From Luteimonas marina (lineage in GTDB: Bacteria > Pseudomonadota > Gammaproteobacteria > Xanthomonadales > Xanthomonadaceae), in assembly GCF_007859325.1 (NCBI RefSeq), contig NZ_VOHK01000005.1, positions 124,001 through 188,000 on the forward strand: 64,000 bases of DNA, in the 5' to 3' direction. The notes under the pieces were generated by a model, which saw only the letters and a list, made by a program, of their open reading frames with translations, was not told where the DNA came from and searched no databases. A program made the position numbers and the translations under genes. Positions 1 through 64,000 of this stretch are shown piece after piece. Numbering within the stretch: the stretch's first letter is position 1; every line of letters begins with the position of its first letter.

Positions 1-1196
1 CCTCGGTGGCCGGCGCGCGCAGCGGCGCCACCTTCTTCGTCGAGATCGCCGGCACCGCGGCGTTGCGCGACCGCTTCGGCTACGCCGCGCTGGAAACCCT
101 GCTCAGCGACGCCGGCCGCAGGCTCGGCGAAATCGCCGGCGAACACGCGGCCTCGCGCCTGAACGACAACACCTTCCTCGTGTTCGCGCAGGGACCGGAC
201 AGCGAGGCGCTGCCCGCGCTCGGGCGCCAGCTGCGCGACGGCCTCGGCGAACACGCCTTCGCCGTGGGCGAGGAGCGCGTGCGCCTGCGCGCCGTGGTCG
301 GCTATGCCGACCTGGCGCAGGGTTTCGAGGACGCCGGCGCCGCCCTGTCCGCCGCCGAGGAAGCGCTGCGCGCCGCGCGCGGCCATCCGCACGGCGTCGC
401 CGCCTGGGAGCGGCCGGTGTCGGAGGAAGACCGGAACTCGGCCGAACTGGCGCGCGCGCTGCGCGAGGCGCTGGCGGCGGGCGGGCTGCTGGCCGCATTC
501 CAGCCGATCGTCGCCGTCGCCGGCGGCAACGAGGCGCAATACCAGGTGCTGCTGCGCCTGCGCGACGCGAACGGCGAGCTGCATGCCGCCGGCGAGGCGC
601 TGGAGGCCGCGGCACGCATCGGCGCCACCGCCGAGGTCGACCGCCGCGTGCTGGAGATCGCGATCGGCGCGCTGCAGCGCCAGCGCGCCGAGAACCGCTC
701 GCTGCGCCTGTTCGTGACCCAGTCGCCGGCGACGCTGTCGCACGACGGCCACGCCGACTGGCTGCTGCAGGCACTGGCCGCGGCCGGCGTGGACGGCGGC
801 TCGCTGGTGATCGACGTGCGCCAGGAGGATGCGCTGGTGCATGCGCTGTCGCTGCAGGAGTTCTGCAGCGCGATGGTCTCGGCCGGCGTGCAGCTGTGCC
901 TGAGCCAGTACCGCTTCGGCACCGAGGCCAACGCGCTGCTGGGCCAGCTGCCGCTGGGCTACGTGCGGCTGGCGGCGCGCTACTCCAGCCACCTCGACGA
1001 CACCGCGCTGCGCGACGAGATGCGCAGCGCGATCGAATTCGCGCACCGGCTCGGCCTGCAGGTGATCGGCCAGCAGGTCGAGGACGCGCAGTCGGCAGCC
1101 ACGCTGTGGATGACCGGCGTCGACTTCATCCAGGGCAACCTGGTGCAACGCCCGGCCGGCGACCTCGAGTTCGACTTCCAGACCTCGGTGCTCTAG
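1..1196 (+). CDS. C-terminal part of a degenerate GGDEF-EAL domain protein, FimX-like (5' end outside window)
   Basis: The frame is open to the left edge, so the true start lies upstream. The first 130 or so visible residues look like a GGDEF fold without a GGDEF signature. The rest is an EAL domain: AAFQPIV opens it and DFIQGNLVQRP closes it. The catalytic motifs are degenerate. The EAL motif reads QVL, the usual DDFG is YRFG, and AEGVE is GQQVE. The domain is therefore probably a catalytically dead c-di-GMP receptor rather than a phosphodiesterase. FimX proteins, which steer type IV pilus assembly in Pseudomonas and Xanthomonas, have exactly this GGDEF/EAL decay, so FimX is my best guess; the REC/PAS part that would confirm it is off the window. 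The downstream histidine kinase begins 9 bases after the stop and is probably co-transcribed. Confidence 0.72.
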   Translation, partial: SVAGARSGATFFVEIAGTAALRDRFGYAALETLLSDAGRRLGEIAGEHAASRLNDNTFLVFAQGPDSEALPALGRQLRDGLGEHAFAVGEERVRLRAVVGYADLAQGFEDAGAALSAAEEALRAARGHPHGVAAWERPVSEEDRNSAELARALREALAAGGLLAAFQPIVAVAGGNEAQYQVLLRLRDANGELHAAGEALEAAARIGATAEVDRRVLEIAIGALQRQRAENRSLRLFVTQSPATLSHDGHADWLLQALAAAGVDGGSLVIDVRQEDALVHALSLQEFCSAMVSAGVQLCLSQYRFGTEANALLGQLPLGYVRLAARYSSHLDDTALRDEMRSAIEFAHRLGLQVIGQQVEDAQSAATLWMTGVDFIQGNLVQRPAGDLEFDFQTSVL

Positions 1197-1205
1197 GACC
1201 CGTCG

Positions 1206-3833
<2,628 letters not shown>

Positions 3834-3950
3834 GCCGCCGCGCCTGATCTGCAGGAGCGGCTTCAGCCGCGACACATTCGATTCGAAACACCGGCCCTGC
3901 ACGGAAAAGCATCGCGGCCGGAGCATTCCCGGCCCGGATGCCGACGCTTC

Positions 3951-4038
3951 CGTCGTCCCCGCGAAGGCGGGGACCCAGTGTCTTTGTCCTTGAAACCAAC
4001 AGCAAAGACGCTGGGTCCCCGCCTTCGCGGGGACGACG
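3951..4038. repeat. REP-like inverted repeat, family 1 copy a
   Basis: Two arms of about 36 nt (cgtcgtccccgcgaaggcgg... and its reverse complement) with one mismatch enclose a 16-nt loop. The outer core is a short GC hairpin, CCCCGCnnnGGCGGGG, and the inner parts read CAGTGTCTTTG/CAAAGACGCTG. The element lies between the convergent kinase and bacterioferritin genes and may end both transcripts. Related copies occur at 8555-8638, 10164-10245 and 55807-55929. The remaining bases of this 283-bp gap show nothing else I recognise. Confidence 0.9.
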
Positions 4039-4116
4039 AACAATGCTCTGGATGGCCGCCGGTGGCCGGGCGTCGTGGCGTAGCCCCGACCCATGGACCG
4101 CAGGCCGCGGCGCGAA

Positions 4117-4587
4117 TCAGTCCTCGATCTTGCTCTGCAGGTAGTTCTGCTCACCCACGCGCGCGACCAGGTCAAGCTGGGTCTCGAGCCAGTCGACGTG
4201 CTCTTCCTCGTTCTCGAGGATGTCGGCGAACAGCTTGCGGCTGACGAAATCGTTGGCGGTCTCGCAGTAGGCGATCGCCTCGCGCAGCAGCGGGATGCCT
4301 TCCATTTCCAGCGCCAGGTCGCAGCGCAGGATCTCCACCGGGTTCTCGCCGATCTTCAGCTTGCCCAGCGCCTGGAAGTTCGGCAGCCCCTCGAGGAACA
4401 GGATGCGCTCGGCCAGCACGTCCGCGTGCTTCATCTCGTCGATCGACTCGGCGTACTCGTGCTTGGCGAGTTCCTCCAGCCCCCAGTTCTTCAGCATCTT
4501 GGCGTGCAGGAAGTACTGGTTGATCGCGGTCAGCTCGTTGTAGAGCGCCTTGTTGAGGTACTGGATGACCTGTGCGTCGCCTTTCAT
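4117..4587 (-). CDS. bfr: Bacterioferritin
   Basis: 156 aa, the standard length of the family. This heme-containing 24-mer ferritin stores iron as a ferric mineral in the cytoplasm. All ferroxidase-centre ligands are in their canonical places: Glu18, Tyr25, Glu51, His54, Glu94, Glu127 and His130. The heme axial ligand Met52 is present in DEMKHAD, so this is a heme-binding subunit. It lies 112 bases downstream of bfd on the same strand, the usual partnership in which Bfd reduces the stored iron for release. No independent promoter is obvious in the 112-base gap. Confidence 0.97.
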
Positions 4588-4699
4588 TGCCGTGTTCCGC
4601 GGACCGTGGACGTGCAGACTCTAGCGCCACACGGCCGGCGATGGCGGAACACGAATAGTGTGCATTTGTATCCGCGCCGTGGACCGGCGGGCGACGCGC

Positions 4700-4921
4700 T
4701 CAGGCGGCGCGCGAGACCAGCGGAAACGCGATGACATTGCCCGCGGCCGCGCCAGTGGCAGGCCGGGCTTCGTCGAGCAGCGCGCAGGCGGTGTCCACGC
4801 AGGTCCCGCAGCAGGCGCCGGCGCCGGTGCGCATGGTCAGCTCCGACATCGAGCCGCAGCCGGCCTCCGCCGCGCGGCGGATATCGTGTTCGGTGACCCC
4901 GTTGCAGATGCAGATGTACAC
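4700..4921 (-). CDS. bfd: Bacterioferritin-associated [2Fe-2S] ferredoxin
   Basis: 73 aa if started at the GTG at 4921, close to the usual size of about 64 residues. Four cysteines in the Bfd pattern, Cys4-x-Cys6 (YICICNG) and Cys38-x2-Cys41, bind a [2Fe-2S] cluster. Bfd donates electrons to the bacterioferritin heme to mobilise iron. A longer reading frame extends to a GTG at 4963, but those 14 residues lie over a good promoter and Fur-like site and have no family counterpart, so I prefer 4921. Neither start has a strong Shine-Dalgarno sequence. bfr follows on the same strand. Confidence 0.9.
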   Translation of the reverse strand: MYICICNGVTEHDIRRAAEAGCGSMSELTMRTGAGACCGTCVDTACALLDEARPATGAAAGNVIAFPLVSRAA

Positions 4922-4953
4922 GGTGCGGGCAGGCGGGCGGAAAGCGGACCGCC

Positions 4954-4983
4954 ATTGCGCCACACATGAGAATGAGTGTCAAT
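4954..4983 (-). promoter_or_regulatory. bfd promoter with overlapping Fur-box-like site
   Basis: On the minus strand TTGACA (4982-4977) is followed after 17 bases by CGCAAT (4959-4954). Between them, read on the plus strand at 4966-4980, ATGAGAATGAGTGTC matches ATGATAATCATTATC at 11 of 15 positions, a Fur-like site over the spacer. bfd is commonly Fur-repressed, which fits. The minus 10 hexamer is weak, so this is a candidate only. Confidence 0.45.
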
Positions 4984-5000
4984 GCCGCCAGCAGTCGTAT

Positions 5001-5609
5001 TCAGTTGCCGCCGGAGTCCGAATCCCGCGTCGACGGCGCCCGGCCCGGCCGGCCCGGCCCGCGCGGCCGCGGGCGGCGCCGGCCCGAGCGCTCGCGCTGC
5101 TCGACCACGGCCGCCGGGATCGCCCCGGCGCCGGCGATCTGGCGCGCGAACGGCGCCAGGTGGCGCAGCGCGCTGGCGTACACCCCGCGCTTGAACACCA
5201 CCACGTGCTCCAGCGGGTACCAGAAATCCACCCAGCGCCAGTGGTCGAATTCAGGTTTGGCGGTCAGGTCCAGCTGCAGGTCGCTCTCCTGCCCGGTGAA
5301 CTGGAGCAGGAACCAGACCTGCTTCTGGCCGATGCAGACGATGCGGTCGTTGCGGCGGATGGCGTTGTGCGGCAGCCGGTAGCGCAGCCAGCCCGGCGTC
5401 ACCCCGAGCACGGCCACGTGCTCGGGCAGCAGCCCGGTCTCCTCGCGCAGCTCGCGGTACATCGCCTCGATCGGCGTCTCGTCGCTGTTCATCCCGCCCT
5501 GCGGGAACTGCCAGCCGTCACGGCGCACCCGGCGCGCCCAGAAGACGCGGCCGTCGGGATGCATCAATACAATGCCGACGTTGGGGCGATACCCGTCCGG
5601 ATCGATCAC
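5001..5609 (-). CDS. rppH: RNA 5'-pyrophosphohydrolase (Nudix)
   Basis: 202 aa. RppH removes pyrophosphate from the 5' end of mRNAs and so triggers decay by RNase E. The Nudix box lies at about residues 38-61, with G38, E43 and the REL-EE-G core (RELREETG). The N-terminus [14 protein letters not shown] is the RppH hallmark. I start at the GTG at 5609, directly before IDPDGYRPN, with TTGGAG eight bases upstream; a longer frame to 5648 adds residues with no family match. The C-terminal tail (about 175-202) is Arg/Pro/Gly-rich and low complexity, as in other GC-rich relatives. Confidence 0.93.
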
Positions 5610-5745
5610 GATGCGGACTCCAAGATCTACTGCCCCCGACTCTGCCACGACTGCGGCGAAAGAGACAAGCCGAAGGCCCCGGCGTTGACGCCACGGCCCG
5701 GCGGCAGGACAATATGCGGCTCGCCGCCGTCCATGCGCGGCCGAT

Positions 5746-5822
5746 GGCTATGTAGCTCAGCCGGTTAGAGCACAGCACTCATAATGCTGGGGTCGGTGGT
5801 TCGAGTCCACCCATAGCCACCA
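5746..5822 (+). tRNA. tRNA-Met (anticodon CAT), elongator type
   Basis: 77 nt including an encoded CCA. The acceptor stem GGCTATG pairs with CATAGCC, the T-loop is GGTTCGAGTCC, and the anticodon loop CTCATAA sits on stem CAGCA/TGCTG. The whole sequence closely resembles the elongator tRNA-Met of E. coli rather than an initiator (the acceptor is fully paired) or tRNA-Ile2. A terminator follows, then the remnant of an integrase gene, so its 3' end probably served as an attachment site. Confidence 0.96.
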
Positions 5823-5865
5823 AACTGATGGATCACGAAGATCCAGGAATGATCCAGAGCCTTCT

Positions 5866-5890
5866 AACCCCGCGTAATTGCGGGGTTTTT
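5866..5890 (+). terminator. Rho-independent terminator of the tRNA gene
   Basis: AACCCCGC, a six-base loop, GCGGGGTT and a run of T form a perfect short hairpin 44 bases after the tRNA. Confidence 0.88.
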
Positions 5891-5986
5891 GTGTCCAGGA
5901 GAGGTCAAGAGGCAGATCACAAGCCGATTTTGATGGGGGTACCGATGAGGGTACGGTCGAAACGTACCCCAAGCGAGCCCTTCTCC

Positions 5987-6016
5987 ATGGCCAGACGGAT
6001 CTTGCCCCTGACCGAC
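5987..6016 (+). pseudogene. 5' stub of a tyrosine-integrase gene (about 10 codons)
   Basis: Just beyond the tRNA, an ATG opens MARRILPLTD. This is how many P4-type (DUF4102) integrases begin, with a start and a PLTD motif before the AP2-like arm-binding domain. The leader GGGGGTACC...GGGTACGG...GTACCCC resembles the repeat-rich leader of such genes. After about ten codons the similarity stops and GH92-like sequence begins without a gap. I read it as the scar of a lost tRNA-integrated element. The match is short, so confidence is limited. Confidence 0.4.
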
Positions 6017-6029
6017 CGGCCGTCCCACC

Positions 6030-6931
6030 GGCTACGTCAAGTCCGCGCCCGGCGACGACGGCGAAGTGCGCATGCGCATCGCCACCTCGCTGATCTCCTT
6101 GGAGCAGGCGCGGCGCAACCTCGAGCAGGAGATCGGCGGCGACGGCTTCAGACCGTGCGCGAACGCGCGCAGGCGGCCTGGGATACGCTGCTCGGGCGCG
6201 CGCTGGCCGCCGGCAAGCGCGACGCCGCGCGTGTGTGGCGGCGGCGACACCGAGGCCAATGCGTGGACGTTCGCCTTCACCGCCCCGCACGGCGCCGAGG
6301 GGCTGGCGACGCTGTTCGGCGGACGCGAGGCGCTGGCGCGGCGGCTCGACGCGTTCTTCGCCACCCCGGAAACCGCGGAGGCCAGGTTCGCGGGCAGCTA
6401 CGGCCAGGTGATCCACGAGATGACCGAAGCGCGCGACGTGCGCATGGGCATGTACGCGCACAGCAACCAGCCCTCGCACCACATCCCGTGGATGTACGTA
6501 ACCGCCGGCGAGCCGTGGAAGGCGCAGCGGATCTCGCGCGACGCGCTGCGCCGGCTCTACCTCGGCAGCGAGATCGGCCAGGGCTATCCGGGTGACGAGG
6601 ACAACGGCGAGATGTCGGCCTGGTACCTGTTCGCGATGCTGGGGCTGTATCCGCTGCGGATGGGGCACCGGAATACATGATCGGCTCGCCCGCCTTCGAC
6701 CGCGCCGACGTCGTGCTGGACAACGGCCGCACGCTCAACGTCGTCGCCCGCGGCAACGGCGGCGGTGCGTGGACCACGCTGGACCAGCGGCGCGGCGAAA
6801 GCTTCCAGTGGCCGCGACAGCTGCGGCCGTTCGGCGTGGACAAGCCGGGCGACTACATCGAGTACCGGCTCCGGTTCGCCGGCGACGCGCCGGTCGAGCT
6901 GGCGGAGCTGGAGCTGCTGCAGCCCGGCGCG
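6030..6931 (+). pseudogene. Decayed GH92 alpha-mannosidase fragment
   Basis: Pieces of a family 92 alpha-1,2-mannosidase appear in different frames. GYVKSAP...VRMRIATSLISLEQARRNL starts at 6030. The next piece, VRERAQAAWDTLLGR, is in another frame. A deletion has removed several hundred residues of the catalytic domain. TEANAWTFAFTAPHG, HSNQPSHHIPWMY, GYPGDEDNGEMSAWYLFAMLGLYPL then lie back in the first frame, and YMIGSPAFDRADVVLDNG is in the second frame from about 6668. These are recognisable GH92 C-terminal blocks, including the GDEDxGxMSAWY motif, but no start, no signal peptide and no intact (alpha/alpha)6 core remain. The left end is fused to the integrase stub, so the deletion that removed the mobile element probably removed the 5' half too. 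It faces the symporter gene tail to tail, almost without a gap. Confidence 0.85.
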
Positions 6932-6932
6932 G

Positions 6933-8495
6933 TCACCAGAACAGCGCGTACAGCGCCGCCAGGATCGCGATGACGGCCAGCGCGCCGGCGTTGAAGGCGC
7001 CGCCGGTGCGGTAGTCGACGTCGCGGGTCTGGATGATGTCCTTCTCCGGCGCGTGCGGCGTCAGCAGCGAGATCACGATGGCCAGCGCCAATGCCAGCAG
7101 GAAGACGAGGCCGACGCGATCGATGAACGGCAGCGCCGGCCAGGCCAGCTTGAGCACGATCGACAGCGCGAACGAGCCGATCGCCGCGGCCAGCGCGCCG
7201 GCCTCGTTGGCGCGTTTCCAGAACAGGCCGAGCACGAAGATCACCACGATGCCGGGCGTGAAGAAGCCGGTGTACTCCTGGATGTACTGGAAGGCCTGGT
7301 CGAAGCTGCCCAGCAGCGGCTTCGCGGTGAGGATGCCGAGCAGCACGGCGACCGCGGCGGCGATGCGGCCCACGCGTACCAACGTCGACTGATCCGGCGC
7401 GACGGACTTCTTGGCGTAGAAATCGAGGGTGAAGATCGTCGCCACCGAATTGATCTTCGAGGCCAGCGAGGCGACGATCGCCGCGACCAGCGCCGCGAAC
7501 ACCAGGCCGAGGATGCCGGTCGGCAGCAGCCGCATCATCGTCGGATAGGCCTCGTCCGGGCGCGTGAGGTCCGGCGCCAGCATCACCGCGGCGATGCCCG
7601 GCAGCACCACGATCACCGGCATCAGCAGCTTCAGAAACGCGGCGAACAGCACGCCCTTCTGCGCCTCGTGGATGTCCTTGGCGGCAAGCGCGCGCTGGAT
7701 GATGTACTGGTTGAAGCCCCAGTAGCTGATGTTCATGATCCACATGCCGCCGATCAGCACGCTGATGCCGGGCAGGTCCTTGTAGAACGGGTTGTCCTTG
7801 TCGAGGATCATCTCGAAGTGGCCGGGATGCTCGCTCCACAGCCGGTTGAAGCCCGCCACGATCCCGCTGCCCTCGCCCAGCTGGTTGAGCGTGAGCCCAG
7901 CCACCAGCAGGCCGCCGAGCACCAGCAGCGTGACTTGCACGATGTCGGTCAACGCCACCGCCTTGAGCCCGCCGTAGAGCTGGTAGGCCAGCGCGAACAG
8001 GCCGATCAGCACCACCGCCAGCATCTGGTCCATGCCGGTGACCTGCGACACCGCGATCGCGCCCAACCACAGGATCGAGGTGATGTTGACGAACACGTAA
8101 AGGCCCAGCCAGAACACCGCCATCACGGTGCGGATGCGGGCGCCGTAGCGCTGTTCGAGGAACTGCGGCATGGTGTAGATGCCGTTGCGCAGGAACACCG
8201 GCAGGAACCACTTGCCGACGATCAGCAGCGTCGCCGCCGCCATCCACTCGTACGAGGCGATGGCCAGGCCGATCGCGTAACCCGAGCCGGACATGCCGAT
8301 GATCTGCTCGGCCGAGATGTTGGCCGCGATCAGCGACGCGCCGATCGCCCACCACGGCAGCGACTTGCCCGCGAGGAAGTAGTCCTTCGCGTCCTTGCTG
8401 TGCCCCGCCTTCTCGCGCGAGACCCACTGCGCCAGCACGAACACGCCGGCGAGGTAGGCCAGCACGATGCCGATATCCAGGGTCGAAAGCTGCAT
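6933..8495 (-). CDS. Sodium:solute symporter, SGLT-like (SSS family)
   Basis: 520 aa, predominantly hydrophobic, with the 13-14 helices expected of sodium/glucose-type symporters. AYLAGVFVLAQWVS, SLPWWAIGASLIAANISAEQIIGMSGSGY and YGGLKAVALTDIVQ match the conserved TM1-TM6 blocks of bacterial SGLT proteins; KINSVATIFTLDFY is the TM8/9 region. The ATG at 8495 is preceded by GGAGGGATGCA, whereas a longer frame to 8546 has no family match at its N-terminus. It is the last intact gene of the minus-strand xyloglucan locus, so it probably imports a released monosaccharide (xylose, galactose or fucose) with sodium. The specificity is inferred from position only. Confidence 0.88.
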   Translation of the reverse strand: MQLSTLDIGIVLAYLAGVFVLAQWVSREKAGHSKDAKDYFLAGKSLPWWAIGASLIAANISAEQIIGMSGSGYAIGLAIASYEWMAAATLLIVGKWFLPVFLRNGIYTMPQFLEQRYGARIRTVMAVFWLGLYVFVNITSILWLGAIAVSQVTGMDQMLAVVLIGLFALAYQLYGGLKAVALTDIVQVTLLVLGGLLVAGLTLNQLGEGSGIVAGFNRLWSEHPGHFEMILDKDNPFYKDLPGISVLIGGMWIMNISYWGFNQYIIQRALAAKDIHEAQKGVLFAAFLKLLMPVIVVLPGIAAVMLAPDLTRPDEAYPTMMRLLPTGILGLVFAALVAAIVASLASKINSVATIFTLDFYAKKSVAPDQSTLVRVGRIAAAVAVLLGILTAKPLLGSFDQAFQYIQEYTGFFTPGIVVIFVLGLFWKRANEAGALAAAIGSFALSIVLKLAWPALPFIDRVGLVFLLALALAIVISLLTPHAPEKDIIQTRDVDYRTGGAFNAGALAVIAILAALYALFW

Positions 8496-8554
8496 TGCAT
8501 CCCTCCGGGGGTGGCGACGACGAACTGGGCGGTACCACGCGGCCACCCCTTCCC

Positions 8555-8638
8555 CGTCATTCCCGCGAAGGCGGGAACCCAGCGTCTTTGCACTTCATTG
8601 ACGAAAGACGCTGGATCCCCGCTTTCGCGGGGATGACG
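8555..8638. repeat. REP-like inverted repeat, family 1 copy b
   Basis: The left arm is CGTCATTCCCGCGAAGGCGG... to GCGTCTTT and the right arm AAAGACGCTGG... to GGGGATGACG, 35 nt each with a few mismatches. It lies between the co-directional MFS and SSS genes, where it could damp read-through or stabilise the upstream mRNA. Confidence 0.9.
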
Positions 8639-8668
8639 TTTCTTTGTGTTTGAACCGAAGGCCCGGCC

Positions 8669-10081
8669 TCAGCCCTCCATCTGCTCCAGCTCCCTGCCCT
8701 TGGTCTCGTGCACGAACCTGAGCACGAAGAACACCGAGAGCACCGCCATCGCCGTGTAGATGCCGTAGGCGGCGGCGAGGCCGATGCCCGCCAGCAGCAT
8801 GGGGAAGGTCCAGGTGATCAGGAAGTTCGCCGTCCACTGCGCCAGTCCGGCCACGGCCAGGCCCGAGCCGCGGATCTGGTTCGGGAACATCTCGCCCAGC
8901 ATCACCCACATCACCGGGCCCCAGGACATGTTGAAGAAGACCACGTAGACGTTGGCCGCCACCAGCGCCAGCACGCCCATCGATCCGCTCAGCTGCAGCT
9001 TGCCGGTGGCGTCGAGGCCGCCGGTGGAGAAGGCGTACGCCACCAGGCCCAGCGACACCGCCATGCCGGCCGAGCCGATCCACAGCAGCGGCTTGCGGCC
9101 GACCTTGTCGATCAGCAGCACGGTCACGATGCAGGCGCCGATGCTCAGCGCGCCCGACAGCACGTTGATCAGCAGCGCGTCGCTCTCGGAGAAGCCCACC
9201 GCCTGCCACAGCACCGCGCCGTAGTAGAACACCACGTTGATGCCGACGAACTGCTGGAACGTCGCCAGGCCCACGCCCACCCACACGATCGGGCGGATCC
9301 GGCCGGTGGCCTTGCTGACCAGGTCCGACAGCCGCGGCCGGTGGTGGTCCGAGGCCAGCGAGGCGTCGATCTCGACCAGCTTGCGCGCGCCCTCGCCGGC
9401 GCCGTAGAGCCGCACCAGCACCTTCTGCGCGCGCTCGCGCAGTCCGCGCGCGACCAGGTAGCGCGGGCTTTCGGGGATGAAGAACAGCGCGACCAGGAAC
9501 AGCGCGGCCGGCGCGATCTCCGCCCAGAACATCCAGCGCCAGGCCTCGTAGCCCCACCACAGCACGGCCATCGACGAGCTCGCGACCTTCGCCAGCAGGT
9601 AGTTGCTCAGGAACGCGGCGAACAGGCCGGAGATGATCGCGATCTGCTGCACCGTCGCCAGCCGCCCGCGATAGCGCGCCGGCGCCACCTCGCTGATGTA
9701 GGCCGGCGCCATCACGCTGGCCGCGCCGACCGCGAAGCCGCCGAGCACGCGATAGATCACGAACTCCGCCGACGAGGTGGCGATGCCCGAGCCCCAGGCC
9801 GACACCAGGAAGAACACCGCGGCCCACAGCTGCATCGTGCGGCGCCCGTAGCGGTCGGCGAGCGTGCCGGCGAACCAGGCGCCGATCGCGCAGCCGAGCA
9901 GCATCGAGGCGACGTTGAAGCCGGTGACCGCCGCGTCGGAGTTGAACGCCGCGGTCAGCCCGTCGACGGTGCCGTTGATCACGCCGCTGTCGAAGCCGAA
10001 CAGGAAGCCGCCGATCGTGGCCACCAGGCTGATCAGGATGATGAAGCGGGTGTTCTCACCTGACGCGTTGGGATTGCTCAT
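8669..10081 (-). CDS. MFS sugar porter
   Basis: 470 aa with the 12-helix layout of the sugar porter subfamily (MFS 2.A.1.1). Diagnostic motifs are GFLFGFDSGVI in TM1, the loop 2-3 motif DRYGRR, PESPRYL after TM6, QQFVGINVVFYYG in TM7 and HETKG near the C-terminus. The ATG at 10081 follows GGGAGGGAATCC, a very strong ribosome-binding site, so the 15-residue upstream extension is discarded. Relatives carry xylose, galactose, arabinose or glucose by proton symport. In this locus it most likely takes up a monosaccharide or short xyloside made by the periplasmic xyloglucan hydrolases. Confidence 0.9.
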   Translation of the reverse strand: MSNPNASGENTRFIILISLVATIGGFLFGFDSGVINGTVDGLTAAFNSDAAVTGFNVASMLLGCAIGAWFAGTLADRYGRRTMQLWAAVFFLVSAWGSGIATSSAEFVIYRVLGGFAVGAASVMAPAYISEVAPARYRGRLATVQQIAIISGLFAAFLSNYLLAKVASSSMAVLWWGYEAWRWMFWAEIAPAALFLVALFFIPESPRYLVARGLRERAQKVLVRLYGAGEGARKLVEIDASLASDHHRPRLSDLVSKATGRIRPIVWVGVGLATFQQFVGINVVFYYGAVLWQAVGFSESDALLINVLSGALSIGACIVTVLLIDKVGRKPLLWIGSAGMAVSLGLVAYAFSTGGLDATGKLQLSGSMGVLALVAANVYVVFFNMSWGPVMWVMLGEMFPNQIRGSGLAVAGLAQWTANFLITWTFPMLLAGIGLAAAYGIYTAMAVLSVFFVLRFVHETKGRELEQMEG

Positions 10082-10163
10082 GGATTCCCTCCCGGGGAGA
10101 TGCATTCGTGTCTTGCCGATGACCACTGCCGGCGCCCTCGCCGTCGCGCGCCTTCCCTTCCAC

Positions 10164-10245
10164 CGTCATCCCCGCGCAGGCGGGGATCCAGTGTCGTTGC
10201 CCTTCCAGGAAACGAAGACGCCGCTCCGCCTGCGCGGGGATGACG
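10164..10245. repeat. REP-like inverted repeat, family 1 copy c
   Basis: Arms CGTCATCCCCGCGCAGGCGG... and ...CCGCCTGCGCGGGGATGACG flank GTGTCGTTG/ACGAAGACG. It has diverged more than copies a and b. It sits in the 320-base gap between the MFS start and the GH95 stop; the rest of that gap holds only the hairpin at 10259-10284. Confidence 0.88.
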
Positions 10246-10258
10246 GACGGGTCTCGAT

Positions 10259-10284
10259 GCCGGATGACGGCGCTGTCATCCGGC
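10259..10284. terminator. Perfect 10-bp hairpin downstream of the GH95 gene
   Basis: GCCGGATGAC, a six-base loop and GTCATCCGGC pair perfectly. There is no T-run on either side, so it is either a weak terminator, an RNA-stabilising stem at the 3' end of the GH95 mRNA, or an incomplete repeat. Confidence 0.4.
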
Positions 10285-10401
10285 GCGACAGGGTAGCCCG
10301 ATCGGCCTCCCGGATGGCATCTGCACCGCAACAAACCCGCGCGGCATTCGTTGCCGCTGAAACGGCAAGGTTCGCCATCGCGGCGATGTCGCCCGCCGTC
10401 G

Positions 10402-12831
10402 TCACGCGCGCACCAGCCCGCGGCCGCCCGGCCGCAGCGTCGCCGATTCCCCTGCCGCGAGCGTGAGCGCCAGCTCCCGCCCGCGATGCTCGATCCGATA
10501 CCCGCCGCCCTTGTCGCTGTGCAGCGTCGCCTGCACCAGCGTGCCGTCGCGCCACGACAGGTCGATGCCCGCCGCATTGCGCACGCGCACGCCGTGCAGT
10601 TCGCCCGATGGCCAGGCCTTGGGCAGCGCCGGCAGCAGGAAGATCGTGCCGCCCCAGCTCTGCACCAGCAGTTCGGTGATGCCCGCGGTGCCGCCGAAGT
10701 TGCCGTCGATCTGGAACGGCGGATGCGCGTCGAACAGGTTGGGATAGGTGCGCGCGGGGCTGACCAGCATGCGCAGGATCTTCATCGCGCGCTCGCCGTC
10801 GCGCAGCCGCGCCCATAGGTTCAGCCGCCAGCCGATGCCCCAGCCGGTGGCCTCGTCGCCGCGGATCTCCAGCGAACGCCGCGCGGCGGCGGCCAGCTCC
10901 GGGGTGTCGCGCAGGTTGACCTGGCTCGACGGATGCAGCGCGTACAGGTGCGAGACGTGGCGATGGTCGATCTCCGGCGCGGCCATGTCCCAGTCCTGCT
11001 GCCATTCCTGCAGCTGCCCGGCCTTGCCGATGCGGTGCGGCGGCAGGCGCTCGCGCAATGCGGCGAGCTGCTTCTGGAAATCATCGTCCACGCCCAGCAA
11101 TGCGGCGGCTTCGATGCACTGGCCGAACAGATCGCGCAGGATCTGCGCGTCCATCGACGGACCGGCGCACAGCGCGGCGCCGTGCGGATGCACGTTCTCC
11201 GGCGAGATCGACGGCGCGGTGACCATCGCGCCGGTGCCCGGATCCTCGACCAGGGTCGCGGCGAAGAATTCCGCGGCGCCCTTGAATAGCGGATACACCT
11301 TGCGCAGGTAGCCGGGATCGCGACCGTAGTCCCAGCGGTCCCAAAGCTGCTGCAGCAGCCAGGCGCCGCCCAGCGGCCACAGGCCCCACTGCGCGCCGTC
11401 GACCGGCGCGGTCGCGCGCCACAGGTCGGTGTTGTGGTGCACCACCCAGCCGGGCGCGCCGTACATGTCGCGCGCCGTGCGCGCGCCGGTCTGCGCGAGG
11501 TCGAACAGCATCCGCTCCAGCGGCTCGACGCACTCGGCCAGCGCGTTCGCCTCCGCCGGCCAGTAGTTCATCTGCATATTGATGTTGATCGTGTACTTGC
11601 TTTCCCACGGCGGCTGCAGCAGGTCGTTCCAGACGCCCTGCAGGTTCGCCGGCTGCGTGCCCGGCCGCGAGCTGGCGATCAGCAGGTAGCGGCCGAACTG
11701 GTGGTAGAGCGCGGCGAGTTCCGGATCCTCGCCTTCGGCGAAGCGCGCGACGCGTTCGTCGGTCGGCAGTGCGGCGACGGCCGGTGGCGTGCGGCCGAGG
11801 TCGATCGACACGCGGCGGAACAACGCGCGGTGCGCGGCGAGGTGGTCGTCGCGCATCGCCGGCCACTTCTTGCGCGCAGCCGCGTCGAGCTGGTCGCGGG
11901 TGATGGCCTCCGGGTCGCCGGAGACGTCGTCATGGCGGCGGTAGCTGGTGGCCGCGGTCAACAGCAGCAGCACCTCGTCGGCATCGCGCACTTCGATGCG
12001 ATCGCCATGGTGTCGCAGCGTTCCGCCCGTGGGCAGCACCCGCAGGCGCAGCGCGAAGCGCAGCTTTCCCTCGACGCCGAACGCCGCTTCGTTGCGCCCG
12101 CGCAGCAGCAGTCCCGCTTCGCCATCGGCCCCGATCGCCTTCGATGGCTGGTCGCTGTCGAGCGCGATGCGCAGCGAGATGCGGCCCGGCTGGTCGCCCG
12201 ACAGCCGCATCGCGACGCACTGGTCGACCGGCGAGACGAACACTTCGCGGCGATGCTGCAGGCCACGCGCCTCGAACGTGGAGGTCGCCAGCGCGGCGTC
12301 GAGATCGAGTTCGCGGCGATAGCCGTTGGTCTCGGCGATCTCGAAGAAGTCGAGCACGAGATCGCCCAGCGGCTGGTAGGGCATCTGCTTGTGCGGCCGC
12401 CCCATCATCTTCGCGTTGGCCAGCGCCTCGGCCTCGGCGTAGCGTCCGGCGAACAGCAGGCGCCGCACCTCGGGCAGCGCCGCGAGCGCATCCGGCGGCG
12501 TCGGATCGTAGGGACCGCCGGCGTAGAGCGTGTCCTCGTTGAGCTGGATGCGCTCGTGCTTGCCGCCGCCCCAGACCATCGCGCCGAGGCGTCCGTTGCC
12601 CAGCGGCAGCGCCTCGACCCACTGCGTGGCCGGACGCGGATACCACAGGCGCAGCGCGCTCCACGGCGATGCGTCCGCGGCAGAAGGAGCACCGGACGCC
12701 GCCATCGTCTGGAGAGGAGCGATGGCGGCGCCGGGGCGCCTTTGACCGAATCCCGTCGCGCCGGCGCCTCCGGCCACCGCGGCGAGCGCGGCGGCCTTGA
12801 GCGCCTGGCGTCGGCGCGGATCGAAGCTCAT
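10402..12831 (-). CDS. GH95 alpha-L-fucosidase (or alpha-L-galactosidase), Tat-exported
   Basis: 809 aa. The N-terminus RRRQALKAAALAAVAGG is a twin-arginine signal. The family GH95 blocks are all present: LPLGNGRLGAMVWGG and LNEDTLYAGGPYDP in the N-terminal beta domain, then the (alpha/alpha)6 barrel. Residues matching the known catalytic set are Asn416 and Asn418 in NINMQMNYW (they activate water), Glu545 in SISPEN (acid) and Asp709 in FQIDGNFGG. GH95 enzymes invert and remove alpha-1,2-L-fucose, or L-galactose in some members, from the galactose of xyloglucan side chains. The ATG lies 19 bases after the GH31 stop, so the two are co-transcribed. Which of the two sugars it prefers cannot be decided from the sequence. 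Confidence 0.92.
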   Translation of the reverse strand: MSFDPRRRQALKAAALAAVAGGAGATGFGQRRPGAAIAPLQTMAASGAPSAADASPWSALRLWYPRPATQWVEALPLGNGRLGAMVWGGGKHERIQLNEDTLYAGGPYDPTPPDALAALPEVRRLLFAGRYAEAEALANAKMMGRPHKQMPYQPLGDLVLDFFEIAETNGYRRELDLDAALATSTFEARGLQHRREVFVSPVDQCVAMRLSGDQPGRISLRIALDSDQPSKAIGADGEAGLLLRGRNEAAFGVEGKLRFALRLRVLPTGGTLRHHGDRIEVRDADEVLLLLTAATSYRRHDDVSGDPEAITRDQLDAAARKKWPAMRDDHLAAHRALFRRVSIDLGRTPPAVAALPTDERVARFAEGEDPELAALYHQFGRYLLIASSRPGTQPANLQGVWNDLLQPPWESKYTININMQMNYWPAEANALAECVEPLERMLFDLAQTGARTARDMYGAPGWVVHHNTDLWRATAPVDGAQWGLWPLGGAWLLQQLWDRWDYGRDPGYLRKVYPLFKGAAEFFAATLVEDPGTGAMVTAPSISPENVHPHGAALCAGPSMDAQILRDLFGQCIEAAALLGVDDDFQKQLAALRERLPPHRIGKAGQLQEWQQDWDMAAPEIDHRHVSHLYALHPSSQVNLRDTPELAAAARRSLEIRGDEATGWGIGWRLNLWARLRDGERAMKILRMLVSPARTYPNLFDAHPPFQIDGNFGGTAGITELLVQSWGGTIFLLPALPKAWPSGELHGVRVRNAAGIDLSWRDGTLVQATLHSDKGGGYRIEHRGRELALTLAAGESATLRPGGRGLVRA

Positions 12832-12850
12832 GCGCTGCGCCTGCCCGGCC

Positions 12851-15709
12851 TCACGCGGCCGGGCGCGCGACGACCTGCGCGCTGCCGTCGTAGGTCACGG
12901 TCGCGTCGGCCGCCGGCTCCAGCGTGCCGTTGTCGCCGCGCGGGCCGTCGATCCAGCGCACGCGAATCTCGCGCGTGGCCAGCATGCCCGGGTACGCGCC
13001 TTCGCGCGCGCCGATCGACAGTTCGCCCTTCGCCTCGTCCCATTCCAGCGCGATGCGGCTGGACTCGCCGCGCTCGTAGCCGTAGCTGCGGCCGCCGTCC
13101 TCGTACAGCGAGAACCGGCCGTCGGCGCCGGTGTAGACCTCGATCGTCAGCGGCGCGTCCGGCTGCTCGTCGACGTACTGCTGCACCACCGTGCGCGGCA
13201 CGATCGAACCGGCGCGCACGAACAGCGGCATGCGCTGCAGCGGCGCGTCGGCGACGATCGTCTGCCCGCCATCGAAGCGCTTGCCGGTCTCGAAGTCGAT
13301 CCAGCCGGCGCCGGCCGGCAGGTAGACCTCGCGGCTGGTGGCCTTGAACTCGGTCACCGGCGCGACCAGGAAGGCCGGGCCGAACAGGTACTGGTCGGCG
13401 ATGTCGCGGACCTTCGGATCGGCCGGGAAGTCCATCGCCAGCGTGCGCAGGATCGTGCCGTCGCGGTGCCAGGTGTCGCCCGCGAGCGTGTAGATGTAGG
13501 GCAGCAGCGTGTAGCGCAGCTTGAGGTAGTGGACGAAGCTGTCGTAGTGCGGCGTGCCTTCGGGTGCGATCTCCCAGATCTCGCGATAGGGGAACTGGCC
13601 GTGCAGGCGGAAGATCGGCACGAAGGCGCCGTGCTGGAACCAGCGCAGGCTGAGCTCACGCCATTCGGGCAGGTGCGCCGGATCCTTCGTCTCGTAGCGC
13701 CGCTCGGGCGAGAAGCCGCCGATGTCGAAGCTGACGTTGGGCGCGCCGGCCATCGAGGCATTGACCAGGCCGGAGATCTGCTCGCGGTAATCCTCCCAGC
13801 GCGGCACGATGTCGCCGCTCCAGAACGCGGCACCGGCGCGCTGCTGTCCGGCGAAGAACGCGCGCGAGAGGATGAACACGCGCTTGTCCGGATCGACCTC
13901 GCGCGAGCCGCGGTACACGCCTTCCGAATGCGGCAGCGGATAGGCGTTGAAGTACTCGGTCGACGAACCCAGTGCGTTGGGCATGGTGCGCGCCTTGCGC
14001 TCGCCGATGTCGATGTTGCTGTGCAGGTCCGGCTCGGACGCGTCCAGCCACCAGGCATCGAAGCCCTTGCTGTTGAGCTTGGTGTTCACCTGGCGCCAGA
14101 AGATGTCCTGGGCCTGCTTCGCGAACGGGTCGTAGAACGAGTTGAGATAGCCCTCGCCGATCCAGTCGCGCTCGCCGACCTCGACATTGCGCTTGTACAT
14201 GTAGCCGGCCGCGTCGAGCTCCTTGTAGTGCTCGGTGGTCGGGTAGAACTTCGGCCAGACCGAGACCATGATCTGCGCGTTCTGCTCGTGCACGTGGTCG
14301 ACCATGCCCTCCGGATCCGGGAAGGTCTTTGGATCGAAGTCGTGCGAGCCCCAGGCGTCCACCGGCCAGTACGACCAGTCGAGCACGATCGCGTCGATCG
14401 GCAGCTTGCGGCGGCGGTACTCGTCCAGCGCGTCGGTCAGCTCGGCTTGCGTCTTGTAGCGCTCGCGACTCTGCCAGAAGCCGTAGGACCACTTGGGCAG
14501 CAGCACCGCCTTGCCGGTCAGCTCGCGATAGCCGGCGATCACGCCGTCCATGTCGCTGCCGGCGACGACGTAGTAGTCGATCACCTGCGCGGCCTCGGAC
14601 CAGATCGACAGGTCGTCCGCCTCGTCGGCCGGCAGCGGGTCGCGGCCCTGCAGTGCGAGGTAGGCCGGCTCGATGCGATCCCATTCGATCCGCAGGTCGT
14701 GCTTCTGCCCGGCCTTGAGGTCGAGCGCGAACTCGTGGTGCCAGGGGTTCCAGTTCTGGCGCCAGCGGTCGATCACCAGCTTGCCGTCGACGTAGAGCTT
14801 GGCGTACTCGCTGTTGTAGAGCGAGAAGGTGTGGCGGCCGTCGTACTTCGCCTCAATCTGCCCTTCCCAGAGCACGTCGCTGCGGCCGCCGGGCTCGAGG
14901 TTCTTGCCCTCGTCCGGGAAATCCTCCTGCCCGGAAATGAACTGGTAGTCGATCTTCTCCTCGCGCCGGACCAGCTTGACCTCGCCGTCGATCGAATAGG
15001 TCGCGGTCAGCGCGCCCTCCACGCCGTCCTTGTCGTACAGCGTGACCACCTCGCCGATCTGGCGCAGGCCGCGCGGGTCGCCGTAGCGGGTGATGGAGTT
15101 GTTGTCCCAGAGGATGCCGTAGTTGCGGCTGGAGGTCAGGTAGGGAATCGCGTTGTCGATGTTGTGCTGGAGCAGCTCGACGTCGCGGCCCTTGAGGTTC
15201 ATCCAGCCCTGCTGGTGCAGGCCGGTGCCGTACAGCCCTTCGTCGTCGTTCGACTCGAAGCGCTGGCGGACGCTGACGTAGGGCGTGCCGTCGAACTCGG
15301 CGGCGTCGAAGCTGCGGCCGCCGGCCACTTCCGCCAGCAGCGGCTTGCCCGCCGCGTCGAAGAAGGCCACCCGACCGTCGGCCAGCGAGACTTCCGCGGA
15401 AATCCCGGACGCGGTCACGCGCAGCTTGCCGTCGGCTTCGGTCGCTTCGAACTGCGGGGCCGCGCCTTCGCGCGCCACGCGCATCAGGCTTTCGGAGCGC
15501 GCGAAATCGCCGTCCGGGTCCGCGGTGACGCGGATGATGCCGTCGGCCACCACCTGCAGGCGCACGTCGGCGGCGCCGTCGGCGGTCGGGCGCACGACCA
15601 GGTCGTCGCCGAGGCGCTCCCAGTTGGTGGCGGCCTGCGCACCGCAGCCGGCCAGCGCGATGGCAACGGGCAGCGCCAGCAGGCGCGGGAGGCGGGAAAG
15701 TCGGGGCAT
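12851..15709 (-). CDS. GH31 alpha-xylosidase with PA14 insert, lipoprotein
   Basis: 952 aa. The start at 15709 is chosen because AGGAGG lies upstream and the lipobox LAGC follows a short hydrophobic signal (LLALPVAIALAGC), so the enzyme is a membrane-anchored lipoprotein. An N-terminal beta domain is interrupted by a PA14-like module around residues 250-350 (HTFSLYNSEYAKLYVDGKLV), as in the xyloglucan alpha-xylosidase Xyl31A of Cellvibrio. In the catalytic barrel the nucleophile is Asp556 (WWLDASEPD) and the acid/base is Asp633 (FWSGDI). It removes non-reducing alpha-1,6-xylose from xyloglucan oligosaccharides. The GH35 stop is four bases upstream of its start, so translation is probably coupled. 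Confidence 0.95.
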   Translation of the reverse strand: MPRLSRLPRLLALPVAIALAGCGAQAATNWERLGDDLVVRPTADGAADVRLQVVADGIIRVTADPDGDFARSESLMRVAREGAAPQFEATEADGKLRVTASGISAEVSLADGRVAFFDAAGKPLLAEVAGGRSFDAAEFDGTPYVSVRQRFESNDDEGLYGTGLHQQGWMNLKGRDVELLQHNIDNAIPYLTSSRNYGILWDNNSITRYGDPRGLRQIGEVVTLYDKDGVEGALTATYSIDGEVKLVRREEKIDYQFISGQEDFPDEGKNLEPGGRSDVLWEGQIEAKYDGRHTFSLYNSEYAKLYVDGKLVIDRWRQNWNPWHHEFALDLKAGQKHDLRIEWDRIEPAYLALQGRDPLPADEADDLSIWSEAAQVIDYYVVAGSDMDGVIAGYRELTGKAVLLPKWSYGFWQSRERYKTQAELTDALDEYRRRKLPIDAIVLDWSYWPVDAWGSHDFDPKTFPDPEGMVDHVHEQNAQIMVSVWPKFYPTTEHYKELDAAGYMYKRNVEVGERDWIGEGYLNSFYDPFAKQAQDIFWRQVNTKLNSKGFDAWWLDASEPDLHSNIDIGERKARTMPNALGSSTEYFNAYPLPHSEGVYRGSREVDPDKRVFILSRAFFAGQQRAGAAFWSGDIVPRWEDYREQISGLVNASMAGAPNVSFDIGGFSPERRYETKDPAHLPEWRELSLRWFQHGAFVPIFRLHGQFPYREIWEIAPEGTPHYDSFVHYLKLRYTLLPYIYTLAGDTWHRDGTILRTLAMDFPADPKVRDIADQYLFGPAFLVAPVTEFKATSREVYLPAGAGWIDFETGKRFDGGQTIVADAPLQRMPLFVRAGSIVPRTVVQQYVDEQPDAPLTIEVYTGADGRFSLYEDGGRSYGYERGESSRIALEWDEAKGELSIGAREGAYPGMLATREIRVRWIDGPRGDNGTLEPAADATVTYDGSAQVVARPAA

Positions 15710-15713
15710 GGCG

Positions 15714-17408
15714 TCAGTCCTCCTGGGGGTCGACGTCGGTCGTGGTGCGATAGCTCGCAAGGGTCACGTGCAGCAGTTGCACTGCGTCGGAAAAATTCAG
15801 GCCGTAGTCGGTCTGGTCGCCGTTCCAGTTGCGCTGGAACTCCCAGGCGCCGTCGACGTAGCGGCCTTCTTCGACACGATCGTAGATCAGCGCCTGACCT
15901 TCGGCCGAAGGGTGGATGGTCACCCGCGCATGCATACCGGTGACCAGGAACTCGTCGGGGCCGAGTTCGGCGATCAGCGCCGCACCGATCGGCTCGGGAT
16001 TGCCCGGCACCGCGCCCTGGAACCAGAAGTGCGGCAGGCCGTAGCCGATGGTCGCGTTCCAGCGATCGTTGAGGACGATGGCTTGCTCGGGCACGCCGGG
16101 CTGTTCGGCCACGCCGTGCAGCCGGCCTTCGGACGCGGCCTTGGCGAACTCGCGCATGCCCTGGTTGACCAGGGCGAAGCCGAGCGCGAACGGCGCGATG
16201 GTCTCGGGCGTGGTGCGCTTCACGCCCAGCGGGAAGTTGCCGTAGGGCGTGTAGTCCATGCCGAACGGCACCCAGCCGATGCCGTCGTGGCCGAGCGCGG
16301 CGAACAGGTAGCGCGCGTATTCCGGCGCGTTGCCGGTCTCGGCGACGAACAGCGCGTTGTCCGGGCGCGCGTAGCGCTCGAGCACCGTGGTGTAGTTCAC
16401 GTACTCGGGCATGTAGATGTCGGGCGCGAGGATGTCGATGTCGGGCGCGGCGGCCTTGTACACGTCGAGCATGTTGTCGGTCGGCCCGCCGCTGGCGTAC
16501 TGCCCCGGCTGGCCCGGGTTGAACGGCCCGCGCAGCGCGGCGTTGATGTACATCGGCAGCGGGTACTCGGCCTTGCCGGCCTTCGCCACCTCGTTGATGT
16601 AGTGGGCGATGTGCCAGGCGTGGAAGGTTTCGTCGGCATCGGCGCCGAAGACTTCGCGCCACGTGCCCGGCGTCTTTCCGAGATGCTTCAGCAGCGCCTC
16701 CGGCACGGGACCGTCGAATGCCTGCTGCGCCAGCGGCGAGAAATCGCGCACGCTGCCGTAGGTGCCCGGCTCGTTCTGCGGCTGCACCAGGATCACCGTG
16801 CGCTGCGGGTCGCGCTCGCGCAGGTGCGCCATCAGCGCGGCGAAGGCCTTGCGGTCGGCCTCGAGCGTGGCCGGCGCGTGCGGTGACAGCGAGTTGAGCA
16901 CCGTGCCGTCGGCGCGCACCACGCGCGGGAATCGGTCGTTGTCGAGCTTGACCCAGGCCGGCGCGTAGTTCGGGCCGTTGTTCTTCCAGGTGGCGAACCA
17001 CAGCAGGATCAGCCGCTTGTCATGCGCACGCGCCTGCTCAAGCAGATGATCGACGAAGGAGAAATCGAACTCGCCTTCCTCGGGTTCGACCTGCTCCCAG
17101 GCAATCGAGATCGACAGCGTGTTCGCCCCCAGGTCGTCGAGCGCCGGCCAGACCTGCTTCAGCGGCTCGGGATAGTTGCTGGAGTTGTGCGCCTGTCCGC
17201 CGAGGACCAGGAACGGGGCGCCGTCGACGATGAGGGCGTGCTTGCCGTCCCGGCTCTCGAAGCGCGGGATCGGGCGTTCGGCGGATGCCGATTCCTTCCC
17301 GGCGGTGGCGGAGGTCGGGGCTTCGGTCTGCGGCTGGCAGGCGGCAAGCAGGAACGCGGTGGCGAACGCCAGCACGCCGAGGATTCTTCTAGCTCTTGTC
17401 GTTGTCAT
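15714..17408 (-). CDS. GH35 beta-galactosidase, lipoprotein, Bgl35A-like
   Basis: 564 aa. The ATG at 17408 gives a signal peptide ending in the lipobox LLAAC with Cys24, so the mature enzyme is lipidated. The GH35 barrel carries acid/base Glu213 (QPQNEPGTYG) and nucleophile Glu357 (FVAETGN). The C-terminal 160 or so residues form the beta-sandwich (DUF5597) seen in the xyloglucan-specific Cellvibrio enzyme. It would take beta-1,2-galactose off xylose once GH95 has removed fucose. The reading frame stays open far upstream to 18026, but that part is translated inverted repeat and is rejected. The ribosome-binding site is weak (AGAAGCA). The repeat at 17438-17911 lies directly before this gene and separates it from the CE20 gene. 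Confidence 0.93.
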   Translation of the reverse strand: MTTTRARRILGVLAFATAFLLAACQPQTEAPTSATAGKESASAERPIPRFESRDGKHALIVDGAPFLVLGGQAHNSSNYPEPLKQVWPALDDLGANTLSISIAWEQVEPEEGEFDFSFVDHLLEQARAHDKRLILLWFATWKNNGPNYAPAWVKLDNDRFPRVVRADGTVLNSLSPHAPATLEADRKAFAALMAHLRERDPQRTVILVQPQNEPGTYGSVRDFSPLAQQAFDGPVPEALLKHLGKTPGTWREVFGADADETFHAWHIAHYINEVAKAGKAEYPLPMYINAALRGPFNPGQPGQYASGGPTDNMLDVYKAAAPDIDILAPDIYMPEYVNYTTVLERYARPDNALFVAETGNAPEYARYLFAALGHDGIGWVPFGMDYTPYGNFPLGVKRTTPETIAPFALGFALVNQGMREFAKAASEGRLHGVAEQPGVPEQAIVLNDRWNATIGYGLPHFWFQGAVPGNPEPIGAALIAELGPDEFLVTGMHARVTIHPSAEGQALIYDRVEEGRYVDGAWEFQRNWNGDQTDYGLNFSDAVQLLHVTLASYRTTTDVDPQED

Positions 17409-17437
17409 TGCTTCTGCGGTTGATGTTGCCTTTGACG

Positions 17438-17911
17438 TTCGAGCCGTAGAGCGAGCCGAGCACCGCAGCCTGATGCGGCCGAAGAGGGGCCCATGTCTGA
17501 GCGCAGCGAGTTTGGGCCCCGTGCCGCAGCAGGCGAGGAGCGCAGGGGACCGGCGCGGCGCAGCCGCGACGGCTCGCGTCCCGGCGGAGGCGGTTTTGGT
17601 GACTTTTGCCAAGACAAAAGTCACCCGCGCGACAGCGCGGAAGCTGTTGTCCTTGCTCTTCCCGGGCCTCCTGCTGAAAAGGCCGGAAGCAAAATCAAGG
17701 GCTTTCGCCCGCTGCGCGTGCGAGTTCCTTTTGACGGGCCAAAAGGAACCAAAATCCCTTCCGCCGGGACGCGATCCGGCCCGGCTACGCCGGCCCGGTC
17801 CCCTGCGCTTCTCGGTCAGCGGGGCACGCGGCCCAAACTCGCTGCGCTCAGACATGGGCCGCTCTTCGGTCCCGCTGCCCTGCGATGCTCGGCTCGCTCT
17901 ACGGCTCGAAA
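17438..17911. repeat. Large composite palindromic element, about 474 bp
   Basis: Two arms of about 165 nt are imperfect reverse complements. The left arm begins GTTCGAGCCGTAGAGCGAGC and the right arm ends with its complement; both contain GCCCATGTCTGAGCGCAGCG. Inside lie two perfect 10-bp hairpins: GTGACTTTTG/CAAAAGTCAC at 17599-17624 and GTTCCTTTTG/CAAAAGGAAC at 17724-17749. Spurious frames beginning MSERSEFGPR come from it. From memory, similar elements are scattered through Xanthomonadaceae genomes. It fills most of the 614-base gap between the GH35 and CE20 genes; the 111 bases after it, to 18022, show nothing I recognise. It codes for no protein I believe in. Confidence 0.9.
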
Positions 17912-18022
17912 GATCAAGGGCAGGAAGATCAAGAGCAACGGCAAAAGCAGAAGCAGAAAAGCATGGGCCAGCCGTGGCCGTAGGCTGCTTCAACGCTATT
18001 CGCAGCTTGTCCTCAGTACCGT

Positions 18023-20065
18023 TCACCAGTCATCGCTCCGGAACGGCGACGCCGGCAGCCCGCTGCCGCCGACAAGATTGGCCTCAACCGGCGCGTCGCT
18101 CCAGGCGTAGCGCACCGCGACAGGGATCGGCACCGCATCGCTGCGCACGAGCACCTTGCCGTCTTCGATCGTGGCGGTAGCCGGATGGAACACACGATCG
18201 GCGCCGGCCAGCCGGAATCCCCGCAGGCTTCCACCATCGCGCGCGGCGAGTCCGCCGGGCTCGAATGCGAGCGTCGCCACGCCGTCGTCAAAGTCCGCGC
18301 CCTTGAACACGGGGCCGCCGTGGACCAGCGACGCCCCGTAAGCCACGTGCCGCGCCACGAGCGCGAGCCGCTTGCCGACGTCCTGCTTGTTCTTCGGGTG
18401 GATGTCGTCGACGTCGCCGATGTCGATCGTCACCACTTCCCCAGTCGCGGGCAGCGACAGCGTCGCGCTCTGCGATTCGCGCAGCAGCGACCACGGGCTG
18501 GTATCGCCCCGGTCGCCGCCGGAATGCCAGCTCGCCAGCTGCACCCACAGGAACGGCAGCCGCGGCGAGTTCCACTGCGCGCGCCACTGGCCGATCATCG
18601 CCGGGAACTGTTCGCGGTACTTCAGCGCCTGTTCGACGCTGCCCGCGTTCGCCTCGCCCTGGTACCAGATCACACCGCGCACGCCGTAGGGCTGCAGCGG
18701 ATGGATCATCGCGTTGTAGAGCAGCGTGGCGCGCTGGTTCTTGTCGTCGTCGAGCGCGAGCGCGCTGACGCTGGCGGGGCGGAATTTCCACGCGCCGGCC
18801 AGCGGACGGCGTTCGCCGCCCTGCGGCTGCACGAAAACTCCGTCGTCCGGGCCGTGGATGCCACCACCGCCGCCGGTGTCGGTCACGCGCACCGCGACCT
18901 CGTTCGCACCCGCGCGCAGCGCCGAGGCCGGCACGGCATAGCGGCGCGGCTGGTTGTACTGCATGTGGGTCGCGCCCACCTGCACGCCGTTGACCCAGGT
19001 GGTGTCGGAATCGTCGATGCGGCCGACGCCGAGTTCGACGCCCCGCCCTGCTTCGTCCGGCGACAGCATGAACGTGGTGCGGTACCAGGCCACGCCGTCC
19101 ATGCCGTTCCAGCCGGCGCCTTCCCACAGGCCCGGCACCGGCAGCGTGTCCCACTGCGCATCGTCGAAGCCCGCCGCCTGCCAGCCGGCGTCGTCGGCCG
19201 GCAGCTGCCAGCGCGCGAGCCTGGCGCGCGCCTGCGCGAGCGCGGTCTCGTCGTCGGCCTTGAGCTGGCGCGCCAGTTCGGCCAGGCCGTCGCCGTCGAT
19301 GCCCTGCGTGGCCGCGTCCATCCACGCCTCGATCGAGCTGCCGCCCCAGGTGCTGTCGATGATGCCGATCGGCACGCCTTCGGATGCGCGCAGTTCGCGC
19401 GCGAAGAAATGCGCGATAGCCGAGAAGCTGCCCGCCGCCGCCGGCGAGGACGCGACCCAGTCGCCGCCGGCGAGCTGCCATTCCGGCGCGCCCGACCACG
19501 ACTTCGGGACCTTGAAGTGGCGGATCAGCGGATCGGTGGCGCGCGCGATCTCGGCCTCGGCATCGGCCGACTGCGAGATCGGCCACTCCATGTTCGACTG
19601 GCCCGAGGCCAGCCACACGTCGCCGACCAGCACGTCGCGCAGCTCGCGCGGCGCCTGGCCGTCGTCGATCCGCATCGCGTAGGGGCCGCCGGCCTTGCGC
19701 GGCGGCAGCTCGACCCGCCACGCGCCGTCGGCCCCGGCCCGCGCGTGAGCGCTATCACCCGCGAGCGCGACCGTGACGCGCGCGCCGGCCCCGGCGCGGC
19801 CCCAGACCCGGATCGGCTGGTCGCGCTGCAGCACCATGCCGTCGGCGAACACGCGCGGCAGCTCGACCGCCTGCGCGGAGGCGGCCAGCAGGAGCAGGGC
19901 GAGGCCAGAGGCGGTGCGGGGAAGTGGCCTGAGAGACCCTCCAACAGCCTCGGACTTGTCATTCCGAACGCAGTGAGGAATCTCGCCTTTCAGGGAAGAT
20001 TTCTCGCTGCGCTCGAAATGACAGGTGGTCGACTCGAAATGACAGGGCTTCAGTTCGTGCCTCAT
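18023..20065 (-). CDS. CE20 / sialate O-acetylesterase-family carbohydrate acetylesterase
   Basis: 680 aa from the ATG at 20065, which overlaps the GH74 stop as ATGA. The SGNH-type esterase has its nucleophile Ser157 in ASGQSNMEW and a C-terminal DIHP with candidate catalytic Asp554 and His556; IWYQGEAN is the third block. A beta-sandwich resembling the GH2 jelly roll is inserted at about 290-420 (WYRTTF, VNGVQVG). Xanthomonas CE20 enzymes of this build remove acetyl groups from xyloglucan. Oddly, a signal peptide (LALLLLAASAQA) lies at residues 55-66, not at the N-terminus, because the first 45 or so codons are the REP repeat at 19957-20046. No ATG, GTG or TTG occurs in frame between the repeat and the signal peptide. 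Expression or export may be affected. Confidence 0.88.
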   Translation of the reverse strand: MRHELKPCHFESTTCHFERSEKSSLKGEIPHCVRNDKSEAVGGSLRPLPRTASGLALLLLAASAQAVELPRVFADGMVLQRDQPIRVWGRAGAGARVTVALAGDSAHARAGADGAWRVELPPRKAGGPYAMRIDDGQAPRELRDVLVGDVWLASGQSNMEWPISQSADAEAEIARATDPLIRHFKVPKSWSGAPEWQLAGGDWVASSPAAAGSFSAIAHFFARELRASEGVPIGIIDSTWGGSSIEAWMDAATQGIDGDGLAELARQLKADDETALAQARARLARWQLPADDAGWQAAGFDDAQWDTLPVPGLWEGAGWNGMDGVAWYRTTFMLSPDEAGRGVELGVGRIDDSDTTWVNGVQVGATHMQYNQPRRYAVPASALRAGANEVAVRVTDTGGGGGIHGPDDGVFVQPQGGERRPLAGAWKFRPASVSALALDDDKNQRATLLYNAMIHPLQPYGVRGVIWYQGEANAGSVEQALKYREQFPAMIGQWRAQWNSPRLPFLWVQLASWHSGGDRGDTSPWSLLRESQSATLSLPATGEVVTIDIGDVDDIHPKNKQDVGKRLALVARHVAYGASLVHGGPVFKGADFDDGVATLAFEPGGLAARDGGSLRGFRLAGADRVFHPATATIEDGKVLVRSDAVPIPVAVRYAWSDAPVEANLVGGSGLPASPFRSDDW
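19957..20046. repeat. REP-like repeat, family 2 copy b, inside the CE20 5' coding region
   Basis: TGTCATTCCGAACGCAGTGA to GGAATCT faces AGATTTCTCGCTGCGCTCGAAATGACAGG, with an extra half unit GACTCGAAATGACAGG. It is translated in the CE20 frame as CHFESTTCHFERSEKSSL, a peptide often seen where such repeats are mis-annotated. Confidence 0.9.
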
Positions 20066-22293
20066 CGCGGATCTCCATACCAGATGCCGCGCCCCTCGGT
20101 GCCGAAGTAGACGCGGCCATGCAGGCGGGGATCGCCCGTCACGTGGCGCATGATGCCGCCAAAACGCAGCGCATCATGGTCGATGCGCGTCCAGCGGCGG
20201 CCACCATTGTCCGAGCGGTGCAGACCGAGCCTGCCGTTGACCTCGCCGTAGACGAACAGCACCGGCGGATCGCCGTCGTTTGCCGGCCGGCCGAGCCCGA
20301 CCGAATGCGCGTTGTCCACGCCCGGCACGCGTTCGAGTTTGCCCGGCGACCAGTGCAGCAGGCCGCGCCAGGACGCGGTGATCCAGGCTTCGCCCGTGCG
20401 CTGCGGGTGCGGGCGGATCTCGGGGCGGAACCAGTCGCCGACCTCGCCCACCTGCGCGTCCACCTCCACGAAGGACACGCCGCCGTTGCCGCTCACGTAC
20501 AGCTTGCCGGCGATCGGGTCGAAGCCGTAGTACACCGCCTCGTCGACCCGGTCGGCTTCCACCACCGCGCCCTTCGGCAACCCTTTCACCGCCTGCCAGC
20601 GCCCGCCCATGTCGGCGGTGAGCCAGTGGCCGCCGCCGCGCGGCTGCCAGATCGCGCGCTCGCCGTCGGCGGCGAGGGTGATGCGGCCCGCGCCGTCGCC
20701 CTCGGGCGGCTCCTGCGCGAACGCGCTCCAGCTGCGCCCGCCGTCGTCCGACCACGCGCCGCGCACCGCGCCCTCGGGCCGGTTGTGGAAATACCCGGTG
20801 CGCACCATGCGCTGCGGCGCCTGCCCGGCGAAGGCGAGGCTTTCGGTGTTGGAGAAGCGCACGCCGGAAAAGCGCTGCTGCGAGGCGTCGAGGGCGTCGT
20901 GCACGAAGCCGTCGACGTCGCCGAGCCCGCTTACCAGGTGCGCGCCCTGCGGCGGGCTCAGCAGCGCCAGCGGCACGGTTTCCTCGAAGCCGCGCTGCTC
21001 GAACGTCCACTGCAGCGTGTCGCCGGCGTCGAACGCGCGCGCGTTGCGCGAGGCCCACACGCCGTAGCCGGTGACGAACCAGATGCGCTCGGGATCGTGC
21101 GGATCGATCTCGACGTCGGCCATCCAGTGCGGCTTGGCATCGAGGGTCCACGGCGCGGTCGAGTGGTCGAAGGCCGAACGCGCGAACGTCGCCGTCCAGG
21201 TGCGGCCGCCGTCGGTGCTGCGGTAGAGGTCGTCGTGCGGCACGTAGCGGCGGAAGGTGGTGGCGACGATCACGTCCGGATCGCGCGCGTCGACCGCCAC
21301 CGCACCCCAGCCGAAGCCGCTGGCCTGCGCGGCGATGCGCGGCAGCGGCGTGATGTCGGTCCAGCTGCCGTCGGCGGGATCGAAGCGGTACACCGCGCCG
21401 TCGGCCATGTGGTTCGGACCCGGCTCGTCGCCGTAGCTCAGCAGCCAGCGTCCGCGCCCGTCGCGCACCATGTGGCTCGGGCGCAGGCCCACGGGTTGCC
21501 CGGGCACTGCCTGCCAGCTCGCGCCGCCGTCGTCGGAACGGTAGACGCTCGCTTCCTTCGTGGACACGCCGGCGTAGATCGTGCGCGAGGGCGTGCCGGC
21601 CGCACCGCTGCCGGGCTCGAACACGACGAAGGCGATGCCGATCGGCTGCTCCTCGCGCCAGGCCGCAGCCCAGGCGGCGCGCGACTTCGCGACCGCCGGG
21701 AAGCCGGGCAGCTCGCGCCAGCGCGCGCCGCCGTCGTCGCTGCGCCACAGGCCGTTCGCGCGCGTGCCGAAGAGCAGCACGCGGCCGTCGTTGGGATCCA
21801 CCGCCAGGCGTTCGCCGTTGCCGCGCCCCTGCGCATTGCCGCCGAGCTTGAACGGCAGCGCCGCGCGCTGGAACGTGGCGCCGCGATCGCTCGAACGCAG
21901 GATCGCGCCATCGTCCCCGCGCTCGTGCAGGTAGGTGCCGACCGCGAGGTAGACGCGATCGGGATCGGACGGATCCAGCGCCAGGCTCTCGACGCCGAAG
22001 CGGCCCTTGTCCTCGGCGCCCATCCAGTCGAGCAGCGGCGTCCAGCGACCATCGGCCTCCCGTCGGTAGGCGCCGCCGATGTCGGTGCGCGCATACAGCA
22101 GGCCCGGCTCGGCGGGATGGAACACCAGCCCGCTGACGAAGCCGCCGCCGCCGATGGCGACGTTGCGCCATTGATAGGCCGCGTCCCGCGCCGACGCGGA
22201 TAACGCGAGGCAGGCGCAGGCGAACAGCAGCCACGCCCACGCCCTTGAACACCGGTCCGTGCCTCGCACGGATCGCCCTGCCTGGAGCCTCAT
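20062..22293 (-). CDS. GH74 endo-xyloglucanase
   Basis: 743 aa. The ATG at 22293 (GAGGG nine bases upstream) gives a signal peptide ending ALSASA, so the enzyme is exported. Two seven-bladed propellers with repeated BNR/Asp-box motifs (SSDRGATF, SDDGGARW, STDGGRTW) form the cleft. Catalytic carboxylates by family comparison are Asp71 (YARTDIGGAY) and Asp459 (SGLGDVDGF). GH74 enzymes invert and cut the beta-1,4-glucan backbone of xyloglucan. This is the depolymerising enzyme that defines the locus. It has no carbohydrate-binding module or dockerin. Its stop codon overlaps the CE20 start, so the two genes are translationally coupled. Confidence 0.95.
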   Translation of the reverse strand: MRLQAGRSVRGTDRCSRAWAWLLFACACLALSASARDAAYQWRNVAIGGGGFVSGLVFHPAEPGLLYARTDIGGAYRREADGRWTPLLDWMGAEDKGRFGVESLALDPSDPDRVYLAVGTYLHERGDDGAILRSSDRGATFQRAALPFKLGGNAQGRGNGERLAVDPNDGRVLLFGTRANGLWRSDDGGARWRELPGFPAVAKSRAAWAAAWREEQPIGIAFVVFEPGSGAAGTPSRTIYAGVSTKEASVYRSDDGGASWQAVPGQPVGLRPSHMVRDGRGRWLLSYGDEPGPNHMADGAVYRFDPADGSWTDITPLPRIAAQASGFGWGAVAVDARDPDVIVATTFRRYVPHDDLYRSTDGGRTWTATFARSAFDHSTAPWTLDAKPHWMADVEIDPHDPERIWFVTGYGVWASRNARAFDAGDTLQWTFEQRGFEETVPLALLSPPQGAHLVSGLGDVDGFVHDALDASQQRFSGVRFSNTESLAFAGQAPQRMVRTGYFHNRPEGAVRGAWSDDGGRSWSAFAQEPPEGDGAGRITLAADGERAIWQPRGGGHWLTADMGGRWQAVKGLPKGAVVEADRVDEAVYYGFDPIAGKLYVSGNGGVSFVEVDAQVGEVGDWFRPEIRPHPQRTGEAWITASWRGLLHWSPGKLERVPGVDNAHSVGLGRPANDGDPPVLFVYGEVNGRLGLHRSDNGGRRWTRIDHDALRFGGIMRHVTGDPRLHGRVYFGTEGRGIWYGDPR

Positions 22294-22460
22294 CGGCCAG
22301 CGCCCTCGCCCTAGCTGGTCAAGCCTCCGAGGATAGGGGGTGCAGACATGCCGTTCCAATGAAGAAATTCCTGACACGTATAGCACCGGGGAATGCTGCG
22401 TTGCGCCATCCGCTGGCGGACGGCGAAGTCTCCGCGGTCTGGAAAGCCATCCCGGACAAG

Positions 22461-22539
22461 CCTGTCATTTCGACCGCAGGGAGAAATCTTCTTCCCTCGC
22501 GCCGGACATGAGATTTCTCCCTGCGGTCGAAATGACAGG
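22461..22539. repeat. REP-like inverted repeat, family 2 copy a
   Basis: Perfect 29-nt arms (CCTGTCATTTCGACCGCAGG... to AGAAATCT) enclose a 21-nt loop between the receptor and GH74 genes. The gap 22294-22633 otherwise holds the terminator at 22574-22614 and about 170 featureless bases. Confidence 0.93.
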
Positions 22540-22573
22540 GCGGTTTTCTCCGGCTTTCTCCCTCATTCGGGAG

Positions 22574-22614
22574 AAAAAAAGCGGGGACCGCGCGGCAAGC
22601 CGCACGATCCCCGC
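22574..22614 (-). terminator. Rho-independent terminator of the TonB receptor gene
   Basis: On the minus strand GCGGGGA and TCCCCGC enclose a GC-rich loop that itself folds (GTGCGGCTTGCCGC), followed by seven T. It lies 20 bases past the receptor stop, so GH74 and the genes beyond it probably depend on read-through or their own promoter. Confidence 0.88.
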
Positions 22615-22633
22615 CCATTGCGCACGCCCCGGC

Positions 22634-25600
22634 TTACCAGCGCGCGCGCAGCACCGCCGAATAGCGGCGGTCGTTCATGAAGTACGAACGCGCGTACAGC
22701 GTCTCGTCGATGTAGCCGTCGGCATACGGCCGCGGCCCCATCAGCACCTTGGTGATCGAGTCGGTCAGGTTGTTGGCCTGGATGCCGATCTGGATGTTGT
22801 CGTTGATGTTGTAGAAGAACGACCCGTCCAGCTGGCCGAAGTCGTCCGCCCACATCGGCAGCTGCAGGTTGGTCTCGCTGGCGGTCAGCAGGTAGCGCGA
22901 GCGCCAGTTGTACGCCAGGCGGAACGACCACGGCCCCTTCTCGTAGACGCCCACCACGTTGTAGGCGCGCTTGGACAGGCCTTCCAGCGGCAGGTTGTCG
23001 ATCTGCGGGCGACGGGCTTCGGGATCGGTCGGATCGGGATTGGTGTTGCGTCCGCCCGAGCTGTCGACGTAGGTGTAGTTGGCCTGCACGCCGAAGCCGC
23101 TCAGCCAGCCGGGCAGGAAGTCGAAGAACTGGTTCCAGCCCACCTCGAAGCCCTGGATCCTGCCGGTGTCGAGGTTGTGCGGACGGGTGATCGCCCAGGT
23201 GATGCCACCGATCTCCTCGTCCCGCGTCTCGGTGACGAAGTAGCCCTCGACGTCCTTGTAGAACACGGTCGCGTAGAGCATGTTCGCCGGCCCGAAGTAC
23301 CACTCCAGCGCGGTGTCGAACTGGTTGGCGCGCATCGGCTCCAGCTCGGGGTTGCCGGCACTGCCGGAGTAACCCTGCAGGTACTCGTAGCCGCAGGGCT
23401 GGTCGTCGTTCAACTCCGGCTGGCACTCGTCGCTGATCCCGACGCGCAGCGGCAGCCACGCCGTCATCTGCCGGAAGTCGGGGCGCGCGATGGCCTTGGA
23501 CGCGGCGAAGCGCCACTGCAGCTTGTCGGTCAGGTGCAGGCGCAGGTTCAGGCTGGGCAGCACGTCGGTGTAGCTGCCGCGACTGTGGATGTCGAAGTAG
23601 CTGCCGTCGTACTGGTCGCGGATCTCCTGGATCAACCGGGCCTGGCCGCTCAGGTCCGGGATCTGGCCGAAGCCGTCGGTGCGCGTGCTGGTCTTGACGA
23701 TGCGGACGCCGACGTTGCCGTCCAGGGTCTTGCCGCCGAAGACGCCGTCGTTCTCGAAGTACAGCACGCCGTACGCGGCCTGGGTGAGCTCGTCCTGGTA
23801 GTTGGTGTCCTGCGGGTTGAACACCGCCGGCAGCCAGCCGTCGAGCCCGGCGGCCATGCGGTCCGCGTACAGCCCCGGGAAGGCGGCGCCCGCGTTGGAC
23901 AGCTCCACGATCGCGTTGGTCGGGTACCACAGGTTGCCCGGCACGTTGACCTGTCCGCGGAAGAAGTTGCCCATGGTGTACAGCTCGGAATACTGGGGCA
24001 GGTAGCGGTCGAGCCATGCCAGCTCGTTGCCACCGTCCCACGACCCGTACTGACCGGTCGCACCCGGGTCGAGCGTGGCCCAGGTCGCGCTGATCGGCTT
24101 CCAGTTGTCCCAGCCGCTGTCCTTGTTGATCTGGTTGCGCGACGCGACACGCGCGCCGAAGCGGGCGAAGCGCAGCCAGCTGCCGTCGTCGAAGGTGTAC
24201 TCGAAGTCCAGCCTGGCCGCGCGCGACTTGCCGCGGTTGTCCTGCAGGTTGTCCATCGCCGCCAGCCACGAATACTGGGACTGGTCCTGCAGCTGCCCGT
24301 CGTCGGCCAGCTGCAGCGACGGGTACTTGCCGGTCAGGTCCACGTAGATGTCGCCGAGGAAGATGCTGGAGATGACGCTGAAGTCCACCGGCTTGCTGGA
24401 CGATTCCACGTACTGGAAATCACCGCGCATGACCAGCTTGTCGGTCATGAAGTGGCGGAAGCCGGCCGACCAGTCGCTGGTCACCGTCTCCTGCCTGGAC
24501 AGGCGGTTGGTGGTGCGGAAGGCGAGGCTGTACGGCCTCACGCCGCAGCACAGCGAGGTGATGTGGAGGTTCCGCTCGATTTCCTCCCAGGGCAGGCTCC
24601 AGTCGATCTCGCCGTCCGGGTCGAGGTTCACCCAGTCGATGTCGTTGCGCCTGCGGGTCACGTGGCCGCTCTGGAACACGCCATTGGCGTCGTAGGTGAA
24701 CTGCGTGCCCGGCGCCGGCAGGATGTCGTTGTCGCGCCAGGCGCCGTCCGCGCCCTGCAGCTGGTCGCCGAACGTCATCGAATGCTCGCGCCACTGCATG
24801 TTGTACTTCGAGCGCAGGAACTGCGTATAGATTTCCGTGTTCTCGTTCGGCCGCCACTGGAACGCGAGCGCCATACCCTGGCGCTCGCGCTCGAAATCGA
24901 GCGTGCGCCAGTTGACGCCGCCGGGGATGGTCACCCAGTCGAAGCCGGTGCCCGCGAGAAGTTCGGGGTCGTTGCGGCGCTGGAAGGCCTCGATCTGGAT
25001 GCCGTCCGAACGCGTGGCCAGCTCGGAGTACGAGAGGTTGGCCAGGAAGCCGAACTCGCCGGCGCCGGTCTCCCAGCGATCGCTGAACAGGATCGACCCG
25101 GAAGGATTGCCGCGCTTGGCGAAGTCGCCGTGGTTGTAGTCGAGGCTGGCGGCGACCTTGCGGCCGGGTTCGTCGAACGGCATGCGCGTGCGCAGGTTGA
25201 CCGTGCCGCCGAGGCCGCCCTCGATGATTTCCGCCGACGGGTTCTTGTACACGTCCACGCCGGCCATCAGCTCGGACGGCACTTCCTCGAAGCTCAGGCC
25301 GCGGCCGCCGTTGGCGCTGAACACGTCGCGGCCGTTAAGCTCGCCGCGCACCTGGGTCAGGCCGCGGATCATCACGCCGCTGCCTTCGGCCGAGAAGTGG
25401 TCGGGATCGTCGCGCGCCAGGAAGTTGGTCACGGTCACGCCGGACACGCGCTTGAGCGTTTCGGTGACGCTGCGGTCGGGCAGCGCGCCGATGTCCTCGG
25501 CGGTCACCGAGTCGACGATCTGGCTCGCCTCCTGCTTGATCTCCTGCGCGCGCATCACGCTGCCGCGCACGCCCTTGACCACGACGGTGTCGAAATCGGT

Positions 25601-25768
25601 CGGGTCGGTCGCCGTGGAGGACGGCGCCGGGTCGCTGGCGACCTGCGCCCAGGCGGGCGCCGCCAGCATCGCGGCCACGCCCAGGGCAATGGCGCTGCGC
25701 CGGAACGTGCGTGCAGGATCGAAGCCTGCCGTCCGGGCCGCCGGACGGTGGTGATGGAGCGTTCGCAT
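22634..25768 (-). CDS. TonB-dependent receptor, probable xyloglucan oligosaccharide transporter (1)
   Basis: 1044 aa. The ATG at 25768 is preceded by GGGAGGGAAATC. The signal peptide (FRRSAIALGVAAMLAAPAWAQ) is followed by FDTVVVKGVRGSV, a TonB-box-like stretch, then a plug (DSVTAEDIGALPDRSVTETLKRVSGV, RGLTQVRGELNGRD, GGLGGTVNLRT) and a 22-strand barrel ending in aromatic RARW. The length and the SVTETLxRxxGV plug motif are those of the long carbohydrate receptors of Xanthomonas and Caulobacter. Lying next to GH74, it should bring xyloglucan oligosaccharides across the outer membrane. It is clearly paralogous to the next receptor upstream. Confidence 0.93.
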   Translation of the reverse strand: MRTLHHHRPAARTAGFDPARTFRRSAIALGVAAMLAAPAWAQVASDPAPSSTATDPTDFDTVVVKGVRGSVMRAQEIKQEASQIVDSVTAEDIGALPDRSVTETLKRVSGVTVTNFLARDDPDHFSAEGSGVMIRGLTQVRGELNGRDVFSANGGRGLSFEEVPSELMAGVDVYKNPSAEIIEGGLGGTVNLRTRMPFDEPGRKVAASLDYNHGDFAKRGNPSGSILFSDRWETGAGEFGFLANLSYSELATRSDGIQIEAFQRRNDPELLAGTGFDWVTIPGGVNWRTLDFERERQGMALAFQWRPNENTEIYTQFLRSKYNMQWREHSMTFGDQLQGADGAWRDNDILPAPGTQFTYDANGVFQSGHVTRRRNDIDWVNLDPDGEIDWSLPWEEIERNLHITSLCCGVRPYSLAFRTTNRLSRQETVTSDWSAGFRHFMTDKLVMRGDFQYVESSSKPVDFSVISSIFLGDIYVDLTGKYPSLQLADDGQLQDQSQYSWLAAMDNLQDNRGKSRAARLDFEYTFDDGSWLRFARFGARVASRNQINKDSGWDNWKPISATWATLDPGATGQYGSWDGGNELAWLDRYLPQYSELYTMGNFFRGQVNVPGNLWYPTNAIVELSNAGAAFPGLYADRMAAGLDGWLPAVFNPQDTNYQDELTQAAYGVLYFENDGVFGGKTLDGNVGVRIVKTSTRTDGFGQIPDLSGQARLIQEIRDQYDGSYFDIHSRGSYTDVLPSLNLRLHLTDKLQWRFAASKAIARPDFRQMTAWLPLRVGISDECQPELNDDQPCGYEYLQGYSGSAGNPELEPMRANQFDTALEWYFGPANMLYATVFYKDVEGYFVTETRDEEIGGITWAITRPHNLDTGRIQGFEVGWNQFFDFLPGWLSGFGVQANYTYVDSSGGRNTNPDPTDPEARRPQIDNLPLEGLSKRAYNVVGVYEKGPWSFRLAYNWRSRYLLTASETNLQLPMWADDFGQLDGSFFYNINDNIQIGIQANNLTDSITKVLMGPRPYADGYIDETLYARSYFMNDRRYSAVLRARW

Positions 25769-26135
25769 GATTTCCCTCCCGAGGATGCGCATCGAACAAA
25801 TGGATTGTGGTCACCGGAAAACGCTGCAACGCCGACGGTGCAGCCGTCTGGCTGCCTGCGCCGGAAACCGATCGAAATTTGCGTAACCCTCCGACTGCGA
25901 ACGCCCACGACCCCTTGCGACTCGTGTCCGTGCAGAAAACACGGCCGGCCCCCCGGCCACCCCCGTACCACAGTGCGATCTGTGCCGCTGCACGGAAAGG
26001 TATCGCTACCATTGGAGCGGCGTCAACGACATCCTCCGTCGACGCCGCGATCCGGTCAGATGAAACCTTTCCGCCATCGCCGCCTCCCCGCGGGAAAGGC
26101 GGCGCGCACGGCCCCGGCATGCGCCGGCGCCGGAA
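25769..26135. other. Promoter region between the two TonB receptor genes
   Basis: The gap contains no believable gene in either direction. It ends in a terminator of the upstream receptor at 26136-26172 and holds the palindromic site at 25999-26010. It must carry the promoter of receptor 1, though I see no convincing minus 35/minus 10 pair. Confidence 0.6.
25999..26010. promoter_or_regulatory. Candidate operator GGTATCGCTACC
   Basis: A near-palindrome with GGTA/TACC arms resembles LacI-family operators. A related site, GTTACCGCTAAC (shared core TAnCGCTA), lies at the same kind of place before receptor 2. No LacI-type gene is in the window. Confidence 0.3.
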
Positions 26136-26172
26136 AAGAAGCGGGAATCGCCCAGTGCTGGAAGCGATTCCC
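26136..26172 (-). terminator. Terminator of TonB receptor 2
   Basis: On the minus strand GGGAATCG and CGATTCCC flank a 14-nt loop and are followed by GCTTCTTTT, 58 bases after the receptor 2 stop. Confidence 0.75.
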
Positions 26173-26229
26173 GGAAACCCGGAGCGTGGCGTGCCGGCGC
26201 GCGAGCGGTCCCGCGCCGGCCGCTGCGGC

Positions 26230-29211
26230 TCAGAAGGTGAAGCGCAGCGTCGCCGCGTAGCGCCGGTCGTTCACGTACCACGAGGTGACGCGCCGGCCGG
26301 CCCCGTTCTGGTCCATGATCGTGCGCTGCTCGGCGTTGTTGAGGTTGTTCATCTCCAGGCCGATCTGCACGTTGTCGGAGAACCGGTAGAAGATCGAACC
26401 GTCGAGCTGGCCGAAGCTGTCGCTGTAGACCGGCAGCTTCCAGTTGACGTTGTTGTCGGTCTCCGCATCGGCGTCGGGGTCGTAGCTGCCGTTGTATCCA
26501 TTGGGACCGACCGAGAGCAGGTATTCGCTGCGCCAGTTGTAGGCCAGGCGGATCTGCCACGGGCCCTTCTCATAGAACGCGGCGACGTTGTAGGCGTTCT
26601 TCGACAGGCCATCGGCCGGCAGGTCTCCGAACAGCGAACCATCGGTGTCGACAGGCGCCACGTCGATGTTGTTCGGCACCCTGGTCGAGCTGTCGATGTA
26701 GGTGTAGTTGGCCGACATGCCGAAGCCGTCGAACGGCGCAGGCAGGAAATCGAAGAACTGGTTCCAGCCGATCTCGGCGCCCTGGATCTTCGCGGTCCCC
26801 ACGTTCACCGGGCGCGTGATCAGGTAGTTGTATTCGTTGCCGTCGGCGCCCGGATAGGCGACCAGCTCGGTCTGGCGACGGAAGTAGTCCTTGACGTCCT
26901 TGTAGAAGAGGTTGACCCACGCCATGCCGCCACGATCCGGCGCGAAGTACCACTCCAGCGACAGGTCGAACTGGTTGGCCTTCATCGGCTCCAGGTACGG
27001 GTTGTCGTAGGAACTGCCCGTCAGGTCGAGGTCGGTCACCGGCAGCGCGCTGCCATCGTCCGGCGGATCGATGCCGGGCCGGGTGCCCACATTGAGCATC
27101 TGGTAGGCCTGCATGTCGCTGAAGTTCGGCCTCGCGATCGCCTTCGATGCGGCGAAGCGCATGACCCAGTTCTCCGCGAACTCCCACTTCAGGTTGGCGC
27201 TGGGCAGGATGTCGGTATAGGAATTCTCCGCCGTCACCGGCACCGCCTCGCCCGCACCCAGGTAGGGGGCGTACGGCTGGTTCGGGTAGACCAGGTAGCC
27301 CGCCGCGCTGTTCTCGGTACGGACGACGCGCAGGCCGAAGTTGCCGTCGAGCAGCAGGTCGTCGACCGCGAAGTTGAGCATCGCGTAGGCGGCGTAGGTC
27401 TTCTCGCGCTGCTCGTTGCCCCATTGCGGGTCGGCCAGGTTGCGCGGCGCGTAGACGCCGGCGTAGCAGCACAGGTAGTACGGATCGGCGGCGCTGTGGA
27501 TGGCCTGGTAGCTGTTCGGGAAGCCGAGCGCGGTCGCCAGGATCGGCGCGTAGATCGCGCCGGGGGTGTTGGCGTCGCCGCGGTAGAAGTTCTCGAACGT
27601 GGTCAGGTTGACCAGGCTCGAATTGACCTGGTCGTTGAGGTTCACGCCCGGCAGCGGCTGGTCGCCCGGCAGCGCCCACCATTGCATCCACGGCTGGATC
27701 ACCGGCTGCCAGTCGTAGCCGGTGTCGATGCTGTGCGCGTCGCGGTCGGTCACGCGCACGCCGAACTTGACCGAATCGAAGAAGTTGCTGTCGAAGCTGT
27801 GCTTGAGGTCGGCGCGCCAGGCGATCTCCTCTGCCTCGTTGTCGTCCTGGTGGTCCATCGTGAACGCCCAATAGTAGTTATCGAGGTTCGCGGTGAAGGA
27901 CTCGTCGACGCCGATCACCGGCCGGCCGCCACTGACGTCGATGTCGATGTAGGGAACGTTCAGGCCCAGCGTGACGGTGGAGTCCAGCGCCCGGGTGTCG
28001 GCCTTGATGTACTGGAGATCGGTCGAGAACTCGGTGCGATCGCCGATCAGCCACTTCAGGCCCGCCGAGAAGTCCCGGGTCTTGGATTGGCGATGCGAGG
28101 CGCGGATGTCCGCGCCCATCGGGATGTTGCCGTTCGAGGCCACGCGGCCGGACACGAAGACGTCGCCATCAAGTTCGTAGGGCTGGCTGGCGTCGAGCCG
28201 CATCTGCAGCGGGTCGTTGTCGAGGAAGATCGCGTCCTCGTACCACAGCTCGTCGTAGCTGCTCTGGAACGCGGTGGCGAACAGTTCGACGCGGTCGTTC
28301 GGGCGCCACTGCAGGGCCACGTAGGCGCCCTGGCGTTCGCGCTCGTAATCGAGCGTGCGCCAGTCGGCGCCGCGCGGGATCCACACCGGGTCGCCGCTGC
28401 CGTCGCCGTCGAGATCGGCGTTGGCGTTGTTGAAGAACGGGCGCACGAACATGCCGTCGGTACGCGTGGCCAGTTCCGAATGCGCGATGTCGACCAGGAT
28501 GCCGAAGTCGCCGGCATCGGTGCTCCAGCGGTTGCTGTACAGGATCGAGCCCGAGGGCTTGAGCTTGTCGGCGAAGTCGCCGCGGTTGGCGCTGAAGGAC
28601 ATGCCGAACTTGCTGCCCTCGAAATCGAAGGGCATGAAGGTGCGCAGGTCGACCGTGCCGCCGAGACCGCCCTCGATCATCGCGGCGGTCTGGTTCTTGT
28701 ACACGTCGACGCCGGCCATCAGTTCCGACGGCACGTCCTGGAAGCTGAGGCTGCGGCCGCCGGAAGCGGAGAAGCTGTCGCGGCCGTTGAGCTCGGAGCG
28801 CACCTGGGTCAGGCCGCGCACGGCCACGCCGGCGCCTTCGGCCGAGAAGTGCTCGGGGTCGCCGACCGACAGGAAGCGGTCGATGGTGATGCCGGGGATG
28901 CGCGAGAGGGTCTCGGTGACGCTGCGGTCAGGCAGCGCGCCGATGTCGAGCGCGGTGACCGAATCGACGAAGGTGTCGGCGTCGCGCTTGATGTCCTGGG
29001 CGCGGTAGACCGACGCGCGGATGCCCTTGACCACGACCGCGTCGAGATCGGTGGCGGCCTCGCCGGCGGGGGTGGCATCGGCCTCCTGCGCGTGGGCGGT
29101 ACCGAGCAGCATGGCCGCGACGCCCAGGGCGATGGCGGAGCGGCGGAGCGTGCGGATGGCGTCGGAGCCTGCCGGACCAGCGGCTGGTCGGCGGTTGCGG
29201 AGCATTGACAT
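26230..29211 (-). CDS. TonB-dependent receptor, probable xyloglucan oligosaccharide transporter (2)
   Basis: 993 aa. The ATG at 29211 follows GGGAGGGGAACGCC; longer frames upstream run through the promoter. The signal peptide LRRSAIALGVAAMLLGTAHAQ, the plug blocks VTALDIGALPDRSVTETLSRIPG and RGLTQVRSELNGRD, and the terminal aromatic TLRFTF mark it as a tandem paralogue of receptor 1. Such receptor pairs are found in the Xanthomonas xyloglucan locus, where they may differ in side-chain preference. It is the first gene of the minus-strand cluster and has its own promoter region, which also carries candidate sites for the neighbouring LysR protein. Confidence 0.92.
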   Translation of the reverse strand: MSMLRNRRPAAGPAGSDAIRTLRRSAIALGVAAMLLGTAHAQEADATPAGEAATDLDAVVVKGIRASVYRAQDIKRDADTFVDSVTALDIGALPDRSVTETLSRIPGITIDRFLSVGDPEHFSAEGAGVAVRGLTQVRSELNGRDSFSASGGRSLSFQDVPSELMAGVDVYKNQTAAMIEGGLGGTVDLRTFMPFDFEGSKFGMSFSANRGDFADKLKPSGSILYSNRWSTDAGDFGILVDIAHSELATRTDGMFVRPFFNNANADLDGDGSGDPVWIPRGADWRTLDYERERQGAYVALQWRPNDRVELFATAFQSSYDELWYEDAIFLDNDPLQMRLDASQPYELDGDVFVSGRVASNGNIPMGADIRASHRQSKTRDFSAGLKWLIGDRTEFSTDLQYIKADTRALDSTVTLGLNVPYIDIDVSGGRPVIGVDESFTANLDNYYWAFTMDHQDDNEAEEIAWRADLKHSFDSNFFDSVKFGVRVTDRDAHSIDTGYDWQPVIQPWMQWWALPGDQPLPGVNLNDQVNSSLVNLTTFENFYRGDANTPGAIYAPILATALGFPNSYQAIHSAADPYYLCCYAGVYAPRNLADPQWGNEQREKTYAAYAMLNFAVDDLLLDGNFGLRVVRTENSAAGYLVYPNQPYAPYLGAGEAVPVTAENSYTDILPSANLKWEFAENWVMRFAASKAIARPNFSDMQAYQMLNVGTRPGIDPPDDGSALPVTDLDLTGSSYDNPYLEPMKANQFDLSLEWYFAPDRGGMAWVNLFYKDVKDYFRRQTELVAYPGADGNEYNYLITRPVNVGTAKIQGAEIGWNQFFDFLPAPFDGFGMSANYTYIDSSTRVPNNIDVAPVDTDGSLFGDLPADGLSKNAYNVAAFYEKGPWQIRLAYNWRSEYLLSVGPNGYNGSYDPDADAETDNNVNWKLPVYSDSFGQLDGSIFYRFSDNVQIGLEMNNLNNAEQRTIMDQNGAGRRVTSWYVNDRRYAATLRFTF

Positions 29212-29281
29212 GGCGTTCCCCTCCCAAGGACACATGACAAGCGGATCGAACTGGTTTCTGGCCGCCTCGGCCGCGGAACGT

Positions 29282-29293
29282 GTTACCGCTAAC
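29282..29293. promoter_or_regulatory. Candidate operator GTTACCGCTAAC
   Basis: GTTA/TAAC arms around CCGC, 71 bases upstream of receptor 2. It shares the core TAnCGCTA with the site before receptor 1, which suggests a common regulator. Confidence 0.3.
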
Positions 29294-29342
29294 CGGGCGG
29301 TGACAGCGCTTGACATCGACGGTTGCGGCGGAGCATAGGAGC

Positions 29343-29372
29343 GTCGAGCAATGCTCGACCAATGAAATTTTG
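29343..29372. promoter_or_regulatory. 17-nt perfect palindrome plus AATGAAATTTTG site upstream of receptor 2
   Basis: GTCGAGCA-A-TGCTCGAC (29343-29359) is perfectly symmetrical. It is followed at once by AATGAAATTTTG; the 11-mer AATGAAATTTT occurs again, inverted, in the divergent lysR-dgoA region at 30585-30595. Either could be a binding site for the LysR protein. The remainder of the gap 29212-29557 shows nothing else. Confidence 0.35.
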
Positions 29373-29557
29373 CTTCTCGTCTATTTTTTTCTGGAATACC
29401 TTGGGTCGCCGGCTCGAAGAGCCGTTCCGCGACCGTACGCGCAAAGGTGCTTCGCTCAGACGAGGGGACGCTCCGGAGTGCGATGCGGGAGGAAGCCGAA
29501 AAAGGCAGGGCCAGGGAGGACGGCCTAAGGAACAGGAAATCCGCCGGAGCGGAGCGG

Positions 29558-30535
29558 TCAGCCGCCGCGCGTCGCGTTCGGCGCGGGCAGCGGCGGATAG
29601 ATCCGGCGGGCGGTCTCGCGCAGGGTGTCGAGCATGCGGGCCACGCCCGGCGACGGCGTCTTGTCGCGGCGGCGGATGATGCCGAAGTACTCCATGCGCA
29701 CGCCCAGGTCGATCGGCAGGACCTGCATCTGCGCGGTCTGCAGGTAAGGCGCCACCGACTCGGTCGGCAGCGCGGTGAGCAGGTCGCTGTGGCGCAGCAG
29801 GTGGATGATGACCGGCAGCGACGAGGTTTCCACGAGGTTCTGCGGCGAGCGCAGCCCGTACTGGTGGAACACCGCGTCCAGCCGCGTGCGCAGCACGCTG
29901 CCGCGGGGCGGCATGATCCAGCCGTGGTCCTGCAGGTCGGCGTGGCGCACCGTCTCCATCGCGGCCAGCGGATGCCCGCTGCGGGCGATGACCGCGTGCG
30001 GTTCGTCGGCGAGCGGTTCGAACTCCAGTTCGTCGGCGCCTTCGGGCCCCATGATGCGGCCGATGACGATGTCCAGCTGGCCGTCGAGCAGGCGCGCGAC
30101 CAGCGGCCGGCTGTAGTCCATCTCGACCTCGACCAGGAGGCCCGGGAAGTCCCGCTTCACCGCGGCGACGGCCTGCGGCACCAGGGTCGTGCCCGGGTTG
30201 ACCACGGTGCCGATCGACACCTGGCCCAGCCGCCCCTCGCGCAGCGCGGCGATCTCCTCGCGGGCGCGCTCGATCTCCGACAGCGCCGAGCGCGCGCGCC
30301 GCACCATCGCCAGGCCGAAGGTGGTCGGTTCGACGCCACGGGCATGGCGCTCGAACAGCGGCACGCCGAGCAGGCCTTCCATTTCCGCCAGCAGCTTGGA
30401 GGCCGCCGGCTGGGTCATGTTCGCGGCCTCGGCCGCGCGCAGCACCGAACGCTGCTCGTACAGGTGCAGCAGCAGGGCGAGGTGCCGGGTCTTGAGCCGC
30501 GTCGCGGCGGACCATCCCGTGGCGGCTTGCACCAT
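29558..30535 (-). CDS. LysR-family regulator, GbpR-like
   Basis: 325 aa, the normal length. The winged helix-turn-helix spans about residues 13-75 (LHLYEQRSVLRAAEAANMTQPAASKLLAEME), and a periplasmic-binding-like effector domain follows (GRLGQVSIGTV, LDIVIGRI). It is divergent from the galactonate operon, the classical arrangement for a LysR activator, and resembles galactose-responsive GbpR types. The effector is therefore likely to be galactonate, galactose or a KDG-like intermediate. A candidate binding site lies in the shared promoter region. It may also act on receptor 2, which is transcribed next on the same strand. Confidence 0.85.
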   Translation of the reverse strand: MVQAATGWSAATRLKTRHLALLLHLYEQRSVLRAAEAANMTQPAASKLLAEMEGLLGVPLFERHARGVEPTTFGLAMVRRARSALSEIERAREEIAALREGRLGQVSIGTVVNPGTTLVPQAVAAVKRDFPGLLVEVEMDYSRPLVARLLDGQLDIVIGRIMGPEGADELEFEPLADEPHAVIARSGHPLAAMETVRHADLQDHGWIMPPRGSVLRTRLDAVFHQYGLRSPQNLVETSSLPVIIHLLRHSDLLTALPTESVAPYLQTAQMQVLPIDLGVRMEYFGIIRRRDKTPSPGVARMLDTLRETARRIYPPLPAPNATRGG

Positions 30536-30840
30536 GACGAACTCCCGGTCGTTGATCTATTCGTTGGGGGAATAGCGTACGACGAAAATTTCATTTGCCG
30601 TACATACCACCACCACGCGAGGCTATGCCCGGCTTTCGCGGAGGCGGCCCGGACGGGCAATCTCCGTGCACGCGGCAACCCGCCGGAACAGGCGGGCGCC
30701 GCGTCGAGCCATGTGGACAGGGACCGGGAGGAACACTCGAATGACGCGATCGCGGCCTGGCGATGGCCACGCCCATGCACCCGCCCGGCCCCCGGCGCGG
30801 ACGGCGACCGGCCGCGACCGCTGACGCACGAGAGGACGAC
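30536..30840. other. Divergent promoter region lysR / dgoA
   Basis: This 305-base gap has no believable gene. It contains the dyad at 30578-30602 near the lysR end; the rest, from about 30640 to 30830, is GC-rich sequence without a recognisable signal until the dgoA ribosome-binding site. Confidence 0.6.
30578..30602. promoter_or_regulatory. 25-nt dyad, candidate LysR binding site
   Basis: TACGACGAAAATTTCATTTGCCGTA has TACGnC...GnCGTA ends and an AAAATTT centre. It lies 43 bases upstream of the lysR start, where autoregulatory LysR sites usually are. An 11-mer from its middle recurs before receptor 2. Confidence 0.45.
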
Positions 30841-31464
30841 ATGGACCGCCATCCCCCGCCCCTCCGCCTGCCCCTGATCGCCATCCTGCGCGGCATCACG
30901 CCCGACGACATCGCTGTGCACGTCGGCGCGCTGGTGGACGAGGGCTACGACACGATCGAGATCCCGACCAATTCGCCGGATTGGGCGCGCAGCGTCGCGA
31001 TCGCCGTGCGCGAGTGCGGTGCGCACGCGACCATCGGCGCCGGCACCGTGCTCGAAGCCGCGCACGTCGACGCGCTGCTGGCCGCGGGCGGCACGCTCGC
31101 GGTCACGCCCAACGTGCGTCCGGCGGTGATCGGCCACGCGGTCGAACGCGGCCTGCAGGTCGTGGCCGGCTTCGGCACCGCCAGCGAGGCCTTCGACGCG
31201 CTCGAGGCCGGCGCGCAGTCGCTCAAGCTGTTCCCGGCCTCGGTCTACGGCCCGGCGATGGTGCGCGCGCTGCGCAGCGTGCTGCCGCCGGTGCCGCTGT
31301 ACGCGGTCGGCGGCATCACCCCCGAAACCCTGCCCGTCTATCTCGATGCCGGCTGCCAGGGCGCCGGCATCGGCGGCGAGCTCTATCGCCCCGGGCAACC
31401 GGTCGAGTACACGCGCGCGCAGGCGCGGCGCTTCCGCCAGGCGTGGCTGGAGCACGCCGCATGA
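30841..31464 (+). CDS. dgoA: 2-dehydro-3-deoxy-6-phosphogalactonate aldolase
   Basis: 207 aa. It is a class I aldolase of the KDPG/KDPGal family that splits KDPGal into pyruvate and glyceraldehyde-3-phosphate. The Schiff-base lysine is Lys129 in SLKLFPA, and Glu40 in TIEIPTNS is the proton-transfer residue, both as in DgoA. IGAGTVL and VTPNV are the phosphate and substrate loops. The ATG at 30841 follows GAGAGGACGAC; a longer frame to 30763 is not credible. It is the first gene of a tightly packed operon: its stop overlaps the dgoD start as ATGA. I chose the phosphogalactonate rather than gluconate specificity because of dgoD and dgoK. Confidence 0.92.
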
Positions 31465-32612
31465 AGATCACGCGACTGACCACCTGGCACGCGCCGCCGC
31501 GCTGGCTGTTCCTGAAGATCGAGACCGACGCCGGCATCAGCGGCTGGGGCGAACCGGTGATCGAGGGCCGCGCCGCGACGGTCGAGGCGGCCGTGCACGA
31601 ACTGGGCGACTATCTCGTCGGTCGCGATCCATCGCGCATCAACGACCTGTGGCAGGTGCTGTACCGCGGCGGCTTCTACCGCGGCGGCTCGATCCTGATG
31701 AGCGCGATCGCCGGCATCGACCAGGCGCTGTGGGACATCAAGGGCAAGGCGCTGGGCGTGCCCGTGTACGAACTGCTCGGCGGCCTGGTGCGCGATCGCA
31801 TGAAGACCTATCGCTGGGTCGGCGGCGACCGCCCGGCCGACATCGTCGCGCAGATGCAGGCCTACCGCGCGCAGGGCTTCGACACCTTCAAGTTCAACGG
31901 CACCGAGGAACTCAAGCTGATCGACAGCCCGCGCGCGATCGACGCCGCCGTGGCCAAGGTCGCCGCGGTGCGCGAGGCGGTGGGCGATGCGATCGACTTC
32001 GGCATCGACTTCCACGGCCGCGTCAGCGCGCCGATGGCGCGCGTGCTGCTGCGCGAGCTGGCGCCGTTCAGGCCGCTGTTCGTCGAGGAACCGGTGCTGC
32101 CCGAGCAGTGGGAGTACTACCGCCCGCTGTCGGACGCCACCTCCATTCCGCTGGCCGCGGGCGAGCGCATGTACTCGCGTGCGGAGTTCAAGCCGGTGCT
32201 CGCCGCCGGCGGGCTGGCGCTGCTGCAGCCGGACCTGTCGCACGCCGGCGGCATCACCGAATGCGTGAAGATCGCGGCGATGGCCGAGGCCCACGACGTC
32301 GGCCTCGCCCCGCACTGCCCGCTCGGCCCGGTGGCGCTGGCGGCCTGCCTGCAGGTGGATTTCGTCAGCTGGAATGCGATGCTGCAGGAACAGAGCATCG
32401 GCATCCACTACAACGAGGGCGCGGACCTGCTCGACTACGTGCACAACAAGGACGACTTCCGCTGCGACGACACCGGCAGCATCGCCGCGCTGCCCAAGCC
32501 CGGCCTCGGCGTGGAGATCGACGAGGAACTGCTCGCGCGCGCGGGCCGCGAGCCGCCGCGCTGGCGCAACCCGCTCTGGCGCCACGGCGACGGCAGCGTC
32601 GCGGAATGGTGA
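31461..32612 (+). CDS. dgoD: D-galactonate dehydratase
   Basis: 383 aa. This enolase-superfamily enzyme converts galactonate into 2-keto-3-deoxygalactonate. The metal ligands Asp183, Glu209 and Glu235 and the catalytic His185 and His285 occupy exactly the E. coli DgoD positions ([29 protein letters not shown]). The N-terminal capping domain starts [20 protein letters not shown], also typical. The start is fixed by the ATGA overlap with dgoA. Confidence 0.97.
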
Positions 32613-32616
32613 GCCG

Positions 32617-33534
32617 GTGAGCGCAGGCCGCGACGCCATCGCGACGGCGGCCCTGGCCGTGGACAGCCGCTGCCAGCTCGGCGAGGGCATCGTCTGGGAC
32701 GAGCGCGCGCAGCGGCTGTACTGGACCGACATCCTCTCCAGCCGGCTGTGGATGCACGCGCCGGCCAGCCACACGACGCACTCCTGGGACCTGCCCGAAC
32801 CGCTGGGCTGCCTGGCGCTGTGCGACGACGGCGACCTGCTGCTGGCGCTGGCCAAGTCGATCCGCATCGCGCAGGCGCCGCGCGCGGGCGCGCCGCTCGC
32901 GCTGCGCACGCTCGCCGCGCTCGAACCGGAGCTCGGGCGCGACACACGCAGCAACGACGGCCGCTGCGACCGCCACGGCAACTTCGTGTTCGGCACCAAG
33001 GACGAAACCGGCGCCGCGCCGCCGCTGGGCGGCTTCTACCAGTTCTCGCACGCGCACGGCCTGCGCCGGCTGCCGTTGCCGCCGGTCGCGATCCCGAACT
33101 CGATCTGCTTCTCGCCGGACGGGCGCACGCTCTACTTCTGCGACACCGTGGCCCCGCGCATCCTGTGCGGCGACTACGATCCCGACGCCGCGGCGGTCGC
33201 GAACGTGCGCGTGTTCGCCGAGGTCGAGGGCGGCAAGGCGCCCGACGGCTCGACCGTCGATGCCGAAGGCTTCGTCTGGAACGCGCAGTGGGACGGCGCG
33301 CGCGCGGTGCGCTACGCGCCGGACGGGCGCGTGGACCGCGTCGTCGCCATTCCCGCGGGCATGCCTTCGTGCTGCGCGATCGGCGGCGCCGGCTTCGATA
33401 CGCTGTACGTGACCACCGCGCGCGAGGAGATGGACGCGGACGCGCTCGCGCGCGCGCCGACGGCCGGCGGCGTCTTCGCCCTGCCGCTGGCGGCCGGCAG
33501 CGGCCGGCCCGAACCCCGGTTCCGCACGTCATGA
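32617..33534 (+). CDS. SMP-30/gluconolaconase-family sugar lactonase
   Basis: 305 aa, starting at the GTG at 32617, four bases after the dgoD stop. It is a six-bladed propeller of the regucalcin/gluconolactonase family. Metal-binding residues are visible as Glu23 (QLGEGIVWDE), the Asn of IPNSICFSPDG and the Asp of APDGSTVD. In this operon it should open galactono-1,4-lactone to galactonate, the second step of the De Ley-Doudoroff route. No galactose dehydrogenase is in the window to make the lactone. Its stop overlaps the dgoK start. Arabinono-lactone is an alternative substrate. Confidence 0.88.
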   Translation: MSAGRDAIATAALAVDSRCQLGEGIVWDERAQRLYWTDILSSRLWMHAPASHTTHSWDLPEPLGCLALCDDGDLLLALAKSIRIAQAPRAGAPLALRTLAALEPELGRDTRSNDGRCDRHGNFVFGTKDETGAAPPLGGFYQFSHAHGLRRLPLPPVAIPNSICFSPDGRTLYFCDTVAPRILCGDYDPDAAAVANVRVFAEVEGGKAPDGSTVDAEGFVWNAQWDGARAVRYAPDGRVDRVVAIPAGMPSCCAIGGAGFDTLYVTTAREEMDADALARAPTAGGVFALPLAAGSGRPEPRFRTS

Positions 33535-34445
33535 TCGCGGTCGACTGGGGCAGCACCAACCTGCGCCTGTACCGGCTCGACGCCGGCGGCCGGCTGCGCG
33601 AGCGCCGCCGCAGCGACCGCGGCACGCTGGCCAGCGCCGGCCACTTTGCGTCCGTGCTCGCCGCGGAGACCGTCGGCTGGGACGACGAACACATCCTGCT
33701 GTGTGGCATGGTCGGCGCCCGCGGCGGCTGGCACGAGATGCCCTACCTGGACTGCCCCGCCGGCGTGCACGATCTCGCCCGGCACCTGCAGCGCTTCCAT
33801 CCGCCGGGCTTCGACGGCCGCGAGCTGTGGATCGTGCCCGGCCTGCGCGATACCGCCTCCGACACCGTGCCGGACGTGATGCGCGGCGAGGAAACGCAGC
33901 TGGCCGCGCTGCTCGACGCGCTGCCCGCGGGCGTCCACCAGGCCTGCCTGCCCGGCACCCACAGCAAATGGGCGACGATCCGCGACGGACGCATCGAGCG
34001 CATCCACACCGCGATGACCGGCGAGCTGTATGCCGTGCTGCGCCGGCACAGCATCCTCGGCGCGCTGATGCCGGAGGACGACAGCCGCTTCGATGCCTAC
34101 GCCTTCGAAGCCGGCCTGCGCCGCAGCGCCGAACCGGGCGGGCTGCCGCACCACCTGTTCGGCGTGCGCACCACCGGCCTGTCCGGGCAGTTCGCCGACA
34201 GCGCGCTGCCGTCCTACCTGTCGGGCCTGCTGATCGGCCACGAACTGCAGGCCGCCCTGCCGTCCGCGGACGGTCCGCGCCCGGCGCAGGTCCATCTGGT
34301 CGGCAGCGAACGCCTGCTCGCCGCCTACGCGCACGCGCTGACCGCGCTCGACATCGGCGTGCAGCGGCATTCCGAGGATCTCGCCGCGCGCGGACTGCAG
34401 GCACTGTGGCGGCACCGCAGTCATGCCGCGGCGATCGCGGGATGA
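33531..34445 (+). CDS. dgoK: 2-dehydro-3-deoxygalactonokinase
   Basis: 304 aa, of the DgoK family. It phosphorylates 2-keto-3-deoxygalactonate at C6 with ATP. MIAVDWGSTNLRLY is the N-terminal phosphate-binding loop; LCGMVGARGGW, LPGTHSKWA and LVGSERLLAAYAHAL are the other family blocks. The ATGA overlap with the lactonase fixes the start. With dgoA and dgoD it completes the lower galactonate route. Confidence 0.94.
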   Translation: MIAVDWGSTNLRLYRLDAGGRLRERRRSDRGTLASAGHFASVLAAETVGWDDEHILLCGMVGARGGWHEMPYLDCPAGVHDLARHLQRFHPPGFDGRELWIVPGLRDTASDTVPDVMRGEETQLAALLDALPAGVHQACLPGTHSKWATIRDGRIERIHTAMTGELYAVLRRHSILGALMPEDDSRFDAYAFEAGLRRSAEPGGLPHHLFGVRTTGLSGQFADSALPSYLSGLLIGHELQAALPSADGPRPAQVHLVGSERLLAAYAHALTALDIGVQRHSEDLAARGLQALWRHRSHAAAIAG

Positions 34446-34527
34446 CGGCGGCTTCTTTCGCGGCTTCAGATGCGGCCGCTTTCCGGTTCTTTCGACAGTC
34501 GCTCGGACCAACAGGAGAGCCGCCCAC

Positions 34528-36216
34528 ATGAAGACTCGAGCCGCCGCACTGCTGCTGGCCTGCCTCGCCGCCACCGGCGTCGACGCGGGCGAGGCCGTCT
34601 TCGTCGACGTGCACTACCGCGGCGACGATGGCGGCCCGGTGCCGGGCGAAACGCAGTACCGCAACCCGGTGATCGCGGGCTTTTATCCTGACCCCTCGGC
34701 GATCCGCGTCGGCGACGACTTCTATCTCGTCGCCTCGAGCTTCGGCTACTTCCCCGGCCTGCCGCTGTTCCACAGCACCGACCTGGTGTCGTGGCGGCAG
34801 ATCGGCAACGCCATCGACCGTCCCGGACAGATGCCCTACGGCGACGGCGAGGCGCTCACGCGCGGCCTGTTCGCGGCGACGATCAGCCATCGCGATGGCC
34901 GCTTCTACATCGCCAACACCTGCTTCTACTGCCCCGGCCGCGGCATGGGCAACTTCGTGATCACCGCCGAAGATCCGGCGGGCCCGTGGTCGGACCCCGC
35001 GTGGCTCGACTTCAACGGCATCGACCCCTCGCTGTTCTTCGACGACGACGGCCGCGCCTGGCTGGTGCACAACGACGTGCCGGAAGGCGAGATGCGCTAC
35101 GACGGGCATCGCGCGATCTGGCTGCGTGGCTTCGACGCGGAGACGCTGGCGCTCACCGGCGAGGCGATCCAGCTGGTGGACGCGGGCGTGCACCCGCAGA
35201 GCAATCCCGAGCACGTCGAAGGCCCGCACCTGTTCCGGCGCGGCGACTGGTACTACCTCACCGCGGCCGAGGGCGGCACCGGCGAACAACACGCGCAGAT
35301 GGTCTGGCGCAGCCGCGCCGTCACCGGCCCGTACGAAGCATGGCCGGGCAACCCGACGCTGACCCAACGCGACCTCGATCGCGCACGCCGCGACCCGGTC
35401 ACCTCGACCGGGCACGCGCAGTTCATCGCACTGCGCGACGGCTCGTGGTGGGCGGTGTTCCTCGCCACGCGGCCGTATCGCGGCAACCAGTACAACCTCG
35501 GTCGCGAAACCTTCCTGCTGCCGGTCGAATGGCGGGACGACTGGCCGCTGATCCTGCCGCGCGGCGCGCGCGTGCCGATGGTGGCGCAGCGCCCGGCGCT
35601 GCCGCGCAGCGCACAGCCGCGGCCGACCACGGGACCGATGGCGTGGACGGAGCGATTCGACGCGAAGGTCCTGCCGCCGCAGTGGCTGATGCTCGATCCA
35701 CCGAAGGACGCCTGGTTCGCCACCGGCGACGGCGGCCTGCGCATCACGCCGTCGTCGACGCCGCTGGGCGGCCACGGCGGCGGACAGCCCGCCTACCTCG
35801 GCCATCGCCTGCAGCACCACAACGCCACCATCGCCGCGACGCTCGACCCCGCCGCGCTCGATGCGGGCGAGCTCGCCGGCCTCGCGCTGCTGCAGAACGA
35901 GGACCATCACTACGTCGCCGGCATCGAACGCGCCGGACGCGGTGCGACGCTGGTGCTGCTGCGCCGCGCCGGCAGCGACGAACCGGAAGCCGGCCGCGAA
36001 CTCGCGCGCGTCCCGCTGCCGAGCGTGCCGGACCACATCTCCCTGCGCCTGCGCCTCGCCGCGCCGCGGCTCGACGTCGACTACGCGCTCACACCCGACG
36101 ACTGGAAGCCGCTGGCCAGCGGCCTCGACGCCAGCCTGCTCAGCGTCGACACCGCCGGCGGCTTCATCGGCAACACCTTCGGGCCGTACGCGGTGCAGCG
36201 CGATGGCCAGCCGTAG
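34528..36216 (+). CDS. GH43 alpha-L-arabinofuranosidase/beta-xylosidase, secreted
   Basis: 562 aa with a signal peptide (residues 1-20) and AGGAGA before the ATG. The five-bladed propeller carries the GH43 triad: base Asp55 (YPDPSAIRV), pKa-modulating Asp166 (GIDPSLFFDDDG) and acid Glu231 (HVEGPHLF). The C-terminal 200 or so residues form the beta-sandwich found in GH43 subfamilies with xylosidase/arabinofuranosidase activity. GH43 enzymes accompany GH31, GH35 and GH95 in known xyloglucan loci and remove arabinofuranose from solanaceous-type xyloglucan. It is 82 bases after dgoK and is probably the last gene of that operon. Confidence 0.9.
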   Translation: MKTRAAALLLACLAATGVDAGEAVFVDVHYRGDDGGPVPGETQYRNPVIAGFYPDPSAIRVGDDFYLVASSFGYFPGLPLFHSTDLVSWRQIGNAIDRPGQMPYGDGEALTRGLFAATISHRDGRFYIANTCFYCPGRGMGNFVITAEDPAGPWSDPAWLDFNGIDPSLFFDDDGRAWLVHNDVPEGEMRYDGHRAIWLRGFDAETLALTGEAIQLVDAGVHPQSNPEHVEGPHLFRRGDWYYLTAAEGGTGEQHAQMVWRSRAVTGPYEAWPGNPTLTQRDLDRARRDPVTSTGHAQFIALRDGSWWAVFLATRPYRGNQYNLGRETFLLPVEWRDDWPLILPRGARVPMVAQRPALPRSAQPRPTTGPMAWTERFDAKVLPPQWLMLDPPKDAWFATGDGGLRITPSSTPLGGHGGGQPAYLGHRLQHHNATIAATLDPAALDAGELAGLALLQNEDHHYVAGIERAGRGATLVLLRRAGSDEPEAGRELARVPLPSVPDHISLRLRLAAPRLDVDYALTPDDWKPLASGLDASLLSVDTAGGFIGNTFGPYAVQRDGQP

Positions 36217-36354
36217 GGACCTGTTCAAGGCGGTCGCGTCCTATGAACAGATCGTGTGGACTGCGATGACAACGGCGCGTTTGAACTGTCCCGAGTCGCG
36301 CCGCTGCATTCGCACGGTTTTTCATGCCCTCTGGAAGCAACCCGGCAGATTCCA

Positions 36355-36975
36355 TCAGGCCTCGTCCGTAGGCGCGATCGGATCCCCGATGCCCACGCTG
36401 CACGCCCGATCGTCCGGGCTTGCAGGTTCGGCCCGGGATCGCGCTGCACCCAGCATGCTGCGCAGTACCCCGTCACGCCTGATCAGCGCGTGATACAGCG
36501 CGGCGCCCAGATGGGCGAGAAAGACGAAGAACAGCAAATAGGCCAGGACGCCATGTGCCGTGCGCAGCCAGGCGAACGCCAGGGCGTTCTCCGGCAGGAT
36601 TGCGGGCAGACGCAGGTCACTGGCCAGCATTACCGGGGAGCCTCCGGCCGACAGCATCGCCCAGCCGAGCAGTGGCATCGCGATCATCAGCGCGTAGAGC
36701 AGCCAGTGCGAGAGATGTGCGGCGATGCGCTGCAATCCCGGCAGGTCGGATGGCAACGGTGGCGACGGATTCCGCAGGCGCACGAACAGGCGCACGATGG
36801 CCAACAGCAGGATTGCGATTCCCAGCGGCTTGTGGATCGCCAGCAGCCACTGGTGTTTCCCGCTCACCGTGGCGACCATGCCCACCCCGATGAACAGCAT
36901 GGCCAGGATCAGGGCCGCCATGACCCAATGCAGCACGCGCTGGGTCAGGCTGTAGGAGGTTCGCATCGCGTTCAT
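36355..36975 (-). CDS. Cytochrome b561
   Basis: 206 aa with four to five membrane helices. Candidate heme-ligand histidines lie in VLHWVMA, AIHKPLG, LSHWLLYALM and LRTAHGVLAYLLF, the CybB/YodB b561 pattern. These proteins move electrons from ubiquinol to periplasmic acceptors. The ATG at 36975 has GGAGG upstream and overlaps the peroxidase stop as ATGA, so the two proteins are made together. b561 is the probable electron donor of the peroxidase, an organisation known for the catalase-related peroxidase/b561 pairs. Confidence 0.92.
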   Translation of the reverse strand: MNAMRTSYSLTQRVLHWVMAALILAMLFIGVGMVATVSGKHQWLLAIHKPLGIAILLLAIVRLFVRLRNPSPPLPSDLPGLQRIAAHLSHWLLYALMIAMPLLGWAMLSAGGSPVMLASDLRLPAILPENALAFAWLRTAHGVLAYLLFFVFLAHLGAALYHALIRRDGVLRSMLGAARSRAEPASPDDRACSVGIGDPIAPTDEA

Positions 36976-38057
36976 CGGACGACCTCCGGATCGGCGCCGG
37001 CAGGCGCACCGGCGCCCGGAACGTTCGCCCGTTCGCCGGTGCGGCGCAGATGGGATCTGGCATACGTTGCCGAACGCGCGGACAGCAGCGGGTCGTCGGA
37101 AACGGCGATGCCGGCAGGCAGCACGGTCGGGTCGTAGTTGATGTCGCGGCATGGTCCACTGTCCTGCGGCTGTTCGCTGTCGAGAACCAGGAGGCCGGCA
37201 TCGATGGTGGTGCGATCGGCCGGCCATGTCCTGGTGGCGTCGTTCGTCGGATCGCCCGGTTCGGCAAGCGTTACCAGCAGGCGCCAGCGCTGCGGACCCG
37301 CGAGCAGGCGTTGTTGCAGATCGCGGATCAGGTAGTCCTCTTCATCAGCTGGCGCGATCGCCGCGTCAACCGCTTCCGGTGCCATTCGCCAACGGACCGC
37401 ACGGCGTCTTCCTTCGGCATCGACGAAATGGAACGCGTTGAGTCCGTAGTAGCTGTCGGTGACGAAACTGGCCGAGGGCCTGGCGGCCTTGGCCCAGGCG
37501 CGGAATGCAGCGGTTTCCGGGTGCGCGGCGAAGAAGGCGGCCAGCTTGGCCGGGTCCGGTTTGCCCGTGGCCGGATCCTTCCGGCTGGCGACCAGCTGTT
37601 CATGGAACGCTTGCGGCGTGGCCACCGGGAACACCGGCATGTTGTTCATCCCCGTGCGCCACTGCTGCCCGTTCGCCAGGTTGAAACGCAGCGCCATGCT
37701 GCGGACCGGCGCACTGCTGTCCGACGCGTAGGGGTTGCCGCCGGGGATGGAAAAACGGCCCACGACCGGCGTGCGGCCGGCCGCGAACACCGGGGCAACG
37801 GAATACGCGCTGGCGTTGCCGTTGCCCTCGAAATAGCCGGCCACGCAGACCCCCTTGGCGTGGTTGCGGCGGAAGCCGGGATGTTGACCACCCGCCTGCT
37901 GCAGTTCATCGACGATGAGATCCGGCGCCAGCCGGTGCGGCGTCAGCCAGCCGCCGACAAAGGCGAAGGCCGCCGCCGCACAGGCGACGGCGGCGGCGAC
38001 GACCGACCAGCGCGCGCCGTTTCCGGGCGGACGGGCGGGAGGGGCGGGATCGTGCAT
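36972..38057 (-). CDS. Membrane-anchored catalase-related peroxidase (SrpA-like)
   Basis: 361 aa from the ATG at 38057 with GGAG upstream. A single N-terminal membrane segment (VVAAAVACAAAAFAFVGGWL) is followed by a catalase-fold heme domain. Recognisable pieces are GFRRNHAKGVCVAGYFEGNG (distal His), GRFSIPGGNP, RSMALRF and a Tyr in DPTVLPAGI; the domain is shorter than a true catalase, as in SrpA-type peroxidases. The periplasmic enzyme would reduce peroxides with electrons from cytochrome b561. The ECF sigma factor on the other side of the shared promoter region probably controls it. Confidence 0.88.
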   Translation of the reverse strand: MHDPAPPARPPGNGARWSVVAAAVACAAAAFAFVGGWLTPHRLAPDLIVDELQQAGGQHPGFRRNHAKGVCVAGYFEGNGNASAYSVAPVFAAGRTPVVGRFSIPGGNPYASDSSAPVRSMALRFNLANGQQWRTGMNNMPVFPVATPQAFHEQLVASRKDPATGKPDPAKLAAFFAAHPETAAFRAWAKAARPSASFVTDSYYGLNAFHFVDAEGRRRAVRWRMAPEAVDAAIAPADEEDYLIRDLQQRLLAGPQRWRLLVTLAEPGDPTNDATRTWPADRTTIDAGLLVLDSEQPQDSGPCRDINYDPTVLPAGIAVSDDPLLSARSATYARSHLRRTGERANVPGAGAPAGADPEVVR

Positions 38058-38103
38058 GCAAGTGCTCCGTGGCCGGGTCGGCCGTGATGGGGTCTCCCAG
38101 CCA

Positions 38104-38128
38104 GACGCCGCCAGCGGCGACTTATTCC
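38104..38128 (-). promoter_or_regulatory. ECF sigma promoter of the peroxidase operon
   Basis: On the minus strand GGAATAA (38128-38122), 14 bases, then CGTC (38107-38104). Spacing and both hexamers equal those of the plus-strand promoter 8 bases away. The leader to the peroxidase ATG is about 40 nt. Confidence 0.7.
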
Positions 38129-38135
38129 CTGCCGT

Positions 38136-38160
38136 GGAATAATTTTCTTCCTGCGGCGTC
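38136..38160 (+). promoter_or_regulatory. ECF sigma promoter of the sigma/anti-sigma operon
   Basis: GGAATAA (38136-38142), 14 bases, then CGTC (38157-38160), typical of ECF recognition elements. The sigma ATG follows about 25 bases after the expected transcription start. The two minus 35 elements form the inverted repeat TTATTCC-N7-GGAATAA. Confidence 0.7.
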
Positions 38161-38191
38161 CTGCAACGTGAAGCCACCCGCGACCAGGCCC

Positions 38192-38707
38192 ATGCCCGTC
38201 CACGCGTTCGACGAACAACTGAGCGAACTGCTGCCCCGGCTGCGGCGCTTTGCGCTGTGGTTGACCCGGGACCTTTCCGGCGCCGACGACCTGGTGCAGT
38301 CCACGATGGAACGGGCGCTGTCCACCACCGCCGCAAAGCGCGAGGAAGGCGACCTGCGCGCCTGGCTGTTCCGCATCCTCTACCGGCAGTTCCTCGATGC
38401 CCGGCGCCGATCGCAGCGCTACGCGTGGCTGCTGGGACGGTTGCGCGAGGAACCGGAACCCCAGTGGCCCTCGGCCGAACGCGAAGCGCTGGCGCAGTCC
38501 GCGCTGGCCGCATTCGGCCGCCTCACTTCCGGGCAGCGCAACCTGCTGCTTTGGGTGACGGTGGAGGGACTCAGCTACCAGCAGGTCGCCGATATCCTCG
38601 ACGTGCCGATCGGCACCGTCATGTCGCGCCTGTCCCGTGCCCGCCAGGCCATGCGCCGATATGGCGACGGCGACCAACCCATTCCTTCGGTGCGGCTTCT
38701 CAAATGA
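38192..38707 (+). CDS. ECF-type RNA polymerase sigma factor
   Basis: 171 aa with only sigma-2 (about residues 12-80, ADDLVQSTMERAL) and sigma-4 (about 110-160, LTSGQRNLLLWVTVEGLSYQQVADILDVP), joined by a short linker. It should transcribe its own operon and the divergent peroxidase/b561 operon from the mirror-image promoters. The ATG at 38192 is chosen from domain length; a weak AGG precedes it. Its stop overlaps the anti-sigma start, which favours equal amounts of both proteins. Confidence 0.93.
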   Translation: MPVHAFDEQLSELLPRLRRFALWLTRDLSGADDLVQSTMERALSTTAAKREEGDLRAWLFRILYRQFLDARRRSQRYAWLLGRLREEPEPQWPSAEREALAQSALAAFGRLTSGQRNLLLWVTVEGLSYQQVADILDVPIGTVMSRLSRARQAMRRYGDGDQPIPSVRLLK

Positions 38708-39459
38708 CTACGCCTCCCAGCGAACAGGACATCCATGCCTACGTCGACGGGCGCCTCGACGGCGAACGCCGCGAGGCGGTCGAGCACTATCTCGCGCGTC
38801 ATCCCGAGCGCGCCCTCGAGGTGCAGGCCTGGCAGCGTGACTCGCAACGCCTGCGCGTGCTGTTCGGTGGCGTGCAGGCGCTGCCGGACAATCCCGCATT
38901 GCATCCCGCGGCAATCCGGAAACGGCAACAGGAACGACGGCTGCACTGGCGCTCGCTGACCGCCGCCGCGGTACTGTGCCTGGGGCTGGGCGGTCTCGGC
39001 GGCTGGCAGGCCCGTGACATGCGGAGCGAAACCGCCGTGGCGCCCATGGCCGATGCCATTGCGGCCTATCGCCTGGTGGCGATGGACAGCGCCGCACGCC
39101 CGGACCTCGTGCCGCAGAACGACGGCGAGATGCAGGCCTGGCTCGATGCCCATTTCGAACACGCCGCACGTCTGCCGAATCTGGGCGCGGCCGGCTTCCG
39201 GGCGGTCGGCGGCCGCTTGTTCGCCACCGACCAGGGCCCCGCGGCGATGGTGCTCTACCGGAATGCCGCCGGCCATGCGATCAGCTTCTACGTCCGCCCG
39301 CCCGGTCCGCGGAACCGCCTGCTGCCCGCCGGCCAGCGAACCGAAAGCGGACTCGTGGCGCAATACTGGTCCGGGCAAGGCTACAACTACGCGATGGTCA
39401 GTCGCGACGACGGATCGGCCCCGCAGGTGGTGGAGCAGGCGCTGCAGCGGGCAATCTGA
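38704..39459 (+). CDS. Transmembrane anti-sigma factor
   Basis: 251 aa. The cytoplasmic N-terminus (DIHAYVDGRLDGERREAVEHYLARHPE) is a typical anti-sigma domain that lacks the zinc-binding HxxxCxxC. A single membrane segment at about 84-102 (LTAAAVLCLGLGGLGGW) leads to a periplasmic domain of about 145 residues, which is the likely sensor. Because the target operon encodes a periplasmic peroxidase, the signal may be an envelope oxidant; this is inference. The ATGA overlap fixes the start. Confidence 0.88.
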   Translation: MTTPPSEQDIHAYVDGRLDGERREAVEHYLARHPERALEVQAWQRDSQRLRVLFGGVQALPDNPALHPAAIRKRQQERRLHWRSLTAAAVLCLGLGGLGGWQARDMRSETAVAPMADAIAAYRLVAMDSAARPDLVPQNDGEMQAWLDAHFEHAARLPNLGAAGFRAVGGRLFATDQGPAAMVLYRNAAGHAISFYVRPPGPRNRLLPAGQRTESGLVAQYWSGQGYNYAMVSRDDGSAPQVVEQALQRAI

Positions 39460-39602
39460 TTCCACGCAACCGCGATCCGGACGAAGTCGAGTCCTTCCCG
39501 GCGACTTCGCAGCCGAACCGGATCGCCGCATGGAGTCCGCCCACGATCGGCCGTTCCGCTTCGGTCGTGTGCGGCCCCGAAGCCATTGACAAGCAGCGCA
39601 GG

Positions 39603-41285
39603 CTACATCCCCGCGTAGTTGGGCCCGCCGCCGCCCTGCGGCGCCACCCAGACGATGTTCTGCTTCGGGTCCTTGATGTCGCAGGTCTTGCAGTGCACGC
39701 AGTTGGCGAAGTTGATCTGCAGCCGCTCGTTGCCTTCCTCGCCCACGAACTCGTACACCGCCGCCGGGCAGTAGCGCGCCTCCGGGCCGGCGTACTCCTT
39801 CAGGTTCACCTCGACCGGGATGCTCGCGTCCTTCAGCTTCAGGTGGCTGGGCTGGTGTTCGTCGTGGATCGTGCTCGACAGGAACACCGAGCTCAGGCGG
39901 TCGAAGCTCAGCACGCCGTCGGGCTTCGGGTAGGCGATCTTCGTGTGCTTCGCCGCCGGCTCCAGGCAGGCGTGGTCGGGCTTGTCGTGGCCGATCGTCC
40001 ACGGCGGATTGCGGATGCCGAGCTTCGGCAGCAGCCACTGCTCGATGCCGGTCATCAGCGTCGCCAGGGTCCGCCCCTTCTTGAACCACTGCTTGAAATT
40101 CTTCGACTGCCGCAGCTCGGCGTGCAGCCAGCTCTTTTCGAAGGCGTCCGGATACGCGGTCAGCTCGTCCTGCGCACGGCCCTCGCCCAGCGCCGCGAAC
40201 GCGGCCTCGGCGGCGAGCATGCCGGTCTTGATCGCGGCGTGGCTGCCCTTGATCCGGCTGGCGTTGAGGGTGCCCGCCTCGCAGCCGACCAGCGCGCCGC
40301 CCGGGAACACCAGCTTGGGCAGCGACAGCAGGCCGCCGGCGGTGATCGAGCGCGCGCCGTAGCCGATGCGCTTGCCGCCCTCCAGGTGCTTGCGGATCGC
40401 CGGGTGGGTCTTGAAGCGCTGGAACTCCTCGAATGGGCTCAGGTACGGATTCGCGTAGTCGAGGCCCACGACGAAGCCGACCGTGATCTTGCCGTCCTCG
40501 GCGTGGTAGAGGAACGAGCCGCCGTAGGTGTCGCTGTCCAGCGGCCAGCCGGCGGTGTGCACGACCAGACCCGGCTGGTGCCTGTCGGGATCGGCCTGCC
40601 ACAGTTCCTTGAGGCCGATGCCGTAGGCCTGCGGATCCCTGCCGGCGTCGAGCGCGTAGCGTTCGATCAGGCGCCGGCCGAGGTGGCCGCGCGAGCCCTC
40701 GGCGAAGATCGTGTACTTCGCCAGCAGCTCCATGCCCAGCTGGAACTCGGGCGTAGGCTCGCCGTCCCTGCCCAGGCCCAGGTTGCCGGTGGCCACGCCC
40801 TTCACCGCGCCGGCGTCGTCGTAGAGCACCTCGTCGGCGGCGAAGCCGGGGAAGATCTCCACGCCCAGCGCCTCGGCCTGTGCGCTGAGCCAGCGCGTGA
40901 CCGCGCCCAGCGAGGCGATGTAATTGCCGTGGTTGTTGAAGCAGTCGGGCAGGAAGAAGGCGGGCGTCGACTTCGCGCCGGTCTCGTCGAGGAACAGGAA
41001 CTCGTCGCGGGTGACGGCCTGCTTCAGCGGCGCGCCCTTCTCCTGCCAGTCCGGGAACAGCTCGGACAGCGCGCGCGGATCCATGATCGCGCCCGAAAGG
41101 ATGTGCGCGCCGGGCTCGGAGCCCTTCTCCAGCACGCAGACCGAGACCTCGCGCCCCGCTTCGGCGGCCAGCTGCTTGAGTCGGATCGCCGTGGCCAGTC
41201 CGCCGGGGCCCGCGCCGACCACGACCACGTCGTACTCCATCGATTCGCGCGGGCCGTAGGTGGTCAGCAGGTCTTCGGGCGTCAT
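39603..41285 (-). CDS. Electron transfer flavoprotein-ubiquinone oxidoreductase
   Basis: 560 aa. ETF-QO passes electrons from fatty-acid and amino-acid dehydrogenases, via ETF, to ubiquinone at the inner membrane. FAD is bound by VVVGAGPGG (21-29). The C-terminal [4Fe-4S] cluster uses Cys506, Cys529, Cys532 and Cys535 ([13 protein letters not shown]). The ATG at 41285 has GAGGAG upstream; a further 28 residues in the longer frame have no counterpart. It is monocistronic here, with no etfAB next to it. The 143-base gap to the anti-sigma stop shows no clear terminator. Confidence 0.96.
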
Positions 41286-41470
41286 GGGGCTTTGCTCCTC
41301 GCGGGGCATGGCGGGCGTCGGGAAGGTCGCCTGCGGCGCGCGGATCGTCTCCGCCTGCGGCGCGGGCATCGGCCTGGGGCGACTATCGTACCGTGCGCCA
41401 CCGCATCGCCCCAGACGCGAGGCCCGCGGCGGCGATTGCCGCGGCCGCGCGCAGCGCCGAGAATCGCGCC

Positions 41471-41827
41471 ATGGACATCTTCAAGAGCTTCACCCTCGAG
41501 GCCGCGCACCGGCTGCCGAGCGTGCCGCCGGGCCACAAGTGCGCGCGCCTGCACGGACACTCGTTCGGAGTGGAACTGCACGTCTCCGGCGAACCCGGCG
41601 CCGACAGCGGCTGGGTGATGGACTTCGCCGACATCAAGGCCGCCTTCCGGCCGCTGTACGAGCAGCTCGACCACCACTACCTCAACGACGTGCCCGGCCT
41701 GGAGAATCCGACCAGCGAGCGGCTGGCCGTCTGGATCTGGGACCGGCTCAAGCCGACGCTGCCCGCGCTCAGCGCGGTGGTGGTGCGCGAGACCTGCACG
41801 TCGGGCTGCCGCTACGCGGGGGAGTAG
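41471..41827 (+). CDS. queD: 6-carboxy-5,6,7,8-tetrahydropterin synthase
   Basis: 118 aa, the family length. QueD converts 7,8-dihydroneopterin triphosphate into 6-carboxytetrahydropterin on the way to queuosine. The zinc ligands are His13 (EAAHRL), His28 and His30 (LHGHSF); the catalytic Cys24 lies in HKCARLHGH, and Glu107 is in [10 protein letters not shown]. The ATG at 41471 is picked because FTLEAAHRL must lie near the N-terminus. It is divergent from the ETF-QO gene. Other queuosine genes are not in the window. Confidence 0.95.
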
Positions 41828-41997
41828 TCCCTCTCTTGCGGGCGCGCTTTCAGGTGCCCCATGCAAGTCATTGATTTTGCTTGATCCTGAACGCCTGGTT
41901 GCCGTTCGTCGGCTCGATGTTGCAATGCAACATCACCCCATCTATGCTGCACCGCACAAACCGGCAATCCGCGCCGGCTGATCGACAGGAGATCACC

Positions 41998-42402
41998 ATG
42001 AGCTACCAGTACAACGACCAGTTCGCGGCCGCGACGCGCCAGTTCGCCGACACCGCCGCCCGCATCAACCAGCTGACCCTCGACAACGTCCAGAAGGCGT
42101 TCGGCCTGCAGCTGTCCACGCTCGAAGAGAACGCCGAAGCCACCTTCTCGTTCCTCGGCGAAGCCGCGGACGTGCGTGACTTCGACGGCCTGAAGACGCT
42201 GTTCCCGAAGGGCGTGCAGGTTGCCCGCGAGAACGCCGAGCGCGCCCTCAGCGCCGGCCAGGAAGTCTTCGGCGCCACCGTGAAGACCAACGAAGCCATC
42301 GCCGAGATCGCCAAGTCGCAGCTCGAGTCGGCCACCGTCAAGGCGCAGGCCGCGGCGGAGAAGGTCGTGGCTTCGGCGGCGAAGACGACCAAGCGTCGCT
42401 GA
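41998..42402 (+). CDS. Phasin-family granule-associated protein
   Basis: 134 aa, almost all amphipathic helix, with the phasin pattern: FAAATRQFADTAARINQLTLDNVQKAF, then ALSAGQEVFGATVKTNEAIAEIA, then an Ala/Lys-rich tail (AAAEKVVASAAKTTKRR). Phasins coat polyhydroxyalkanoate granules; relatives without nearby phaC also act as stress or membrane-associated proteins. AGGAGATCACC before the ATG is a strong ribosome-binding site, and a strong terminator follows, so it is a well-expressed single gene. No PHA synthase is in the window. The 170 bases between queD and this gene hold its promoter region but no signal I can assign. Confidence 0.88.
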   Translation: MSYQYNDQFAAATRQFADTAARINQLTLDNVQKAFGLQLSTLEENAEATFSFLGEAADVRDFDGLKTLFPKGVQVARENAERALSAGQEVFGATVKTNEAIAEIAKSQLESATVKAQAAAEKVVASAAKTTKRR

Positions 42403-42460
42403 TCCGCGAAAGCTGTTCCCCAAGACGGCGCGTCCCCTCCCCTCGTCGCGCCGACGCAGG

Positions 42461-42492
42461 AAACCCGGCAGCCCAGGCTGCCGGGTTTTTTG
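42461..42492 (+). terminator. Rho-independent terminator of the phasin gene
   Basis: CCCGGCAGCC, CA and GGCTGCCGGG form a perfect 10-bp stem followed by six T. Confidence 0.95.
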
Positions 42493-42546
42493 TTGCGCGT
42501 TGCTTTGGCAGGGGCGCGCAATGCGGCTGGACTGGCTTCGGGGTTG

Positions 42547-42643
42547 CCCCCACCCCAACCCTCCCCCGCAAGCGGGGGAGGGGGCAAGAGCATGTGGCTT
42601 TTCGGCTCCCTCCCCCGCTTGCGGGGGAGGGTTGGGGCGGGGG
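42547..42643. repeat. REP-like inverted repeat, family 3 copy a
   Basis: CCCCACCCCAACCCTCCCCC-GCAAGCGGGGGAGGG is repeated in reverse order, giving two CTCCCCCGCnnGCGGGGGAG hairpins in mirror arrangement. It lies between the convergent phasin and DUF4832 genes. A single-arm relative is at 62631-62670. Confidence 0.9.
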
Positions 42644-42660
42644 CCAGCCAGCCCGCCGCG

Positions 42661-44190
42661 CTATGGCAGATCCGCGTTGAACTGGATCCGCTGCCCCGGC
42701 ACCAGCCGGTCGCTCTCGATGCCGATCTCCAGCGCGCCCGGCTGGTGCGGACCGATGCAGGCTTCGAACGTTTCCCCGCTTCCGGGCAGCAGTCCCTTCA
42801 GCGACGCCTCCGCACGCTGGCCGTTGGCCGCCGGCCAGGCGTCGTGGTAGATCGGCGCGATTCCTTCATTACGGATGTCCATGCGGACGCAGTCACCGTT
42901 GCTGGCGAGACCGGTGATGCGGAACGCGTAGCCGGTCGCCATCGCCGCCTGTTTGATCCGCGCGCGGGTCTGGTAGCGCGGCTGGTCGTTGCCGATCATG
43001 TAGGTGATGCGGTACTGCGCCGCGAACGATTCGAAGCTGCGGCCATACGGGCCATCCGGGTAGTCCAGCACGTGCTGCTGGTCGTAGTCGCTGTAGTAGT
43101 TGAACTCGCCGCCGGCGGGACTGTCGTGGTGGCGCTGTTCGCCGAAGAACAGCCAGGCCCAGCGGTTGTATTCCTGGTCGTTCCCGGAATGGGATTCGTG
43201 CATGAACGAATCGTCGAACAGCCCGAAGCGCAGCTGCCGCAGCGCGGGCACCGCGGAGAACGGCGAATAGGTGGAACTGGCCGCGTCGATCGACAGCGAC
43301 CACGGGGTCTGCGCGAACGTCGCGCCCAGGTGCTCGAGGAACTGCTGCTGGAAGGCCTTGGACGGGAAGGTCTGGCCCAGCGTCAGCGGGCCGTCCCAGA
43401 GGTGGTACTCGGCATATGAACCGAAGCCGGCCTGCAGGAAGGCCAGGCGCGGATCCTGGTCGTAGCGCTGCGCGAAGCGGGTGTAGAACTCCAGCACGAA
43501 CTGCTGCAGCAGCGTCGAGCGCCAGTCGGGAATGAAGGTCTCCCGCCCTTCGACGCTGCGGTAGCTCAACTCGTAGCCGGGCGAGTTGGCGACGTAGGCG
43601 GGAATCGAGATCCTCGTCTGGCCCGGATAGGTGTCGTGGAAGCGCAGGATCATCTGGTGCCCGCGCGCCGCGGCCGAGGCGAGCCTGGCGTCCACCGCCG
43701 ACCAGTCGTAGATGTCCTGGTCGTTCACCACGTCGCTGTACTTGAAGTACGCGAACTCCAGCTGCACGTCGGCGCCGAGGGCGTTGAGGTCGGACACGTT
43801 GTCGTTCCACAGCACGATCCCGGTCATCGGCTGCACGCGGTCGATGCGGCCCTGCAGCGGCACCGGCACGAAATCGGCGGCCGCACGCAGACGCCGGGGT
43901 CCCTTGCCGCCGGTGGCCCGGATCGCCGGCGCGGCGGCGCTGCCCTGCCGTGCCGTCGCCGGCGGCGACGCGCCGCGAACCGCCGGCGAATCCTGCCACG
44001 CGCCTGCCGCGACGCGCCCGGGCATCGACGCCACCGCGACGCGCACCTCCCGGATCAGCGCAACGCGCGAGGCTTCGGCCCGCGCACCGGTGCGCTGGCC
44101 GGCATCGATACCGTCGGCCTGCGACGCACCGACACTGGCCAGCACGACCGCGCCGGCAAGACTGCATACCAACGAACGGGACACTTCCAT
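42661..44190 (-). CDS. DUF4832-type secreted protein, candidate glycoside hydrolase
   Basis: 509 aa. The ATG at 44190 has GGAGG eight bases upstream and opens a signal peptide (MEVSRSLVCSLAGAVVLASVGASQA). After a low-complexity Ala/Arg stretch (30-105) comes a domain I assign to the DUF4832 group of TIM-barrel-like proteins of unknown activity: GIVLWNDN, LEFAYFKYSDV, GHQMILRFHDTYPG, RLAFLQAGFGSYAEYHLWDG, RFGLFDDSFMHES. The last 100 residues look like a beta-sandwich. Glu261 in SYAEYHLW occupies the place of a clan GH-A acid/base; Asp326, Asp327 or Glu332 could be the partner. It follows the AgaR-controlled receptor on the same strand, 74 bases away, so it probably acts on the polymer that the receptor brings in. 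No function is demonstrated as far as I know. Confidence 0.75.
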   Translation of the reverse strand: MEVSRSLVCSLAGAVVLASVGASQADGIDAGQRTGARAEASRVALIREVRVAVASMPGRVAAGAWQDSPAVRGASPPATARQGSAAAPAIRATGGKGPRRLRAAADFVPVPLQGRIDRVQPMTGIVLWNDNVSDLNALGADVQLEFAYFKYSDVVNDQDIYDWSAVDARLASAAARGHQMILRFHDTYPGQTRISIPAYVANSPGYELSYRSVEGRETFIPDWRSTLLQQFVLEFYTRFAQRYDQDPRLAFLQAGFGSYAEYHLWDGPLTLGQTFPSKAFQQQFLEHLGATFAQTPWSLSIDAASSTYSPFSAVPALRQLRFGLFDDSFMHESHSGNDQEYNRWAWLFFGEQRHHDSPAGGEFNYYSDYDQQHVLDYPDGPYGRSFESFAAQYRITYMIGNDQPRYQTRARIKQAAMATGYAFRITGLASNGDCVRMDIRNEGIAPIYHDAWPAANGQRAEASLKGLLPGSGETFEACIGPHQPGALEIGIESDRLVPGQRIQFNADLP

Positions 44191-44264
44191 GTCATCGACC
44201 TCCTTCGGATGGTGGCGGGACATCCCGCCGCCGCTCCGCGAAGCGAAGCGGCGGCGGGCCCGCG

Positions 44265-47102
44265 TCAGAACCGGTAGCTCAGGCCCAGCGTGAGCGAGCG
44301 ACCATAGCGATAGTAGCCCTGCGACAGCAGCGGATTGCCGTTGATGCTGTAGGTGTTCTCCTCGTCGAGCAGGTTGCTGCCCTCCAGCGAGACCGTGAAG
44401 CGGTCGTTGACGGCGTAGGAGGCGTGCGCGGTGAGCCAGGTGATGGGATCGGCCTGCTCGTTGTAGCCGCCGCCCAGCACGTTGATCGCGGTGACGAAGC
44501 CGTCGGTGCGGTCGGCGGTCGCGCCCAGCGACCACGGCCCCTTCTCGTAGGTCACGCCCAGCGAATACACCGAGGGCGCGATGCCTTCGAGCGGCCGCTC
44601 CTCGTCGTCGACCCAGCTCTTCGACCAGTTGCGCGTGTACTGCGCGCGGAAGCCGAAGCCGTTGTCCCAGAAATGCTGCAGGCCGGCCTCGAAGCCGCGC
44701 ACCTTGGCATGGTCGCCGTTGATCGGGCGCATCACGTTGAACAGGGTCGGCCCTTCGGTGACGGGATTGCCGTCGGTATCGAGGATCGGGCCGACGCCGA
44801 TGTCCTGGCCCGGCTCCCAGCTGGTGGTGATCTGGTTCTCGATGCGCTTGTGGAACACCGCGAAGTTGAAGATGGAGTTCTCGGCGAAGTACCACTCCAG
44901 CGACGCGTCGGCCTGGCGCGCGCTGTAGGGCTTGAGCTCGGCGTTGCCGCCGTAGATCTGGGTGAACTCGCCCCAGGACACGCTCTCGGTGGTGTTGGTG
45001 GGCGCCAGCTGGCTCACCGCTGGCCGCGCCATGGTCTTGGCCGCGCCCAGCCGCAGCTGCAGGCTGTCGGTGAAGTGCCAGGTGAAGTTCGCCGTCGGCA
45101 GCACGAAGGTGTAGTCGGACTCCTGGTAGACCGAGCTCGGTTCGTCGTACACCGCGCTGTAGTTGAAGGCGCCGAACTCGACGATGCTCAGGATCTGCGC
45201 GTCCCAGGCCTGGGCGGTCGTTGTCGTCTTCACCAGGCGCACGCCGGCGTTGCCGTCCCAGCGCTCGCCGGACAGGTCGAACTCGATGTAGCTGGCCAGC
45301 GTCTTCTCGCTGACGCGGTAGCTCTCCAGCGGATTCCACACCGGCGCCGCCCCCGCGTAGTCGTACGCGCCGCCGCCCGGCCGCGGAGTGCCGTTGTAGC
45401 CCTGCAGCGCGGCGATGTAGCTGGGCACGTCGAAGGCCAGGAACGAGCGCGGGAACACCGAGGACACGCCGCTCATGAAGTTCGGCAGGGTGAACGAATG
45501 CGAGATCACGTTGCCGCCCAGCGCGCCGACGTTGATCGCATTGGGCCCCGAGTAGTAGTCCGCGCCGCCGGTGATGGAATTGTTGACCAGGTCGCGCGCC
45601 TTGCGGCGATCGGTGCGGTTCACGCCGAACTTGATCCTGTCGATGCCGAGTTCGCCGACGAACAGGTCGCCGGCCAGCGAGCCGCCGGTGATGCGGTCGT
45701 CGATGTTGTCGCCGGCCAGCGAAAAGTAGTGCGTGTTGAAATCGTCGGCGCCGAACTGGCCGTTGGCCAGGCCTGCGATCAGGTCGCGGCCGTCGTCGAA
45801 CGTCGCCTCGACGTTGGGCATGCCGCCGTCGAGCCAGATCCGCGCCACGTTGGGCTGGTTCATGCGCAGCACCACGTAGCTGTCCAGGCCGCCGGAGTGG
45901 CGGCGCGAGGTCGAGCGGTAGACGTCGGCGCTGAGGGTGAAGTCGTCGTTGACCTTCCACTGGCCGTTGAGGCCGTAGAGGTCGGTGTCGACCACGCGGT
46001 ACTCGGTCTGGTTCAGCAGCTCGGGGTTGAGCCGCATCTCCGGATCGGGATCGTCCATGGTGAAGTCGGTGACGATGCCGTTGCTGATGGTCAGGTTCGA
46101 CCAGCGCCCGGGCGCGTACAGCGGGTAGTACGACTGCTGGTAGCCGACCTGGGGCGAATCGAGCCGCGTCTTCAGGCCGTCGAAGGAGACCTTCACGCTG
46201 TCGCTCGGCCGCCACTCGAGCTTGGCCGAGAACGCCTTGCGCTTCTTTTCCTCGAGGATCGAGCCGACCCGGAACTGGCCGGGGCCGATCAGGCCGTATT
46301 CCTCCGGGTCGAGTTCGCCGTTGCCGTTGGGGTCGATGTGCCCGCCCCAGGTATTGCCCCACAGCCAGCTCTCGTCGTTCGGGTCGGCGTTGCGGCTCCA
46401 GCCGCCGTCGTTGCCGGCGATGTCGGTGCGGTCCTTGCGCTGGCCGTAGACCAGGCCGAACAGCACGCCGAAGGTGTCGTCGGCGAAGGTGTTGCTGTAG
46501 ACGGCCGAGAGCTTGCCGCCGTTGTGCTCCGACATCAGGTTGCGGTCGCCCTCCAGGCGCACGGCGCCGTGCTGGCCGGTGCGGTCGAACGGACTGGCCG
46601 AACGCAGGTTGATCAGGCCGCCGATCGCGCCTTCGGTCAGCGAGGCCTGCGCGCCCTTGATCACGTCGGCGCCGCTGATGACGTCGGCCGGGAGCACGTC
46701 GTAGGCGAAATCGCGCCCGGCGCCGTCGGTGGCCAGGATGCGGCCGTTGAACGTGGTCAGCGTGTACTCCGGGCCGAGGCCGCGCACGCTCACCTTCTGC
46801 CCCTCGCCGCCCGCCGTGCGCGAGATGGAGACGCCGGTGATGTGGCTGAGCGAATCGGCGACGTTGTCATCGGGGAACTTGCCCAGTTCCAGTGCACTGA
46901 TCGAATCCTGCACCGTGGACGAGTTGCGCTTGAGCTCGGTGGCGCGCGCAAGGCTGCCGCGCACGCCCGTCACCACGATCGCGTCCAGCGACTCGATGTC
47001 GTCCTCGGTGTCCGTCTGCTGTGCGAAGGCCGCGGGCGATGCCAGCAGGGCCAGGGCGATACCGCAGAAAAGCGTGTTCCGGTGCAGTCGGGCAGTCTTC
47101 AC
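44265..47102 (-). CDS. TonB-dependent receptor of the amino-sugar locus
   Basis: 945 aa, with a GTG start preceded by GAGGAG at seven bases. The signal peptide (FCGIALALLASPAAFAQ) is followed by SLDAIVVTGVRGSL, a TonB-box-like region, then the plug (DSISALELGKFPDDNVADSLSHITGVSISR, VSVRGLGPEYTLTTFNGR, GGLINLRSASPFD) and a barrel ending GLSYRF. The LGKFPDxNVAxSL motif marks the Caulobacter/Xanthomonas oligosaccharide receptor group, distinct from the two xyloglucan receptors here. It diverges from agaR with repeated AgaR-like boxes between them, so it corresponds to the outer-membrane receptor of GalNAc regulons. It is likely to take up galactosamine-containing oligosaccharides. Confidence 0.92.
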   Translation of the reverse strand: MKTARLHRNTLFCGIALALLASPAAFAQQTDTEDDIESLDAIVVTGVRGSLARATELKRNSSTVQDSISALELGKFPDDNVADSLSHITGVSISRTAGGEGQKVSVRGLGPEYTLTTFNGRILATDGAGRDFAYDVLPADVISGADVIKGAQASLTEGAIGGLINLRSASPFDRTGQHGAVRLEGDRNLMSEHNGGKLSAVYSNTFADDTFGVLFGLVYGQRKDRTDIAGNDGGWSRNADPNDESWLWGNTWGGHIDPNGNGELDPEEYGLIGPGQFRVGSILEEKKRKAFSAKLEWRPSDSVKVSFDGLKTRLDSPQVGYQQSYYPLYAPGRWSNLTISNGIVTDFTMDDPDPEMRLNPELLNQTEYRVVDTDLYGLNGQWKVNDDFTLSADVYRSTSRRHSGGLDSYVVLRMNQPNVARIWLDGGMPNVEATFDDGRDLIAGLANGQFGADDFNTHYFSLAGDNIDDRITGGSLAGDLFVGELGIDRIKFGVNRTDRRKARDLVNNSITGGADYYSGPNAINVGALGGNVISHSFTLPNFMSGVSSVFPRSFLAFDVPSYIAALQGYNGTPRPGGGAYDYAGAAPVWNPLESYRVSEKTLASYIEFDLSGERWDGNAGVRLVKTTTTAQAWDAQILSIVEFGAFNYSAVYDEPSSVYQESDYTFVLPTANFTWHFTDSLQLRLGAAKTMARPAVSQLAPTNTTESVSWGEFTQIYGGNAELKPYSARQADASLEWYFAENSIFNFAVFHKRIENQITTSWEPGQDIGVGPILDTDGNPVTEGPTLFNVMRPINGDHAKVRGFEAGLQHFWDNGFGFRAQYTRNWSKSWVDDEERPLEGIAPSVYSLGVTYEKGPWSLGATADRTDGFVTAINVLGGGYNEQADPITWLTAHASYAVNDRFTVSLEGSNLLDEENTYSINGNPLLSQGYYRYGRSLTLGLSYRF

Positions 47103-47137
47103 GAGGGTCTCCTCAGGGCGGTGGCGGCGAGGTGGCT

Positions 47138-47201
47138 TAACGAAACGAAACCGAGCCTATACCATGTTTCGTTTAGCATCAATAGCGAAATTTAACGAAA
47201 T
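47138..47201. promoter_or_regulatory. Cluster of four AgaR-like boxes (consensus TAACGAAAC)
   Basis: TAACGAAACGAAAC at 47138-47151, GTTTCGTTTA (inverse orientation) at 47166-47175, TAGCGAAAT at 47183-47191 and TAACGAAAT at 47193-47201. They lie between the receptor and agaR start codons, which are divergent. AgaR repressors of the DeoR family bind repeated CTTTC-like half sites; TTTCGTT is the equivalent here. Confidence 0.7.
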
Positions 47202-47236
47202 GTCCCATACTTGCTGACAGGTAAGGAAGGGACCCC

Positions 47237-48016
47237 ATGGCCGCCAGCCGCGACACCAGCCAGAGACGCCTGCAGATCAGCGAACTCGTGCGCCAGCATG
47301 GCAGCGTGCAGGTCACCGCGCTGGCCCGGCGCTTCGGCGTGAGCATGCAGACGGTGCGCAAGGATCTGCGCTACCTCGCCGAGCGCGGGGTCATGGCCCG
47401 CGCCTACGGCGGCGCGATCGACAGCCACGTGGTCGGCGGCGCCCTCGCCGAGCCGCCCTACGAGGCCAAGCGCACCACCCACCTGGACGAGAAGCGCCGC
47501 ATCGGCCAGCGCGCCGCGGCCCTGGTCAAGCCCGGCGACACCATCGCCATCGATTCGGGCACCACCGCGATCCAGCTCGCCGAGGCGCTGCCGAACATCG
47601 AGGTGACCGTGGTCACCAACGATTTCGGCGTGCTGACCGCGCTGACGCCGAAGAACAACATCCACATCGTCATGCTCGGCGGTGAGCTGCGCCGCAAGAA
47701 CATGGCCTTCTATGGCGGCCTCACCGTCGAGGCGCTCGATGCACTGCACGTGGACCGGCTGTTCCTCGGCGTCGACGGCTTCGACCTGGAGCGCGGCATC
47801 ACCACGCACTACGAGCCCGAGGCCATGCTCAACCGCAAGATGGTCGAGGCCGCGCGGATCGTGGTCGCGATCACCGACAGCTCGAAGTTCGGCACCGTCT
47901 GCCTGCACCGCATCATCCCGGTGACCGAACTCAACGCGCTGATCACCGACACCGGTGCGCCGGAAGACGTGCGCGAGGCCAGCCGGCAGTTCGGATTCGA
48001 GCTGCTGCTGGCCTAG
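47237..48016 (+). CDS. agaR: DeoR-family repressor of amino-sugar catabolism
   Basis: 259 aa. The DeoR winged helix-turn-helix (residues 10-65, RLQISELVRQHGSVQVTALARRFGVS, TVRKDL) precedes a sugar-phosphate-sensing domain with IAIDSGTTAIQLA and TNDFGV. The length and fold are those of AgaR/GlpR. I call it AgaR because it borders a GalN catabolic set and repeated TTTCGTT boxes; the likely inducer is a galactosamine- or tagatose-6-phosphate. GGAAGGGA precedes the ATG. Confidence 0.85.
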   Translation: MAASRDTSQRRLQISELVRQHGSVQVTALARRFGVSMQTVRKDLRYLAERGVMARAYGGAIDSHVVGGALAEPPYEAKRTTHLDEKRRIGQRAAALVKPGDTIAIDSGTTAIQLAEALPNIEVTVVTNDFGVLTALTPKNNIHIVMLGGELRRKNMAFYGGLTVEALDALHVDRLFLGVDGFDLERGITTHYEPEAMLNRKMVEAARIVVAITDSSKFGTVCLHRIIPVTELNALITDTGAPEDVREASRQFGFELLLA

Positions 48017-48117
48017 CATCCGCGGCCGCTCCGGCCACGCGACGATTGAACTGTCATCCTGCCGGATGGCGTCATCCCGTTGGACGGCCCACCCCTTGCG
48101 CCGCCTGCTGCACGACA

Positions 48118-49245
48118 TCAACCGCCGCGTCCTTCCCGCAGGAACACGCGCCGTGCGTTGGCGTGATAGATCTTGTCGATCACCCCGCGCGGCAGCGCCA
48201 GCCCCGGCACGTCCGCGTCGATCATGTCCACGCGCTGCGACTCACCCGTCGCCAGGTAGCGCCAGTCCGAGGTCCACACGGCGTGCGCCGAAGCCTTGAA
48301 TTCGGCCGGATCCGACGCCGGATCCTGGGTCAGGTCGGTGCCGTAGAGGATCCGGTCCTGGTGGCGGATGAAGAAGTCGCGCACCCGCTCGCGGTCGCGC
48401 ACCGACTGGTACTGCACCTGGCTCATGCGCGCGGCGAGGTCGACCGTCGCGTCCGGGAACCGGTCGAGGAAGGCGCCCAGCCGATCCACGTCGTACTCCA
48501 GGCTGGCCATGTGCGCGCCGACGAAGCGCAGGCCCGGATGCGCGGCGACGAAGCGGTCGCGCGCCGCCATCTGGTCCTCGTAGGACGGCTGCTCCGGGTG
48601 CAGGTACATGTGGTACTGCGGATGGTTGCGGAAGTACTCGCGGTCGTTCTCGGTGGTCATCTGCTCCAGCGGCAGCCAGCAGTTGTGCGGCTCGCCCTGG
48701 TGGCCGACCAGGGCCACGTCCAGCGCGCGGATGCGTTCGGCGACGGGCGCGAGCGCGGGATGGTCGAGCATGATCAGCGCGCCGGCGGCGTCCTTCTCGA
48801 TCATGCCAACGTTCTTCCAGATCTTCACCGCGACCGCGCCCTGCGCCACCGCGCCGCCGATGTCCTCTTCGACCGCCGCCGCCCAGCCGGGCGAACCGAA
48901 GCCCTGCATCGAAAAGGTCGTCGCCCAGTGGAAACGCGACGGCTCCGCCTGCGCCAGCGCGAGCGCGGCCGCGCGCTGTTCCATGATCGTCGGGAAATCG
49001 GGGTAGTCGACGTTGATCGACAGCAGCTCGAAGCCGTCCGCCTGCGCCTGTTCGAGCAGGGCCGGCTGCACGGTGTTGGCGTGGACGTGCGCGTCGAACT
49101 TCGGCACGCGCGCGAAATCCTTGATCGCATAGGGCAGGTCGTCGGCGGGCGCGGGCCGTACCGCGGAGGAAGGCGCGGCGGACTCGCCGCAGGCCGCGAG
49201 CGCGACCAGCAGGAGGGGAAGGCAAACGGGAAAGCGGGCGCGCAT
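48118..49245 (-). CDS. Amidohydrolase-family lipoprotein (COG2159 type)
   Basis: 375 aa. The lipobox ALAAC with Cys19 shows it is exported and lipidated. The metal-dependent hydrolase barrel has the first pair His53 and His55 (FDAHVHAN), a Lys in AVKIWKN, His in VGHQGEPHN and VGAHMAS, and Asp in LYGTDLTQDP. The family includes decarboxylases and hydrolases such as the ACMSD group; nothing identifies the substrate. It is divergent from the GH36 gene across a promoter with an AgaR-like box, so it belongs with amino-sugar use. Because it is outside the cytoplasm it is unlikely to be the GalNAc-6-phosphate deacetylase, which acts after the kinase. Confidence 0.8.
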   Translation of the reverse strand: MRARFPVCLPLLLVALAACGESAAPSSAVRPAPADDLPYAIKDFARVPKFDAHVHANTVQPALLEQAQADGFELLSINVDYPDFPTIMEQRAAALALAQAEPSRFHWATTFSMQGFGSPGWAAAVEEDIGGAVAQGAVAVKIWKNVGMIEKDAAGALIMLDHPALAPVAERIRALDVALVGHQGEPHNCWLPLEQMTTENDREYFRNHPQYHMYLHPEQPSYEDQMAARDRFVAAHPGLRFVGAHMASLEYDVDRLGAFLDRFPDATVDLAARMSQVQYQSVRDRERVRDFFIRHQDRILYGTDLTQDPASDPAEFKASAHAVWTSDWRYLATGESQRVDMIDADVPGLALPRGVIDKIYHANARRVFLREGRGG

Positions 49246-49264
49246 TGCCGATCATCCGGTAATG

Positions 49265-49273
49265 TAACGAAAC
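49265..49273. promoter_or_regulatory. Fifth AgaR-like box, TAACGAAAC
   Basis: An exact copy of the box before agaR, in the 113-base AT-richer gap between the divergent amidohydrolase and GH36 genes. A dyad CAACAA-AA-TTGTTG lies at 49291-49304 beside it. Confidence 0.55.
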
Positions 49274-49358
49274 TTATATATAACATATCGCAACAAAATT
49301 GTTGCATCCTTGGGTTCGCTGGCGCAGAATGCCGGCGCACTCCTTCGGATCGCCCGCC

Positions 49359-51452
49359 ATGCCACCGATTGGACGCCGCACCGTCCTGAAGCTCGCTTCA
49401 AGCACCGCCGCCCTCGCCGCGCTCCCCTGGGCGTCCGCCGCGCGTGCCGAGCCCTCCCACTCGGCACGCGCGGTGGCGCACGACGACCTGCTCTCGATCG
49501 CCTTCGACGCGCAGCTGCGCACGTCGATCTCCCGCGCCGGCACCGCGCTCACCCCGTTCCAGCCGAGCGAAAGCCTGCTGCTGGCGGACGACGGCACGGT
49601 CGAGGCCTTCGCCTTCGTCGACGAGCGCATCGAGCCGGTCGCCGACGCCCGCCACGGCGCCGGTCGCCGGCACGTCGTCCGCGGCCGTTCGCGCGAAGGC
49701 GTCGACAAGACCGTCGAGGTCACCTTCTTCGAGCGCTACCCGGGCATGGCGATCCTCGTCGCGACCTACCGCAACGGCGGCAGCGCACCGCTGGCGGTCG
49801 CCGGCTGGCGCAACGCCGCGCACGAACTGGCGCACGCGCCGGGCGGATTCTGGAGCTTCTCCGGCGCCACCCACGAGGATCGCCGCGACTGGGTGCAGCC
49901 GCTGGACGCGGATTTCGACCAGCGCAACACCCTGGCGATGGACGCCGAGGACTACGGCGGCGGCACGCCGCTGGCGAACGTCTGGCGCCGCGACGCCGGC
50001 CTCGCCGTCGGCCACGTCGAACCGGCGCCGAAACTGCTCGACCTGCCCGTGCGCAGGACCGCGGGCGGCGCCAGCATCGCCGTCGAAGGCGCCAGGGCGA
50101 TCACGCTGGCGCCGGGCGAATCGTTCGCCACCGAGCGCACCCTGCTGTGCGCGCACACCGGCGACCACTTCGCGCCGCTGCAGCTCTACCGCGGCTTCAT
50201 GCAGGACCAGGGCGTCGCCGCGCAGCCGGTGCCGGAATCGGCCTTCGCGCCGATCTGGTGCGCCTGGGGCTACGAACGCGACTTCACCACCAAACAGGTG
50301 CTGGACACCCTGCCCAAGGTGCGCGAGATGGGCCTGGAGTGGGCCGTGCTCGACGACGGCTGGCAGACCAACGAAGGCGACTGGGCGCTGGATCCGCGCA
50401 AGTTCCCGCGCGGCGACGCCGACATGCGCGAGTTCGTCGCCGCAATCCGCGCACAGGGCCTGCGCCCGCGCCTGTGGCTGGCGCCGCTGGCGGCCGACCC
50501 GGGCAGCGACGTGCTGCACCAGCATCCGGACATGCTGCTGCTCGACGAGTGGGGCAGCTTCCAGAAGGTCAGCTGGTGGAACGCGCTCACCCAGTGCCCC
50601 GCCTACCAGCCGACCATCGATTACTACGTCGCGCTGGTGAAGAAGATCATCGGCGACTGGGGCTTCGAAGGCCTCAAGCTCGACGGCCAGCACCTCAACG
50701 CCGTCGCGCCCTGCTACAACCCGGCGCACAAGCACGCGCACCCGACCGATTCGTGCGAGAAGCTGCCGGAGTTCTGGGCCGCGATCCACAAGGCCGCGCG
50801 CGACGCGAATCCCGAGGCGGTGGTCGAACTCTGCCCCTGCGGCACCGCGTTCGCGTTCCACAACCTGCCGGCGACCGACCAGTTCCCGTCCTCCGACCCG
50901 CTGTCCTCATGGCAGGTGCGGCACAAGGGCAAGACGGTGAAGGCGCTGATGGGCCACGGCAGCAGCTATGCCGGCGACCACGTCGAACTCAGCACCGGCG
51001 GCCGGGACTTCGCGTCGAGCGTCGGCATCGGCGCGGTGATCTCGACCAAGTTCACCTGGCCGCGCGACACCGACCGCCCGAACCCCGGCCCGCTGCCGCC
51101 CGAAGGCTTCGTGCTGACGCCGGAGAAGGAAGCGCTGTGGCGCAAGTGGATCGACCTCTACAAGCAGCACATGCTGCCGAAGGGCGAGTACCTCGGCGCG
51201 CTGTACGACATCGGCTTCGACAGGCCCGAGGCGCACGCGATCGCGAAGGACGGCGCGCTGTACTACGCGTTCTACGCAGACGCCTGGGACGGCCCGCTGC
51301 AGCTGCGCGGCCTCGGCAAGGGCCGCTGGCGCGTGCGCGACCTGTTCAACGACGCCGACCTCGGCGCCGTGGACGCGCGCGCGGACACGCTGCAGGCGTC
51401 GTTCGAGGACTTCCTGCTGCTGCAGGCCACGCCGGAGGGCGAGGCCGCATGA
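49359..51452 (+). CDS. GH36 alpha-galactosidase or alpha-N-acetylgalactosaminidase, Tat-exported
   Basis: 697 aa from the ATG at 49359, which gives a twin-arginine signal GRRTVLKLASSTAALAALPWASAARA. Frames back to 49299 add residues before it and are not preferred. A beta-sandwich N-domain precedes the barrel: WCAWGYERDF, WAVLDDGWQTNEGDW, LRPRLWLAPLAADPGS. Nucleophile Asp442 lies in GLKLDGQH; acid/base is probably Asp513 in FPSSDPLSSWQ. GH36 retains configuration and removes terminal alpha-galactose; some members take alpha-GalNAc, which the AgaR context favours. The stop overlaps the permease start, ATGA, so the whole run to agaK is one operon. Confidence 0.88.
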   Translation: MPPIGRRTVLKLASSTAALAALPWASAARAEPSHSARAVAHDDLLSIAFDAQLRTSISRAGTALTPFQPSESLLLADDGTVEAFAFVDERIEPVADARHGAGRRHVVRGRSREGVDKTVEVTFFERYPGMAILVATYRNGGSAPLAVAGWRNAAHELAHAPGGFWSFSGATHEDRRDWVQPLDADFDQRNTLAMDAEDYGGGTPLANVWRRDAGLAVGHVEPAPKLLDLPVRRTAGGASIAVEGARAITLAPGESFATERTLLCAHTGDHFAPLQLYRGFMQDQGVAAQPVPESAFAPIWCAWGYERDFTTKQVLDTLPKVREMGLEWAVLDDGWQTNEGDWALDPRKFPRGDADMREFVAAIRAQGLRPRLWLAPLAADPGSDVLHQHPDMLLLDEWGSFQKVSWWNALTQCPAYQPTIDYYVALVKKIIGDWGFEGLKLDGQHLNAVAPCYNPAHKHAHPTDSCEKLPEFWAAIHKAARDANPEAVVELCPCGTAFAFHNLPATDQFPSSDPLSSWQVRHKGKTVKALMGHGSSYAGDHVELSTGGRDFASSVGIGAVISTKFTWPRDTDRPNPGPLPPEGFVLTPEKEALWRKWIDLYKQHMLPKGEYLGALYDIGFDRPEAHAIAKDGALYYAFYADAWDGPLQLRGLGKGRWRVRDLFNDADLGAVDARADTLQASFEDFLLLQATPEGEAA

Positions 51453-52360
51453 GCACTGCACTCGCGCAGCCCAAGCGCGCATGGGTCGCCTACGCCCTGG
51501 TCACGGTGGCCCTGTGGGGCGCCTGGGGCGCGCTGGCGGGATTGTCGGCCGAGCACGGTTTCCCCGACACGCTGGTGTACTGCGTGTGGGCGCTGACGAT
51601 GATTCCGCCGGCGCTGTTCATCCTCTGGCGCGCGGGCTGGCGGCTCGACCGCAGCCCGCGCGCGGTCGGCTACGGCATGGCCATCGGCCTGCTCGGCGCG
51701 GGCGGACAGATGGTGCTGTTCAAGGCGCTGACCATCGGGCCGGCGTATTTCATCTTCCCGATCATCTCGCTGTCGCCGGTGGTGACCATCGCGCTGTCGT
51801 TCGCGCTGCTGCGCGAGCGCACCGGCCGGCTCGGCGCGCTCGGCATCGTGCTGGCGCTGATCGCGCTGCCGATGCTCGACCTGTCGTTCGGGCGCGGCGA
51901 TTCACAGGGGCTGGGCTGGTTCCCGCTGGCGCTGCTGATCATGGCCGCGTGGGGCGTGCAGGCCTACTTCATGAAGCTCGCCAACAACAGCGTCAGCGCC
52001 GAGAGCATCTTCTTCTACATGATGCTCGGCGCCCTGCTGCTGGTGCCGGTGGCGTGGCGCATGACCGACTGGACGCAGCCGGTGAACCTCGGCCTCGACG
52101 GGCCGTGGATGACCGCCGCGATCCAGATCCTCAACGCGATCGGCGCGCTGACCCTGGTCTACGCGCTGCGCTACGGCAAGGCGATCGTGGTCGCGCCGCT
52201 GACCAACGCCGGCGCGCCGCTGGTGACCGCGGTGCTGTCGCTGCTGTTCGCCGGCGTGCTGCCGGGACCGCTGAAGGCGGTCGGCCTGGTGCTGGCGCTG
52301 GTGGCCTCGCTGCTGCTGGTGCTCGAACCCGAACGCGATCCCCCGGCACCGGCCCACTGA
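51449..52360 (+). CDS. DMT/EamA-type permease, probable amino-sugar importer (AgaP-like)
   Basis: 303 aa with ten hydrophobic segments in two EamA repeats (about 12-145 and 155-290). WGAWGALAGLSAEHG, ALTIGPAYFIFPIISLSPVVTIALSFALLRER and ALRYGKAIVVAPLTNAGAPLVTAVLSLLFAG are the conserved blocks. Members of this family act as sugar permeases in several Proteobacterial and Bacteroidetes loci. The position between a periplasmic GH36 and a cytoplasmic kinase (AgaK) suggests it brings free GalN/GalNAc into the cell. No PTS components are present, consistent with permease plus kinase. Confidence 0.8.
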   Translation: MSTALAQPKRAWVAYALVTVALWGAWGALAGLSAEHGFPDTLVYCVWALTMIPPALFILWRAGWRLDRSPRAVGYGMAIGLLGAGGQMVLFKALTIGPAYFIFPIISLSPVVTIALSFALLRERTGRLGALGIVLALIALPMLDLSFGRGDSQGLGWFPLALLIMAAWGVQAYFMKLANNSVSAESIFFYMMLGALLLVPVAWRMTDWTQPVNLGLDGPWMTAAIQILNAIGALTLVYALRYGKAIVVAPLTNAGAPLVTAVLSLLFAGVLPGPLKAVGLVLALVASLLLVLEPERDPPAPAH

Positions 52361-52376
52361 ACGGATACACGACGCC

Positions 52377-53669
52377 ATGCATGCAATGCTCGACCTGATC
52401 GAACGGCACAAACGCGGCGAAGCCCTCGGCATCGCCTCGGTCTGCTCCGCGCACCCGATCGTCATCGAGGCCGCGCTGCGCCACGCGCTGCGCGTCGATG
52501 CGCCGGTGGTGCTGTTCGAGGCGACCTGCAACCAGGTCAACCAGGACGGCGGCTACACCGGCATGACACCGGCGGACTTCGTGCGCTTCGTGCACGGCAT
52601 CGCCGATGCGGTCGGGTTCGACCGCGCGCGCATCGCGCTCGGCGGCGACCACCTCGGGCCGAACCCGTGGACCGCGCTCGACGCCGCCGCCGCGATGGAC
52701 AAGGCCGAAACGATGGTCGAAGCCTACGTCGCCGCCGGCTTCCGCAAGATCCACCTCGATTGCTCGATGGCCTGCGCCGGCGATCCGGTGCCGCTGCCCG
52801 AACCGGTCATCGTCGAGCGCGCCGTGCGCCTGTGCCGCGCCGCCGAAGCCGCGCACGCACACGCGGGCGGCGAGCCGCCGGTCTACGTCATCGGCACCGA
52901 AGTCCCCGTGCCGGGCGGCGCAACCGAGGCGATCGAAGGGCTGGAGGTGACCGCGCCCGAGGCCGCGCTGGCCACCATCGCGGCGCATCGGGAAGCCTTC
53001 GCCGCCGCCGGGCTCGGCGACGCTTGGACGCGGGTGATCGCATCCGTGGTGCAGCCGGGCGTCGAGTTCGACCACCACGACGTCGTCGACTACCGACCCG
53101 AGGCCGCGCGCACGCTCAGCGACGCGATCGCGGGCGTGCCGGGCATGGTGTTCGAGGCGCACTCCACCGACTACCAGACGCGCGAGGCGCTGGCCGCGCT
53201 GGTGCGCGACCACTTCGCCATCCTCAAGGTCGGCCCCGGCCTCACCTTCGCCCTGCGCGAGGCGCTGTGGGCGCTCGACGCGATCGAACGCGAGACGATC
53301 GAACCCGAGGCGCGCGCGAACCTGCGCGAGGTCGCGACCGCGCGCATGCGCGAACGCCCCGAGTACTGGCAGCGTTACTACCACGCACAGGGCCGGCAGC
53401 TCGACATCGACCTGTCCTGGAGCCTGAGCGACCGCATCCGCTACTACTGGCCCGATCCCGCGATCGAGCAGGCCCGCGAGCGCCTGTTCGCCAACCTGCG
53501 CGACCGGCCGCCGCCGCTGCCCCTGCTCAGCCAGCACCTCCCCCACGCCCTGCACGCGCTGCGCCACGGACGCGCCACCCGCGACCCGCACGCGCTCGTC
53601 ATGGCGCACGTGACCACCGTCCTCGATGATTACCACCGTGCCTGCCATCCCCACCATGACCACCGTTGA
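52377..53669 (+). CDS. agaZ: D-tagatose-1,6-bisphosphate aldolase subunit GatZ/KbaZ family
   Basis: 430 aa, the family length. IASVCSAHPIVIEAALRHAL, FEATCNQVNQDGGYTGMTPADF, GGDHLGPNPW and KIHLDCSMACAGDP are hallmark blocks. In E. coli KbaZ and GatZ stabilise the catalytic class II aldolase KbaY/GatY in galactosamine and galactitol use; no KbaY-type partner is in the window. The ribosome-binding site is poor; an alternative ATG lies nine bases on. The gene overlaps agaS at its end. Confidence 0.92.
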   Translation: MHAMLDLIERHKRGEALGIASVCSAHPIVIEAALRHALRVDAPVVLFEATCNQVNQDGGYTGMTPADFVRFVHGIADAVGFDRARIALGGDHLGPNPWTALDAAAAMDKAETMVEAYVAAGFRKIHLDCSMACAGDPVPLPEPVIVERAVRLCRAAEAAHAHAGGEPPVYVIGTEVPVPGGATEAIEGLEVTAPEAALATIAAHREAFAAAGLGDAWTRVIASVVQPGVEFDHHDVVDYRPEAARTLSDAIAGVPGMVFEAHSTDYQTREALAALVRDHFAILKVGPGLTFALREALWALDAIERETIEPEARANLREVATARMRERPEYWQRYYHAQGRQLDIDLSWSLSDRIRYYWPDPAIEQARERLFANLRDRPPPLPLLSQHLPHALHALRHGRATRDPHALVMAHVTTVLDDYHRACHPHHDHR

Positions 53670-54819
53670 ACACCTGGGCGTTCCCGAGACGGAACTCGCC
53701 GCTTCGGGCGCGCTGTGGACCGCGCGCGAGATCGAACAGCAGCCGCGCATGCTCGAACGCACGCACGCACTGCTGGCAGGCCTGCGCGATCGGATCGAAG
53801 CCTTCGTGGCGCCGGTCGCCCGCGACCCGGCCGCGCGCATCATCCTCACCGGCGCCGGCACCTCGGCCTACATCGGCCAGTGCCTGGCGCCGCTGCTCGA
53901 CCGGCAGCTGGCCGCCCGCGTGGACGCCGTACCGACCACCGACATCGTCAGCTGCCCGCGCCTGCACCTCCACCCCGACCAACCGCTGCTGCTGGTCTCG
54001 TTCGGCCGCTCGGGCAACAGCCCGGAAAGCTTGGCCGCGGTCGAACTGGCCGAAACCCTGGTGCGCGACGTGCGCCACCTGGTGGTGACCTGCAACCCCG
54101 AAGGCGCGCTCGGCCGCGTCGCCGCGCGCCGGGCGATGACGCTGCAGCTGCCGGAGGAAACCCACGACACCAGTTTCGCCATGACCTCCAGCTTCAGCTG
54201 CATGATGTACGCCACGCTCGCCGCGCTGGCGGGCACCGACGCGCTGGAAAGCCGCATCGCGCCGATCGCGGCGGCCATGGCGCGCGTGATCGTGGACGCG
54301 CGGCCGGCGCTGCAGGAACTCGCGCTGCGCGGCTTCGATCGCGTCGTCTACCTCGGCAGCGGACCGTTCCAGGGACTGGCGCGGGAAGCCTGCCTGAAGC
54401 TGGGCGAGCTGACCAATGGTGCGGTTGCGACCTGCTTCGATTCCCCGCTCGGCTTCCGCCACGGACCCAAGACCTTCGTCACCGAACGCACCCTGGTCGT
54501 GGTGTTCGTCTCCAACGACGCGCCCACCCGCGCCTACGACCACGACCTGGTCGACGAGTTGCGCCAGGACGGCTGCGCCGCGCGCGTGATCGAGGTCAGC
54601 GCGCGGCCGCGGCCGCAGGCGGCGCGCGACACGCTGGCGGTGGCGGGCATGGATTCTGCGCAGGACGTCGACCTGCTCTGGCCTTACGCCGCGGCCGCCC
54701 AGGTCTACGCCTTCCTCGCCTCGCGCGCGCTCGGGCTGTCGCCGGACACGCCCAACCGGCAGGGCACGGTGAACCGCGTCGTGCAGGGCGTGCGCATCCA
54801 TCCGCTGGCCGACGGATGA
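53656..54819 (+). CDS. agaS: SIS-domain galactosamine-6-phosphate deaminase/isomerase
   Basis: 387 aa. Two SIS domains are seen: ILTGAGTSAYIGQ and SFGRSGNSPES in the first, YLGSGPFQGLAREACLKLGELT and GFRHGPKTF in the second. AgaS turns GalN-6-phosphate into tagatose-6-phosphate and ammonia. Two starts are possible; I take the ATG at 53656 (TTVEHLGVPETELAASGALWTAREI) over 53626, since it leaves a shorter overlap with agaZ, but neither has a clear ribosome-binding site. The stop overlaps agaK as ATGA. Confidence 0.92.
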   Translation: MTTVEHLGVPETELAASGALWTAREIEQQPRMLERTHALLAGLRDRIEAFVAPVARDPAARIILTGAGTSAYIGQCLAPLLDRQLAARVDAVPTTDIVSCPRLHLHPDQPLLLVSFGRSGNSPESLAAVELAETLVRDVRHLVVTCNPEGALGRVAARRAMTLQLPEETHDTSFAMTSSFSCMMYATLAALAGTDALESRIAPIAAAMARVIVDARPALQELALRGFDRVVYLGSGPFQGLAREACLKLGELTNGAVATCFDSPLGFRHGPKTFVTERTLVVVFVSNDAPTRAYDHDLVDELRQDGCAARVIEVSARPRPQAARDTLAVAGMDSAQDVDLLWPYAAAAQVYAFLASRALGLSPDTPNRQGTVNRVVQGVRIHPLADG

Positions 54820-55787
54820 GCGTGGACTGCTACCTCGGCGTGGACGGCGGCGGCACCAAGACCCGCTTCGCCCTGGTCGACGCCGACGCGCGCCTGCTCG
54901 CCGAGGCGCAGTGCACGACCACCTACCATCCGCAGGTCGGCCTCGACGGCGTGCGCGCCACCCTGGCCGACGGCCTCGAGCGGGTGCTGCACGTCGCGGG
55001 CAGGGCGCGCGACGACATCCGCCACGCCTTCTTCGGGCTGCCCGCCTACGGCGAGGACAGCCGCGTCGCGCCCCTGCTCGACGCCCTTCCGCGCGATCTC
55101 CTCGGCCACGACCGCTACGCCTGCGACAACGACATGGTCTGCGGCTGGGCCGGCTCGTTCGCCTGCGCCGACGGCATCAACATCGTCGCCGGCACCGGCT
55201 CGATCGGCTACGGCCAGCGGCGCGGTGTCGCCGCGCGCGCCGGCGGCTGGGGCGAAGCGTTCTCGGACGAGGGCTCGGCGTACTGGATCGCCGCGCAGGG
55301 CATGAACGCGTTCTCGCGCATGAGCGACGGCCGCCTGCCGAAGGGTCCGCTGCACACCCTGCTGCGCGAGCGCCTGCAGCTGGAGCACGACCTCGACCTG
55401 TGCGCCCGCGTCTACGGCGAGCAGGCCCTGTCGCGCGGCGAACTCGCGCAGCTCTCGCCGCTGGTGGCCGAGGCCGCACGGCAGGGCGACGAAGCGGCAG
55501 ACGACATCTTCCATCGCGCCGGCGCGGAGCTCGCGCGGATCGCCGATGCGCTGCGCGGCGCGCTCGCGTTCGCCGACGGCGAGCGCGTTCCCGTCTCGTG
55601 GTCGGGCGGCGCCTTCAGCGCAGGGGAGCTGCTGCTGGCGCCGTTCACGCGCGCGCTGCAGGCCTGCAGTCTGACGTTCGAACCGCACGCGCCCCTGCAT
55701 GCACCGCATTTCGGCGCTGCGCTGTATGCGATGCATCTGGCAGCCGGGCGCGATGCGGCAACCGCAAGTCCACCTTCGTCGCCATGA
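54816..55787 (+). CDS. agaK: BadF/BadG-type amino-sugar kinase
   Basis: 323 aa, of the ASKHA fold. YLGVDGGGTKTRFALVD is the phosphate-1 loop, CDNDMVCGWAG contains the catalytic Asp, IVAGTGSIGYG is phosphate-2 and WSGGAFSAGELLL the adenosine loop. Relatives phosphorylate GlcNAc, or GalNAc in AgaR regulons (AgaK). In this operon it would phosphorylate imported GalN or GalNAc at C6. The start is set by the overlap with agaS. The operon ends here, at a family 1 repeat. Confidence 0.88.
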   Translation: MSVDCYLGVDGGGTKTRFALVDADARLLAEAQCTTTYHPQVGLDGVRATLADGLERVLHVAGRARDDIRHAFFGLPAYGEDSRVAPLLDALPRDLLGHDRYACDNDMVCGWAGSFACADGINIVAGTGSIGYGQRRGVAARAGGWGEAFSDEGSAYWIAAQGMNAFSRMSDGRLPKGPLHTLLRERLQLEHDLDLCARVYGEQALSRGELAQLSPLVAEAARQGDEAADDIFHRAGAELARIADALRGALAFADGERVPVSWSGGAFSAGELLLAPFTRALQACSLTFEPHAPLHAPHFGAALYAMHLAAGRDAATASPPSSP

Positions 55788-55806
55788 AAACCAAGGCAGA
55801 TCTTGC

Positions 55807-55929
55807 CGTCATCCCCGCGTAGGCGGGGACCCAGTGTCTTTGCCTTGAGCGATCGGGCCGACGGAAGATCGCACTGCCAACTATCCCTGTCGTGAAAGAC
55901 GCTGGATCCCCGCCTGCGCGGGGATGACG
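55807..55929. repeat. REP-like inverted repeat, family 1 copy d
   Basis: Arms CGTCATCCCCGCGTAGGCGG... to GTGTCTTTG and GAAAGACGCTGG... to GGGGATGACG, with a longer centre of about 50 nt than the other copies. It lies between convergent agaK and the RND gene and could stop transcription from both sides. Confidence 0.9.
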
Positions 55930-55980
55930 ACTGAAACGATGCAGCCCGCCCCGGCATCGGGGCGAGCGAGTGCCATCGCA

Positions 55981-58900
55981 TCAACCGTGCGGCTGCGACA
56001 GCTGCTTCCGCGGCAGCGGTTCGTCCATCCTGTCGCCGAGCATGCGCCGCACCGCGACGAAGAACACCGGGATCAGCAGCAGGCCGAGGAAGGTCGCGAA
56101 CAGCATGCCGCCGATCACGCCGGTGCCGATCGCGTGGCGGGCGTTGGCGCCGGCGCCAGAGGAGATCGCCAGCGGGGTGACGCCGAGGATGAAGGCCATC
56201 GAGGTCATCAGGATCGGACGGAAGCGCAGGCGCGCGGCCTCGACCACCGCCTCGCGCAGGGTCTTGCCGGCGGCGCGCTCGAGCACCGCGAACTCGACGA
56301 TCAGGATCGCGTTCTTCGCCGCCAGGCCGATCACGGTCACCAGGCCGATCTTGAAGAAGATGTCGTTCGACAGCCCGCGCATCATCGAGAACACCACCGC
56401 GCCGAGGATGCCCAGCGGCACCACCAGCAGCACCGAGACCGGGATCGACCAGCTCTCGTACAGCGCCGCCAGGCACAGGAACACCACCAGCACCGACAGC
56501 ACCAGCAGCAACGTCGCGGTGTTGCCGGCGATGATTTCCTGGTACGACAGGCCGGTCCAGTCGTAGCCGATGCCCTGCGGCAGCTGTTCGGCGACGATGT
56601 CCTCCATCGCGCCCATCGCCTCGCCCGAACTGCGGCCCGGCGCCGGCGAGCCGTTGATGTTCACCGCCGAATAGCCGTTGTAGCGGGTCAGCGACGGCGT
56701 GTTCATCGCCCACTCCGACTTCACCACGTTGCTCAGCGGGATCATCGCCGCGTTGCCGTCCAGCGATTCCTGCGTCGAGGGCGAGTAGAAGCGCGAGAAC
56801 GCCTCCGGCCCCATGCGGAAGGGCGCGTCGGCCCGCATGATCACGCGCTTGATCCGGCCCTCGGAGAAGTAGTCGTTGACGTAGACCGGCGCCAGCATCA
56901 GCTGGATCGCGTTGTACACGTCGCCGACCGACAGTCCCATCGCCTCGGCCTGCGCACGGTCGACGTCGAGCTGCAGCTGCGGCGAGTCGGCCAGCGTGTT
57001 CGGGCGCACGCCGGTGAGCAGGTCGGGCTGCTGCGCCGCGGCGCCGAGCAGGGTGTCGCGCGCCTGCCCAAGCGCCTCGCGGCCGAGCCCGGCGCGGTCC
57101 TGCAGATACATGTCGAAGCCGCCGAACTGGCCCAGGCCCTGGATCGTGGGCAGGTTGACCACGAAGATCGAGGCGTCGCGGATGCCGTACAGCGCGCCAT
57201 TGGCCTGCTGGATGAACTCGGGCACGGTCACGTCGCGCTCGTCCCAGTGCTTGAGCCGGACGAAGGCCATGCCCACGTTCTCGCCCTGGCCGACGAAGCT
57301 GAAGCCGGCGATCTGCATCATGCCCTCATAGCCGTCGATGTTCTCGAGCGTACCGCGCACCTGCTCGAACACCGCCTGCGTGCGCTGCAGCGTCGCGCCG
57401 GGCGGCAGCTGCACGATGACCATCGCGTAGCCCTGGTCCTCCTCCGGCACGAAGCTCCCGGGCAGCCGCGTGAACAGCACGCCGCAGGCGACGGTCAGCG
57501 CCGCGAACACGACCATCCAGCGCGGCGCATGCCGCACCGCACTGCCGATGTGGCCGACGTAGGTGTGGCTGACGCGGTCGTAGGCCTTGTTGAAGTTGCG
57601 GACGATCCAGTTTTCCTTCTTCTCGCCGTGCGCGGCGTGCTGCTTGAGGAAGGTCGCGCACAGCGCCGGGGTGAAACCGAGCGCGAGGAACGCGGAAAAA
57701 CCCATCGCCATCGCGATGGTGATCGCGAACTGCTTGTAGATCTCGCCCGAGGCGCCGCCCTGCAGCGCGCTGGGGATGAACACCGCCGCCAGCACCACGG
57801 TGATCGCGACCACCGCGCCGGTGATCTGGCCCATCGCCTTCTCGGTCGCTTCCACCGGCGGCAGCTTTTCCTCGGCCATGATCCGCTCGACGTTCTCGAT
57901 CACCACGATCGCGTCGTCGACCACGATGCCGATCGCCAGCACCATCGCGAACATCGTCAGCTGGTTGATGGTGAAGCCGATCAGGCTCAGGCCGAGGAAG
58001 GTGCCGAGCAGCGCGACCGGGATCACCAGGGTCGGGATGATCGTGGCGCGGATGTTCTGCAGGAACAGCAGCATCACCAGGAACACCAGGATCACCGCCT
58101 CGATCAGCGTCTTGACCACTTCCTCGATCGAGATGCGCACGAAGGTGGTGCTGTCGAAGGGCGTGTACCACTCCACGCCCGCGGGGAACGAAGTCTGCAG
58201 CTCGTCCATGCGCGTGGTGATGGCCTCGGCCACCGCCAGCGCATTCGCGCCCGGCTGCAGCATGATCGCCACCGCGCCGGTCGGCTGGCCGTTGAACCTG
58301 GCGTCGAAGCCGTAGCCCTGGGCGCCGACTTCCACGCGCGCGACGTCGCCCAGGCGCACGATCGCGCCATCGCCGTCGGCGCGCAGGATGATCTCGCGGA
58401 ACTGCTCGGGCGAGCTGAAGCGGCCTTCCGCGGCGACCGTGGCGGTGAAGCCCTGTCCTTCCGGCGCGGGATCGGCACCGATCGAGCCGGCGGCGAACTG
58501 CGCGTTCTGCCCCCGCACCGCCGCCAGCACCTGCGACGCCGACAGTCCGAAGCCCTGCAGCTTGTCCGGGTCGAGCCAGACGTTCATCGCGTACTCGGAG
58601 CCGAAGTGCTGGGTGTTGCCCACGCCCGGCACGCGCGCCAGCGGTTCGAGGATGCGCGAGGCGATCAGGTCGTTGAGCGCGTTGCGGTCCATCGCCGGAT
58701 CGCTCGAGCGCAGGCCGATCACCATCAGGAAGCCGCTGTTGGCCTTGGCCACGACCACGCCCTGCTGGGTCACTTCGGTCGGCAGCCGCGGCGTCGCCAG
58801 GGACACCTTGTTCTGCACCTGCACCTGGGCGATGTCGGGATCGGTGCCGGTCTCGAAGGTCAGCGTGATCGAGACGCGGCCGGACGAGCTCGAGGTCGAA

Positions 58901-59136
58901 TTGAAGTACAACAGGTTGTCGATGCCGGTGAGCTGCTGCTCGATGACCTGGGTGACGGCCTGCTCGGCGGTCTGCGCGTCGGCGCCGGGATAGGTGGCGT
59001 TGACGGTCACCTGCGGCGGCGCGACGTTGGGATACGACTCCACGCCCATGTTGAGCAGCGCGATCACGCCGCTGAGCGAGATCAGGATCGCGATGACCCA
59101 GGCGAAGACCGGGTGGTGGATGAAGAACCGGGACAT
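55981..59136 (-). CDS. RND efflux pump, inner-membrane transporter (AcrB/MexB-type HAE1)
   Basis: 1051 aa with the full 12-helix, two-periplasmic-loop build. It starts MSRFFIHHPVFAWVIAIL and has VVDDAIVVIENVE with proton-relay Asp407 and Asp408 in TM4. The C-terminal half repeats the pattern (GLAAKNAILIVEFA). HAE1 pumps expel hydrophobic drugs in a tripartite complex with a periplasmic adaptor and an outer-membrane channel. The adaptor gene ends six bases upstream; no channel gene is in the window, so an OprM/TolC-like partner is encoded elsewhere. Confidence 0.96.
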   Translation of the reverse strand: MSRFFIHHPVFAWVIAILISLSGVIALLNMGVESYPNVAPPQVTVNATYPGADAQTAEQAVTQVIEQQLTGIDNLLYFNSTSSSSGRVSITLTFETGTDPDIAQVQVQNKVSLATPRLPTEVTQQGVVVAKANSGFLMVIGLRSSDPAMDRNALNDLIASRILEPLARVPGVGNTQHFGSEYAMNVWLDPDKLQGFGLSASQVLAAVRGQNAQFAAGSIGADPAPEGQGFTATVAAEGRFSSPEQFREIILRADGDGAIVRLGDVARVEVGAQGYGFDARFNGQPTGAVAIMLQPGANALAVAEAITTRMDELQTSFPAGVEWYTPFDSTTFVRISIEEVVKTLIEAVILVFLVMLLFLQNIRATIIPTLVIPVALLGTFLGLSLIGFTINQLTMFAMVLAIGIVVDDAIVVIENVERIMAEEKLPPVEATEKAMGQITGAVVAITVVLAAVFIPSALQGGASGEIYKQFAITIAMAMGFSAFLALGFTPALCATFLKQHAAHGEKKENWIVRNFNKAYDRVSHTYVGHIGSAVRHAPRWMVVFAALTVACGVLFTRLPGSFVPEEDQGYAMVIVQLPPGATLQRTQAVFEQVRGTLENIDGYEGMMQIAGFSFVGQGENVGMAFVRLKHWDERDVTVPEFIQQANGALYGIRDASIFVVNLPTIQGLGQFGGFDMYLQDRAGLGREALGQARDTLLGAAAQQPDLLTGVRPNTLADSPQLQLDVDRAQAEAMGLSVGDVYNAIQLMLAPVYVNDYFSEGRIKRVIMRADAPFRMGPEAFSRFYSPSTQESLDGNAAMIPLSNVVKSEWAMNTPSLTRYNGYSAVNINGSPAPGRSSGEAMGAMEDIVAEQLPQGIGYDWTGLSYQEIIAGNTATLLLVLSVLVVFLCLAALYESWSIPVSVLLVVPLGILGAVVFSMMRGLSNDIFFKIGLVTVIGLAAKNAILIVEFAVLERAAGKTLREAVVEAARLRFRPILMTSMAFILGVTPLAISSGAGANARHAIGTGVIGGMLFATFLGLLLIPVFFVAVRRMLGDRMDEPLPRKQLSQPHG

Positions 59137-59142
59137 GGCGGC

Positions 59143-60324
59143 TCAGCCTTCCGCGGATTCGGCGGCGGGCGTCGCTTCCGTCGCGGGCGTTTCGCCGCCG
59201 GCCGGCAACTTCGGCTGCGCGCCGGCGGGCGTCCAGGGCACGGCATTGGCGGGCGCGCCGTCCTGCACCTTCTGCAGGCCCGAGACGATCACCTGCTCGC
59301 CGCCCTGCAGGCCGGCGCCGACGATCCAGTGGCCGCCTTCGGCGCGTTCGAGCGTGACGTCCTTGCGCGCGACCTTGCCGTCGCCGCCCACGACCATGAC
59401 GTAGGCGCTCTTCGCGTCGCGCTGCACCGCGGCCTGCGGGATCGCGTACACGCCCTGCAGCTGGCCCAGCTTCGCGCGCAGGGTGACGTAGGTGCCGGGC
59501 AGCAGGCGGGCGTCGGGATTGGGGATCAGCGCGCGCATCGAGATCGCGCCGGTCGCCGGATCGACGACGTCGCCGGAGAAGTCCAGGGTGCCGGCATGGC
59601 CGTAGACGCTGCCGTCGGCCAGCACCACCTCGACGATCGATTCGGCGCCCGGCGCGGACTGCGCCTGGCGGATCTGCTCCAGCTCGCCGACGCCGACCGA
59701 GAAGTTGGCGTACAGCGGATCGATCTGGTCGACCGTGGTCAGCAGGGTCGCGTCGCCCTGCCCGACCAGCGCGCCCTCGGTGACCCGCTGCTTGCCGGCG
59801 CGGCCGCTGATCGGCGCGCGCACGGTGGCGTAGCCGAGGTTGATGCGGGCGGCGTCGACCGCGGCCTTGCCGGCCTGCACTGCGGCGGCGGCGCTGCGCT
59901 CGGCGGCGAGCGCGTTGTCGAGGTCGGACTTGGACACGTAGTTCTGCGGCGCCAGCTGGCGCGCGCGGTCGGCGTTGGCCTTGGCGTTGGCATAGTTCGC
60001 CTGCGCCTGCGCCTGCGAGGCCTGCGCGGTGCCGAGCGCGGCCTGCAGCGGCGCCGGATCGATCAGGAACAGCACGTCGCCTTCCCTGACGTCGCTGCCC
60101 TCGGTGTAGACGCGCTTCTGCAGCACGCCGGGCACGCGCGCACGCACGTCGGAGCTGCGGAAGCCGGTCAGGCGACCGCCCAGTTCGCGGGTCAGCGGCA
60201 GGTTGGCCGGCTTCGCCTCGATCACGCCGACTTCCGGCGGCGGCGGCTGTTGCTGGGCCTGTTCGCCGCCGCAGGCGGCCAGCAGGAGGACGAGGAGGGG
60301 CGTGGGGGCGAGCAAGCGGCGCAT
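59143..60324 (-). CDS. RND periplasmic adaptor (membrane fusion protein), lipoprotein
   Basis: 393 aa. The lipobox LLAACGG with Cys18 gives a lipid anchor, as in AcrA/MexA. A lipoyl half (RVPGVLQKRVYTEGSDVREGDVLFLID), a coiled-coil hairpin (about 95-165, Ala/Gln-rich) and the second lipoyl half with beta-barrel (LGYATVRAPISGR, GDATLLTTVDQIDPLYANFSV) follow in order. It is co-transcribed with the downstream RND gene and divergent from the TetR regulator. The C-terminal tail is Pro/Ala/Glu-rich. Confidence 0.94.
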   Translation of the reverse strand: MRRLLAPTPLLVLLLAACGGEQAQQQPPPPEVGVIEAKPANLPLTRELGGRLTGFRSSDVRARVPGVLQKRVYTEGSDVREGDVLFLIDPAPLQAALGTAQASQAQAQANYANAKANADRARQLAPQNYVSKSDLDNALAAERSAAAAVQAGKAAVDAARINLGYATVRAPISGRAGKQRVTEGALVGQGDATLLTTVDQIDPLYANFSVGVGELEQIRQAQSAPGAESIVEVVLADGSVYGHAGTLDFSGDVVDPATGAISMRALIPNPDARLLPGTYVTLRAKLGQLQGVYAIPQAAVQRDAKSAYVMVVGGDGKVARKDVTLERAEGGHWIVGAGLQGGEQVIVSGLQKVQDGAPANAVPWTPAGAQPKLPAGGETPATEATPAAESAEG

Positions 60325-60379
60325 TCGGGCAATCCCTGTCTGTTGCCGCGCGGTGGCGCGGAGGGGGTCTCGGGCGTGG

Positions 60380-60430
60380 ATTTAATTTCTGTACCGCGCA
60401 GTATACTAGTTGGAAAGGTGAACAAACCCC
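60380..60430. promoter_or_regulatory. Divergent control region with AGTATACT palindrome
   Basis: The AT-rich patch TTTAATTTCTGTACCGCGCAGTATACTAGTT stands out in GC-rich surroundings, 76 bases from the adaptor start. AGTATACT (60400-60407) is a perfect palindrome and reads TATACT on both strands, so it may serve as a minus 10 element or part of a TetR operator. I find no good minus 35 partner. Confidence 0.35.
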
Positions 60431-60564
60431 TGCCATTGGTCAGGCACACGTCACCTTTCCGGGCGCCCCGGCGGCGATGGGGACGGACGGTCGGGCTGGA
60501 GGCTGGATCATGGAATGAATCTGGTTCACAATTCCCCACCCCCGAGCCGCACCGCCCCTCCCCC

Positions 60565-61302
60565 ATGGCCACCATCGACCGCAGGCAGCGCGAACTCGCG
60601 CAGCGCGAGGCACTGTTCCTGGACAAGGCCCAGGAGCTGATCCAGCGCGACGGCCTGCTGAACCTGCAGGTGTCGAAGGTCGCCGAGGAGTGCGAGTACG
60701 CGATCGGCACCCTGTACAAGCATTTCGCCAGCAAGGAAGACCTGCTGGTGGCGCTGTCCACGCGCAACTGCCTGGACCGGGTGGAACTGTTCGAACGCGC
60801 CGCGCGCTGGAACGGCCCGACCCGTGACCGCATCGTCGCGCTCGCGCTGGCCGACCTGATCGTGCTGCGCGAACAGCCCGAGCATTTCCGGCTGGCCCAG
60901 TTCGTCTGGACCGACGTGGTCTGGGGCGCCGCCTCGGAAGGCAGCCGGCGGCGCGCGCTCGAGGCCTGCGAGCCGCTGGCCACGCTGGTGGACGGCATCG
61001 CCGCGCAGGCGCGCCGCGACGGCGACCTGCCCGCCGGTTTCGCGCTGTCGGACGAACGCCTGACGATCGGCCCATGGATCCTGTGCCTGGGCATGCATAC
61101 TCTGGCGCAGCAGGAGGGACTGCTCGATCCCGACGACATCGGCGATCCCTACCGCCTGCTGTTCAAGCACCTGCACTACCTGCTCAACGGTTACGGCTGG
61201 CAGCCCCTGTTCGACCCCGGCGACGACGCCGCGCTCGACCGCATGATCGAGCGCCTGTGCCGGGACGTCTTCGACGCCCCCTGCCCGTACCCCGCCCGCT
61301 GA
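60565..61302 (+). CDS. TetR-family regulator
   Basis: 245 aa. The N-terminal helix-turn-helix (about residues 18-65, LNLQVSKVAEECEYAIGTLYKHFASKEDLLVAL) is standard. The ligand domain (about 80-235) is not specific to a known group. It is divergent from one RND operon and 29 bases upstream of a second, so it probably represses one or both; being read with the second adaptor gene, it would then autoregulate. The ribosome-binding site is poor (CTCCCCC before ATG). Confidence 0.88.
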   Translation: MATIDRRQRELAQREALFLDKAQELIQRDGLLNLQVSKVAEECEYAIGTLYKHFASKEDLLVALSTRNCLDRVELFERAARWNGPTRDRIVALALADLIVLREQPEHFRLAQFVWTDVVWGAASEGSRRRALEACEPLATLVDGIAAQARRDGDLPAGFALSDERLTIGPWILCLGMHTLAQQEGLLDPDDIGDPYRLLFKHLHYLLNGYGWQPLFDPGDDAALDRMIERLCRDVFDAPCPYPAR

Positions 61303-61331
61303 CCTCCATCTCTCCCCCCGGAACCCCCGCC

Positions 61332-62522
61332 ATGTCCAAAACGCCCGCCCCGCGAAAGCCGAAGTTCGCGCTGCGCCTGATCCTGATGCTGCTGGCCACC
61401 TTGCTGGTGTTCGGCGGCGTGTTCGCCGTCAAGGCGATCATCGGCGCGCAGACCAACAAGTTCTTCGACAACATGCCGCAGCCGGCAGCGGCGGTGAGCG
61501 CCTACGTCGCGACCACCGAGCGCTGGTCGGACGATTCGGAAGCGGTCGGCACCTTCGTCGCCGTCAACGGCACCGACGTGACCACCGAGGCCGGCGGCGT
61601 GGTGCGCGCGATCGAGTTCGAGGCCGGGCAGCCGGTCAGGGCCGGCGAGGTGCTGGTGCGCCTGAACACCGACAACGAGCTGGCCACGCTGAAGTCGCTG
61701 GAGACCTCGGCCAAGCTGGCCAAGGTGCAGGCCGAGCGCTGGCAGCAGCTGGGCAAGGACAAGCTGGTCTCGCTAGACGAAGTGCAGCAGCGCGTCGCCG
61801 CGTCGGCCAGCGCGCAGGCCCAGGCCGACGCGCAGCGCGCGCTGATCGCGCAGAAGACGATCCGCGCGCCGTTCAGCGGCGAACTCGGCATCCGCCGGAT
61901 CAACCTCGGCCAGTTCGTCAATCCGGGCGACCCGATCGTCAGCCTGCAGCAGCTCGATCCGATCTACCTCGACTTCAGCCTGCCCGAGCAGCAGATGGAC
62001 AAGCTCAAGCCCGGCACGACTATCCGCGCCACGGTCGATGCCTTGCCCGGCCAGGTGTTCGAGGGCCGGGTGACCGCGGTCGAGCCGCGGGTCGATCCGA
62101 ACACGCGCAACTTCACCGCGCAGGCCACCGTCGACAACCCCGACGGCCTGCTGCGCCCGGGCGCGTTCGCGCACGTGGGCTTCGCGACCGGCGGCGAGCG
62201 CGAGGTGGTGGTGATCCCGCAGACCGCGGTCAGCTTCAATCCCTACGGCAACGCGGTGTTCGTGATCAGCAAGACCGCGCGCAAGGAAGGCGAGACCGAC
62301 ATGCAGGGCAATCCGCTGACCGGCGACAAGTTCATCGTCACCCAGCGCTTCATCAAGACCGGCGCGACGCGCGGCGACCTGATCGCGGTAACCGAGGGCC
62401 TGAAGCCGGGCGACCAGGTGGCGACCAGCGGCCTGCTGAAGCTGCGCAATGATGCGGAAGTGACGATCAACAACAAGATCCAGCCGACGGCCGACGCGAA
62501 GCCGGAGGCAGAGAACAGATAA
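61332..62522 (+). CDS. RND periplasmic adaptor, second system, N-terminally membrane-anchored
   Basis: 396 aa from the ATG at 61332. Instead of a lipobox it has an uncleaved-looking membrane segment (LILMLLATLLVFGGVFAVKAII, about 16-37), like MexH/VexC-type adaptors. Lipoyl (GVVRAIEFEAGQPVRAGEVLVRLN), a short hairpin (110-165) and beta-barrel (IRAPFSGELGIRRINLGQFVNPGDPIVSLQQLDPIYLDFSLPE) domains are present. It is followed after 156 bases by its RND gene. Confidence 0.93.
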   Translation: MSKTPAPRKPKFALRLILMLLATLLVFGGVFAVKAIIGAQTNKFFDNMPQPAAAVSAYVATTERWSDDSEAVGTFVAVNGTDVTTEAGGVVRAIEFEAGQPVRAGEVLVRLNTDNELATLKSLETSAKLAKVQAERWQQLGKDKLVSLDEVQQRVAASASAQAQADAQRALIAQKTIRAPFSGELGIRRINLGQFVNPGDPIVSLQQLDPIYLDFSLPEQQMDKLKPGTTIRATVDALPGQVFEGRVTAVEPRVDPNTRNFTAQATVDNPDGLLRPGAFAHVGFATGGEREVVVIPQTAVSFNPYGNAVFVISKTARKEGETDMQGNPLTGDKFIVTQRFIKTGATRGDLIAVTEGLKPGDQVATSGLLKLRNDAEVTINNKIQPTADAKPEAENR

Positions 62523-62529
62523 GAACGGC

Positions 62530-62670
62530 AGCCTCGCGCAAGCGAGGCTTCCCATTTCCTTCCCCTTCAAGGGGAAGGCAAGGATGGGGATGGTGTTCCG
62601 TAGCGCCGAAACGGAGCACCGCACCCCAGGCCCCCACCCCGACCCTCCCCCGCAAGCGGGGGAGGGGGAG
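62530..62670. repeat. Composite repeat region with family 3 copy b
   Basis: Three hairpins occur in succession. AGCCTCGC-GCAA-GCGAGGCT (62530-62549), right after the adaptor stop, may be a weak terminator. CCTTCCCCTTCAAGGGGAAGG (62558-62578) comes next. The family 3 arm (62631-62670) ends in GCGGGGGAGGGGGAG, which lies at the spacing of a ribosome-binding site for the RND gene. Confidence 0.82.
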
Positions 62671-62678
62671 TTCCAGCC

Positions 62679-64000
62679 ATGAAATTCACCGACATCTTCA
62701 TCAACAAGCCGGTGCTGGCGATGGTCGTCAGCCTGTTCATCCTGATCTTCGGGCTGCGCGCGTTCACCGAGTTGAACGTGCGCCAGTACCCGGAGCTGCG
62801 CAACGCCGTGGTCAACGTCAGCACCGTGTACTACGGCGCCGACGCCGACCTGATCCAGGGCTTCATCACCACGCCGCTGGAGCGCGAGATCGCCAGCGCC
62901 GAGGGCATCGACTACCTGAGCTCGACCAGCTCGGCCGGCGTCAGCACGATCCAGGCCTACATCCGCCTCGACCAGGACCCGAACGAGGCGCTCACCCAGA
63001 TCGCGGCCAAGGTCAACAAGATGCGCGGCCAGCTGCCGCCCGAGTCCGAGGACCCGGTGATCGACCTGCAGCAGGGCCAGCAGATCGCGGCGATGTACGT
63101 GTCCTTCGCCAGCGAGACGCTCGACAACAACCAGATCACCGACTACCTGACCCGCGTGGTGCAGCCCAAGATCGTCACGGTGCCCGGCGTGCAGCGCGCC
63201 GACATCATGGGCGCGGGCACGTTCGCGATGCGCGTATGGCTGAAACCCGATCGCATGACCGCGCTCAAGGTCACCGCCAGCGACGTCGCCGCGGCGCTGC
63301 AGTCCAACAACGTGCTCTCGGCGGTGGGCTCGACCAAGGGCCAGATGGTCGCGATCGACATGACCGCGCGCACCGACCTGCGCAACGCCGAGGAGTTCCG
63401 CAAGCTGGTGATCCGCGAGCAGGACGGTGCGATCGTGCGCCTGGGCGACGTCGCCGACGTGGCGTTGGGCTCGGAGAACTACGGCACCTCGGTGCGCATC
63501 AACGGCGAAGCGGCGACCTTCATGGGCATCTTCGTCTCGCCCGACGCCAATTCGCTGGACGTGATCCGCGACGTGCGCCGGCTGTGGGACGACGAGCTCG
63601 TGCCGCAGCTGCCCGAAGGCGTCATCGCGACCATCCCCTACGACAGCACCGAGGCGATCCAGGACGCGATCAACGAGGTGGTGAGCACGATCGTCGAGGC
63701 GGTGGTCATCGTGATCGTGGTGATCTTCCTGTTCCTGGGCAGCATCCGCAGCGTGCTGATCCCGGCGGTGACGGTGCCGCTGTCGCTGGTCGGCTCGCTG
63801 TTCCTGATGCTGCTGATGGGCTTCACCATCAACCTGCTGACGTTGCTGGCGATGGTGCTGGCGATCGGCATCGTGGTCGACGACGCGATCATCGTGCTGG
63901 AAAACATCCATCGCCACATCGAGGAGGGCATGTCGCCCTTCGACGCGGCGATCAAGGGCGCGCGCGAGCTGGCGTGGCCGGTGGTGGCGATGACCACGAC
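62679..64000 (+). CDS. RND efflux transporter, second system (3' end outside window)
   Basis: 440 codons are visible and the frame is open at the right edge. MKFTDIFINKPVLAMVVSLFILIFG is the TM1 start of the MdtB/MexK/VexF-like RND branch, different from the AcrB-type pump next door. The first periplasmic loop contains FITTPLEREIASAEGIDYLSSTS. TM2-TM4 are IVEAVVIVIVVIFLFLGS to AMVLAIGIVVDDAIIVLENIH with proton-relay Asp401 and Asp402. It pairs with the adaptor just upstream. The ribosome-binding site GGAGGGGGAG is part of a repeat. Substrates are unknown. Confidence 0.94.
   Translation, partial: MKFTDIFINKPVLAMVVSLFILIFGLRAFTELNVRQYPELRNAVVNVSTVYYGADADLIQGFITTPLEREIASAEGIDYLSSTSSAGVSTIQAYIRLDQDPNEALTQIAAKVNKMRGQLPPESEDPVIDLQQGQQIAAMYVSFASETLDNNQITDYLTRVVQPKIVTVPGVQRADIMGAGTFAMRVWLKPDRMTALKVTASDVAAALQSNNVLSAVGSTKGQMVAIDMTARTDLRNAEEFRKLVIREQDGAIVRLGDVADVALGSENYGTSVRINGEAATFMGIFVSPDANSLDVIRDVRRLWDDELVPQLPEGVIATIPYDSTEAIQDAINEVVSTIVEAVVIVIVVIFLFLGSIRSVLIPAVTVPLSLVGSLFLMLLMGFTINLLTLLAMVLAIGIVVDDAIIVLENIHRHIEEGMSPFDAAIKGARELAWPVVAMTT

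Follow-up and report, generated by a model that had tools for sequence, protein, structure and literature searches.

Based on our observations of gene content, synteny, conserved operators, the lineage and active-site residues of a GH36 enzyme, the fold and glutamates of a secreted barrel protein and patterns of co-occurrence, we propose that a nine-gene locus of Luteimonas marina serves the AgaR-repressed utilization of alpha-linked galactosamine glycans, most likely alpha-1,4-linked polymers of galactosamine (GalN) and N-acetylgalactosamine (GalNAc) of the Pel/galactosaminogalactan type; we put the probability of this reading at roughly 0.6. Pel and galactosaminogalactan hold together the biofilms of Pseudomonas and molds, and no bacterial pathway for consuming them turned up in our search of the open-access literature. 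The locus is a testable candidate for such a pathway. It would also give FpGalNase-type GH36 enzymes a catabolic setting outside the gut, add a catabolic connection between the uncharacterized DUF4832 family and galactosamine polymers, and supply candidate biofilm-dispersing enzymes.

Organization of the locus

The window (the whole 64-kb stretch of DNA analyzed) carries the nine genes at 42661-55787, transcribed from two divergent spacers with AgaR-type boxes. All nine had been listed in an earlier note on this DNA, and all were found in place, as follows.

42661-44223, minus strand: DUF4832-type secreted protein, modeled as a TIM barrel with a C-terminal beta-sandwich; putative glycoside hydrolase
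44265-47102, minus strand: TonB-dependent outer-membrane receptor (TIGR01782, 585 bits)
47139-47201, no strand: predicted AgaR-type operator in the receptor gene/agaR spacer (box pattern)
47237-48016, plus strand: agaR, DeoR-family repressor (NF040755, 258 bits, 2 short of the curated cutoff of 260)
48118-49245, minus strand: Amidohydro_2 lipoprotein, candidate periplasmic deacetylase (lipobox LAAC; complete metal-ligand set)
49266-49295, no strand: predicted AgaR-type box in the amidohydrolase/GH36 spacer (box pattern)
49359-51452, plus strand: GH36 enzyme of the FpGalNase lineage, predicted exo-alpha-galactosaminidase (twin-arginine leader; nucleophile D442, acid D513)
51449-52360, plus strand: EamA/DMT permease, predicted inner-membrane galactosamine transporter
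52377-53669, plus strand: AgaZ, GatZ/KbaZ family (TIGR02810, 634 bits)
53626-54819, plus strand: AgaS, galactosamine-6-phosphate deaminase/isomerase family
54816-55787, plus strand: AgaK, BadF-type amino-sugar kinase

The GH36 and EamA genes overlap by 4 nt, as do agaS and agaK, and agaZ and agaS overlap by 44 nt. The enzymes of the AgaR regulon (the kinase, the deaminase AgaS and AgaZ) are all encoded here, and this, together with synteny across related loci, supports the predicted role in galactosamine catabolism. The Proteobacterial versions of the locus compared also keep the TonB receptor. The L. marina locus has no gene for the GalNAc-6-phosphate deacetylase AgaA, which is a feature of the GalNAc variants of the AgaR regulon; a GalN variant has no need of it. 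Likewise, no GalNAc-6-phosphate deacetylase gene was seen across the compared GH36 loci, which fits entry of the sugar as GalN. A nagA gene elsewhere in the L. marina genome could serve GalNAc-6-phosphate.

AgaR regulons for the use of GalNAc and GalN in Proteobacteria were reportedly described by Leyn et al. in 2012. Shared with such regulons are AgaR, an outer-membrane receptor, a permease, AgaK, AgaS and AgaZ; in Shewanella, AgaR, AgaK, AgaS and AgaZ represent the standard pathway (PMC2996990). Unlike the Shewanella type, the present locus has an EamA-type permease and lacks AgaA, and it adds a secreted GalNase-type GH36 enzyme, a lipoprotein amidohydrolase and the DUF4832 barrel.

AgaR and its operators

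The window's AgaR falls just below its family cutoff, and an orthologue in another genome (G669) exceeds it, at 326 bits. The 47139-47201 spacer contains AACGAAAC at 47139 and 47144, an inverted copy at 47166-47173 and AACGAAAT at 47194-47201, and the 49266-49295 spacer contains AACGAAAC at 49266-49273 with a degenerate second half. The four sites for AACGAAAC in the window all lie inside these two divergent spacers (0.66 expected), and none of 100 shuffles reached four. The locus is the only place in the 3.9-Mb genome with a perfect match to the pair AACGAAAY-N15-TTTCGTTT. Across related loci, the density of AACGAAA in these spacers is about 209 times that in the remainder of the loci, and operators made of repeated GAAA/TTTC-type boxes ahead of operons are conserved across genera (31 and 38 loci). 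The predicted sites thus argue for the AgaR-type control proposed earlier.

The GH36 enzyme and its relatives

The closest solved relatives of the GH36 enzyme are the entries for FpGalNase, an alpha-D-galactosaminidase of Flavonifractor, which align over the full length with an E value of about 1e-69, whereas alpha-galactosidases score 1e-10 or worse. By sequence, the enzyme belongs to the galactosaminidase lineage, unlike an ordinary alpha-galactosidase. The active-site residues described for FpGalNase are W317, D346, D347, W387, K461, D463, Y464, C513 and D532 (PMC11762096); the position of Y464 is Gly in 81/81 GH36 homologues, and the other eight are identical in all 81. FpGalNase of Flavonifractor plautii acts with the deacetylase FpGalNAcDeAc on the A antigen (PMC11762096). 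The present enzyme differs in its distant sequence, its twin-arginine leader, the Gly at Y464 and its setting within a full catabolic regulon. The amidohydrolase likewise differs: FpGalNAcDeAc and the Amidohydro_2 protein belong to different families. No solved relative of the amidohydrolase was found by sequence, even with a profile; it is a candidate that may deacetylate in the periplasm.

Among 80 GH36 loci from several phyla, AgaS is nearby in 73, AgaK in 72, EamA in 70 and AgaZ in 67, and the association extends over Proteobacteria and Actinobacteria. Thus, the coupling of GH36 to GalN genes that the earlier note had suggested is upheld, but the link is widespread and not peculiar to this locus. 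In 14 loci, GH36 is replaced by a GH27 enzyme, kin of both alpha-galactosidases and alpha-N-acetylgalactosaminidases.

The DUF4832 barrel

The barrel protein of the window matches DUF4832 (PF16116) with an E value of 0.019 and 15.1 bits, below the curated cutoff of 29.2, and the profile returned no match when its own genome was searched, since the sequence is too divergent for it. A 50% identical homologue exceeds the cutoff with 31.6 bits, and bona fide DUF4832 proteins align significantly with the window protein in pairwise comparison. These alignments point to a real DUF4832 relative. DUF4832 is its only family match (PF03537, i.e., GH114, gave none), and no viral relatives were found. A structure model built from 30 diverse sequences (pLDDT 88.6) was used, and one built from 10 (pLDDT 55) was discarded. 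The model predicts a TIM barrel followed by a C-terminal beta-sandwich, with beta-amylases and also beta-galactosidases as the nearest folds, and places an invariant glutamate on each of beta-4 and beta-7 (residues E272 and E373 in the 520-residue protein, numbered E155 and E256 in the model). These catalytic-type glutamates make the barrel a putative glycoside hydrolase.

SIR_1591, a DUF4832 barrel encoded in the pel operon of Streptococcus intermedius, dissolves Pel-dependent aggregates (PMC12345266). By its published description, it shares the TIM barrel, the DUF4832 C-terminal domain and the beta-amylase/beta-galactosidase nearest folds, but it is a member of a biosynthetic operon, whereas the barrel here is a member of a catabolic regulon. 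The endo-galactosaminidase families GH114, GH135, GH166 and GH191 (PMC12054363) share the reaction type proposed for the barrel; the barrel itself resembles beta-amylases and clan GH-A, and no GH135, GH166 or GH191 fold is among the matches listed for the model. GH114 was considered as the missing endo-enzyme in Proteobacteria and rejected (PF03537, one match in about 30 genomes and none in L. marina).

Across 37 Luteimonas genomes, GH36 is present in 8/8 with the barrel versus 2/29 without it (Fisher P = 1.2e-6, with genomes not being independent samples). The barrel gene adjoins the receptor gene in seven of the eight and is unlinked from GH36 in four. In G008, G011 and G025, the receptor-barrel pair lies away from GH36, beside a second AgaZ-AgaS, and keeps its AgaR boxes; in G031, a lone barrel gene has its own AgaR operator. 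Within the genus, operators and co-occurrence thus favor the proposal that the DUF4832 protein and GH36 are functionally coupled to GalN genes. The earlier note would have counted DUF4832 homologues lying mainly outside amino-sugar contexts against its proposal. Within Luteimonas they do not lie so; outside it, five of six homologues of the Luteimonas type are orphans (four, plus a 76% homologue in G620). The one found in an amino-sugar locus is a distant relative in G669, set in a TBDR-GH27-ROK kinase-NagA-DUF4832 locus, an independent context; G669 has a GH36 locus as well. The four barrel homologues from a search of the family of G669 all lie outside amino-sugar loci. When 369 genomes of the class were sampled, no further barrel homologue was found, and in most other genera the remainder of the locus is present with neither the barrel nor another endo-enzyme alongside. 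The barrel-regulon link is therefore strong in Luteimonas and patchy elsewhere.

Proposed mechanism and substrate

We infer the activities, the order of steps and the substrate as follows. The secreted DUF4832 barrel would make internal cuts in the polymer chain, and the TonB receptor would import the oligomers. Periplasmic steps would follow: the lipoprotein amidohydrolase might remove acetyl groups and GH36 would release terminal alpha-GalN, which EamA would import and AgaK phosphorylate. Deamination by AgaS would yield tagatose-6-phosphate, which AgaZ, with a partner encoded outside the locus, would feed into glycolysis. Inducer binding by AgaR would free both divergent promoters.

Can these genes be explained without a polymer? 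An ordinary regulon for GalNAc and GalN monosaccharides, with GH36 acting as an unspecific alpha-galactosidase and the barrel serving a carbohydrate-binding or structural role, would account for AgaR, AgaK, AgaS and AgaZ as the standard pathway of Shewanella, but we consider it improbable given how much closer GH36 is to FpGalNase and given the barrel's invariant glutamates. Less unlikely, if still doubtful, is a diet of small alpha-GalN or alpha-GalNAc glycoconjugates, such as lipopolysaccharide cores and A-antigen-like ends: the receptor would import oligosaccharides, the amidohydrolase deacetylate them and GH36 remove GalN, with DUF4832 a late Luteimonas addition in a side role. The joint action of FpGalNase and a deacetylase on the A antigen, the use of GH27 in 14 loci and the absence of an endo-enzyme beside the locus in most genera agree with this proposal, and because such an enzyme is seldom adjacent and the L. 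marina genome lacks GH114, oligosaccharides could be the substrate in other genera. However, the barrel gene tracks the regulon in Luteimonas, even where unlinked, and Pel aggregates are a known target of a DUF4832 barrel.

Returning to polymers, we tentatively entertain, at somewhat less than even odds, a pathway dedicated to alpha-1,4-galactosamine exopolysaccharides (Pel and galactosaminogalactan) under AgaR, which would combine a secreted DUF4832 endo-galactosaminidase, a new type of periplasmic amidohydrolase deacetylase, an FpGalNase-like exo-enzyme and GalN catabolism, with a shorter version in soil Proteobacteria and Actinobacteria. A locus dedicated to fungal galactosaminogalactan, the earlier note's proposal, would be a special case of our preferred reading and is rather unlikely. 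This polymer is alpha-1,4 linked and contains GalN and GalNAc (PMC3213105), and GH114 is encoded elsewhere in the genome in about 6/12 sampled Actinobacteria with the same GH36 (GH36 carriers alone counted). Against it stand the absence of GH114 from the L. marina genome and the galactosaminidase lineage of GH36 at a locus with no galactose pathway genes; the latter two weaken the earlier argument for a mixed galactose/GalN polymer. Nothing separates galactosaminogalactan from Pel; since GH36 is not alpha-galactosidase-like and the locus is without galactose genes, Pel, which contains GalN and GalNAc only, fits at least as well. On Paenarthrobacter pTC2, moreover, a PelF-type gene has a DUF4832 gene as its neighbor.

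Regulon architecture

The nine genes that the earlier note had placed at 42661-55787 (DUF4832 barrel, TonB receptor, agaR, Amidohydro_2 lipoprotein, GH36, EamA, AgaZ, AgaS and AgaK) are all present there with their families confirmed, and the AgaR-like boxes it had described occur in both divergent spacers. We regard the locus as a new AgaR-regulon variant, whose core is widespread and whose extension in Luteimonas may act on a polymer. Features in and around the locus are as follows.

34423-36216 (+), GH43-like secreted protein upstream of the locus, from a reading of the translation
42545-42645, palindromic repeats ccctcccccgcaagcgggggaggg just beyond the barrel gene at its 3' end, either a terminator or a REP-like element
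42661-44223 (-), barrel protein
47144-47174, exact inverted box pair
55981-60324 (-) and about 60400-61302 (+), RND efflux genes (inner-membrane pump, adaptor) with a TetR-like regulator, from translations; the group immediately follows the aga operon on its downstream side, is convergent to it and seems unrelated

Sites of the form AACGAAAC number four in the window, all four inside the two divergent spacers (expected 0.66), and the exact inverted pair occurs once in the 3.9-Mb genome. In aligned spacers of related loci, at least two AACGAAA boxes stand between receptor and agaR in 29 of 31 and at least one between amidohydrolase and GH36 in 37 of 38, a density about 209 times that of the remaining locus sequence. 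Because the downstream genes overlap (GH36/EamA by 4 nt, AgaZ/AgaS by 44 nt, AgaS/AgaK by 4 nt), those from GH36 to AgaK likely form one operon.

The GH36 enzyme and the amidohydrolase

The best solved relatives of the GH36 enzyme are entries for FpGalNase, the Flavonifractor plautii galactosaminidase for A-type blood alpha-D-galactosamine (residues 80-691, E ~1e-69); GH36-family alpha-galactosidases give local matches only (E 1e-10 or worse). FpGalNase has the conserved active-site residues W317, D346, D347, W387, K461 and D463 and is distinguished by Y464, C513 and D532 (PMC11762096). Eight of these nine are shared by the locus enzyme and identical in 81/81 homologues, whereas the equivalent of Y464 is Gly in 81/81. 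The locus GH36 carries a twin-arginine leader, and its homologue in G669, a genome outside Luteimonas, a lipobox. From sequence, the most likely prediction for the locus enzyme is an exported exo-alpha-galactosaminidase.

The amidohydrolase has a lipobox; its HxH pair, one Asp and two additional His are invariant in 21 homologues, a set similar to that of metal-dependent amidohydrolases. Its divergent pairing with GH36 across Proteobacteria recalls the Flavonifractor deacetylase-galactosaminidase pair, but the families differ. It is a candidate deacetylase, a guess that we rate as less likely than not.

The barrel protein and its coupling to the regulon

Alone, the barrel protein falls below the Pfam cut-off for DUF4832, to which its homologues bridge. 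An AlphaFold model made with 30 diverse sequences (pLDDT 88.6, pTM 0.89) has a TIM barrel and then a beta-sandwich; among solved folds, beta-amylases come nearest (3voc, Z 18.0, rmsd 4.0 over 276 residues), followed by clan GH-A beta-galactosidases. SIR_1591, the Streptococcus intermedius DUF4832 barrel, is reported to resemble these same folds (PMC12345266). Invariant in the 30-sequence alignment are E155 (after beta-4; E272 of the 520-aa protein), E256 (end of beta-7; E373), G149, G151, H157, G217 and D221, as they are in a larger alignment apart from one misaligned non-homologue. E155 and E256 sit where GH14 and clan GH-A enzymes have their two catalytic residues, which suggests a putative glycoside hydrolase.

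Among 37 Luteimonas genomes, 8 carry the barrel and 10 the GH36, and every genome with the barrel also has the GH36 (Fisher p 1.2e-6, with congeners as non-independent samples). In three compared genomes (G008, G011, G025), a receptor-barrel pair lies distant from the GH36 cluster and adjoins another copy of AgaZ-AgaS, and AgaR boxes precede the receptor gene as well as the barrel gene; in G031, a solitary barrel gene has the same operator upstream (L140:9612-9645). In G669, a homologue with 50% identity stands in the order receptor-GH27-ROK kinase-NagA-DUF4832. The same genome has another locus, AgaK-AgaS-AgaZ/receptor-EamA-amidohydrolase-GH36-thioredoxin-AgaR, in which the thioredoxin-like gene between GH36 and agaR is at L142:12037-12546. 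The concern of the earlier note that DUF4832 homologues might lie mainly outside amino-sugar contexts fits five homologues outside Luteimonas (G620, G1232, G1165, G1138, G1102), whose inspected neighbourhoods held no amino-sugar genes of the G669 kind, but fails in Luteimonas (8/8 with GH36) and in G669.

Sugar and polymer

No GalNAc-6-phosphate deacetylase gene was seen in the GH36 loci examined, which favours GalN as the sugar entering the cell; use of the genome's one nagA, which lies elsewhere, is also possible. Fungal galactosaminogalactan contains galactose besides GalN and GalNAc. The locus encodes a galactosamine pathway but lacks galactose genes; Pel therefore matches at least as well as the fungal polymer, which weakens the argument for the mixed Gal/GalN polymer proposed earlier. 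Pel is described as consisting mainly of a GalN and GalNAc repeat in alpha-1,4 linkage (PMC9135694). Published DUF4832 genes adjoin pel operons in streptococci and clostridia, and SIR_1591 dissolves Pel aggregates (PMC12345266). On Paenarthrobacter aurescens plasmid pTC2 (L169:7016-13503), a DUF4832 gene has as its neighbour a Pel-type exopolysaccharide cluster with galE, a GHL15 protein and a DUF3492 glycosyltransferase of PelF type. GH114 elsewhere in the genome is frequent in Actinobacteria with GH36, in a count that covers GH36-bearing genomes only. Small GalN-containing glycoconjugates are a possible substrate instead, chiefly in genera that lack the barrel.

Spread of the core locus

The nearest relatives are in Luteimonas (GH36 up to 84% identical), with related loci in Luteimonas saliphila, rhizosphaericola and RC10. 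Within 10 kb of GH36 in 80 loci of named genomes stand AgaS (73/80), AgaK (72/80), EamA (70/80) and AgaZ (67/80). Genera with GH36 loci include Luteimonas, Pseudoxanthomonas, Stenotrophomonas, Rhodanobacter, Xanthomonas, Brevundimonas, Asticcacaulis, Massilia, Duganella, Streptomyces, Micromonospora and others, and a Burkholderia arboris plasmid carries one likewise. Proteobacterial loci have an AgaR of close type, and to them the receptor and amidohydrolase are confined; Streptomyces versions have an extra class II aldolase and a GntR regulator.

In 14 genomes, all lacking the barrel, the locus or its immediate surroundings encode an NPCBM-domain GH27 enzyme that may be a GalNAc-specific counterpart.

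Compared loci with GH27-NPCBM
L008, L009, L018, L021, L023, L025, L026, L053, L059, L062, L064, L072, L077, L080

In Kribbella and Cellulomonas (L032, L043, L075), GH36 is accompanied by a GH4 enzyme and a regulator resembling AgaR, beside other conserved genes. Asticcacaulis versions (L059, L064, L072) have a tryptophan-halogenase-like gene after a TonB receptor.
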